DNA of 37,945 nucleotides. Origin: Solobacterium sp. (GTDB lineage Bacteria > Bacillota_I > Bacilli_A > Erysipelotrichales > Erysipelotrichaceae). The position numbers and the translations under genes are program-made. Shown one piece after another: positions 1 to 37,945 of this stretch. Below the pieces are notes generated by a model, which worked only from the letters and a program-made list of their open reading frames with translations, ran no database searches and was not told the DNA's origin. Numbering within the stretch: position 1 is the stretch's first letter; every line of letters starts with the position of its first letter. The stretch is taken from NCBI GenBank assembly GCA_017469355.1, contig JAFUGM010000085.1:1-37945 (forward strand), written 5' to 3'.

Positions 1-276
1 AGCATCATCCGTAATCTCAACCGGCCTTCCACTACGCTGGTCATCAAACAGGGCTCGATCAATACCACCTTCTTTAAATTTCTTGAGCCAGAGTTTAACA
101 GAATTGATATTCACGTCGAGCTTTTCGGCAATCGCACCGTTAGACATTCCATCCGCTTTACAAAGAAGTGCCTTCGCCCGATCAACCACCTGTGCCTGAA
201 TAGTTCTGGTACGTGTAATGGATTCAAGATATTCTCTCTGTTCTTCATCAAGTTCAATTGGTTTTGTATGTGCCAT
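1..276 (-). CDS. IS630-family transposase, N-terminal part (cut by window edge)
   Basis: The minus strand reads 92 codons without a stop from ATG at 276 to the window edge; the C-terminal part lies outside. The peptide starts MAHTKPIELDEEQ and holds a homeodomain-like helix-turn-helix (about residues 28-70, including SNGAIAEKLDVNINSVKLW) followed by the DDQRSGRP motif. That layout is typical of IS630/Tc1-mariner type transposases, whose catalytic DDE domain would follow. A GAGGG ribosome site lies about 7 nt before the ATG. Whether the element is intact cannot be judged here. The family call rests on the HTH plus the 'R.GRP' linker and is fairly secure. Confidence 0.8.
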   Translation of the reverse strand, partial: MAHTKPIELDEEQREYLESITRTRTIQAQVVDRAKALLCKADGMSNGAIAEKLDVNINSVKLWLKKFKEGGIDRALFDDQRSGRPVEITDDA

Positions 277-356
277 TATTCGCCCTCATCCTTACGGTAA
301 AATCATAGCACTATACAGAGAATAAATATAGCTAGTTATTTAATGTTTGTTATACT

Positions 357-460
357 AGTTAACTTCTAGATTTACTTCGAGTTAACTTCTAGTTCAACTT
401 CGAGTTAACTTCTAGATTACTTCTAGTCAACTTCTACTTTGTGAAGAAGTAACTCGAAGT
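357..460. repeat. 22-23 bp tandem repeats with a terminal inverted copy
   Basis: Three direct units start at 357, 380 and 403, each beginning AGTTAACTTCTAG and ending in ACTTCG or ACTTCT. A diverged fourth (AGTCAACTTCTAC) starts at 425. A short spacer is followed by GAAGTAACTCGAAGTAG (about 446-462), the reverse complement of the ACTTCGAGTTAACTTC junction. The array lies about 80 bp upstream of the IS630 transposase start. It may be the end region of the element with transposase-binding sites, or a separate repeat family. Confidence 0.75.
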
Positions 461-728
461 AGTGAATTTGATGCCTATAGAGTTATCACAGACAACCTCA
501 TTAAGTGATTCTGTTGTGCTATGTTTCTTTCAATTCACTACGCAAAAGAAACTGGGGTCTCCTGCTCTATCATTGGTAATAACCAACAAGATTCCCACCG
601 GATACCAGTGCCCAACTCAGCTCTCGTTACAACCTTCCCCTCTATCAGTCGTTACGAACATCCGCTTCGCAAAAATCCCTCGCCAAAAAAAGGTTACTGC
701 CTCTTATCGAACAATAATGAGTCCCCTT

Positions 729-760
729 AAAAAAGACCGCAGGACATAGTCCAAACGGTC
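729..760 (-). terminator. Rho-independent terminator of the LCP operon
   Basis: On the minus strand, GACCG (760-756) pairs with CGGTC (739-735), with an inner GGAC/GTCC stem, followed by six T (734-729). It lies 12 bp after the LCP stop codon, so it ends the 4919-772 operon. Confidence 0.8.
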
Positions 761-771
761 GATATTTTGCT

Positions 772-3147
772 TTATTCTGTAACTGAGTTTTCTCCTGGGC
801 TGTCCACAGATTCAATAGCTGCGTCAGGGGATGAACTAGCGGTTGCTTCTGGATCCGCCTCTGGTGTCACTTCCGGAGTTTCTTCTTCTGGGGTTGGCTC
901 AGGATAAGCGCATGAGCCATTTTGCCAAGTTCCACCACCACTTTCACAGTCTGCTCTACGCTGTTCCTCTTCAGCTGCGGCTTTTGCTGCTTCCTCCTGG
1001 CGTTTCTTCTCCGCTTCTGCTGCAGCTTCTGCTTGCCGTTGCGCTTCTGCCGCAGCTTCATCTGCCTGCTTCTGCGCATTTGCCGCATCTTTAGATTCAT
1101 AACATCTATTGTTATACCAGCTGCCTTCCCCAAACTTCGCTTCACATCCGTCTTTTGTGGAGGTATCAGGAGTTGCCTGTTGACGCGCATACTCTTCTTC
1201 CGCCTCTTCCAGTTCGGACTGCGTGGTGTAACACTTATTCGTCACATCTGACCACTTCCAGTTCAGTGCTGTACATGCTTTAGCGTCTTTCACTTCAGAA
1301 GCACTGCTCGGTGTTTTTTCTTCTGTGCCATTGTTCTGAACAACAGTCGCGGAAATGGAGGAGATACTTCCAATGGAAGTTCCTGCAGGTACACTCTGAG
1401 AAACAATGGTTCCGTCTGCTAATGAACTGTCCTGAACGTAGGTAATCGCAAGCGGAATACCATTAGCGTCACAGAAGGACTGCAGCGTACCAATTGCACG
1501 GCCAGTGTAATCTCCGATGGTTGTCGGTACATCGCTCGGGATGATCGCTTCGTTGTATACTTCAGCGGAAATTGTCGGCACATAGAAGTCCCAGTTTACA
1601 GACCACTGTAGTGCGGAATCATGATGAATTACAGAAGTCATATCAATATTCCGTTCAATCGCCTTACGGGTATCATTGAGTGATCCCTGCCACAGACGAT
1701 AGATATAAAGAGACATCTGTAATCCCTCATCCCAAAGACCACTGGAGTAACCAGTGACCCGGGAGCCCTGAAGCTGAATGATCTTTTCGACATGATCCTG
1801 ATCATAGTAACGATTTGCCTTTTGAAGAACATAATTCAGGAACCCAGTCATCTGAGAGACAGAGATATTAGTCTGAATGTTCGAACCAGCCGCATCCAGG
1901 ACATTCAACAAGGTATTGATGTCTCTGGTACGCATGATCTTACGAAGAATCGCTTCAATCACTTCCTGCTGGTGTTCCTGACGGGCAAAGTCTCCCGTCG
2001 CAAACAGATGTCGCTCTCTTGCGAAAGCCAATGCCTGTTCGCCATTGAGAAGTACGTTTTCTCCTGCCGGAACCCATACGGTATAGGCACCTCGATCCGA
2101 GTCGGAATTCTGCCCGACAAATTCGAGCGGGCTGTCTACGACAATCCCTCCCAACGCATCCACCACTTCTACAACACCCTTGAAGTTAGTGTCGACGTAG
2201 TAGTCAATTTCTACGCCAGTCAGTTTTTCGATTGTCGCAATCAGGCAGTCTCTGCTTACCGCATGCGCCGCATTCAGCTTGGAAGAGTTTCCGCCATAGC
2301 AGGTAATCGGCACATAGGAATCACGGGCAATACTGGACATGGTTACCCGCATGGAGATCGGATTGACACTGCAGAGAATCATTGTGTCGGACAATCCATC
2401 CGCATTACCGATCAACAATACCGTGAAGGGATCCTTTGTCAGATCCTTATCCGAACCAGAGGTATTCTCAATCGTTACGGTTTCCTCAAAATCAAGAATC
2501 GATGCCGTATTGGCTAAGAAGCTTTCCATCCCTGCTTCATTGCCAAACATCGCCATATAATTGGTCGGAAGAATTGCGCAGTCGATCTCCCCGTTAAATA
2601 ACGCAAGAATCAAGGAAGAGTAATCCTGATACTCGCTGAAGGAGACTGTCATATTCTCTCCGTTAATCCGTTCCTGACCCAGGGTTGCGGTATGCGTGCC
2701 AGTCGCGTAGCCGACAGTTCTTCCATTCAGCTGGGACACTTCCTTCAGGGTCTGTGTACCAGTATCGGAATATACCACAAGGCTGGTAGACACGGATTCG
2801 GTTGTGACAGTACTGGTAATCTTATCCACATTACGGTTTACCCGTACCAGCGCATAGCCGCCATAGGCGCCAATCGCAAGGAAGGCAACCGCCAATGCGA
2901 CACCAGAGAAATAGATTGGCTTCAGTTTTGTTCGTATGCCAGTCAGTATCGCAATGTTCATGAGAATCAGAAGAACAATCGATACCACGTTAACAAGAAT
3001 GAAGGTTTTTCCACTGAGGTTGGAAAAACGGGTAGCGTTGAATAAGGTAAAGATGATTGCCGCATTGGCAAGTACCGCAAGAACGGTCACGGCAATGTTG
3101 TAATAGGTTATATCGGTTTTAAACCGTGCTGTACTGTTCTTACTCAT
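772..3147 (-). CDS. LCP (LytR-CpsA-Psr) family protein with PASTA-like and Cys-rich tail
   Basis: A 791-aa membrane protein, much larger than the usual 300-450 aa LCP. Three N-terminal membrane helices (about 13-36, 47-68, 78-100) precede an extracellular stretch (about 110-230) that resembles part of a solute-binding fold (GRTVGYATG, FNGEIDCAILP). The LCP catalytic domain spans about 239-450, with DPFTVLLIG, the SSIARDSYV strand and the ALAFARERH motif (about 374) whose arginines bind the polyprenyl-pyrophosphate substrate in this family. A PASTA-like repeat lies at about 534-606. The tail (about 625-745) has three Cys pairs with a Trp between them, separated by an Ala/Glu-rich helix. LCP enzymes move polyprenyl-linked glycopolymers onto peptidoglycan; the polysaccharide locus at 11-28 kb could supply a substrate, which is inference. 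GAGGG lies 9 nt before the ATG, 3 bp after the upstream gene stops. Confidence 0.9.
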   Translation of the reverse strand: MSKNSTARFKTDITYYNIAVTVLAVLANAAIIFTLFNATRFSNLSGKTFILVNVVSIVLLILMNIAILTGIRTKLKPIYFSGVALAVAFLAIGAYGGYALVRVNRNVDKITSTVTTESVSTSLVVYSDTGTQTLKEVSQLNGRTVGYATGTHTATLGQERINGENMTVSFSEYQDYSSLILALFNGEIDCAILPTNYMAMFGNEAGMESFLANTASILDFEETVTIENTSGSDKDLTKDPFTVLLIGNADGLSDTMILCSVNPISMRVTMSSIARDSYVPITCYGGNSSKLNAAHAVSRDCLIATIEKLTGVEIDYYVDTNFKGVVEVVDALGGIVVDSPLEFVGQNSDSDRGAYTVWVPAGENVLLNGEQALAFARERHLFATGDFARQEHQQEVIEAILRKIMRTRDINTLLNVLDAAGSNIQTNISVSQMTGFLNYVLQKANRYYDQDHVEKIIQLQGSRVTGYSSGLWDEGLQMSLYIYRLWQGSLNDTRKAIERNIDMTSVIHHDSALQWSVNWDFYVPTISAEVYNEAIIPSDVPTTIGDYTGRAIGTLQSFCDANGIPLAITYVQDSSLADGTIVSQSVPAGTSIGSISSISATVVQNNGTEEKTPSSASEVKDAKACTALNWKWSDVTNKCYTTQSELEEAEEEYARQQATPDTSTKDGCEAKFGEGSWYNNRCYESKDAANAQKQADEAAAEAQRQAEAAAEAEKKRQEEAAKAAAEEEQRRADCESGGGTWQNGSCAYPEPTPEEETPEVTPEADPEATASSSPDAAIESVDSPGENSVTE

Positions 3148-3150
3148 GGC

Positions 3151-3975
3151 TTAACCCTCACTGCCCGCTTCATCTTCTGCCTGTTCTGCGACCGCATTCT
3201 CATCCTGCGGATTCGCCGCTTCCCAGGCTTCAACCGATGGCATATCGTAGAATTCTACGATTTCAAACCGGCCATCATGATCAATGACCTGGAACCGCAT
3301 CCGGTTCGGGAAGTCTGCGGTATTCACCGGAGTATCTTCATACGTCCAGGATACCTGTACCTGATAACAGGGATAAGTTTCCGAAGGATCAACGCTTAAT
3401 ACCGTAAAGTCATCCGTACGGAAGGTAGGAACCTCAGTCGTTATTTCCTTAACCTGAATCAGGTTGGTACGACCGTACTGCGAGATATAAAGGTCCATAT
3501 CAGAATACGGATACCACCGGTTCCACTCTTCAAACTTGGAATACTTCTCAGCGAAGATATACTGCAGTCCACCAACCTCATAGTTTCCATCCTTGTTTGT
3601 CCAGGTGAAATAATCCGTGACAAAGTTATAAACAACCGCTTCTGCGATCGCTTCCTTACCGTCCCCTTTCAGGGCATCCGTCAGATTCTGGAAGTAGGTC
3701 TTTTCAATCTCGGTCGGATTATTCCCGATGATATAGACATCATTTTTCATGGATTGACCGGTATTGGAGGTCATACTTTCCTCACTTCCCTGGTTATCCA
3801 CCGTACTGGTTCGTACTACCCGGATGGTATTTATGATTAAAGCGATGATTGTCAGTGCACTGACTCCTAACATGACAATCATCAGAATCTGATTAATTTT
3901 TCTATGTTTCTGTTTCACCGGATCGACGGGCCTTCTGCGCCGTACTGTCCGGGTTGACTGCTCATTGAGAGACAT
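3151..3975 (-). CDS. Single-pass membrane protein with extracytoplasmic domain, function unknown
   Basis: The start is set at 3975 (MSLNEQ) because GGGAGGT lies 6 nt upstream; the longer start at 3994-3996 overlaps the previous stop and has no ribosome site. The product is about 274 aa: a basic cytoplasmic N-terminus (TVRRRRPVDPVKQKHRK), one membrane helix (about 30-55), an acidic Ser/Thr linker, then an extracytoplasmic domain of about 170 aa rich in aromatic residues, ending in a Glu/Ala-rich tail. I recognise no family. It sits between a GtrB-like glycosyltransferase and an LCP protein in one operon, so a role in envelope glycopolymer assembly is reasonable but only inferred from context. 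Its layout resembles the product of 9904-11061. Confidence 0.75.
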   Translation of the reverse strand: MSLNEQSTRTVRRRRPVDPVKQKHRKINQILMIVMLGVSALTIIALIINTIRVVRTSTVDNQGSEESMTSNTGQSMKNDVYIIGNNPTEIEKTYFQNLTDALKGDGKEAIAEAVVYNFVTDYFTWTNKDGNYEVGGLQYIFAEKYSKFEEWNRWYPYSDMDLYISQYGRTNLIQVKEITTEVPTFRTDDFTVLSVDPSETYPCYQVQVSWTYEDTPVNTADFPNRMRFQVIDHDGRFEIVEFYDMPSVEAWEAANPQDENAVAEQAEDEAGSEG

Positions 3976-3992
3976 ATTCGTACCTCCCTGAC

Positions 3993-4919
3993 TCATTCAT
4001 AAAACTTTTTAACAATATAATGCGGACGCTTGCGAACCTCATCATAGGTTTTCGCAAGATATTCTCCGATAATTCCAGAAGAAAGCAGAATCGCCCCTCC
4101 CATAAAAAGGACTAAGGCAATCACTACTGCATTACCGGTAATCGCTGCCCCAAACAGTGATCTTACCAACATTACCAGTAAGATGAATCCCATCACTAAC
4201 GTAAGGCAGCCTCCCAGCCAGCTGGCAATAGATAATGGCATGTCTGTATATTCAATAATCCCATCCAGCGCATAGCGGAACAGCTTCCAGAATGACCACT
4301 TGGTTTCTCCGGCAACCCGTTCGATATTCTCATACTCCAGATATTCACATTGATATCCAACCCAGACAAAAAGTCCTTTGGAAAACCGTCCGTATTCTTC
4401 CAGTGAAAGAATACTGTCGACAACTTGTCGCTTCATGAGACGGAAGTCTCTTGCGCCATCCACAATTTCTACTTCGGTATACCGATTGATCAAACGGTAG
4501 AACTGTCTGGCAAACCAGGAACGGATCTTCGGTTCTCCCTTGCGGGTAACCCTGCGGGTGCCTACCACATCATCCCCATTGGCTTCCATCACTTCAAACA
4601 TCTTAGGCAGATATTCCGGGGGATCCTGAAGGTCCGCATCCATGACTGTCACATAGTCACCTTTTGCGGCACGAAGTCCCGCAAGCAGCGCTCCTTCCTT
4701 CCCGAAATTCCGGCTGAAATCAATGATCTTCACATGACCTTCATCACTCTTGTATAACTCCATAAGCTTAGAAAGCGTGGTGTCTTTTGAACCGTCATTC
4801 ACAAAGATCACTTCATATTCAAGATCCATGGGTTTTACTACACGGATCAACGCGTCATAAAAAAGATTAACTGTCTCTTCTTCGTTATAACAAGGCACTA
4901 CAACGGAAAGCAGCGACAT
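3993..4919 (-). CDS. GT2 family polyprenyl-phosphate sugar transferase (DPM/GtrB-like)
   Basis: A 308-aa protein from the ATG at 4919, chosen because GGAGGA lies 8 nt upstream; the longer frame start at 4958 has none. The N-terminal GT-A domain shows VVVPCYNEEETV, FVNDGSKDTT and the metal-binding DADLQDPPEYLP, all typical of the dolichol-phosphate mannosyltransferase/GtrB/ArnC group. Two C-terminal membrane helices (about 225-255 and 262-290) are followed by a short basic tail, as in GtrB. Such enzymes move a sugar from a nucleotide donor to undecaprenyl phosphate at the inner membrane face for later use outside. First gene of a three-gene operon ending in the LCP gene. Confidence 0.9.
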   Translation of the reverse strand: MSLLSVVVPCYNEEETVNLFYDALIRVVKPMDLEYEVIFVNDGSKDTTLSKLMELYKSDEGHVKIIDFSRNFGKEGALLAGLRAAKGDYVTVMDADLQDPPEYLPKMFEVMEANGDDVVGTRRVTRKGEPKIRSWFARQFYRLINRYTEVEIVDGARDFRLMKRQVVDSILSLEEYGRFSKGLFVWVGYQCEYLEYENIERVAGETKWSFWKLFRYALDGIIEYTDMPLSIASWLGGCLTLVMGFILLVMLVRSLFGAAITGNAVVIALVLFMGGAILLSSGIIGEYLAKTYDEVRKRPHYIVKKFYE

Positions 4920-4946
4920 AAAAACATCCTCCGAAAAACAATTCCA

Positions 4947-4952
4947 ATTATA
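4947..4952 (-). promoter_or_regulatory. -10 box before the GtrB-like gene
   Basis: A perfect TATAAT on the minus strand, 27 nt before the ATG at 4919 with a good ribosome site between. A poor -35 candidate (TTTGTG, 4975-4970) sits at 17 bp spacing. Confidence 0.5.
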
Positions 4953-5145
4953 CCTCAATCGCCCTCATGCACAAACCACCCCGAGTATAAAGTTTCTTAA
5001 CCCAACCCATCGATAAAATAGTGAATTCTGTGGTCAACGCAAAGAACTGTAATTCAAATGAAATGTGATACTACCTGACATACGTGCATTCTTTGGTTAT
5101 GCGTTAGAAAACACAGTTTCAACTCAACATAGGTAAGAATCAGTT

Positions 5146-6429
5146 TTAAGCAATTTCCCAATATCCCGACTTATTTGAACCGATACGCCGAATCTTATTC
5201 AGTTCTTTCAATTCCCTTATGCCAACGTTCACTGTTGAAATAGACAGTCCGGTCACATTGGCAATGTCTTTTATGCGAATTGTAGGCCTGATACGTATTG
5301 CCTCGAGTATCTTCTTCTGTGATGCGGTTAATAACGAAACATCAATTGTCCTTGTTTCTGTTTCGTAGGCAAACTTCAAAGTAACAGTGATATGAGAAGA
5401 GGTAATCTCAAATGCCTCTTTACCATAGTTACTGACAATGAGAGGAACTCCATGGCCTGTTTGTTCAACGATACCCAGTTGTCCCATTATTTTCTGAAGC
5501 TGTCTGTTTATCGGATGACTGATACCACGGTAAAAATCTTCGAGTGGATAATCAATTGGTAAGCCTCCGGTGGAAACAACTTCGATTCGATCGCAGTATA
5601 CATTAATGACCGGAGAAACCATCTTAGACCACATTGTATGTAAAACCGCATTACTCCACGCTTCTCGCAAACACTTATCATCAAATAGCTTCACTTCTTT
5701 CCGAACTGCTTCGCCATTTAATTCCACTTTTGTTTCATTCAGTGAGTTTGTATAATCCAGCGCCTGCTGCATTGCGATAAGTAAACAACGATACCCATAT
5801 TCATTTCTGGAAACCATTTCTGATTTGTCTTTGCCTTTAAACTTAACCACCTTAATTGAGTAGTCGTTATTATCCGATAACAAATCTGCCAATTGGTTGT
5901 ATTTGCCATTTCTGCATAACAATCCAGTATTCTTTTCAAAAGTATCATCATCGATGGTATACCCTCGTAATATATACAGCTGCTTCAACTGGATAAATGT
6001 CAGATCCTGGTTATACGCTTCAATATTTGTAATGGTTTCAGCGGAATTAGTAAAAACCAATTCCTTCAGCTGCTCCGGATCAATTTTCTTATTCTCTGTT
6101 CCCGAACGAATTAAGTAGTTTCCATCCGCTGAATAAGGTTTATTTCCACCGTCCACTTTGGCAATAATGATGCTTTTGTTATCATACGTTGCGGTATCGA
6201 TTTCGGGAATAACCGGAGGTTTGATTCTGGTCATGATTGCATCAGAAAGATCTCTGATTGTTTTGTCTCCAATATCCTGACCAACCACTTCTCCATCATC
6301 TCTTACGCCGAAATACACCGTCCCTTTGCCATGCTTATTAAGCATTGCCGCAAGAGCCTCTAACGCCCTTGGTGTTTGAGATGTGGTCAACTTGAACTCT
6401 ATCAATTCAGATTCACTGCCAATGTTCAT
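5146..6429 (-). CDS. AlbA_2/Schlafen-like ATP-binding protein with winged helix (putative regulator)
   Basis: A 427-aa protein in the family annotated as 'ATP-binding protein / putative DNA binding domain'. Residues 1-120 match the AlbA_2 (Schlafen AlbA-like) domain: ESELIEFKLT, KGTVYFGVRDDGEVVG, YLIRSGTENKKI. The middle (about 250-350) resembles the HATPase_c_4 module (CLREAWSNAVLH, YCDRIEVVSTGGLP, EQTGHGVPLI). The C-terminal 55 residues form a winged helix (TASQKKILEAI, GLSISTVNVGIRELKEL). Such proteins are probable regulators or nucleic-acid enzymes and often occur in accessory DNA; a defence role is possible but unproved. GAGGGAA lies 6 nt before the ATG. The gene stands alone, and its promoter carries a repeat array (6449-6518) that may be an autoregulatory site. 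Confidence 0.85.
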   Translation of the reverse strand: MNIGSESELIEFKLTTSQTPRALEALAAMLNKHGKGTVYFGVRDDGEVVGQDIGDKTIRDLSDAIMTRIKPPVIPEIDTATYDNKSIIIAKVDGGNKPYSADGNYLIRSGTENKKIDPEQLKELVFTNSAETITNIEAYNQDLTFIQLKQLYILRGYTIDDDTFEKNTGLLCRNGKYNQLADLLSDNNDYSIKVVKFKGKDKSEMVSRNEYGYRCLLIAMQQALDYTNSLNETKVELNGEAVRKEVKLFDDKCLREAWSNAVLHTMWSKMVSPVINVYCDRIEVVSTGGLPIDYPLEDFYRGISHPINRQLQKIMGQLGIVEQTGHGVPLIVSNYGKEAFEITSSHITVTLKFAYETETRTIDVSLLTASQKKILEAIRIRPTIRIKDIANVTGLSISTVNVGIRELKELNKIRRIGSNKSGYWEIA

Positions 6430-6448
6430 ATCTTTCCCTCAGCAATCA

Positions 6449-6518
6449 TTTTTATTCTACATTTATTGTACATTTATTATGCATTTATTCTACATTTTAT
6501 TCTGCATTTTATTCTACA
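6449..6518. repeat. Six 11-12 bp direct repeats in the promoter of the AlbA_2 gene
   Basis: Consecutive units of the form TTTATTCTACA or TTTTATTCTGCA end at 6461, 6472, 6483, 6494, 6506 and 6518. On the gene strand they read TGTAGAATAAA, so several also contain a TGTAGAAT element resembling an extended -10. The array starts 19 bp before the ATG at 6429. Helical phasing of about 11 bp suggests cooperative protein binding on one DNA face. Confidence 0.75.
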
Positions 6519-6618
6519 TTTTCCGTTGACTTCCCTATACACACATCCATAATGCAGGGCATAAATCAATATCTCCCGACATGAAGAACAAGTTCATCTC
6601 GTGGTTTTACCGAACCTA

Positions 6619-6654
6619 CAAAAACAGCTATAGAACGTTACGTCCCATAGCTGT
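6619..6654 (-). terminator. Rho-independent terminator after trxA
   Basis: ACAGCTAT (6654-6647) pairs with ATAGCTGT (6631-6624) on the minus strand, followed by TTTTTGT. It lies about 30 bp after the trxA stop and ends the nagB-trxA unit. Confidence 0.75.
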
Positions 6655-6685
6655 CAATTTGAGTTCCGTTTTGGAAGAATGTTCC

Positions 6686-7000
6686 TTACTTCGCCTTATC
6701 CGCAAGTGCACGAATCTGATCTTCTGGTGCGAAACCGACGATCTCACCAGCCTTTTCTCCATCCTTGAAGGAGAACAGTGCCGGAATAGACATGATTCCA
6801 TAGCGCTGTGCGAGTTCTCCAACCTCATCGACATCAACCTTGACAAAGGCGACATTCGGTTCGGTTTCGGATACCTTCTCAACCACAGGTCCTACCATCT
6901 TGCAGGGGCCACACCATGTGGCGAAGAAATCCACAAATACTGACTTATTCTCTTTCAGAACGGCGTCAAATTCTTCTACTGTTGTTACCTGATTTACCAT
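6686..7000 (-). CDS. trxA: Thioredoxin
   Basis: A 104-aa protein, the normal thioredoxin length, from the ATG at 7000. This start is chosen because AGGAGG lies 7 nt upstream; the longer frame to 7057 adds a non-homologous leader. The redox motif WCGPC sits at about residues 29-33 in FVDFFATWCGPCKMVGP, followed by VKVDVDE and the cis-proline loop SIPAL. It reduces protein disulfides in the cytoplasm with electrons from thioredoxin reductase. It follows nagB by 66 bp, is probably cotranscribed with it, and ends at a clear terminator. Confidence 0.95.
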   Translation of the reverse strand: MVNQVTTVEEFDAVLKENKSVFVDFFATWCGPCKMVGPVVEKVSETEPNVAFVKVDVDEVGELAQRYGIMSIPALFSFKDGEKAGEIVGFAPEDQIRALADKAK

Positions 7001-7066
7001 ACTTAAATCCTCCTGTCTGTTCACGACGATTATTCCACCAGAACCATCGTCCGGCAATCAAAATGC

Positions 7067-7792
7067 TCAGAGTTTCGCTGCAGCAGCCGGGTCCAGAACT
7101 ACAGTCACATCCGGGTGTGCCTGCAGGATGGAAGCCGGGCAGTCAGTGGTAATCGGGCCGTGAATCATACCATAAACCGCATCAGCCTTGTTAGCGCCAG
7201 TCGCAATTAATACGATCTTTCTTGCCCGCATGATCGACGCAAGGCCCATGGTAATCGCATGGGTTGGAACCTGGTCGATGTCATTGTCGAAGAACCGCGC
7301 ATTATCCTGACGTGTCTGCTCAGTAAGATCCATGATATGAGTCAGGGAGTCAAACGGTGTGCCCGGCTCATTGAATGCGATGTGTCCATCACTTCCAATT
7401 CCAAGTACCTGAATATCCACAATCACATCTTCCATAGATTTCTCATAATCCCGGCAGTTCTGTTCGAGATCATCACCTTCTCCACATGGCACATGGGTAT
7501 TCTCTTCCGGAATATCAATGTGGTTGAACAGATTCTCATGCATGAAGGTGTAGTAGCTCTGATCATGCGTATGAGGAATTCCGGTATATTCATCCAGATT
7601 CCATGTGCGGATTTCCTTATAGGACGTCCCTTCAGAGTGATGATCCGCAATCATCTTCTTATAAAGCCCGATCGGAGAAGATCCCGTCGCAAGACCCAGA
7701 ACGGCATTCTTCTTTCGAACAACTTCCTTCATTACCTTAAAAGCTTCACTGGACACTTCATCATACGTATCTCTAACAATAACGTTAAACAT
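7067..7792 (-). CDS. nagB: Glucosamine-6-phosphate deaminase
   Basis: A 241-aa protein that converts glucosamine-6-phosphate to fructose-6-phosphate and ammonia, linking amino-sugar use to glycolysis. Recognisable motifs are LGLATGSSPIGLY (phosphate loop), TWNLDEYTG (with the catalytic Asp), LGIGSDGHIAFNEPG (active site Asp/His) and THAITMGLASIMRARKI. The length fits the short Gram-positive NagB, which lacks the C-terminal allosteric extension of the enterobacterial enzyme. AGGAGG lies 5 nt before the ATG. The enzyme also controls how much amino sugar is left for envelope synthesis. No nagA or operator was seen nearby. Confidence 0.95.
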   Translation of the reverse strand: MFNVIVRDTYDEVSSEAFKVMKEVVRKKNAVLGLATGSSPIGLYKKMIADHHSEGTSYKEIRTWNLDEYTGIPHTHDQSYYTFMHENLFNHIDIPEENTHVPCGEGDDLEQNCRDYEKSMEDVIVDIQVLGIGSDGHIAFNEPGTPFDSLTHIMDLTEQTRQDNARFFDNDIDQVPTHAITMGLASIMRARKIVLIATGANKADAVYGMIHGPITTDCPASILQAHPDVTVVLDPAAAAKL

Positions 7793-7921
7793 GTTTCCTC
7801 CTGCTGTTTTTCAGCTTTCTCTTTCCTTAATACTACCATCATGTCCGTACTTTGGCATGAGGAAACCGTAATCCCGCAATGATTGGCAACAGAAGCCAAG
7901 TTTCCTGGTATTGCACAATGA

Positions 7922-7927
7922 TATAAT
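7922..7927 (+). promoter_or_regulatory. -10 box before the aldose-1-epimerase-like gene
   Basis: TATAAT on the plus strand, 23 nt before the ATG at 7951, with AAAGGAAG between. No good -35 box is visible at 16-18 bp. Confidence 0.5.
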
Positions 7928-7950
7928 TTCCTCAAAAGGAAGCCATAACT

Positions 7951-8745
7951 ATGAGTGAATACACAATTAAAACAGAATCACTGACTGCAGTTATCACAGA
8001 ACATGCGGCAGAAATGCTGAGCCTGAAGGGAACCGATGGCACAGAGCGCCTCTGGCAGGGAGACCCCGCCTATTGGGCTGGACGTAATCCAACCCTGTTT
8101 CCGATGGTAGGAAGCACCTGGAATAAGGAAGTGCATATCAAGGATCAGGTCTATGTCATGGGGAATCATGGATTCACAAGAAACAGTGACTTTACGTGCA
8201 TCGAAGCGGATGACCAACATGTGGTCATGGAACTCAGGGACAGTGAAGAGACGCTGAACCAATATCCGTTCCATTTCATTCTCACAAACACCTATTCTGT
8301 AACAGACACCTCTTTGACTGTTCATTGTAAAGTGGAGAACACCAATGAGGAAGCCATGCCATTTAACTTCGGCTTCCATCCCGCGTTCAACGTGTCGAAC
8401 TGGGATTCCGCAAAGATCGTTTTTGACAAAGCGGAAACCATTGACGGGATCGAGCGCAATGAACTTTCCCTTGATCATGAAGCGCTTGCGAAAACGGTAA
8501 TTATCAATCAACCCAGAAGCTCCACCTACACCCTTACGGAACCAGGACAAGCACTGACCATCACCGCCCCAGGATTCCCCTGGTGCGCTTTCTGGAGTCC
8601 AAACGCACCGTTTGTATGCATTGAACCATGGCACAGTCACGCGGATTTCGAAAAGGTGGAAGTCCCATTTGAAAAGCGCGAAGGAACGATTATTCTTCCT
8701 CCCCACAAATCCTTCGAAACCGGATATACGATCACAATCGCCTGA
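7951..8745 (+). CDS. Aldose 1-epimerase family protein (LacX/GalM-like)
   Basis: A 264-aa cytoplasmic protein of the galactose-mutarotase fold. It resembles the LacX / 'aldose 1-epimerase family' branch: RLWQGDPAYWAGRNPTLFP near the N-terminus, the His-containing GNHGFTRNSDF (general acid/base region), FNFGFHPAFN, and CIEPWHSHADF with the catalytic Glu region near the C-terminus. Members interconvert alpha and beta anomers of hexoses or hexose-6-phosphates; the exact sugar cannot be read from sequence. The gene diverges from nagB, consistent with general sugar metabolism. AAGGAAG serves as the ribosome site, and a strong terminator follows directly, so it is probably monocistronic. Confidence 0.88.
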   Translation: MSEYTIKTESLTAVITEHAAEMLSLKGTDGTERLWQGDPAYWAGRNPTLFPMVGSTWNKEVHIKDQVYVMGNHGFTRNSDFTCIEADDQHVVMELRDSEETLNQYPFHFILTNTYSVTDTSLTVHCKVENTNEEAMPFNFGFHPAFNVSNWDSAKIVFDKAETIDGIERNELSLDHEALAKTVIINQPRSSTYTLTEPGQALTITAPGFPWCAFWSPNAPFVCIEPWHSHADFEKVEVPFEKREGTIILPPHKSFETGYTITIA

Positions 8746-8763
8746 TCAGATCATTCACTACTG

Positions 8764-8792
8764 CGTCGGACTATCACGTCCGACGTTTTTTT
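8764..8792 (+). terminator. Rho-independent terminator
   Basis: CGTCGGAC (8764-8771), a 6-nt loop, GTCCGACG (8778-8785), then seven T. A textbook terminator 19 bp after the stop at 8745. Confidence 0.95.
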
Positions 8793-8852
8793 CTTCGCTC
8801 TTCCTTCTGTGATTCCCTGCGTTCCACGACAATGTCTTACCATCGGTCATGG

Positions 8853-8877
8853 TATAATGTCGGCGAGCCACAGGCTC
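8853..8877 (+). promoter_or_regulatory. Extended -10 promoter followed by a small hairpin with a T-run
   Basis: TGGTATAAT (8850-8858) is an extended -10. Directly downstream, GAGCC (8865-8869), loop ACA and GGCTC (8873-8877) form a hairpin followed by TTGATTTTTTG, which runs to the ATG at 8891. There is no Shine-Dalgarno sequence. The hairpin plus T-run resembles a weak terminator inside a very short leader. Confidence 0.5.
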
Positions 8878-8890
8878 TTGATTTTTTGTT

Positions 8891-9919
8891 ATGTCAAAGA
8901 CCAGAAAAGGAAAGAAAAAAAGACGCCGTCTGAAAGCGGGGATTCGCCGCAATCTCAGACAGACACTGATCATGCTTGTCACTCTGATATTTACCTCGGG
9001 CATCTTTTTCTATATCGCACTTCTTATTATTCTCAAGGGGCCTTCCCCTACCTTTTCCAATCTGGTAGTTTCCACCATGTGGGAAACCCGAAGGGGAAAA
9101 GCTATTGTCAATGCGATGTTTACGGATGATGAGATTGAAGCGATTCTTTCAAAGAACGCGGTAGACAATACCAGTACGGTCGCGAATGTCTCGGATGATG
9201 ATTACAGCGATTATGGCATTGCCGCAAACATGAAAGATCGGATTGACATCATTGATGTCAGCGGCGGAACCTTCAAGGGAAAGCTGATGATAGTATATGA
9301 TCCTTCCCGTATTGAACTGGGAGTGAACTCCCTGATGCCAGGAGGAAATACTGGCTATTCCGTTCAGGATTACGTATCGGAAATCGGCGGAATCGGTGGA
9401 ATCAACGGTGGTGGATTCGACGATCCAAATGGCAAGGGTGATGGATCCATCCCTCAGGGGATTGTCATCCATGACTCGAAAATTGTCTTTGGCTCCCCGG
9501 AAGATTACGAATGTCTGATTGGATTTAACAATGCGGATCATCTGATTGTCGGAAACATGACCGGGCAGGATGCGCTTGATTGGGGAATTACCGATGCGGT
9601 AACCTTTGGCCCGGTGCTTGTCTATGATGGCCATGCCTGCCAGATTACCGGTAACGGAGGTGGGTTGAATCCCCGGACGATTATCGGTCAGCGGGCAGAT
9701 GGAGCGGTATTACTGTTAGTCATAGACGGAAGACAGACCTCTTCCCTTGGGGCTTCCTATGAAGACTGTATCAGTATCATGTTGGAGAATAATGCCATCG
9801 TTGCGGCGAACCTCGACGGAGGTTCAAGTTCCGTTATGTATTACGAAGGTGAGATTGTGAATAACGTTGTTTCTATGAATGGAGAACGGTTGGTACCTAC
9901 CGCATGGGTCGTGAAGTAG
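8891..9919 (+). CDS. Membrane-anchored phosphodiester glycosidase family protein (NAGPA domain)
   Basis: A 342-aa protein with a very basic N-terminus (KTRKGKKKRRRLKAG), one membrane helix (about 26-48) and an extracytoplasmic NAGPA / DUF2233 domain. Signature segments are GGIGGINGGGFDDPNGKG (about 167-184), NPRTIIGQRADGAVLLLVIDGR and ANLDGGSSSVMYYEGEIVN (about 305-323). The family includes the mammalian enzyme that removes GlcNAc from a phosphodiester ('uncovering enzyme') and bacterial proteins thought to act on sugar-phosphodiester polymers such as wall glycopolymers. Here it could trim or remodel a phosphodiester-linked envelope polymer, of the kind LicD might create; that link is inference. 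The end overlaps the next gene by 16 nt. The start has no visible ribosome site, but the basic anchor sequence supports it. Confidence 0.88.
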   Translation: MSKTRKGKKKRRRLKAGIRRNLRQTLIMLVTLIFTSGIFFYIALLIILKGPSPTFSNLVVSTMWETRRGKAIVNAMFTDDEIEAILSKNAVDNTSTVANVSDDDYSDYGIAANMKDRIDIIDVSGGTFKGKLMIVYDPSRIELGVNSLMPGGNTGYSVQDYVSEIGGIGGINGGGFDDPNGKGDGSIPQGIVIHDSKIVFGSPEDYECLIGFNNADHLIVGNMTGQDALDWGITDAVTFGPVLVYDGHACQITGNGGGLNPRTIIGQRADGAVLLLVIDGRQTSSLGASYEDCISIMLENNAIVAANLDGGSSSVMYYEGEIVNNVVSMNGERLVPTAWVVK

Positions 9920-11061
9920 ATGTAAAGTTAAAACCGAAACGCGCCTACAGTGAACAGCTGAAAAGCGGAGCACGCTTTTACTCTGCCCTTCTTCATCTGT
10001 TCATTGCGGTGATTCTGATCGGCAGTATTGCCTGCGGATACCTTTACTGGTGGCTTTACCGCTATGAAAAACAATCCATTAACGGTGCCCTTACCCAATA
10101 TGTAAAAGATGTGACGGATCGGAACTGGGATAAGGTCTATTACGATGATTCCCGTTACTTCACTGAGCTGAATACCAAGGAAAATGTCATTGATTTCCTG
10201 TTCTATGTATATGGAGATAAGAAACCCGGTGGTATGACCTTTTCCTGGATGGATTCCGACGGAACGAATGAGTACTATGACTGTTACTACCGGCAGTCAT
10301 ATATCTCAACCCTTGAAGTAACCAAACCGGAAGGCAGTAATGTCTGGAAAGTACGGACCCTGATCGGTTCCAATAACTATGAGTTTGATCTTCTGGAAGG
10401 AAGCACCTTCCGCATCAATGAGATTCCCATTACCACTTCCTATACGCATGAGGACAATCACATCCCTGCAGCTTATGAAGGCTATGAACTGGATGACCGC
10501 CTGCCTGCCGTATCCCGCTATTTCATCAATAACCTCGTTGGCACTCCAGCCATCGAAACCGAACGGGATACAGATATCGCAGTTCGTGATGAAAGCACAT
10601 TCCGCTATTATATAGGTCCAAAGCCTACACCCGAACAATACAGCGACTTCGCGAATGAAATCAGTGATACCGCCATGGCTTATGCGGAATATATTACCGA
10701 AGATGGAACACTGTATGATCTGACAAAACACCTCCTTCCCGGAACGGTGTTCTATGATGCGGTGCGCTCCTTCGACAACCAATGGTTCACCACCCATGAG
10801 TCCATCGAATATCAGAACATTGAACTGAAGGGAATTCTTCCCTTAGGTGATAACGCATTTATTGGTTCCATCAGCTTCGATTATGTCGTCACCGCAACCA
10901 ATGTCTCACAGACTTACAGCAATGCTTATCAGATGTATTTCATCAAGGATGATGCGGGCGAATGGAAATGCATTAACATCTATACTATTTCTTCCGATAC
11001 GGAAACTCCAGAGATCCCGATCGCAGAAGAACCGGAAGCCGCTGCTGACGAAGTGGAATAG
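9904..11061 (+). CDS. Single-pass membrane protein with extracytoplasmic domain, function unknown
   Basis: A 385-aa protein with a short basic cytoplasmic N-terminus (VKLKPKRAYSEQLKSG), one membrane helix (about 27-52) and an exported region of about 330 aa rich in Tyr, Thr and acidic residues, ending in an acidic Glu/Ala tail. I recognise no catalytic motif. The first exported part (about 60-160: ALTQYVKDVTDRNWDKVYYD) could be NTF2-like by general look only. The ATG lies inside the end of the phosphodiester glycosidase gene (16-nt overlap) with no clear ribosome site, implying translational coupling and a shared role at the cell surface. A terminator follows 48 bp after the stop. Confidence 0.75.
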   Translation: MGREVDVKLKPKRAYSEQLKSGARFYSALLHLFIAVILIGSIACGYLYWWLYRYEKQSINGALTQYVKDVTDRNWDKVYYDDSRYFTELNTKENVIDFLFYVYGDKKPGGMTFSWMDSDGTNEYYDCYYRQSYISTLEVTKPEGSNVWKVRTLIGSNNYEFDLLEGSTFRINEIPITTSYTHEDNHIPAAYEGYELDDRLPAVSRYFINNLVGTPAIETERDTDIAVRDESTFRYYIGPKPTPEQYSDFANEISDTAMAYAEYITEDGTLYDLTKHLLPGTVFYDAVRSFDNQWFTTHESIEYQNIELKGILPLGDNAFIGSISFDYVVTATNVSQTYSNAYQMYFIKDDAGEWKCINIYTISSDTETPEIPIAEEPEAAADEVE

Positions 11062-11109
11062 GGTTTCTGCGCTGGTAACTCACAGTTTCTTGATGTTGTA
11101 TTTCTTTTG

Positions 11110-11155
11110 AAAACGACCTGCCCATCCGTTCCCGGGCAGATCGTTTTGATTTTAT
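11110..11155. terminator. Bidirectional terminator between convergent operons
   Basis: AAAACGACCTGCCC (11110-11123) pairs with GGGCAGATCGTTTT (11134-11147) with one mismatch; TTTTGATTTT follows on the plus strand and TTTTC on the minus strand. It ends both the 8891-11061 unit and the long polysaccharide operon (last stop 11183). Confidence 0.85.
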
Positions 11156-11182
11156 GATTCAGAGTTCAAGGATCGCAGAATA

Positions 11183-11746
11183 CTACTTCGCGCCATATCC
11201 CCAGAAACTCCCATCATTTCTTACAATGACATCACAGGCATCTTCCCCATATGCCTGTTCGCATTGTGTCTTTCCTTCTTCCCCTTCATAGATGGTCTTG
11301 TATTTGGCAATGGACTTGGGAAGCACCACATGGCAGGGCTGTGAAGGATCCGTTCCTTCGTCACAGGTAGAAGATACCGGCTCACTTACTTCCGCCGGGG
11401 TTGGTTCTGCGGTTTTTGAAGACTCCATCACATGAATTGTGATAACCACTTCACTTTCATTGCCGGAAAGATCTGTACATACAATGGAAGGATAATATTC
11501 CCCTTCTCTTGTATAATCCACGTAGCCTCGCAGTCTGGTAGGAAGAAGTCCGTCAATATCGTCATATCCACCAATATTGGAAAAATCGATCGGAGTTCCC
11601 ACCTCCGTGGTAAATTCATACTGCGTCATATTGATATAAGGGGGAGACGTATCTGCCGGTGGCTGAATCACCGTTACCTCTTCCGTACATCCAGCCATAA
11701 CTATAGCAACAAACAATGCGCTCAGGAGTATCCGAAGGCAGTTCAT
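11183..11746 (-). CDS. Lipoprotein with Ig-like domain and Cys-rich tail
   Basis: A 187-aa exported lipoprotein. The signal peptide ends in VAIVMAGC, a good lipobox with Cys19 as the lipidated residue. Residues about 35-110 (YINMTQYEFTTEVG, DIDGLLP, VCTDLSGNESEVVITIHV) resemble the bacterial Ig-like / HYR / DUF5011 repeat found in Gram-positive surface proteins. A Pro/Thr/Glu linker leads to a C-terminal module with paired Cys (STCDEGTDPSQPCH, CEQAYGEDAC) and an aromatic end. Its ATG overlaps the flippase stop (ATGA), making it the last gene of the polysaccharide operon. A surface accessory role is inferred from position; I see no enzymatic motif. Confidence 0.8.
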   Translation of the reverse strand: MNCLRILLSALFVAIVMAGCTEEVTVIQPPADTSPPYINMTQYEFTTEVGTPIDFSNIGGYDDIDGLLPTRLRGYVDYTREGEYYPSIVCTDLSGNESEVVITIHVMESSKTAEPTPAEVSEPVSSTCDEGTDPSQPCHVVLPKSIAKYKTIYEGEEGKTQCEQAYGEDACDVIVRNDGSFWGYGAK

Positions 11747-13197
11747 ACACGGTTTCTCCTGTTTTTTAATACGCCCATGATCCGCTCATAAAGATGACGG
11801 AAACTGCGGTACGCAAACCAGTAGATGACCGTCGTTACTACAGTGATCAGAATTCCAAGCAGAATGATACTGATGACCAGGAACAGCTTTCCTGAAGCAG
11901 CACGCTGTGCCAGGAACGCATTCCAGAACCAGAATCCGCCTAAGCCCACCGCGATCGCAATCAATAACCGTGTAACAACAAGAACGTAATAATCTCTCGA
12001 TGGGCGATGGAACACCTTGTCATAGACAAGACGCGGATTATAAAGGAAATCCACACCCCAATAAGCAATCGTCGTCGCAAGCACCACACCAAGCAATCCC
12101 AGTTTCTGAACCAGTATTACCGAGCAGACAATCTTCACGCCCGCTAATAACCATGCATTGTTTTTCGCATTCACATACAACCCATTGGCATCACGGGCAA
12201 TAATGACCGGCTGACGCATGGTCATATAGAAGATGTTCAGACCAAAGAAGAAACAGATCGGAATACTTGCGGTATATAACGGATCCCCCATCCATACCGG
12301 CACAAACTGCGGCATGACGATTACGATCGTATCTGCGACGATCGTAGAGACATAGGTCGCAAAATTGAAGAACTCGGTAAATACACTGTAGCTGTCCGCA
12401 TTCCGGTCATTGAACAGATTCCCAAAGGAATTCATCGGTGATTGAACCATGGTCTGGGTTATCTTACCGATATTATCGGTAAGATAACTGTACGTACCAT
12501 AAACACTTGACATCACATAGCCCATAAACCCGGATACGACGATATTGTCGGTCTGGGTTGTCGCAAGTTCACTCAGCCGCTGTACCATCGCATAACCAGC
12601 CTTTTTACGGAAGGAGGTATCCTCTTTGTTTACGGGAGGCTCCTTCAGCCAGGGGTATTCCTTTAAGGCAATGAACCGGGACAGCGTATTCGCCAGAAGA
12701 ATATTCAGGCCCTCAATAATCAGGATAGTAATAAACGGCATCTTCATCAGAATGGCCCAGATCATGAATCCCATGCGAAGCACAGAGAAACTCTGAATCC
12801 AGATATTGATACGGTATTCCTTCTGGTCCGCCATGATCACAAAGTTAGGCCCCATCAGGAAATAGGAAATACCATAAGGCAATGCCAGTAACAAGAAGGT
12901 GCCGGCTGTCTGCCAATAGGTAAACGGGCTTTCTGAAAGATTTGGGAAGATTAATGACACTGCGACAGATGCGCAGATACAGATGATTCCCGTTAGTCGG
13001 AATACCTTACAGGCGCCATAATAAATGGACTTCACTTCTTCCTGGTTTCCTTCCGCAAGCGGCTTGTATAACAATTGGCGGAAAGCCAGAGAATATGCCA
13101 GCTCGCAGATATTCAGAAAGGTAATCACCTGCGCGATGGTTAACTGAAGGCCATTGACTGCGCTCCCATACAGGCGCACGAAAAGACTCACCTTCAC
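11743..13197 (-). CDS. Polysaccharide flippase, Wzx/MATE-like (start codon uncertain)
   Basis: A multi-helix membrane protein of the polysaccharide-transporter (MOP) superfamily, probably 12-14 helices, that would flip lipid-linked repeat units across the membrane. VRLYGSAVNGL near the start and KKAGYAMVQRLSELATTQTDNIVVSGF in the middle are typical of Gram-positive Wzx. The only ordinary start is GTG at 13197, which has no ribosome site and removes part of the first helix. The same frame continues upstream for 25 codons (RTKHSFYNFIVSTIAALILP, typical Wzx N-terminus) to ACG at 13272, which sits 7 nt after a good AGGAG. The gene is therefore probably 11743-13272 with a mutated or non-standard ACG start. 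It overlaps the lipoprotein gene by ATGA. Confidence 0.82.
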   Translation of the reverse strand: MKVSLFVRLYGSAVNGLQLTIAQVITFLNICELAYSLAFRQLLYKPLAEGNQEEVKSIYYGACKVFRLTGIICICASVAVSLIFPNLSESPFTYWQTAGTFLLLALPYGISYFLMGPNFVIMADQKEYRINIWIQSFSVLRMGFMIWAILMKMPFITILIIEGLNILLANTLSRFIALKEYPWLKEPPVNKEDTSFRKKAGYAMVQRLSELATTQTDNIVVSGFMGYVMSSVYGTYSYLTDNIGKITQTMVQSPMNSFGNLFNDRNADSYSVFTEFFNFATYVSTIVADTIVIVMPQFVPVWMGDPLYTASIPICFFFGLNIFYMTMRQPVIIARDANGLYVNAKNNAWLLAGVKIVCSVILVQKLGLLGVVLATTIAYWGVDFLYNPRLVYDKVFHRPSRDYYVLVVTRLLIAIAVGLGGFWFWNAFLAQRAASGKLFLVISIILLGILITVVTTVIYWFAYRSFRHLYERIMGVLKNRRNRV

Positions 13198-13282
13198 AAA
13201 CCCTACTAATGGCAGGATTAATGCGGCGATGGTACTGACGATAAAGTTGTAAAAACTGTGTTTGGTTCTCGTAACGGTACTC

Positions 13283-14233
13283 CTATCGTTTTACTAATGG
13301 ATGGAAAAGCCAGGCGGTGCTTCTGTGGTACAGTTTCAGAAATACCCGGTTCTTTCGGCTGAGGTTACTAAGATATCGGTTCTGTTTCCAATTGGGAAAC
13401 TCCCGGTTCATCACCTCTTCACTTTTCTTATAACAGGTTTCCCAGCAGTCACTCCGGATGAAGCGAAACATCCCATAGAGACGAAGATGTTCCACATGAA
13501 GGTATTCCAGTTCCTCCCGATACGCCTCAAACAGGCCTTCCTTCCGGAAGTTTGTTCGAACCTGTTCCAGAACGGTAAAGATCTGAAGAATTCGCTCATC
13601 CTTCGTGGAAGCCATGATGGATCCTTCCCGTTGACGGTAGTGAAACCCACATTCGGGAAGATAGGCGATTGACATCGCCTTAGCGAATATCATGGTCGTC
13701 ACCGGATGGTCTTCATACCAGGTACCAACCGGATAGCGATACCCCTCCTTCTGAAACAGTTCTGCCCGGTAGATCTTATTCCAGGCAAATAACGGAGATA
13801 ACAGCGCTTTTTTCTGCACGGAATCCGCATCCCACGCACTCAAGCCCTTCATCACAAAGCGCTTTGCGGGGTCTTCATAGTAATACTCGATGTCAGCGAG
13901 ACATACATCCGCATCCCCGATCTGTTCCAGCATATGTTCATAGATATCCGGTTCCACCCAGTCATCACTGTCCAGAAATGCAAGATAGGTTCCTCTGGCA
14001 TAAGGAATCGCAAAGTTTCTCGCATCAGAGAGTCCGCCGTTCTCCTTTCGGAAATAACGGAATCGCTCATGTGTTTCCGCAAAGTGTTTCGCAATCGCAG
14101 AAGAGCCATCCGTCGATCCATCATCGACCAGAAGCACTTCCATTTCCTTACAGGTCTGCGCATCCAGCGAATCCAGACACATCTTCAGATAGGCTTCCAC
14201 GTTATAGATCGGCACAATGACGCTTAACCGCAT
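13283..14233 (-). CDS. Glycosyltransferase family 2
   Basis: A 316-aa GT2 enzyme of the EpsJ/WcaA-like group. The N-terminal GT-A domain has LSVIVPIYNVEAYL, VDDGSTDGS, KENGGLSDARN and the DSDD metal-binding motif (FLDSDDWVEPD). The C-terminal half holds FAWNKIYRAELF and GTWYEDHP, common in capsule GT2 proteins. It probably adds one sugar to the lipid-linked repeat unit on the inner membrane face; donor and acceptor are not readable. GGAGGT lies 8 nt before the ATG. It is preceded by its own -10 box (14261-14266), so it and the flippase may also be expressed from an internal promoter. Confidence 0.92.
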   Translation of the reverse strand: MRLSVIVPIYNVEAYLKMCLDSLDAQTCKEMEVLLVDDGSTDGSSAIAKHFAETHERFRYFRKENGGLSDARNFAIPYARGTYLAFLDSDDWVEPDIYEHMLEQIGDADVCLADIEYYYEDPAKRFVMKGLSAWDADSVQKKALLSPLFAWNKIYRAELFQKEGYRYPVGTWYEDHPVTTMIFAKAMSIAYLPECGFHYRQREGSIMASTKDERILQIFTVLEQVRTNFRKEGLFEAYREELEYLHVEHLRLYGMFRFIRSDCWETCYKKSEEVMNREFPNWKQNRYLSNLSRKNRVFLKLYHRSTAWLFHPLVKR

Positions 14234-14260
14234 AACAAAAACACCTCCGAAAACAACGTT

Positions 14261-14266
14261 ATTATA
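14261..14266 (-). promoter_or_regulatory. Internal extended -10 box in the polysaccharide locus
   Basis: TGATATAAT on the minus strand, 27 nt before the ATG at 14233, in the 60-bp gap after the acyltransferase gene. No good -35 is seen. It could give a second transcript for GT2, flippase and lipoprotein. Confidence 0.5.
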
Positions 14267-14293
14267 TCATTTCGTCATCGCATTATCCTTCTG

Positions 14294-15310
14294 TTAGCGA
14301 ACAAAGAAGCGAACTCCGGGAATACGTTTGGCGATCTGTACAAGAATCGCAGAAACAAGAATCACCGCAGCCACATATACAAGCACCCCGCCAAGGTCTG
14401 TAAGATCACGGGATATGATGGGAATCAGAAACTCCAGGCGGTTGCGTACGATATCTTCAATCAGATAAATACCAAATATCGATGAACCAAGACATTCCAG
14501 TACAGGTCTTCCCACCCGATAATTTCCCCGTTGGAACAGCCGAAACAACAATACCGCATAAAGCCATACCGGCCCAAACCAGGTTTCTCCTTCATACCCG
14601 TGTTTGACAAACATCCTTCCAGTAAGAAGCGCCGACCCTAGCACGGTAATTGCCAATATAACTGCCATAGATAACACAGATTGAGGTTTACGCGCTTTGG
14701 CCGAAAGATAATACCCACAAAGCGGATAAAACAGTACGGTGTCTAAAAACGGCACATTGAAACTGTTTGGAATATGCGCAAAGAGGTTCAGATAGGATAG
14801 TACTGTTGAACCTGCCATTAATCCAATCAGAAGAATAAACGTATCCTCTTCCAGATGTACCGCAATCAGTCGAACAAGCGGCAGACACAGCAGAAACAAC
14901 AGATAGGTTCGTAAGAACCAGTATGGAGTAATCGGTGCCTCATAAAGCAGGCAGATCAGAAACTGCCGGATGGAATAACCCTCATACCCCCCCGCATGGG
15001 CAATTCGAAGGTATTGAAGGCCATACATCACCACAAAGATCACGAAAAACGGAAGCACCCGTTTTTGAAGAACCGTTCGAACCGATTCCTTCTTTCCTAA
15101 TAACAGCGCTCCTGACACCATAAAGAACAGCGGTACAGCACTCTTGCATAACACCGCAAGAATCAGTGAACCATAATATGAAACCGGATGGGATGTCACA
15201 GTATATAATTCAAAGCCATAAGTTCTTGTATGATTAAATACCACCATGAAAATGGCGAATATTCGTATCGCATCATATGCGTAGATATGCGACTCGTTCT
15301 GCTTCTCCAT
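14294..15310 (-). CDS. Acyltransferase family 3 membrane protein (OafA/Oac-like)
   Basis: A 338-aa protein with about ten membrane helices, matching the acyltransferase_3 family. The start shows the expected pattern (YAYDAIRIFAIFMVVFNHTR) with the conserved His after the first helix, then VPLFFMVSGALLLGKKE and YWFLRTYLLFLLCLPLVR. These enzymes add acetyl or other acyl groups to surface sugars at the membrane, so this one most likely O-acetylates the polysaccharide made by its neighbours. It follows licD by 17 bp; the ribosome site is weak (GGATCG, rather far from the ATG), so translation may depend on coupling. Confidence 0.9.
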   Translation of the reverse strand: MEKQNESHIYAYDAIRIFAIFMVVFNHTRTYGFELYTVTSHPVSYYGSLILAVLCKSAVPLFFMVSGALLLGKKESVRTVLQKRVLPFFVIFVVMYGLQYLRIAHAGGYEGYSIRQFLICLLYEAPITPYWFLRTYLLFLLCLPLVRLIAVHLEEDTFILLIGLMAGSTVLSYLNLFAHIPNSFNVPFLDTVLFYPLCGYYLSAKARKPQSVLSMAVILAITVLGSALLTGRMFVKHGYEGETWFGPVWLYAVLLFRLFQRGNYRVGRPVLECLGSSIFGIYLIEDIVRNRLEFLIPIISRDLTDLGGVLVYVAAVILVSAILVQIAKRIPGVRFFVR

Positions 15311-15327
15311 ACAAGGTTTCGATCCAC

Positions 15328-16140
15328 TCAGTCCTTATACCAGACCTGATAGGCATGATGGGTCTTCTGCTTTTCCAGCGGAGGAAGTTCCATATAGTCC
15401 GGTCCATAAAACACATTCAGACAGCCTTCATAACCCACTGGGATCCGAAAGGCATACTGTTCAAACGGGACAATACGGAAGCTTTCAAACCACTCCCCTT
15501 TCAGTAACTCCTGCTTCATCGCTGCGCAGGGGTAACCAACATAGGCAGTAAGCTCTGGACTCATATATTTCCTGCATAAAAGATCCTGTTGGAAAATCAG
15601 ATCTTTACGTTTTCCCTTTGGGGAAAACGTCTTGATTGTCCTTACCGCAAGATTGCGATACCACTTCGCCTCTGGCAGAACCTTCCAGTTCTGCACATTG
15701 AGCTTCTTGCGAAGTTTCAGAAGGTCACTTGTAAGTGCCTTGGCTTCTTCTTCGGTATTCCCAAGATTATCTAGCGGAAAGACATCCAGATAAACGCCAA
15801 GTCTCACCGGGCTGTCTACTGCTTCTTCCATTACCGTGCGGGTATCCACCAGTTTCCCGGAAGACACATATAACTCCGGTTCCTGATGAAAGGAGACAAA
15901 CGCATAGTGCGGTGTCAACGTTTCTTCATTAAAGATCCGCGCAAATGTCTCGTAATCATTCCTTGGCATTCCTACATCGATATCATCATCCCAGGGAATA
16001 TAGCCTTTGTGGCGAACTGCCCCAAGCAGAGTTCCACCAGTCAGGAAATAGGAAAGGTCATGATCATTACAGAATTGATCAAACTCCTTTAGCATTTCCA
16101 ACATCAGCTGTTTCTGTTCTTCCAGCGTTACTTCTCTCAT
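15328..16140 (-). CDS. LicD family phosphotransferase
   Basis: A 270-aa protein of the LicD family. The nucleotidyltransferase-like core is plain: YFLTGGTLLGAVRHKGYIPW followed by DDDIDVGMPRNDYE (about residues 31-65). LicD proteins move phosphocholine from CDP-choline to surface sugars; the related fukutin/FKRP enzymes move ribitol phosphate from CDP-ribitol. No choline uptake or kinase gene is near, but an IspD/TarI-like cytidylyltransferase lies two genes upstream, so the donor here may be a different CDP-linked group. The ATG overlaps the stop of the ThDP enzyme gene (ATGA), indicating tight coupling. Confidence 0.92.
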   Translation of the reverse strand: MREVTLEEQKQLMLEMLKEFDQFCNDHDLSYFLTGGTLLGAVRHKGYIPWDDDIDVGMPRNDYETFARIFNEETLTPHYAFVSFHQEPELYVSSGKLVDTRTVMEEAVDSPVRLGVYLDVFPLDNLGNTEEEAKALTSDLLKLRKKLNVQNWKVLPEAKWYRNLAVRTIKTFSPKGKRKDLIFQQDLLCRKYMSPELTAYVGYPCAAMKQELLKGEWFESFRIVPFEQYAFRIPVGYEGCLNVFYGPDYMELPPLEKQKTHHAYQVWYKD

Positions 16141-17921
16141 ACGTCCAATGCCTTATTCATTTCTTCCTGCAGCACCTCTTCGTCAAGGTACGGATACAGG
16201 TTTTCATAGGTCGGTGTCTGGAAGGTGCCATCCGGCCGGGCAATCGATCGAATGCGCGGTTCCACTTCCAGATTCTTACTGACAAAGACTTCGCAGACTA
16301 CAGGCCCATCCATGGACAGCACTTCCGTGACCGTTTCTTCCAGGCGCTCTGCCTCATTGCATGAACAATACTTCAGCCCATAGGCCCGAGTTATCTTTTC
16401 CGTATTGGGAATCGGAACACCGTCAGACACATCCGTTCCGAATGTCGGATTAATGTTATATCCACCCTGAGACATCCGTACAAACTGATATCCATCATTA
16501 CTTACCACAAACAGTTTGATGGGAATCTGGTTCCTTTCAATCGTCGCAAATTCATGAATGTTCATCTGAAGACTGCCATCTCCCACAAAGCAGATTACAT
16601 TCCCATCTGAACGATTCGCCTCCGCAAGACCAAGGGAAGTCGCCCAGTATCCCATGGCAGAAAGGCCGCCGGAAATAAACACCCGCTGTCCTTCCTTTAC
16701 CCGCCAGGTCTGTGCTACGACACTGCAGGAACTGCCCGTATCCGCAATGACGATATCATTTGGACCAGCGCAGCTTGTCACAACATCAACCAATCGATAG
16801 GAATTCAGTTCTCCATCGTAGTATTTCGGCTGAAGAATCGGATACCGATCCCGCCAATCCTGACATACGGAAACCCACTTGGAATGATTCCCAATCAACG
16901 CTTCCTCTTCGATCAGCGCCACAGCGAGTTCAAGGAATTCATGAAGATCCCCTTCCAGTACCTCCTGAATCGGAGTGCCGTATTTTTCCAGTTCTCCTGA
17001 GTCAATCTCCACCAGAATCTTATGGGCCTGTTTCGCAAAGTCCGACACATTATATCCGGTGGTATTGGGCGCCAGATGACTGCCAAGAATCAACAGTGTA
17101 TCGCAGGTCTGGGCCGCAAAATGGGAAGAACGATACCCATGGTTTCCGCATCTTCCGACAAAGTATTTACTGTCGGAAGGAATGGAGTCAATGCCCATCC
17201 GGGAATTGATGACCGGAATATCCAGGCGCTCATAGAAGGTTTTAAACAGTTCGATGCTTTTGGAAAGACGGATTCCCTGTCCCGCAAGAATCAGCGGACG
17301 TCTGGAATTCTTCAATGTCTCCAATACGGAACGCACCTGTTCTTTTGTGAAGGAATGCGTTGGAGCTTCATATGGCTTTGGCGGGAATGCGCAATGACAC
17401 TCGGCAGACTGCACACTGATCGGCACATCAATACATACCGGTCCAGGCCTTCCACCTTCCGCAACAGCGAAGGCCTCTTCAAGAATCTCGCCCGCCTTCT
17501 CTGGATCATCCAAAAGGAAATACTTCTTCGTCACCGGCTTCATGATGAGATCCGTACGGACATCCTGGGTTCCATACTGACGGACTTCCTTTCCCCGCTC
17601 ATACTGCACATGGGCAAGGCTGGAGTTTCCGGTAAACAATACGACAGGAGAAGAGTCCACATACGCCTGTGCCATACCGGTAACCGTATTGGTTAATGCC
17701 GGACCGTTTGTCACAAACGCTACGCCGGGTTTCCCGGAAATGCGCGCATATCCATCCGCACCCATCACCGCAGGCTGCTCATGATTCGTAAAGGTAAACT
17801 TCAGATGTTCCGACCTGGAAAGTGCCTTACAGATCCATAAGGCTGCTCCACCGACAATCACATAGGCGTGATCAATCCCTTTATACTCCACATACTTAAC
17901 GATATATTCCGCTACATTCAT
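16137..17921 (-). CDS. Thiamine diphosphate-dependent enzyme, acetolactate synthase-like
   Basis: A 594-aa protein with the full three-domain ThDP layout: PYR domain with the cofactor-activating Glu48 (TNHEQPAVMGADGYAR), a central domain (about 200-340), and PP domain with the metal/pyrophosphate motif GDGSLQMNIHEFATIERNQI (about 444-463) ending VVSNDGY. It resembles IlvB-type enzymes, but no IlvN or amino-acid genes are near. In a polysaccharide locus, ALS-like enzymes can build unusual sugars; YerE, for instance, adds a two-carbon unit from pyruvate to a CDP-keto-sugar. The position between a cytidylyltransferase and licD suggests it makes or modifies the group that is activated with CTP. 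Substrate unknown. Confidence 0.88.
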   Translation of the reverse strand: MNVAEYIVKYVEYKGIDHAYVIVGGAALWICKALSRSEHLKFTFTNHEQPAVMGADGYARISGKPGVAFVTNGPALTNTVTGMAQAYVDSSPVVLFTGNSSLAHVQYERGKEVRQYGTQDVRTDLIMKPVTKKYFLLDDPEKAGEILEEAFAVAEGGRPGPVCIDVPISVQSAECHCAFPPKPYEAPTHSFTKEQVRSVLETLKNSRRPLILAGQGIRLSKSIELFKTFYERLDIPVINSRMGIDSIPSDSKYFVGRCGNHGYRSSHFAAQTCDTLLILGSHLAPNTTGYNVSDFAKQAHKILVEIDSGELEKYGTPIQEVLEGDLHEFLELAVALIEEEALIGNHSKWVSVCQDWRDRYPILQPKYYDGELNSYRLVDVVTSCAGPNDIVIADTGSSCSVVAQTWRVKEGQRVFISGGLSAMGYWATSLGLAEANRSDGNVICFVGDGSLQMNIHEFATIERNQIPIKLFVVSNDGYQFVRMSQGGYNINPTFGTDVSDGVPIPNTEKITRAYGLKYCSCNEAERLEETVTEVLSMDGPVVCEVFVSKNLEVEPRIRSIARPDGTFQTPTYENLYPYLDEEVLQEEMNKALDV

Positions 17922-17932
17922 ATTCCTGTCTC

Positions 17933-18646
17933 CTACTTCAGCCAGTTATTCTGAGTTGATTCCGCAAGCAGCGCCTTAAACAACAACAGGTCTTCTCTTG
18001 AAGTGATCTTGAAATTAAAATCTGATCCTCGGTTAAACCATACGGTATACCCGCATTCCACAAGCAGGGTGCAGGTCGCCACCGATCCGGTAATTCCCTT
18101 TTCCTTCGCCTCCTTATGAAGCGCAAGCATATCCTTGAGATACATACTGTGCGGAGTCTGGGTACGGTAGAGGATTTCCCGGTCAATACTGATATTGGAT
18201 TTGATCTTATCATCTGTCTGTAACATCGCTTCCTTACAGTCAATGGCAGTAATGCCATTGCCATGAGCCTTACAGGTTTCGATATTATCGGTAATCACCT
18301 GAGACGGAAGATATGGCCGGGCTCCATCATGAACTAACACAATGTCATCTCCCTGACAATCCCGGGCAATCACCTCAAGCACATTCTCAATGGATTCCTG
18401 ACCCGTCGCACCGCCAGTCACAATCCCTTTCAGCTTTGTGATACTGAACTGCTTCGCATAAAGATCCATGAATCCTTCCCATCCGGCCAGGCAGGCAATA
18501 TAAATTGCGTCGATGTCCGGGTGATTCTGAAAACACTCCATCGTATAGATGATGATCGGCTTATCATTCACATTCAGAAACTGCTTTGGCACAAGCTGTT
18601 GCGTTCTGGTACCGGTTCCGGCAGCCGTAATCAGCGCAATATTCAT
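17933..18646 (-). CDS. IspD/TarI-like cytidylyltransferase
   Basis: A 237-aa nucleotidyltransferase of the IspD/TarI group, which joins CMP from CTP to a polyol or erythritol phosphate. Motifs are ALITAAGTGTR (CTP-binding loop), VPKQFL, VTGGATGQESIENVL, DIVLVHDGARPYLP and YRTQTPHSM. A housekeeping IspD in the MEP pathway is possible, but the location inside the polysaccharide operon with LicD favours a TarI-like role making a CDP-alditol or similar donor. No TarJ-type reductase is present in the window. Ribosome site AGAGGT; 11 bp separate it from the ThDP gene. Confidence 0.85.
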   Translation of the reverse strand: MNIALITAAGTGTRTQQLVPKQFLNVNDKPIIIYTMECFQNHPDIDAIYIACLAGWEGFMDLYAKQFSITKLKGIVTGGATGQESIENVLEVIARDCQGDDIVLVHDGARPYLPSQVITDNIETCKAHGNGITAIDCKEAMLQTDDKIKSNISIDREILYRTQTPHSMYLKDMLALHKEAKEKGITGSVATCTLLVECGYTVWFNRGSDFNFKITSREDLLLFKALLAESTQNNWLK

Positions 18647-18722
18647 AAAACGACCTCTAACTTTCCTTCAGTGTATCATTGCCTGTCACAGAGTGACAAA
18701 CCCGGCAGCCGGTTCAACCGCA

Positions 18723-19874
18723 TTATCCCTTTGCCCGGCGGTTTATGTCTTCCTTGGTCAGGATTGGCGCAGGTGCACATAGCCCGGAAGAAAACGGAGA
18801 TCCCTTCCCTTCCAACAACGCCACCATCAGCTCATAGAAGCGGTTTCCCGCATTCACCCCATTCCACTCCTTCAACATGGAATGATATGCGTTTCTGCCA
18901 AGCTTATCTCTTAACTCGTGATCTTCCATTAGCTTCTTTACTTTCCTGGAAAGGTCATCCATATTTCCATATTCGTATAACAATCCATTGATATTCTGCT
19001 CGATCATCTTGGAAGCCCCGATCCGGGTACTTACAACACAGGCACACCCATGGTTCATTGCCTGATTTAACATACTCCCCCATCCTTCATTACAATCACC
19101 GGTCATAAGAAAGATATCCGTATGATTCAAGATGGATTTCAGTTCCTTGAGCGTTGGCATCTCATGGATGTGTAATTCCTCAGAGGTGGATTGGAAGGAA
19201 TTCTGCAGTTCTCCATTGCCATAAAGATCAATGCGGCAGGGAAGTCCTTCCAGCTGCTTCGCTAACTGGACTGCAGTTTCCGGGTGGTACCAGTCTTTGA
19301 ATTCATTGATCCAGGTGATCTGAACCGGAGAGTCATGTTTAAATGCCATGAGCTCCTCCAGATCATATTCCACTATTTCGGTAAATTCTCCGAATTCAAA
19401 CATCTTATTGCGATAGGAACCAGTCAGACTGAAGTCCTGTGCAGTATATACTCCCATACACATGAGATAGACTGGCTTTCGCCAGAGTGCCAGCGTATGT
19501 TTTACGAAGTAGGAAACTTTCCATTTAAGTGGAACCGCCTTAAGATTCCCATCCCGATAGATATGCTGGGAAAGACGGAATACCGGTTTGCCGGAACGCA
19601 CCGCAAGATTAAAGTACTCCACCGGGCAATGACCGTAGATCAATACATCGCTTTCACTCGCCAGTTGTTTTGCGCGGGCAAGCAGATCCTCACATTCATA
19701 GATCCGCTCAACAAACTCCAGCTGATTCAGATCCGGATAACCCTGTTCCAGAAACTTCGCTTCCATCGGTTCGCTCGCCGCAAGTATCAATTGATGACCA
19801 CTGCGTTCATACAGGGTTTTGTACAGCGGAACCTTCGAAGGATCGGCGTAATTCGCAAATACGGTAATTTTCAT
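18723..19874 (-). CDS. Glycosyltransferase family 4 (GT-B fold)
   Basis: A 383-aa GT-B glycosyltransferase. Start 19874 (MKITVFAN) is chosen because GGGAGG lies 4-5 nt upstream and the ATG overlaps the previous stop (ATGA). The C-terminal donor domain shows VQITWINEFKDWYHP, CRIDLYGNGELQ, LNHTDIFLMTGDCNEGWGSM and GASKMIEQNINGLLYEYGNMDDL, typical of GT4. In the usual E-x7-E motif the second Glu is Gln (EGWGSMLNQ), a mild departure. It probably adds a sugar to the repeat unit; the specific linkage is not predictable. Confidence 0.88.
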   Translation of the reverse strand: MKITVFANYADPSKVPLYKTLYERSGHQLILAASEPMEAKFLEQGYPDLNQLEFVERIYECEDLLARAKQLASESDVLIYGHCPVEYFNLAVRSGKPVFRLSQHIYRDGNLKAVPLKWKVSYFVKHTLALWRKPVYLMCMGVYTAQDFSLTGSYRNKMFEFGEFTEIVEYDLEELMAFKHDSPVQITWINEFKDWYHPETAVQLAKQLEGLPCRIDLYGNGELQNSFQSTSEELHIHEMPTLKELKSILNHTDIFLMTGDCNEGWGSMLNQAMNHGCACVVSTRIGASKMIEQNINGLLYEYGNMDDLSRKVKKLMEDHELRDKLGRNAYHSMLKEWNGVNAGNRFYELMVALLEGKGSPFSSGLCAPAPILTKEDINRRAKG

Positions 19875-21067
19875 ACTTCCTCCCGATACGTTTCCGGATG
19901 GGACGGATCGAAGATTTCGTTCGCCCACATCAATGTAATCATGTCTTCGGTATCAGAGAGGTTAATGATGTTGTGGGTATAGCCAGGAATCATGATCACC
20001 GCTTCCGGTTGATCTCCATTCACTTCAAACTCCACCACTTCATCACTTCCGATTCTGCGTTCCTGAATGAGGCCATGACCATGAACTACGACGAAGATCT
20101 CCCATTTGGTGTTATGCCAGTGCTGGCCTTTAGTCATACCAGGCTTACTGACATTAATCGACACCTGACCATGGGAAATGGTCTTAAGCACTTCGGTAAA
20201 GGAGCCCCGATGGTCCACCGCAGGATGTAAGTCATAGCGCATCTTCGTTTTGGGAAGATAGGAAAGATAAGTGGAAAACAATTTCTTCTCAAATGACCCC
20301 GGACGCAGTTCGGGCATGATTCCGGTTTCCGGAAAGCTGCGGAAGGTCTCCAGAATCTCCGTAATCCTCCCCAATGTCACATGATGGGTTTCCCTGACAT
20401 AACAATACTTACCCTGCGGGTTTAATACCGGATAGATACCTTCATAATCACAGCGCTGTTCATTCCCTTCCAATGTATCCAATAACGCATTTACAAGATC
20501 ATCGATATAAAGCAGTTCCAGTTCCACCGAAGGATCATTTACGGTAATCGGAAGATCATTTGCGATGTTATGACAGAATGTCGCAACCGCACTGTTGTAA
20601 TTGGGGCGGCACCACTTTCCGAAAAGATTGGGAAAACGGTAAACCCATACCACTGCGCCGGTTTCCTGCTGGTAATCAAAGAACAGCTTCTCCCCTTCCA
20701 GTTTGGATTTTCCATACTCGCTTCCTTCAAACCGTCCGGTCAAAGAGGCCTGAATCGAAGATGATAACATCACCGGGCAGCGGTTGCCTGCTTCCTTCAG
20801 CGTCTCCAACAACAGGGAAGAAAGGCCAAAATTTCCTTCCATATATTCAGAAGGATGTTCGGGCCGGTTTACACCCGCAAGATGAAATACTACATCTGCG
20901 GTAGTACAGAACGCCTGCAGATCCTCTTTCGTATTGTTTTGATCGTATTCATAAATCGCATCAATCTGAAGCGTTCTGGTGCGGTCCTTCCCATCTTTGA
21001 TATTTTTGAGATTCTCCACCAGATTTCTTCCCACAAAGCCTTTGGCTCCGGTTACCAGAATATTCAT
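19871..21067 (-). CDS. CapF/WbjC-type bifunctional sugar reductase with cupin domain
   Basis: A 398-aa two-domain protein. The N-terminal extended SDR domain has GAKGFVGRNL (G7-x2-G10-x2-G13, NAD(P) binding) and catalytic Y118-x3-K122 (EYGKSK). The C-terminal cupin (about 290-395) has GQHWHN with metal-binding His, and PGYTHNI. This matches CapF/WbjC/FnlB, which with CapE and CapG makes UDP-N-acetyl-L-fucosamine: the cupin epimerises and the SDR domain reduces the 4-keto intermediate. CapE and CapG homologues are absent from this window, so they are elsewhere or the enzyme serves another pathway. It overlaps the GT4 gene by ATGA. Confidence 0.88.
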   Translation of the reverse strand: MNILVTGAKGFVGRNLVENLKNIKDGKDRTRTLQIDAIYEYDQNNTKEDLQAFCTTADVVFHLAGVNRPEHPSEYMEGNFGLSSLLLETLKEAGNRCPVMLSSSIQASLTGRFEGSEYGKSKLEGEKLFFDYQQETGAVVWVYRFPNLFGKWCRPNYNSAVATFCHNIANDLPITVNDPSVELELLYIDDLVNALLDTLEGNEQRCDYEGIYPVLNPQGKYCYVRETHHVTLGRITEILETFRSFPETGIMPELRPGSFEKKLFSTYLSYLPKTKMRYDLHPAVDHRGSFTEVLKTISHGQVSINVSKPGMTKGQHWHNTKWEIFVVVHGHGLIQERRIGSDEVVEFEVNGDQPEAVIMIPGYTHNIINLSDTEDMITLMWANEIFDPSHPETYREEV

Positions 21068-21078
21068 GATCGCCTCCG

Positions 21079-22053
21079 TTACAGATTGTCCTTCGAAATC
21101 ATATGAAACAGCCAGGAGAACAGACCGAGATTCCAGTCATAGACCATGGAAAAATAACGGTTCTTCATTCCCCCAAGTGATTTGAGATAGGGATTGTCAT
21201 GCCAGGAAGGGAACTCTTCATTCAGCAGATCCCATCCCATCCGGATCGTCGTTCTGCGGTCAATCGGATCCTTGATCTTCGCACTGCGCAGGAAACTGTT
21301 TCCCAGAAATGCCTTAATATGAATATATTCCAGGGCATCATGATAAGAATCATAGGTTCCGTGATCCCGGTAATACTGCAGGATGATGCGGAAGACCTCG
21401 ATCATGTTTTTTACCTGATCATTATTATCATGGGTAATGGACTGTTCCTGCTGCACATAGCGGACATAAGCCTTTTCCGTAAATCCAATCTTAGTCAGAT
21501 GATAGGTCAGACAATACAGATAGCAGTTATCTTCATACCGGTAGCCCGCAGGAAACCGAATGTCCAGAGAGCGAATGAATGAGGTTTTATAAAGCTTATT
21601 CCAGAGAACCGCAAACAGATTTACCATCATATCCTGCCCACAGGCATACGGCCCTTCCTTCTGTAACCGTTCCCCTTTGGAATTCTTCCAGTAGAAATCT
21701 GATACCACCAGTTCAAGATCATCCTTCTTTGCAAGGTCAAGCATCTCTTCAAACATGGATGGATCGGTATAATCATCGCTGTCAAGAAACCCGAAATACG
21801 TTCCGTTCACCTTGGATACCCCGAAATTCCTCGTCTCCGCAATTCCTTCGTTTTCCTTGGAATATAACTTCATATCCACATCCGGATGTGCGGCCTTCCA
21901 AGCTTCCAGTACCTGCAGGGTCGAGTCCGTACTGCCATCATTAATAACAATTAACTCCAGATCCTTTAGGGTCTGCGCTGCCAGCGAATCAAGTGTTTTT
22001 TCTACCGTAAAGGCACAGTTATAACATGGGACAATGACAGATACTTCAGGCAT
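21079..22053 (-). CDS. Glycosyltransferase family 2
   Basis: A 324-aa GT2 enzyme with EVSVIVPCYNCAFTVEKTL, VINDGSTDSTLQ, KENEGIAETRNFG and the metal-binding DSDD in FGFLDSDDYTDPSMF. The C-terminal half carries AVLWNKLYKTSFI and FPAGYRYEDN, the layout of the sibling GT2 genes in this locus. Its ATG lies within the last codons of the polymerase gene (8-nt overlap), so translation is coupled. Donor and acceptor cannot be assigned. Confidence 0.92.
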   Translation of the reverse strand: MPEVSVIVPCYNCAFTVEKTLDSLAAQTLKDLELIVINDGSTDSTLQVLEAWKAAHPDVDMKLYSKENEGIAETRNFGVSKVNGTYFGFLDSDDYTDPSMFEEMLDLAKKDDLELVVSDFYWKNSKGERLQKEGPYACGQDMMVNLFAVLWNKLYKTSFIRSLDIRFPAGYRYEDNCYLYCLTYHLTKIGFTEKAYVRYVQQEQSITHDNNDQVKNMIEVFRIILQYYRDHGTYDSYHDALEYIHIKAFLGNSFLRSAKIKDPIDRRTTIRMGWDLLNEEFPSWHDNPYLKSLGGMKNRYFSMVYDWNLGLFSWLFHMISKDNL

Positions 22054-23614
22054 GTCTGGCCTCCTCTACACGATTTAAAAGAATCGCGGTAATAAAGGCA
22101 GTAAAGACCGTTGTCACAAACTGGTCAAGATAATGACCGGATAACCAGGCTCCGCCAAATCCACAGCCAAGTGCGAAGATCAGGCAGAGGTTCTCCAGTG
22201 TCCATAACTGTTTCCGATAACGGATAAACATGATCAACCCATAGAACATGATTCCAATCCATGGCAGTAACAGGATCACTTCTCCCGCATATCCAAGCGT
22301 ATAGATCTGCTGGACAAAGTCCTTTTCCAGAACGATGGATCCATTCATGAAAGTGCTGTATCCCATCCCAAGAATCTTTTCCGGTGAGGTCAGGTTTTCA
22401 TATTTATAGTTAAAGAAGATCGTTTCAATCTGCCGCCCGCTGACCCGGTCAAATACCGGAATGTCATAGCATACATGAAACCAGAACCAGGGATCATGTT
22501 GGTAGGAATAATACTCGGTATAGTACATGGAAGGTACCGACTGAATATATCTGGCATTGATGCCATAGGTTTCAAACGCATAGACGTAGAAGTTGATCCA
22601 CTCTTCGCTTCCCGGAACAAGATCCTCCGCCTGCTTCAGATCATCGGCCGCAAACTGGATGGCCCCATTATTCAAAAGCGCCACATCATTCTTCGCATCT
22701 ACCCGCTGATTCTGTACAGCAGGCGTCCAGTTCAATATTGCGCCAAATACTGCCGCGGCGAGAAGTAAGGATACCAGTGGTTTTCCTTCAATGCGGCGAT
22801 GTTTCAGAAGCAGCCCATCAAACAGATATAATCCTGCCACTAACACCGGCACCACAACTGCTCCATACGTCGCCACCCGTGTAGACAGCATCTGCATCGC
22901 CAAGCCCTGTACTCCCGCCAGCACAAGAATCCGTTTCTTCTTTGTGGTATCTGTCTCACTGAGATAGCAGTAATACACTAATGGCAATAACATGAACAAC
23001 AGAATTCCAATGGTATTGCCTTCATTGAAGAAGAACTTGGATGCCAATGTTCTGGGGTGATACCAGTCATAGACCCCGGAAAACCAGGAGAAGAAATTCC
23101 CAACCGTATCGCCATAATAGGTAGACCGTGCGAACACATACATATCTCCGATTACGATCGGGATACTGATGATCGCAGAGCTCAGAAGTATCATGCGCTT
23201 CAGTTCTGTTTCATCAAAATGTTCATGATAACAAAGGTAGATCACCGCATACGGAAGGCAGAGCGTTAGTACATAGGTCAGTTCCTGGAACGCACTGAAA
23301 TAGAAGTTGTCTGTCAGAAACAACCGCTCCACCAATGCGTCTGCAAGGCGGCAGTGAAGAATAAAGTAGACAAGGAATATCACGCCATAGACTGCAGCGA
23401 TCACAAAGGTGCGCGGTTTCTTCTTTTCCCTCAGAAAAAATGACCACAGCACCAGAAACGGAAGCACAAGAAAACGGATCACAGTGGAGAATCTTGGAAG
23501 ACCCAGGGCATCCAGCTGTTCAAAGAACAGATAATCCATGTCTATGATCGGCTGAATCAATACCAGCACAAAGATCAGAACATGAAGATGTGTTTCACTG
23601 AAAATCCGTTTCAT
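22046..23614 (-). CDS. Wzy-like polysaccharide polymerase / O-antigen ligase family membrane protein
   Basis: A 522-aa membrane protein with about 11-12 predicted helices and one large extracytoplasmic loop (about 300-440, Tyr-rich, including HDPWFWFHVCYDIP). This topology fits the Wzy / O-antigen ligase superfamily. The stretch FNEGNTIGILLFMLLPL and QMLSTRVATYGA before the loop resembles the conserved part of the Gram-positive members. It would join lipid-linked repeats outside the membrane after Wzx export. The ribosome site is poor (AAGAAAA). Assignment is by topology and context, since Wzy sequences diverge strongly. Confidence 0.75.
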   Translation of the reverse strand: MKRIFSETHLHVLIFVLVLIQPIIDMDYLFFEQLDALGLPRFSTVIRFLVLPFLVLWSFFLREKKKPRTFVIAAVYGVIFLVYFILHCRLADALVERLFLTDNFYFSAFQELTYVLTLCLPYAVIYLCYHEHFDETELKRMILLSSAIISIPIVIGDMYVFARSTYYGDTVGNFFSWFSGVYDWYHPRTLASKFFFNEGNTIGILLFMLLPLVYYCYLSETDTTKKKRILVLAGVQGLAMQMLSTRVATYGAVVVPVLVAGLYLFDGLLLKHRRIEGKPLVSLLLAAAVFGAILNWTPAVQNQRVDAKNDVALLNNGAIQFAADDLKQAEDLVPGSEEWINFYVYAFETYGINARYIQSVPSMYYTEYYSYQHDPWFWFHVCYDIPVFDRVSGRQIETIFFNYKYENLTSPEKILGMGYSTFMNGSIVLEKDFVQQIYTLGYAGEVILLLPWIGIMFYGLIMFIRYRKQLWTLENLCLIFALGCGFGGAWLSGHYLDQFVTTVFTAFITAILLNRVEEARHA

Positions 23615-23626
23615 AATTTTCTTATT

Positions 23627-25915
23627 TTACTGCATAAAGCCTTTGTAAAAAAGAGGAATGGTTTGCGTATCAAATGCGTCCTGTAAACGCTCTATTAATT
23701 CCTCCCGTGACACTGGCGCAATTGCCATGAAGGCAGAAATCGCCTCTTCCTGCGTGTCATCCGGACTTTCCATAATATTTTCAAGGATGTCCTTGAATTG
23801 CCTGATAAAGTGCGGATAGTGCGTCAGATAATATTCTCCCGCAGATCGATCGTTCCGCAGTAATTCTGCCGCACCCCAGGATAATGCGAGAAACTCAACA
23901 ATCTGCTGACCTTTAAGTTCTTCTGACAGTTCCCGTCGGATCAATGAAGAAATCAGACCGCCGATAATCTTGTTCGCCTTCGGATCATTCATTGCGTCCA
24001 CTGCTTCCAGAGCTTCATAAGACATATCAATCAGCCGATAATCTTCCGCTAAGATACGATTGTGATCCATAAAAGCTATTAACGCCCGGATATCATCAAG
24101 TGCCCATTCCGACTCGATTGCCGCATTCACCACATGTTCCATTTCATCTACGAATTGATATTCTTCCGTACTGGAAAGCTCATGCGACTTCAGTAACTTC
24201 ATCAGCTCCTCTAAATCCTCATGGAATCGTCTGCGATCGGAATTGTAGATGTCTTCCCGCAGTTCCATCGCCCGCAGCGCATATACATAACTTCGATCCC
24301 ATTCTCTGAGATCACTAAATGATTCCAGGAACTTCCGTTCTTCTTCCAACATCTTACGGATCATAGTTTCATGACCCTGTTCATGGAGAATCTGGGAGTA
24401 AATCATGGCATATACCTGTGCTTCTTGAGCTACCGGGCCATGCGCCTTCAGGAGGCGCTCTGCCATCGCAAGTTTTCCATTCGTTATAAGAGACGCCGCC
24501 TGGGCAAGCAATGCATAAACCGAGTTAGGGAAATCCCGGCTCAGGCTCTTTGCGAACCGGCTGGCGCGGTTTCCCCTTCGGCTTGTGCAAAGGGAGATCG
24601 TATAGACATATCGAACAATGCCATCGATCCGATCGTCATATTCATCCAGAAGATCGGAAGCCAGTGCCTGCGCTTCATCCATCTCCGAATCATAAAATCT
24701 CCGTAAAAGTAATCCAAGGTCAGACTGGATCTCCTCCGGATAGCCCTTCACAAACTCCTGCAGCCAGAGATATGGCGAACTGGTAAAGGTCAGCGCATCA
24801 CAGCGTCGCTCCAGATAGCGTTTTGCGACTGTCTGGTTCGCAATTCCGCACTGATTCACAAGGTAATCCAGAATCTCCTGTTCACTGCGCTTGGGATCTT
24901 CAACTAACCGCAGCACGTCGCCCTGATATTCCTCCCAAAAAGCAGGATAGCGTTCCTGGATCAGATCAAACAGATGCGGATTTTTCTGATATTCCTGTAA
25001 TACTCCCCAGCACAAGGGAAGATAGTCTCGTTCTGTATAATTCTCTTCCTCGCTCGCCGCCGTAGTAAGATCCATAAATGTCAAGAGAACATGGGAAATC
25101 TCAGGGTCTTCGTTTGCCATATAGCTTTCTATACTGCTGTAACAGCTGTTCAAAGAACCCGCATACTCCTGCATACGGCCAGAATCGCTAAGCGCATCTG
25201 CCAGCTTCTTGAAATATGGTCTTGCCCAAGGGGTCGGATTGATGATTTCGGAGAACTCAGGAATCTTATATGCCAGCATATAATCTTCTATTTTCTCTGG
25301 TTCAAACGTATTCAGATAGGTTGTTACCCGGTCGATATCCTCCGCAAGAAGATCCTCACGCTCCATGAAAATATCCTGTTCAAAACAGGACAGGAACAGT
25401 TTCATGATGGGAAGCCGATACGGTACAACTTCCTGTTTGATGAGAGTTGTCACCGCTTCCAGTCCTTCGATATAAGCCGCATGCCATGCGTCCTCTCCTG
25501 GGATGACCGATCTTATATCTGCCAGCGTATTGTAATAATCTACTGCGATCTGCGGAACCACTTCCACCTGCTTCAGCTCCTGTTCCGCAAGTTCATAACA
25601 ATCTTCCTCAACATAAATCTTGGCGCGGGTAAGATGAACACGGGAATTCACATAAGGAATCGACTGAATCTCGTTCAGATTCTTCTCTGCTGCATCCGGC
25701 TCTCCCAGTTCAAGTAACGTCTCCGCGATCATCCAACGAACCATGCCGGTATCCTGATCATCATAGTGCGAAAGAAGCTGATGACAGCCCTCCAGCACCT
25801 CAATATGATTCTCAAAAAAGAAGTTGGTCAGGATAGTCCCATATTCCTGTTGATACTCTTGCGGTACAGCCGCAATTTCTTCATTTAAATCAATATCCAG
25901 TCGTTCCTCTATCAT
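23627..25915 (-). CDS. Large helical-repeat (TPR-like) protein, function unknown
   Basis: A 762-aa soluble, acidic, almost wholly helical protein with no signal peptide or membrane helix. Segments such as MIAETLLELGEPDAAEKNLNEI, LTRAKIYVEEDCYELAEQEL and ALLAQAASLITNGKLAMAERLL have the spacing of degenerate TPR or HAT repeats, mainly in residues 60-130 and 430-540. No catalytic motif is seen. It is embedded between a GT4 gene (ATGA overlap) and the Wzy-like gene (12 bp), so it belongs to the polysaccharide operon. It may be a scaffold for the glycosyltransferases or a length or assembly controller; this is inference only. Confidence 0.7.
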   Translation of the reverse strand: MIEERLDIDLNEEIAAVPQEYQQEYGTILTNFFFENHIEVLEGCHQLLSHYDDQDTGMVRWMIAETLLELGEPDAAEKNLNEIQSIPYVNSRVHLTRAKIYVEEDCYELAEQELKQVEVVPQIAVDYYNTLADIRSVIPGEDAWHAAYIEGLEAVTTLIKQEVVPYRLPIMKLFLSCFEQDIFMEREDLLAEDIDRVTTYLNTFEPEKIEDYMLAYKIPEFSEIINPTPWARPYFKKLADALSDSGRMQEYAGSLNSCYSSIESYMANEDPEISHVLLTFMDLTTAASEEENYTERDYLPLCWGVLQEYQKNPHLFDLIQERYPAFWEEYQGDVLRLVEDPKRSEQEILDYLVNQCGIANQTVAKRYLERRCDALTFTSSPYLWLQEFVKGYPEEIQSDLGLLLRRFYDSEMDEAQALASDLLDEYDDRIDGIVRYVYTISLCTSRRGNRASRFAKSLSRDFPNSVYALLAQAASLITNGKLAMAERLLKAHGPVAQEAQVYAMIYSQILHEQGHETMIRKMLEEERKFLESFSDLREWDRSYVYALRAMELREDIYNSDRRRFHEDLEELMKLLKSHELSSTEEYQFVDEMEHVVNAAIESEWALDDIRALIAFMDHNRILAEDYRLIDMSYEALEAVDAMNDPKANKIIGGLISSLIRRELSEELKGQQIVEFLALSWGAAELLRNDRSAGEYYLTHYPHFIRQFKDILENIMESPDDTQEEAISAFMAIAPVSREELIERLQDAFDTQTIPLFYKGFMQ

Positions 25916-27075
25916 CCTTCAAACGCCTCCATGAACTTGTTTAACAATGCCTCGTTGGGGTATTCATATCCTTTCAGGAAGTACTTCATGTCATGAAGAT
26001 CCCCAATGGAACATAACGCTGTCTTAAGCCCTTCGGTCAACGCCTCCTGACTGTTTTCTACCACCCAGCCCTGTTCCGGGGCAGTGATCTGCTCTCTGGC
26101 ACCGCTGACCTCCGTTGCCAGCACCGGTGTTCCGACAATTAAACTCTCTGAGATAACTGTTGCGAATCCTTCATACAGACTGCTCGACACATAAAGATCC
26201 GCCTTCGCCATATCCGCATAGGGATTCTGACGGTATCCAAGAAAGACCACATTGTTCATGTTCATCTCTTTCACCATGGTGCGAAGCTTGTCTTCTTCCT
26301 CCCCACCCCCAATCAGATACAGTGTGTGGTGATTTCCTGAGAGATAGGTTTCATGACTTGCGATCAGAAGCCGATCAATACTTTTCTGGGGATGAAACCG
26401 GGCAACGGTAATGATATTGGGGCCATCCGTCCCATTGATTTCACTCCCATCATCTTCCTTCAGCGCTTCTTTAATCCGCTCGGTATCCATCAGATTGTGA
26501 ATGGTAATCCCATTTGACACATGAAATACCGTTTCATAGGCAATCAATGCCTTCTCACTATCAGCGATATTCAGATCAATATGTTTTAATGCCTCCTGCA
26601 CAAGCGGCATATGATTGCGGGAATAGTTACAGACACTGTAGTCGGTCAGTACCCAGTTGATTTTCCGTTTACTGTCGCCATAGGCGGTAAAGATGGTACA
26701 GAATCCTTCCTTCGCCGCAATTTCAACATCATACTGCTTAGTCAGAATCTTCTTACGCTCAGAGCGAATTTTATTTTTAATCAATCCGGTCTTCATATAG
26801 GTAAGCAGACGAAGTTTCCCAGCCAGATCTTTGAATTTCCGCTGTTGCCAAAGGAGTTCGAGTGACTGATCAACTTCACGAAAAAAAGCACTGCCTTCAA
26901 TGACATGAACCCGGGAAGGAATTTCCTTCAGCAGCATTCCTTCCTTATGCAGAATCAGAAGATCAATTTCATATTTTTCTTCCGGAAGCGCAGCCATCAG
27001 TGTATTCAGTACTCTGGCCACCCCTCCCATCTGCATTTCATCATTTACGAATAATATCTGTTTCTTATCGGTCAT
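25912..27075 (-). CDS. Glycosyltransferase family 4
   Basis: A 387-aa GT-B enzyme. The N-terminal ILFVNDEMQMGGVARVLNTL is the usual acceptor-domain start of GT4 proteins. The donor domain shows NIITVARFHPQKSIDRL, LYLIGGGEEEDKLR, VVFLGYRQNPYADMAKADL and SLYEGFATVISESLIVGTPV with the intact E-x7-E motif, then GAREQI. It likely adds a sugar to the growing lipid-linked unit. It overlaps the upstream GT2 gene by 11 nt and the TPR-like gene by ATGA. Confidence 0.92.
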   Translation of the reverse strand: MTDKKQILFVNDEMQMGGVARVLNTLMAALPEEKYEIDLLILHKEGMLLKEIPSRVHVIEGSAFFREVDQSLELLWQQRKFKDLAGKLRLLTYMKTGLIKNKIRSERKKILTKQYDVEIAAKEGFCTIFTAYGDSKRKINWVLTDYSVCNYSRNHMPLVQEALKHIDLNIADSEKALIAYETVFHVSNGITIHNLMDTERIKEALKEDDGSEINGTDGPNIITVARFHPQKSIDRLLIASHETYLSGNHHTLYLIGGGEEEDKLRTMVKEMNMNNVVFLGYRQNPYADMAKADLYVSSSLYEGFATVISESLIVGTPVLATEVSGAREQITAPEQGWVVENSQEALTEGLKTALCSIGDLHDMKYFLKGYEYPNEALLNKFMEAFEG

Positions 27076-28027
27076 ATATCTTCAGCACCATCCCGTAATA
27101 CTTGTTAGACAACAGCCGGTAAATCAGTTTCTTCCTGAATCCCGCATTACGCACGAAGGAACTGTTCATATAATCCGGAACCCGCTGAACCAGCTGATTC
27201 ATGTTTTCCTTCAACAGTTCTTCCCGCTTCTTTGTATGTTCCATATCCTTGATCTTCAGGGTTGTAATATCGAGCCCGAAGATCAGATACATCTGTTCAA
27301 TTTCCCTCTGTACCGCCGCTTCATTTCCGTGGTTAGTCACATACTCCTTCACCCGGTCAATCGCATCATAGATATGAAATACTCTGCGGTCCGTACTGTG
27401 CTGAATACTTCCAGAACGCTGGCGATAGAAATAAAGCGGTTCATCCACTTTCGTCACAAGCGAGCTTCGATAAATCTGAATCGGTACGGTCGCAAGATCT
27501 TCATACAGTTTCCCCACAGGAAACTGAACTTCCTGGAACAGTTCTGTTTTATATAGTTTATTGCATGCGCTGTTATTAATACGAATGAGATCCGGCTGCT
27601 CATGTATAGAAGACTGTTGAAAGACTCCTCCGGAGGAAAACTCCCGATGTCCATCCTCATAGACATATTCCATATCAGAAACAGAAATATCCGCACCGGA
27701 TTCCAACCCCTTTAACAGCAGCTCCACATACTTCGGGCTAATCGTATCATCTCCGTCAATAAAACAGATATACTTTCCGTTCGCGTGTAAAATCCCATAG
27801 TTTCGCGCATCACTTAAACCACCATTTGGCTTATCGAGCAGTATTACCCGTAAATCCTTGTGTACATAGTCTTCAAGAATCGCCCGGCTTCCGTCCGTAC
27901 TGCCGTCATTTACAGCCAGAATCTCAAGGGATTCATAAGTCTGCGCAAGAATACTGTCCAGACATTCCCTGAGGAACTGCTCGACGTTATAAACCGGAAT
28001 TACCACTGTCACAACTGGCTGATTCAT
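27065..28027 (-). CDS. Glycosyltransferase family 2 (first gene of the polysaccharide operon)
   Basis: A 320-aa GT2 enzyme with VTVVIPVYNVEQFLRECLDS, VNDGSTDGSRAIL, KPNGGLSDARNYG and the metal-binding DGDD (FIDGDDTISPKYV), then NSACNKLYKTELF and FPVGKLYEDLAT. It heads the long minus-strand locus. The ATG at 28027 has no ribosome site; an extended -10 (TGCTATACT) ends 9 nt before it, so the mRNA should start only about 2 nt before or at the ATG. The next upstream gene is the helicase (stop 28151). Confidence 0.92.
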   Translation of the reverse strand: MNQPVVTVVIPVYNVEQFLRECLDSILAQTYESLEILAVNDGSTDGSRAILEDYVHKDLRVILLDKPNGGLSDARNYGILHANGKYICFIDGDDTISPKYVELLLKGLESGADISVSDMEYVYEDGHREFSSGGVFQQSSIHEQPDLIRINNSACNKLYKTELFQEVQFPVGKLYEDLATVPIQIYRSSLVTKVDEPLYFYRQRSGSIQHSTDRRVFHIYDAIDRVKEYVTNHGNEAAVQREIEQMYLIFGLDITTLKIKDMEHTKKREELLKENMNQLVQRVPDYMNSSFVRNAGFRKKLIYRLLSNKYYGMVLKIYDR

Positions 28028-28036
28028 ACAGAAACA

Positions 28037-28045
28037 AGTATAGCA
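28037..28045 (-). promoter_or_regulatory. Extended -10 promoter of the polysaccharide operon, predicted leaderless
   Basis: TGCTATACT on the minus strand, with TATACT ending 9 nt before the ATG at 28027. No Shine-Dalgarno sequence fits between. The same 9-mer lies before the helicase gene. Confidence 0.6.
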
Positions 28046-28091
28046 TGACAGGGATAACGTAACGGACTGGGAATCGCTCGATGATAGTGCA

Positions 28092-28122
28092 GTTGAAGTG
28101 AAATAGTGAACTTCACCTCAAC
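28092..28122. repeat. Imperfect inverted repeat between helicase and polysaccharide operon
   Basis: GTTGAAGTGAA (28092-28102) pairs with TTCACCTCAAC (28112-28122) with one mismatch and a 9-nt loop. There is no T-run on either side, so it is a poor terminator. It lies 47 bp upstream of the operon's -10 and after the helicase stop, and could be an operator. Confidence 0.45.
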
Positions 28123-28150
28123 ACCTTTACAGGAATCAGCAGATCAAATA

Positions 28151-29857
28151 TCACAGGTCATAATCTTTCCGTATATCAGTGAATACAGATTCTACTGATT
28201 TTGTTCTTCCTGCTTTCATATCCTCATATTCCTTATCCAATTCCGCATCCATTTCCACATCAGAAAGTTGGCTGGCATCCACCAGACCTGATCCAGGCAG
28301 TTTCATCTCATCCTGATGTTCTTGCCTTATCGCATAAGGACGTGAAGCTGTTTCTGACATCCACTTCATCACCAGCCAGTAATTCTGCTCTGATTTTGTT
28401 TTTGCACTTTGAATGCGAGTTGTGTAGCAGTTTGACCCTAACCGCCAATCTGCTCGTGTAAGCCCTTCTTCAATACAGCGAATCACTTCGGTTCGAAGCT
28501 GTGGATCAAATGAATGCTGTTCCAGCATGTGATATGCGACATCCTCATAGATCGGACAGTCAAATGTATTATCCAAGGAATGATATTTCATGGATATGGT
28601 TTCGGTTTCACTTAGCGTATCCAACAGATAGTATGGTGTATCCACCATAGCTCCTGTGTGAAGATAATAAAGAACCGCATTCTTATTCGTTCCATGACGA
28701 AGTATTCGCCCCAGACGCTGGATGCGCTGTCTTGTGCTGGAGGAAGAAGAAACCACAATCCCCGCAGACACCTCAGGGACATTCAATCCTTCATCCAGTG
28801 CCCTGCAGGTCACTAAGATACGATCATCTCCACTTCGCATGCGTTCCAAATAATATTTCTTCATTTCGTCGGAAAGCTCCGAGTGATAATGACCGACTCT
28901 TGTCGTCACTTCCGCTTTGATACGTGAGTAAAGAAACTCTGCCTGAGAAATCCGTTCGCAGAACAGGATAACCTGTTCCTCCGGTTTTAGTCGCTTCACC
29001 AGTTCTACCGCACAGCGAACCCTGTTTTCTGCCAGAAGAACGATTTTCTTCCGCATACGAACAAACTGGCAGAACAAAGCTTCCATCCCTTCTGGATCTT
29101 CCGTTTCCATAGAAGACAGAAAGTGAAACAGCTGTTCCACATTCATTACGCTGATCTCGGGATATGCCTTGCGCAGTTCATTATAGAGCTTGCGGATTCT
29201 CTGATCCAAGGAGGCATAATTCCGCAATTCTTCCGGAGATAATTCAACGCTTACCTGAATCAATGAAAATGGGGAAACTGTGCCATCTTCAGCGGCCTGC
29301 TTTGTATCATAGGTATAAATTAGGTCACCAAGAGAAGGCACAAGCACTTCATTGAAATTGGAATGATATGGGGTAGCCGACATACCTAAGGAATGATACA
29401 TACGTTCATCAAAGTCGGGATGATTCAAGAATGAAAAGATCAGTCGGTTAGATTCGCCGGTATAACGATGACATTCATCGCAGATCAGGAACTGATGGAT
29501 ACCACGTTTCATATTTTGAATCATATGGCGGGAAATGGTGTATCTGGCAGAATTAATCACATAAATCATGAACAGGCGGTCTGGATCCTGCTTCAGTTCT
29601 CCCTGCCACATGCCAATATCATGAATATCCAGATTCGGAAATATCCTCAGGATTTCCTTTTTCCATTGCGATGCCAGGGCACAGGTGGGCACTACAATGC
29701 GAATCTGAATCCGATCCGCATAGTTCTCCATCAAAGAAGCAGCCGCATAGAGGGCAAACCACGTTTTCCCCGCTCCGGTAGCCACATGAATGATTCCTTT
29801 GGTATGGTTCGCTTTCCAGATGTCCATGCATTGATTCTGCCAGGGATATAATTCCAT
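28151..29857 (-). CDS. SF2 DEAD/DEAH-type helicase (XPB/UvrB-like), putative defence module subunit
   Basis: The start is set at 29857 (MELYPWQNQ) so that the Q-motif-like LYPWQ opens the protein; 568 aa. All SF2 motifs are visible: I ATGAGKT (26-32), Ia VVPTCALASQW (55-65), II DECH (127-130), III GMSATP (158-163), IV ILFCERIS, V ILVTCRALDEGLNVPEVSAG, VI QRIQRLGRILR. The order and the 'DECH' form fit the XPB/Rad25-like translocases found in phage defence systems. The C-terminal 170 residues are family-specific. It is divergent from, and 74 bp away from, three genes encoding a coiled-coil protein and two P-loop ATPases, and probably works with them. An extended -10 abuts the ATG and no ribosome site exists, suggesting a leaderless mRNA. 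Confidence 0.88.
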   Translation of the reverse strand: MELYPWQNQCMDIWKANHTKGIIHVATGAGKTWFALYAAASLMENYADRIQIRIVVPTCALASQWKKEILRIFPNLDIHDIGMWQGELKQDPDRLFMIYVINSARYTISRHMIQNMKRGIHQFLICDECHRYTGESNRLIFSFLNHPDFDERMYHSLGMSATPYHSNFNEVLVPSLGDLIYTYDTKQAAEDGTVSPFSLIQVSVELSPEELRNYASLDQRIRKLYNELRKAYPEISVMNVEQLFHFLSSMETEDPEGMEALFCQFVRMRKKIVLLAENRVRCAVELVKRLKPEEQVILFCERISQAEFLYSRIKAEVTTRVGHYHSELSDEMKKYYLERMRSGDDRILVTCRALDEGLNVPEVSAGIVVSSSSSTRQRIQRLGRILRHGTNKNAVLYYLHTGAMVDTPYYLLDTLSETETISMKYHSLDNTFDCPIYEDVAYHMLEQHSFDPQLRTEVIRCIEEGLTRADWRLGSNCYTTRIQSAKTKSEQNYWLVMKWMSETASRPYAIRQEHQDEMKLPGSGLVDASQLSDVEMDAELDKEYEDMKAGRTKSVESVFTDIRKDYDL

Positions 29858-29863
29858 GGCGAA

Positions 29864-29872
29864 AGTATAGCA
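29864..29872 (-). promoter_or_regulatory. Extended -10 promoter of the helicase gene, predicted leaderless
   Basis: TGCTATACT on the minus strand; TATACT ends only 6 nt before the ATG at 29857. Transcription would start at or next to the A of ATG. Confidence 0.65.
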
Positions 29873-29900
29873 CAGCAATGCAGGAACAACATTTTCCCGA

Positions 29901-29906
29901 TATAAT
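29901..29906 (+). promoter_or_regulatory. -10 box of the three-gene ATPase operon
   Basis: TATAAT on the plus strand, 25 nt before the ATG at 29932, with AAGGGG (ribosome site) between. It is only 28 bp from the helicase -10, so the two divergent promoters share their upstream DNA and are likely co-controlled. Confidence 0.6.
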
Positions 29907-29931
29907 ATGTCCAGTACAAGGGGAAAATATT

Positions 29932-30702
29932 ATGAACTATGAAAATCTGTATGAAGAACTGACCACTACTGAAAAAGACCTTTCATCCGCCATCAAAGAC
30001 ATCCAGAAGTACTCAAAGCAGATCATAAAGAGTACGCAGACTGGAGATCTCAAAGACATTGATAAGGCGCTTAAATCTCTCAAATCTGCACTTGATGCGA
30101 CGAGGGACTCCTATAAGGAAATCAAATCCTCTGTGGATGGATTCGATCGGTTTGCTTATATCAATGACGGACAATTTTCTGATCAGATGCTGGAAGAATG
30201 CAAACTCCAGGGAGTTGATGCCAAAGATCTGGGTGGACTCACCTACGAACTGTTTCCAAACAAGGTTTCCATTAACAGTGAAACATTGGATATTACAGTA
30301 GATAAGAAGAAATACTCCTACCTTCGTCCCAAGGCATTGGTAGAAACCATCAAAGCCGGGCAGGAAAAACTCAAGAAGGAACCATTTAATGCGGATCGGT
30401 TTATCAATGAACTCGCTGATGCGTATGATACCGTGATTCTCCGCGGTAAGAAAAAGTCACCTTCCGCAGAAGTTAAGCTTTCTGATGTCTATCTTCGTAT
30501 GGCACCTACCGCCAGAGCCAAAAAGGAATATGACAAGCAGACGTTCGCGTTTGACCTTGCGAGATTATATGCCTCTGATGTACGTTCCACAAAAGATGGA
30601 CGCGCATTAAATCTCAGTACCAGCCGTGATAATAAGAATGCGATTCGGTTCCTTGATCAAAATGGTCACGAACAGTATTACGCATTGATCAGTTTCATCT
30701 AA
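29932..30702 (+). CDS. Coiled-coil protein of unknown family, first subunit of the ATPase operon
   Basis: Start 29932 (MNYENLYEE) is chosen because AAGGGG lies 8 nt upstream; the longer frame start at 29878 lies before the promoter. The 256-aa product has an N-terminal coiled coil (about 5-70, heptad-like: LSSAIKDIQKYSKQI, ALKSLKSALDATRDSY). A compact alpha/beta domain follows (about 75-256), with notable segments YELFPNKVSIN, KKKYSYLRPKALVETIK, FINELADAYDTVIL, FAFDLARLY and the C-terminal NAIRFLDQNGHEQYYALISF. I recognise no nuclease, TerB or kleisin motif. The position before two ATPases suggests an adaptor or sensor subunit. Confidence 0.8.
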   Translation: MNYENLYEELTTTEKDLSSAIKDIQKYSKQIIKSTQTGDLKDIDKALKSLKSALDATRDSYKEIKSSVDGFDRFAYINDGQFSDQMLEECKLQGVDAKDLGGLTYELFPNKVSINSETLDITVDKKKYSYLRPKALVETIKAGQEKLKKEPFNADRFINELADAYDTVILRGKKKSPSAEVKLSDVYLRMAPTARAKKEYDKQTFAFDLARLYASDVRSTKDGRALNLSTSRDNKNAIRFLDQNGHEQYYALISFI

Positions 30703-30723
30703 TCAGAAAGGAGTTTACTTCAT

Positions 30724-31875
30724 ATGATTCAATCCTCTTCCGGAGATGGGTTTCTTCTTGAATTTCTGGATGATATGTACCTGAAGGATTTTATTGCCAA
30801 AGGCGGCAGTAAGATCAAATTTGTTACCGGTCGCCCAGGTTCCGGCAAAACATATTTCCAGAACAAGCTTTCTGAAGCCGCGAAACAAGACGGCTATGTT
30901 GTTGTGAGTCTTTCAGCGAAACAGGTATGGCTGAATGATTTTAAGGAAGTATATCTGGCAGTTTTATCGAAATTGAACTTCGATTCTCTGATTCAGGACT
31001 GTGCTAAGGAGCTGATCCGGAAACTGGATTATGATCCAGATTCCATTCCTGAAGGTCAGCGATTCATTGACTATCTGGCTTCTCATGATGAAGCGAACAT
31101 TCTCACTAAAAGGGCGCTTCGGGAAGAACTGTCCCGTCAATTCCTTCAGAATCCCCTGCTGGACAACAATTTCGCTTCCATCTGCGCACAGTTGACCGCA
31201 GACATTCTCGGGCATCCAACCATGGAGGACGGAGATAAAGATATTCTTTACCGCTGGCTGAATGCGGATAAGACCGTGAAGCTGACAGAACTGAGAATGC
31301 TGGGTCTTGCGCCGGTGCGCATCACTAAGTTCAATGCCCGGCATATGTTGCGATCACTGGCTGAAATGATCCGTATTGGCGGAAATGCCGGATTGATTGT
31401 ATTGGTGGATGATCTGGATATTCTGCAGGATAACAGTGGATTGGAAGAACTTCATTACACCAAAATGAAGCGTGACGATACATATGAGTCCATTCGTCAA
31501 CTGATTGATGATATCGACACCATGCGCAGCCTCATGTTTGTGTTCGCCTTCGACCGCGCACTCATGGATAATGAGCGGGAAGGTCTGAAATCCTATCAGG
31601 CACTATGGATGCGAATTCAGAATGAAGTATATGCGGAACGAATGAACCGGTTCTCCGATATTCTTGATCTGGATCGTCTTGCGAACCAGGTCTATGACTC
31701 AGACTATATCCTCGAAATGTCTCTGCGCTTTGCAGAGGAAGCAGAGCGCACTTCTCGAAATGCAATGATTCTGGACGATGAAGCCATCCGCCAAATCATT
31801 GAAAAAGCAAAATTCGGATCCACTGGTCTTCCAGAACTGATCCGCAAAGCTACACTGGAAGGAGAATCAAAATGA
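30724..31875 (+). CDS. P-loop ATPase 1 of the putative defence module (BREX-like ATP-binding protein)
   Basis: A 383-aa STAND/AAA-like P-loop protein. Walker A is GRPGSGKT (36-43) after KFVTG; Walker B is LIVLVDDLDIL (about 224-234). SLMFVFAFDRALM resembles a sensor-1 strand. The region between holds long helices (EELSRQFLQNPLLDNN) typical of proteins labelled 'BREX system ATP-binding' or 'ATP-binding protein' of unknown role. It is probably the partner of the second ATPase, with which it overlaps by ATGA, and may form a mixed ring or loader with it. AAAGGAG lies 10 nt before the ATG. ATPase activity is predicted, the substrate is unknown. Confidence 0.85.
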   Translation: MIQSSSGDGFLLEFLDDMYLKDFIAKGGSKIKFVTGRPGSGKTYFQNKLSEAAKQDGYVVVSLSAKQVWLNDFKEVYLAVLSKLNFDSLIQDCAKELIRKLDYDPDSIPEGQRFIDYLASHDEANILTKRALREELSRQFLQNPLLDNNFASICAQLTADILGHPTMEDGDKDILYRWLNADKTVKLTELRMLGLAPVRITKFNARHMLRSLAEMIRIGGNAGLIVLVDDLDILQDNSGLEELHYTKMKRDDTYESIRQLIDDIDTMRSLMFVFAFDRALMDNEREGLKSYQALWMRIQNEVYAERMNRFSDILDLDRLANQVYDSDYILEMSLRFAEEAERTSRNAMILDDEAIRQIIEKAKFGSTGLPELIRKATLEGESK

Positions 31876-33068
31876 GCCAGTTTGAATCCAGACGTGTCAT
31901 CGAAGCACTCCGTTCAGGAATTCCCTCACGTATCGTAGGCCAATACTTTACTGGAACACGGGAAAAGCTCCTCTCCTCCATTAATGATAATATTCAATCC
32001 GCAACCGAAGGATCTTCTTCCGGAATGATTATTACCGGGAAATACGGAGAAGGAAAAACCCATCTTCTCAATACCGTATTTTCTGCTGCAGGAAATAAAA
32101 ATCTGGTTGTTTCCATTCTTCCACTCAGTAAGGAGACTCCCTTCGATAAGCTTCCAGTGATCTATCAGAAACTTATGGCGAATACTTACCTTCCCAATCG
32201 GGAACAGCCAGGGTTCTTGCATGAGTTTGAAGACAAGATGCAGGATAGCCGATTTGCGGCAGATCTGATCCTGTTTGCGTCTACTTCCCTTTCCTGCAAT
32301 AAGCTTTCCTTTCTTCTGAAAAACCACACGAAAGAAAAAGATGCGGAAGAAATCCATAAACTGCAGACAGATCTTCTGGGTGATTTCATTTCTAACCCAG
32401 AACTGAAGAAGCGCTATCGTCTGCTGTTTAAAGAAACTCTTAAGTTCAATGAAAACTTTGCAAAAACGAAGCACATTCTCGATTACTTTGAGTTCATGAG
32501 CTATCTGTTTTTGAAATTAGGGTACGATGGATGGGTAATTCTCTTTGATGAAGCGGAATTGATTGGCAGAATGAGTAAAAACCCCCGCCTGAAGGCATAT
32601 CAGAATATGAATTTATTCCTGAATCCGGCCAAGACACTACACTCAACCTTTACATTATTCGCATTTACTTCTTCCTACACTGAAGATGTGATTGAAAGCA
32701 AACACGATTTCGAAAATCTGGAAGCTGTTTATCCAGAGGGTAATCCAGCAATCAAGTCTTCCTTGAATGCAATCCTAAAGGCGCCACAGCTTCAGCCACT
32801 GAATAACCAGGAAATCCGCAAAGTGATTGATACAATCATTCAGATTTATGCGGATGCATATAACTGGACTCCGGAAGTTTCCTCCGAAGTCATTCAGAAA
32901 CAGACAGACAGTTCCGGATTTCTACTTCGCACAAAGCTCAGAACCTGTATAGAAATACTGGATCAGCTTTATCAGTATGGGGAATACGGAACGATCCATA
33001 CCGGTCAATTATCAGAAGAAGCATATGAGGAAGATATCCCAGATCTGAATCAGGAATCCGTGGAATAA
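31872..33068 (+). CDS. P-loop ATPase 2, DUF2791/BrxD-like
   Basis: A 398-aa protein. The N-terminus (RRVIEALRSGIPSRIVGQYF) and Walker A GKYGEGKT (56-63) with Walker B WVILFDEAELIGRM (about 221-234) match the DUF2791 family, which includes BrxD of BREX. LFAFTSSYTEDVIE is the probable sensor-1 strand. In BREX, BrxD belongs to a multi-gene phage-exclusion system; here PglZ, BrxC, methyltransferase and Lon are absent. Together with ATPase 1, the coiled-coil protein and the divergent helicase it forms a smaller module. The acidic C-terminus ends just before a bidirectional terminator. Confidence 0.87.
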   Translation: MSQFESRRVIEALRSGIPSRIVGQYFTGTREKLLSSINDNIQSATEGSSSGMIITGKYGEGKTHLLNTVFSAAGNKNLVVSILPLSKETPFDKLPVIYQKLMANTYLPNREQPGFLHEFEDKMQDSRFAADLILFASTSLSCNKLSFLLKNHTKEKDAEEIHKLQTDLLGDFISNPELKKRYRLLFKETLKFNENFAKTKHILDYFEFMSYLFLKLGYDGWVILFDEAELIGRMSKNPRLKAYQNMNLFLNPAKTLHSTFTLFAFTSSYTEDVIESKHDFENLEAVYPEGNPAIKSSLNAILKAPQLQPLNNQEIRKVIDTIIQIYADAYNWTPEVSSEVIQKQTDSSGFLLRTKLRTCIEILDQLYQYGEYGTIHTGQLSEEAYEEDIPDLNQESVE

Positions 33069-33116
33069 GCAATTCCTTTCCAAAATAGACAACAACTCAT
33101 AATTGTAATGAATCGC

Positions 33117-33169
33117 AAAAACAGGATATCTGCAGTGATAGGAACTGAAGATATCCTGTCTTTTGTTTT
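33117..33169. terminator. Bidirectional rho-independent terminator
   Basis: ACAGGATATCT (33121-33131) pairs perfectly with AGATATCCTGT (33149-33159); CTTTTGTTTT follows on the plus strand and TTTTTGC on the minus strand. It separates the ATPase operon from the convergent sbcDC-DUF1294 operon. Confidence 0.9.
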
Positions 33170-33230
33170 GAAATAACCTGGGTTTGAGATCGATTCCGGC
33201 AGCTGCCAGAACTGCAGCGCATCATCGGAG

Positions 33231-33494
33231 CTAACTTCTTCCCCCTGATAATGCGAAAAGGATTACCCCAGCTTCTACCAGTGCCAGGAAAGGAACACCT
33301 ACCGCAAACAGGGGCTTTCTGGTCTTATGGTGGAAGAAGCGCATCCCAAGATATGCCCCGGCACCACCTCCAAGTACTGCGCAAAGAATGAGCACCGATT
33401 CCGGAATTCTCCACATTCCCTTACGGGCACGCTGTTTATCCACCCCGTAAAGAACAAACGCAAACAGATTCACTACTAATAGGATCTTAAGCAC
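33231..33494 (-). CDS. DUF1294 family small membrane protein
   Basis: An 87-aa protein with a GTG start at 33494 preceded by GGTGGAG at 8 nt. The pattern FAFVLYGVDKQRARKGMWRIPE, then LGGGAGAYLGMRFFHHKTRK and a last membrane helix, is diagnostic of DUF1294, a family of small bacterial membrane proteins of unknown function. The start overlaps the sbcC stop by 8 nt, so it is translated with sbcC, though no link to recombination is known to me. A terminator follows. Confidence 0.9.
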   Translation of the reverse strand: MLKILLVVNLFAFVLYGVDKQRARKGMWRIPESVLILCAVLGGGAGAYLGMRFFHHKTRKPLFAVGVPFLALVEAGVILFALSGGRS

Positions 33495-36291
33495 AGCGGA
33501 TCTCCACCCGACTTCCCGACAGTGTTCCGTCTTCCTTCAGTTGTTTGGAGACAAGAATCTGATTGGGGATCTGTTCTTTCAGCTCTTCCACATGAGAGAT
33601 AATTCCCACAAGCCGATGGCTTCCTGACAGACGTTCCAGTACTCGAATCGCTGTACGTATCGTATCAGTATCCAATGTGCCGAAGCCTTCATCGACAAAC
33701 ATTGCGTCAATTTCAATGCCAGCCTGACTCTGCACTTCATCACTGAGTCCAAGCGCCAGCGCAAGCGATGCCAGGAATGACTCTCCGCCAGAAAGGGAAC
33801 GGACGCTCCGTTCTTTACCGGTATACTTATCCGTCACATTCAGTTCCAATGCCTCATGAACTTCTGTATTCCGATTTCTCGAGCGAATCAATGCGTACTG
33901 CCCATCCGACAGAAAGTGAAGCCGTTGATTTGCACGATCAAGAATACGATCAAAATAGGCAGTCTGTACATATTCTTCCAGGGTGAGTTTTTCCTTGTCT
34001 TCCAGATTGGAATCTGCCGCATCTGCCAGCTTTTCTATCCAGGATTTCCGCAGTACTGCCGCATCCAGTTCCTTCTGGGTTCGCATCAATGAATTGATTG
34101 CGGCTTTATTAATTCCCATTCGAACATTGATCTGATCCCGTTCCTCTCGAAGATCTCTGAGGTGAACCCGAAGTGTTTCAAGATTCATTCGATCTTCTAA
34201 CATCTGTTTTTCAAGGGCTGTCTGATCACTGGTTCCGCTTTCTTCCAGCGTACGGAATACTTCATCCCGACCTGCTAATGCGGTCATCAATTCCTTTTCC
34301 GCTTCATCCAATGTTTCTTTTTTCGCCTTCAGTTTCTTTTCATACACACTGATTTCATGTTCAAGACGCAGTGCTTCCTGACGGGCACCCTTCTCTTCAT
34401 TGAAATGCAGTGTCTCCCTCAGCTTCGAGGCCGCTTCCTGTTCATAAGATGCTTTATGACGGAGGGTTGCGGTACGCTGATCCTTTTCCGTAATTTCCCG
34501 GGCAAGATGTTCCAGGCGGGAACGTATCTGAGGAATGGACTCCGTCAGCTCATTCAGACGATCCTTCCGGCCCCGATACAATTCAAGATCCACTTCTCCT
34601 TTATCTTTGGCAATCTGAAGATGATGGAGGTGGGCATGAATCTGGTTCAGAGATTCTTCTGATACTTCTTCCATTTCCGCTGCTTTAAAGGCTTCCTCCG
34701 CTTCTTTGAGACAAAGGTCAATCCGTTCTTTTGCCGCATGAGCATGACGAGCACTCAACTCTGCGGTATCACGTGCATCATTCATGGAAGTCTCTGCTTC
34801 ATGAATCCGCTCTTCACTTGGGGTTCCAATGGATTTATATGCCGGATGCGGGTGTTCCAATGAGCCGCATACTGGACATGGTCTGCCCTCGATTAACTGC
34901 TCCGCAAGGATTCCTGCCTGACCCGCAAAGTAGGCACCCATAATCGCATGATATTCTTCCGAACGCTGCTCATATTCTGCAGCAGTGTCCTTTAACTGCT
35001 CGATGGATTCTTCGTAATGTGTCTGAGCGCCAATCAAAGCGTTATAACGCTCTACGGCCTGATTACATACCGCCATCACCCGCTGAATCTCACGAATATG
35101 TTCTTCCGCAAGAACGAAATTGACATCTGATCCCTGTAAGGACTGATGTTCTTCCTCTTCCTGCAGCAACTGATCTTTCAGCTGTACGGACTCTTTTGTG
35201 ACTTCAGAGATTTCCTCTTCCAGACGATTGGCTTCCGCCAAGGATTCGGATGCGATCTGTTCCATCCGGGTTAATTCCATATATTGAGGAATGACCCGGT
35301 TCAATGCGCTGAGAGATTCTCGGAGTTCATGAATTCTGGAAAGCTGTTCTGGCGTTTCAAGTGCCCCAACCGCTTCTCTTGCGGCATTGCGGGCACGAGT
35401 CAATTCAGGAAGACGGGCACTTGCCTTATTGAGGTGTTCAAAAATCTGAAGCTGCTGCTCCCCTTTGGCAAGAGAATTGCTTAACCGCGTTGCCTGACCT
35501 TCTGCGTCTTTGATCTGTTCTTTTCGTTTTTCCAGGGTATAACTGTCTTCCACAACAATCTGTTCGGCGAGCGCGATCCCAGCTCGGGTGCTCTGTTCAA
35601 GCTGTTCCTTACGGGAACGTAAAGGACTCTCCTTTGCACAGATTAACGAATCCAGTGTCCGTTCGATATCGTGATTGTGACTGTTGATCTCATTGGTCAG
35701 GCGAACTTCTTCTTCCCGCAGTTCCTTCTGTACTCTTTGATAGGGATCGGTATGAAATAACTGCCGGAAGATCTCATTCCGCCCAGAGGTATCCGCGACC
35801 AGAAGCTCCTGGAAGCGGCCCTGGGCAATCATAACAATCTGGGTAAACTGTTCCGCCGTAAGCCCAAGTAGTTCATGAATCTTATGATCGGTTTCTTCCA
35901 CACCTTCTAATACTGTTTCATCCGGCATTGTAAGTACTGCCCGCCCCTCATGACGGATCTGATGAAGAGTACCGTTGGGATTCATTCGTTCAAAGGTATA
36001 CTCTGGGCTACGTTCCACACGGAAAACCTGATTCTGAAATTCAAACTGCAGAGAAACACAGGTTTCCTGATCTTCATCCGCATACTGACTCCGCAACATT
36101 TCCGGACGGCGGGAGGAAGAACTCGTTTCTCCATAAAGCGCATAGACAATCGCATCAAACAGCGCGGTTTTTCCAGCACCGGTATCCCCCGCCACAAGAT
36201 AAAGACCATGGTCCCCCAACAGTGAAAAATCAATTGTGACTGGTTCGGAATACGAACCGAATGCGGATAATTCCAGTTTCAGCGGTCTCAT
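33487..36291 (-). CDS. sbcC: Nuclease SbcCD subunit C (Rad50-like ATPase)
   Basis: A 934-aa SMC-like ATPase. Walker A GDTGAGKT (about 35-42); long coiled coils interrupted at the middle by the zinc hook CPVCG (about 471-475), which dimerises the arms; ABC signature LSGGESFLASLALALGLS (about 831); Walker B and D-loop MFVDEGFGTLD (about 860-870). With SbcD it opens and trims DNA hairpins, palindromes and blocked ends. The ATG overlaps the sbcD stop (ATGA), with GGAGAAGAG as ribosome site. Length and all key residues look normal. Confidence 0.97.
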   Translation of the reverse strand: MRPLKLELSAFGSYSEPVTIDFSLLGDHGLYLVAGDTGAGKTALFDAIVYALYGETSSSSRRPEMLRSQYADEDQETCVSLQFEFQNQVFRVERSPEYTFERMNPNGTLHQIRHEGRAVLTMPDETVLEGVEETDHKIHELLGLTAEQFTQIVMIAQGRFQELLVADTSGRNEIFRQLFHTDPYQRVQKELREEEVRLTNEINSHNHDIERTLDSLICAKESPLRSRKEQLEQSTRAGIALAEQIVVEDSYTLEKRKEQIKDAEGQATRLSNSLAKGEQQLQIFEHLNKASARLPELTRARNAAREAVGALETPEQLSRIHELRESLSALNRVIPQYMELTRMEQIASESLAEANRLEEEISEVTKESVQLKDQLLQEEEEHQSLQGSDVNFVLAEEHIREIQRVMAVCNQAVERYNALIGAQTHYEESIEQLKDTAAEYEQRSEEYHAIMGAYFAGQAGILAEQLIEGRPCPVCGSLEHPHPAYKSIGTPSEERIHEAETSMNDARDTAELSARHAHAAKERIDLCLKEAEEAFKAAEMEEVSEESLNQIHAHLHHLQIAKDKGEVDLELYRGRKDRLNELTESIPQIRSRLEHLAREITEKDQRTATLRHKASYEQEAASKLRETLHFNEEKGARQEALRLEHEISVYEKKLKAKKETLDEAEKELMTALAGRDEVFRTLEESGTSDQTALEKQMLEDRMNLETLRVHLRDLREERDQINVRMGINKAAINSLMRTQKELDAAVLRKSWIEKLADAADSNLEDKEKLTLEEYVQTAYFDRILDRANQRLHFLSDGQYALIRSRNRNTEVHEALELNVTDKYTGKERSVRSLSGGESFLASLALALGLSDEVQSQAGIEIDAMFVDEGFGTLDTDTIRTAIRVLERLSGSHRLVGIISHVEELKEQIPNQILVSKQLKEDGTLSGSRVEIRCA

Positions 36292-37466
36292 TTCTCTTCT
36301 CCGAACGCTTTGGCGATAAGTTCATTCATATATTGTGACTGCACGAAGGAGAGCTTCTCCCCGGTGCGGTCCTCATAAAACTCCTGAAACAGTGCCTGCG
36401 GCGCTTTCAGGTTCAAAGTTCTCACTTCCGTCAACATGCCATCCTTGAGATCCACATGAATTTCCGTCTTTCCTCTCAATCGAACCCGTCCATCCGCATA
36501 GGAAACCCCCATCACATATGGATATTTTTCCTTCAGAGCATAGATCGCATCTGGAATTTCATCCGTTTCTTCAAGAATGATATTCACATAGGAGTCCCGA
36601 TACTGGTCGCACATCTCCTTACTGATCAGGTCATTAAATGTTCCGGATATCTGTAACATATCCTTTTCAGGTGTTAATGCGATAGTACTGATACGGAAGG
36701 TGCCCTTTTCTTCCAGCGTAAGCAAGGTAAAGGACTTCTCCATTCCGATTTCTGCGATGGAGTAATTCAATGGTGCTCCACTATAGCGGATTGTCTCGCT
36801 TCCTACTGCCTGAGCGGTATGAATATGTCCCAGTGCTACATAGTCATAGCCCTGAATTACTGACACATCCACAGCTTCCTTACTGAGGGAAAGGTAATCC
36901 TCCGGTCCCCCTTCAATTACCGTCACCCCTTCAAAATACTGGTGGGCAATTAATATATTTCGCTCTTCCAAGTCCAGCTTTGCCGTTGAAAGGGCATAGC
37001 GCATCGCATCAGTAAAGGTTTCTACAGGCGCATCTTCTTCTTTACGATAACGATTTATCATGGCTGGGGTTATATAAGGCAGACACCAGACATGAAGCGG
37101 TCCGTATCGATCCAGCATATCGATACATTCCATCGCTCCGTTCCATCGTCCGCATACATGAATATCCATCGCTTCAAGCAACCCTGCCCCATAATCGATC
37201 AGATCACCATTATCATGGGTTCCGGCAATCATGAAAACTTCAATATCTGCGGCACGAAGTGAGGTAAGAAATTCATTCAGAACTTCCATCGCCTCTGCTT
37301 CCGGAACTGAAGAATCATAAATATCCCCTGCCAGGATGACAGCGTCAACTTCTTTTTTTATTACCTTTTCAACGACCTGTTCCAAAACCTTCCGCTGATT
37401 TTCAATCATGGAATAGGAATGAACTTTTCGTCCCAGATGCAGGTCCGCAAGATGTGCAAACTTCAT
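36288..37466 (-). CDS. sbcD: Nuclease SbcCD subunit D (Mre11-like)
   Basis: A 392-aa metallophosphoesterase nuclease. The start is set at 37466 (MKFAHLADLHLG); the longer frame to 37511 would include the promoter. Metal-site motifs are in order: LADLHLG, LAGDIYD, AGTHDNGD, IAHQYFEG, VALGHIHTAQ. It pairs with SbcC to cut double-strand ends and hairpins; many bacteria use it against palindromes and replication blocks. TATAAT ends 7 nt before the ATG and no ribosome site exists, so the mRNA is predicted leaderless. First gene of sbcD-sbcC-DUF1294. Confidence 0.96.
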   Translation of the reverse strand: MKFAHLADLHLGRKVHSYSMIENQRKVLEQVVEKVIKKEVDAVILAGDIYDSSVPEAEAMEVLNEFLTSLRAADIEVFMIAGTHDNGDLIDYGAGLLEAMDIHVCGRWNGAMECIDMLDRYGPLHVWCLPYITPAMINRYRKEEDAPVETFTDAMRYALSTAKLDLEERNILIAHQYFEGVTVIEGGPEDYLSLSKEAVDVSVIQGYDYVALGHIHTAQAVGSETIRYSGAPLNYSIAEIGMEKSFTLLTLEEKGTFRISTIALTPEKDMLQISGTFNDLISKEMCDQYRDSYVNIILEETDEIPDAIYALKEKYPYVMGVSYADGRVRLRGKTEIHVDLKDGMLTEVRTLNLKAPQALFQEFYEDRTGEKLSFVQSQYMNELIAKAFGEEK

Positions 37467-37473
37467 GGCTTTT

Positions 37474-37479
37474 ATTATA
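37474..37479 (-). promoter_or_regulatory. -10 box of the sbcDC operon, predicted leaderless
   Basis: TATAAT on the minus strand, 7 nt before the ATG at 37466, with AAAAGCC between and no Shine-Dalgarno sequence. No convincing -35. Confidence 0.55.
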
Positions 37480-37502
37480 TCGCAAAGAACCGCCCGCTCT
37501 TT

Positions 37503-37541
37503 ATAAAACAACTGCGGCAGACGCTCTTGTCTTACCGCAGT
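37503..37541 (-). terminator. Terminator after the exported-protein gene at the window end
   Basis: On the minus strand ACTGCGG (37541-37535) pairs with CCGCAGT (37517-37511), followed by TGTTTTATAA. It sits 8 bp after the stop at 37549 and just before the sbcD promoter. The T-run is modest. Confidence 0.65.
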
Positions 37542-37548
37542 ACGCTTC

Positions 37549-37944
37549 TTATTCCGTTACAGTATTCAAATCCACTTCAGGAAGTGCCGATTCCATTGCC
37601 TGACACGCCTCGGCAGGAGAAGGATCCGAAGATTCCTCGTTCGACTCAGAAGAAGACGATTCAGTAGGGGGTTGTTCGCTGGATTCAGGCGATTGGGATG
37701 GCTCCTGAACTGGCTCTGTAGTTGAAGAAGGAACCGGAGAAGAAACCGCTGGACTTGGAGTGGACGTCTCCTTTGGCTCTTCTGTTTCTTCATCTTCTTC
37801 CTTAGTATCGGAAGATGGAGAGGCATACGCTTCAAACTCCGCTGAAGAAGGATCTTCTTCAAATTCCGCATTCGTTAACGGATCGGTTTTGATCAGACCA
37901 TCCGGTACACCAATGATGTTTGGAATCGATGCGAGCGGCTTTGG
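37549..37944 (-). CDS. C-terminal part of a probable exported protein (Pro/Ser/Glu-rich tail), cut by window edge
   Basis: Reading the minus strand inward from the edge gives 131 codons ending in TAA at 37549-37551. The first 30 residues (PKPLASIPNIIGVPDGLIKT, then DPLTNAEFEED) look folded and may be the end of a larger domain. The rest is a low-complexity tail rich in Pro, Ser, Thr and Glu (SSPVPSSTTEPVQEPSQSPE), of the kind seen at the C-terminus of Gram-positive penicillin-binding proteins and other surface proteins. One Cys lies near the end, and the final VTE matches the LCP C-terminus. A class A PBP is a guess only. Another open frame over the same DNA (37566-37871) is low-complexity Arg/Leu-rich and is a shadow. 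Confidence 0.65.
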   Translation of the reverse strand, partial: PKPLASIPNIIGVPDGLIKTDPLTNAEFEEDPSSAEFEAYASPSSDTKEEDEETEEPKETSTPSPAVSSPVPSSTTEPVQEPSQSPESSEQPPTESSSSESNEESSDPSPAEACQAMESALPEVDLNTVTE

Positions 37945-37945
37945 A

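Follow-up and report, generated by a model that had tools for sequence, protein, structure and literature searches.

A patchily distributed block of two ORC/Cdc6-like ATPases, a putative adaptor and a replaceable DNA motor, probably a novel type of phage defence

Which function unites an XPB-like helicase, a protein without a named family and two ATPases encoded side by side in a Solobacterium genome, and is it defence against foreign DNA? The block was analysed within a window of 37,945 nucleotides (the whole stretch of DNA studied), where reading of the open reading frames placed it at 28151-33068, with the helicase gene HEL divergent from CC-ATPA-ATPB. All four genes were found where the original prediction had located them. 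The features are as follows.

28092..28122, no strand: hairpin downstream of HEL (z -3.5)
28151..29857, minus strand: HEL, XPB-like SF2 helicase, 568 aa counted from the ATG
29858..29931, no strand: divergent intergenic region of 74 bp, from the sequence
29932..30702, plus strand: CC, 256 aa, proposed DNA-binding adaptor
30724..31875, plus strand: ATPA, 383 aa, BrxC/D-type (ORC/Cdc6-like) AAA+ ATPase
31872..33068, plus strand: ATPB, 398 aa, BrxC/D-type AAA+ ATPase
33115..33166, no strand: bidirectional intrinsic-terminator-like hairpin, from RNA folding, separating ATPB from the convergent DUF1294/sbcCD operon

HEL was taken to start at its ATG, while the mechanical call began at a TTG further upstream. 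The start of ATPB lies inside the stop of ATPA (ATGA; overlap of 4 bp). A bidirectional terminator had been proposed to bound the block, and this held on the ATPB side only: the hairpin at 33115-33166 folds at -25.3 kcal/mol on the plus strand and -23.7 kcal/mol on the minus strand (z -5.7 and -7.1), with T tracts in both directions, whereas the hairpin on the HEL side displays no clear T tract. Two promoters 28 bp apart had also been described; the start codons are separated by 74 bp, and a promoter consensus scan of this gap found no promoter pair. Nor was a functional context from the neighbouring sbcDC genes supported: the genus carries SbcD-SbcC-DUF1294 as an operon even where the block is missing, and sbcC/sbcD were near none of 80 relatives of the block; their adjacency was considered coincidental. 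Rad50-like and SbcD-like genes were observed directly upstream in one divergent relative (L202).

The assignment of HEL as XPB-like was supported by both predicted fold and profile. HEL matched Pfam ResIII and Helicase_C and harbored motifs I (TGAGKT, T27-T32), II (DECH, 127-130) and VI (QRIQRLGRILR), which were invariant across an alignment of 55 sequences. Its AF2 model (pLDDT 86.4) found its best PDB structure match in XPB-Bax1-DNA (6p4f_C, Z 24.6 over 364 residues), and its profile matched RAD25/XPB among PDB sequences (E 3.4e-44). XPB of the archaeal repair pair XPB-Bax1 was thus nearest in fold and sequence, but the block lacks the Bax1 nuclease and HEL begins right at the helicase core. 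Among PADLOC profiles the best match was PbeA (200 bits). PbeABCD is defined by an HKD nuclease fused to an SF2 helicase, together with a CxC ABC ATPase and DndE (PMC10853773); HEL aligned to the PbeA profile in the helicase region alone (251-623), without the N-terminal HKD nuclease part, and PADLOC profiles detected no PbeBCD or dnd genes among the four proteins. The NCBIfam model TIGR04095 (dnd_restrict_1) gave 145 bits, under its cutoff of 600.

Both ATPases belonged to the BrxC/D type. The Walker motifs were as predicted, with GRPGSGKT and VDDLD in ATPA and GKYGEGKT and FDEAE in ATPB. A BrxD-like assignment had been given to the last ATPase only; it stood for ATPB, and ATPA also exceeded the cutoff of Pfam BrxC_BrxD (PF10923; 98.8 bits for ATPA and 102 bits for ATPB, cutoff 22.2), so that an ORC-like ATPase of the kind found in BREX is encoded twice. 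Both proteins were nevertheless far under the NCBIfam BrxD cutoff. They were the only matches to the BrxC/D family in the host genome. ATPB kept intact Walker motifs in every readable relative examined, while ATPA had lost its Walker A in six loci of divergent lineages.

Comparison with Shango and BREX displayed both shared and different features. Like the block, Shango (SngA TerB, SngB ATPase, SngC helicase) is patchily distributed and joins a BrxC/D-type ATPase to an SF2 helicase within one small operon. However, it has one ATPase instead of two, a TerB protein where the block has CC, and a helicase of the Lhr/BrxHI type with about 750 aa, compared to the XPB-like HEL of 568 aa. The BrxD-BrxHI dyad of type 2 BREX also sets an ORC/Cdc6-type ATPase beside a helicase, but the window holds no PglX, PglZ, BrxC or PglW, has two divergent ATPases and a different helicase. 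As predicted, BREX hallmarks were missing: none of the four proteins gave a full-length match to PglZ, the PglX/BrxX methyltransferase or BrxC, and none of these was recognisable on reading the window's open reading frames.

A Shango or BREX derivative, left after loss of TerB or of the BREX genes, could account for the scores of both ATPases against SngB and BrxD profiles (56-73 bits in PADLOC; 58 and 58.5 bits for SngB, where a true SngB gave 619) and for the true Shango carried by a congener of the host. We consider this origin very improbable. The ATPases formed one clade each, both apart from SngB in the tree, while HEL scored 31.8 bits against SngC compared to 920 for a real one. No TerB_N or TerB_C match was found in the four proteins, and CC had no detectable kinship to SngA (hhalign probability 0.1). 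Moreover, the set free of TerB was the norm among relatives. Co-occurrence of the four families without TerB in other genomes, the check set beforehand for the original prediction, was found in 69 of 80 independent loci, which, with the SngA comparison, largely refuted TerB loss from Shango. No TerB gene recurred beside the 80 loci, and TerB was not among the commonest families of the 133 nearest flanking proteins.

The four genes behaved as one unit across these relatives, which belonged to Lachnospiraceae and spirochaetes and shared about 33-55% identity with the window proteins. Ten of the 11 remaining loci were truncated by a contig end or close to one; the sole other exception (L076) displayed a partial ATPA only, and both CC and HEL were missing from the surrounding 4 kb or so. 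The genes stayed together even in loci where HEL had changed position or strand, and the four proteins co-varied strongly (Mantel r 0.86-0.94 over 61 loci). The block was patchy and accessory in the genomes surveyed (1 of 392 in the host's phylum, 9 of 299 in one Lachnospiraceae family; further samples gave 3 of 296 and, for other versions of the system, 42 of 154), in agreement with the proposal of a single, horizontally acquired functional unit.

The true conserved core was the trio CC-ATPA-ATPB, and the helicase a replaceable fourth gene, a distinction that the original prediction had missed. The trio family, defined in this analysis as three contiguous co-directional genes, was found in the window, in the close loci and, always in this order, in 35 readable divergent loci (L196, L197 and L205 were read by a scan without ORF selection; L162, a weak match at E 3e-5 with no trio, was dropped). 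BrxL, the MCM-like AAA+ ring of BREX that is missing from the window, lay directly downstream in ten divergent loci (L154, L193, L196, L197, L203, L204, L207, L208, L210, L212), around which no other BREX genes were seen with the few queries used. A BrxHI-like helicase followed the trio in two loci (L110, L111) and SNF2 in three (L157, L160, L202). In five loci (L111, L201, L205, L206, L209), the trio came after a BrxD and BrxHI/SngC-like helicase dyad of the type 2 BREX kind. The trio was not catalogued in the libraries searched (Pfam, PADLOC, NCBIfam), and no description was found in the literature covered, mostly outside subscription papers and preprints.

Neighbours of the trio pointed to defence more than those of the HEL-type blocks. 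Divergent loci adjoined type 2 BREX (L111), type 3 BREX (L151), CRISPR types I-B (L150) and I-D (L149), a cas3 gene (L152) and AbiE (L110); because relatives of the trio adjoin BREX, CRISPR-Cas, AbiE and BrxL, a defence function is favoured. HEL-type flanks were mostly metabolic and regulatory genes, with few defence matches among the 133 flanking proteins, which did not support placing these blocks in defence islands, and HEL-type blocks were absent from the phage, viral-contig and plasmid collections searched.

These last observations would suit an accessory module for DNA repair or replication stress, in which the ORC-like pair would load the XPB-like translocase at stalled forks or at sites of damage in the host's DNA, with no role in defence. 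XPB, the nearest fold to HEL, is a repair helicase, and the Rad50-like and SbcD-like genes of L202 fit the same role. This module is however unlikely, given its very patchy distribution and horizontal spread, and given that the core in relatives has BrxL and BrxHI-like helicases as partners and BREX and CRISPR as neighbours.

CC, present in close and divergent loci alike, was borne out as a family without a name: Pfam, PADLOC and NCBIfam gave no coherent family, nor did Pfam over 67 members, and PHROGs gave one weak match only (E 0.005). Its AF2 model (pLDDT 90.3) displayed a helical hairpin (3-70) and an alpha/beta C-terminal domain (73-256) with helices followed by beta strands at its end. 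PDB sequence matches were at chance level with both the close CC alignment and the wide C-terminal alignment. Foldseek gave no match at E<=0.001 in PDB and BFVD, a result that says little about the C-terminal domain since the coiled-coil hairpin filled the second structural look.

As the sole protein of the four without a fold match, CC could be the effector, either a nuclease or a toxin, which the ATPases would restrain and HEL would release, leading to abortive infection as in Hachiman, where a sensor helicase is paired with a nuclease that was formerly a protein of unknown function (PMC12278908). Such an effector appears improbable. The residues conserved over the wide family (E106, P133, F157, Y165, Y187, Y200, D208, R211) do not look catalytic from the alignment, with no evident active site. 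The pair D124/K126, considered as a nuclease motif, belonged to the close family and was not conserved in the wide one. The modelled order of helices then strands rather suggests a DNA-binding adaptor.

The partners and neighbours of its relatives make the block a probable phage defence of a novel type. Our preferred reading, to which we give a probability of roughly 55%, is an accessory, horizontally transferred four-gene system in which an ORC/Cdc6-like two-ATPase loader and an adaptor would license a DNA motor on DNA of foreign origin. Gene content, linkage, co-variation, exchange of motors, conserved motifs and patchy horizontal spread were observed, and association into a complex, loading, DNA contact by CC and defence are inferred. 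Loading is proposed because the motor varies among unrelated helicases and an MCM-like ring, with both ATPases and the adaptor retained throughout, and because one ATPase sometimes lacks its nucleotide site. ATPA and ATPB would form a heteromeric ORC/Cdc6-like AAA+ assembly, with ATPB as the obligate ATP switch and ATPA as a partner subunit able to become a pseudo-ATPase. CC would dock this assembly and touch DNA via its C-terminal domain, and the trio would load or license the motor on target DNA, an XPB-like double-strand translocase here and a BrxHI-like helicase, SNF2 helicase or MCM-like ring BrxL in relatives. The likely purpose would be to detect the replicating DNA of phages or mobile elements as foreign and to block it. 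The flanks poor in defence genes, the absence from phage, viral and plasmid collections, the failure to find the domain of a nuclease or toxin in any of the four proteins and the unmatched CC fold were counted against this explanation.

To our knowledge, no role is known for the ORC-like ATPases of BREX and Shango. BrxD was proposed as loader of BrxHI (PMC12839542), and BrxL was described as MCM-like and BREX ATPases as ORC-like, with the suggestion that BREX factors might load BrxL (PMC10164562); no test of either proposal was found in the literature. The compact four-gene system is suited to testing ORC-like loading of a DNA motor. If the preferred reading is true, an uncatalogued system would be added in gut Lachnospiraceae, where the HEL-type block occurs, and in one class, where 42 of the 154 genomes sampled carried other versions. 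More broadly, and at somewhat less than even odds, CC-ATPA-ATPB may represent a widely spread, undescribed family of ORC-like loaders driving interchangeable motors against foreign DNA, a bacterial defence counterpart of ORC/Cdc6-MCM loading.

The four genes that the original prediction had put forward as an anti-phage or DNA-surveillance candidate (the block, 28151-33068) were located at the positions it had given, a helicase facing away from three co-oriented genes (the CC-ATPA-ATPB trio):

28151-29857, minus strand: HEL, XPB-like helicase, ResIII/Helicase_C (Pfam), divergent from the trio
29932-30702, plus strand, opposite to HEL: CC, helical-hairpin protein without family assignment
30724-31875, plus strand, opposite to HEL: ATPA, ATPase of the BrxC_BrxD family (PF10923), 98.8 bits
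31872-33068, plus strand, opposite to HEL: ATPB, ATPase of the BrxC_BrxD family (PF10923), 102 bits
33115-33166: terminator hairpin, good in both directions

ATPA and ATPB overlapped by ATGA. At a Pfam PF10923 cutoff of 22.2 bits, the BrxD-like assignment proposed for the second ATPase was retained, but it applied to ATPA likewise. No Pfam or NCBIfam 2026 family scored above its cutoff with CC, nor did CC match anything in PADLOC 2023. The hairpin supports the bidirectional terminator said to bound the block; the promoter pair also claimed was not found in a consensus scan. Elsewhere, the window held an ORF (5146-6429) that by eye looked like an ATP-binding regulator of the AlbA/Schlafen type and a polysaccharide or teichoic-acid type cluster (11743-28027), whose ORFs read as glycosyltransferases, LicD-like, cytidylyltransferase-like, flippase, polymerase-like and TPP enzyme proteins.

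HEL, CC, ATPA and ATPB are a single functional unit. Scanning 84,980 species genomes with ATPB gave 160 relatives, the best 80 of which were retained, most of them 50-55% identical to ATPB; they came from Lachnospiraceae, other Clostridia and spirochaetes. All four families co-occurred, as had been anticipated, in 69 of these 80 loci, and ten of the remaining 11 were truncated at or near a contig end. The sole real exception, L076 (3100-6069), kept ATPB and an ATPA fragment, with CC and HEL absent across about 4 kb upstream, and is probably a decayed block. HEL was usually divergent from the trio; in L025, L034, L082 and L094 it was co-directional, upstream or downstream, with linkage kept. 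Pairwise distances of the four proteins were correlated (r 0.86-0.94, 61 loci), a level reached by none of 2000 permutations. A UvrD/HelD-like protein of 575-700 aa (family tally and by eye) lay directly 3' of HEL on the same strand in L032, L035, L037 and L040.

The spread of the block was patchy. Searches for CC gave 1 positive among 392 host-phylum genomes, 9 among 299 from a single Lachnospiraceae family and 3 among 296 from the spirochaete phylum, the genome at the centre of each sample being counted in; with a wider profile the host phylum again gave 1 positive, among 295. No close ATPB was found among 35 congeners, whose matches (25-30% identity) included a verified Shango operon (L105; SngA/B/C at 187, 619 and 920 bits). 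Operons of Shango-like make-up, with a TerB protein, a BrxD-type ATPase and a helicase, occurred in congeners and a sister family; L105 was verified by PADLOC and Pfam, whereas L106, L107, L108 and L109 were recognised by layout and ATPase match. The DUF1294 protein, SbcC and SbcD (33231-37469) formed an ordinary operon conserved in congeners. The DNA-end-processing context that it had been proposed to add was not upheld: because congeners kept SbcD-SbcC-DUF1294 without the block and no sbcCD was found near block relatives, this neighbourhood is coincidental.

The block was rejected as Shango on both TerB and SngC, as BREX for absence of the hallmarks, and as PbeABCD. Neither of the two sequence-based outcomes that would have counted against the original prediction, a lack of co-occurrence or a TerB gene present throughout, was seen among the relatives. 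The block shares with the BREX/Shango class the working principle of an ORC-like ATPase plus helicase, but its composition is new, and the three-gene core was absent from the family libraries and literature searched. The HEL model (pLDDT 86) was closest to XPB (6p4f, Z 24.6, rmsd 2.3, 364 residues; profile E 3.4e-44), while its best PADLOC relative, PbeA, carries a nuclease half that HEL lacks (PMC10853773). The CC model (pLDDT 90) predicted a long helical hairpin and a C-terminal domain running from beta strands through helices into four further strands, its last part read as a putative winged-helix-like DNA-binding unit; structure searches, the second covering the hairpin only, found no fold match. 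Walker A and B of ATPB were kept in all readable relatives examined, and Walker A of ATPA was lost in L149, L150, L152, L153, L157 and L160.

In more distant trio relatives (divergent loci) the fourth gene varied, and the XPB-like HEL is therefore one of several alternative motors. BrxL directly followed ATPB in ten divergent loci (L154, Pfam BrxL_ATPase 304 bits), a BrxHI-like helicase lay downstream of the trio in L110 and L111, and an SNF2 helicase did so in L157, L160 and L202. Upstream, a BrxD-like ATPase with a BrxHI/SngC-like helicase preceded CC in L111, L201, L205, L206 and L209, a 1027-aa Upf1/DNA2-type SF1 helicase was found in L195, and an HTH protein in three loci including L151. 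Several loci had the trio alone. In L158 (624-10509) it was followed by a 437-aa unknown protein, HSP70 and two further unknown proteins, both large (545 and 643 aa). In L202 (1940-13563), Rad50-like (1171 aa) and SbcD-like (425 aa, by eye) proteins lay directly upstream and co-directional with the trio and its SNF2 helicase, a possible link to DNA-end processing in one lineage.

The only plasmid match of ATPB (24%) was on Desulfomonile tiedjei pDESTI.01, in a hypothetical-ATPase-ATPase-helicase row adjoining AbiEi/AbiEii. Its hypothetical protein matched the CC profile (hhalign E 3.5e-5; HMM 26.4 bits, against a top score of 6.1 among 687 unrelated flank proteins), and a relative of it directly followed PglX-PglZ-BrxD-BrxHI (type 2 BREX) on an Aulosira laxa conjugative plasmid (L111). 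On this cyanobacterial plasmid (1-14395) the second set, hypothetical-ATPase-ATPase-BrxHI-like helicase, came straight after the BREX run and carried no annotation beyond hypothetical proteins and a helicase. ATPB joined the second ATPase of plasmid versions (99/95, long branches), in a tree giving ATPA no resolved position. Searches with widened profiles matched 18 of 398 genomes sampled from the Lachnospiraceae phylum (including the spurious, weak L162); a single class of that phylum yielded 42 of 154. Except in L162, CC-ATPA-ATPB was contiguous, co-directional and in fixed order in every locus read.

Defence neighbours of divergent loci, taken as raw counts, also included a type 3 BREX operon beside L151 (BrxC 2092 bits, PglXI 835 bits) and CRISPR genes next to L150 (I-B), L149 (I-D) and L152 (cas3). 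Flanks of the HEL-bearing loci examined lacked defence islands, a weak point of the defence reading, and a role for the block in repair instead is a real rival. BrxD, which belongs to the ORC/Cdc6 class of ATPases, has been put forward as a loader of BrxHI (PMC12839542), and other BREX factors have been suggested as possible loaders of the MCM-like BrxL (PMC10164562). We favour a loader or licensing complex for a DNA motor acting on foreign DNA, because the ORC-like pair and adaptor were kept while the motor was exchanged. The ATPase pair, one active and one possibly degenerate, would form this complex with CC as an adaptor contacting DNA, and the loaded motor would be used against foreign DNA. 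The wider trio family may deserve a separate name.
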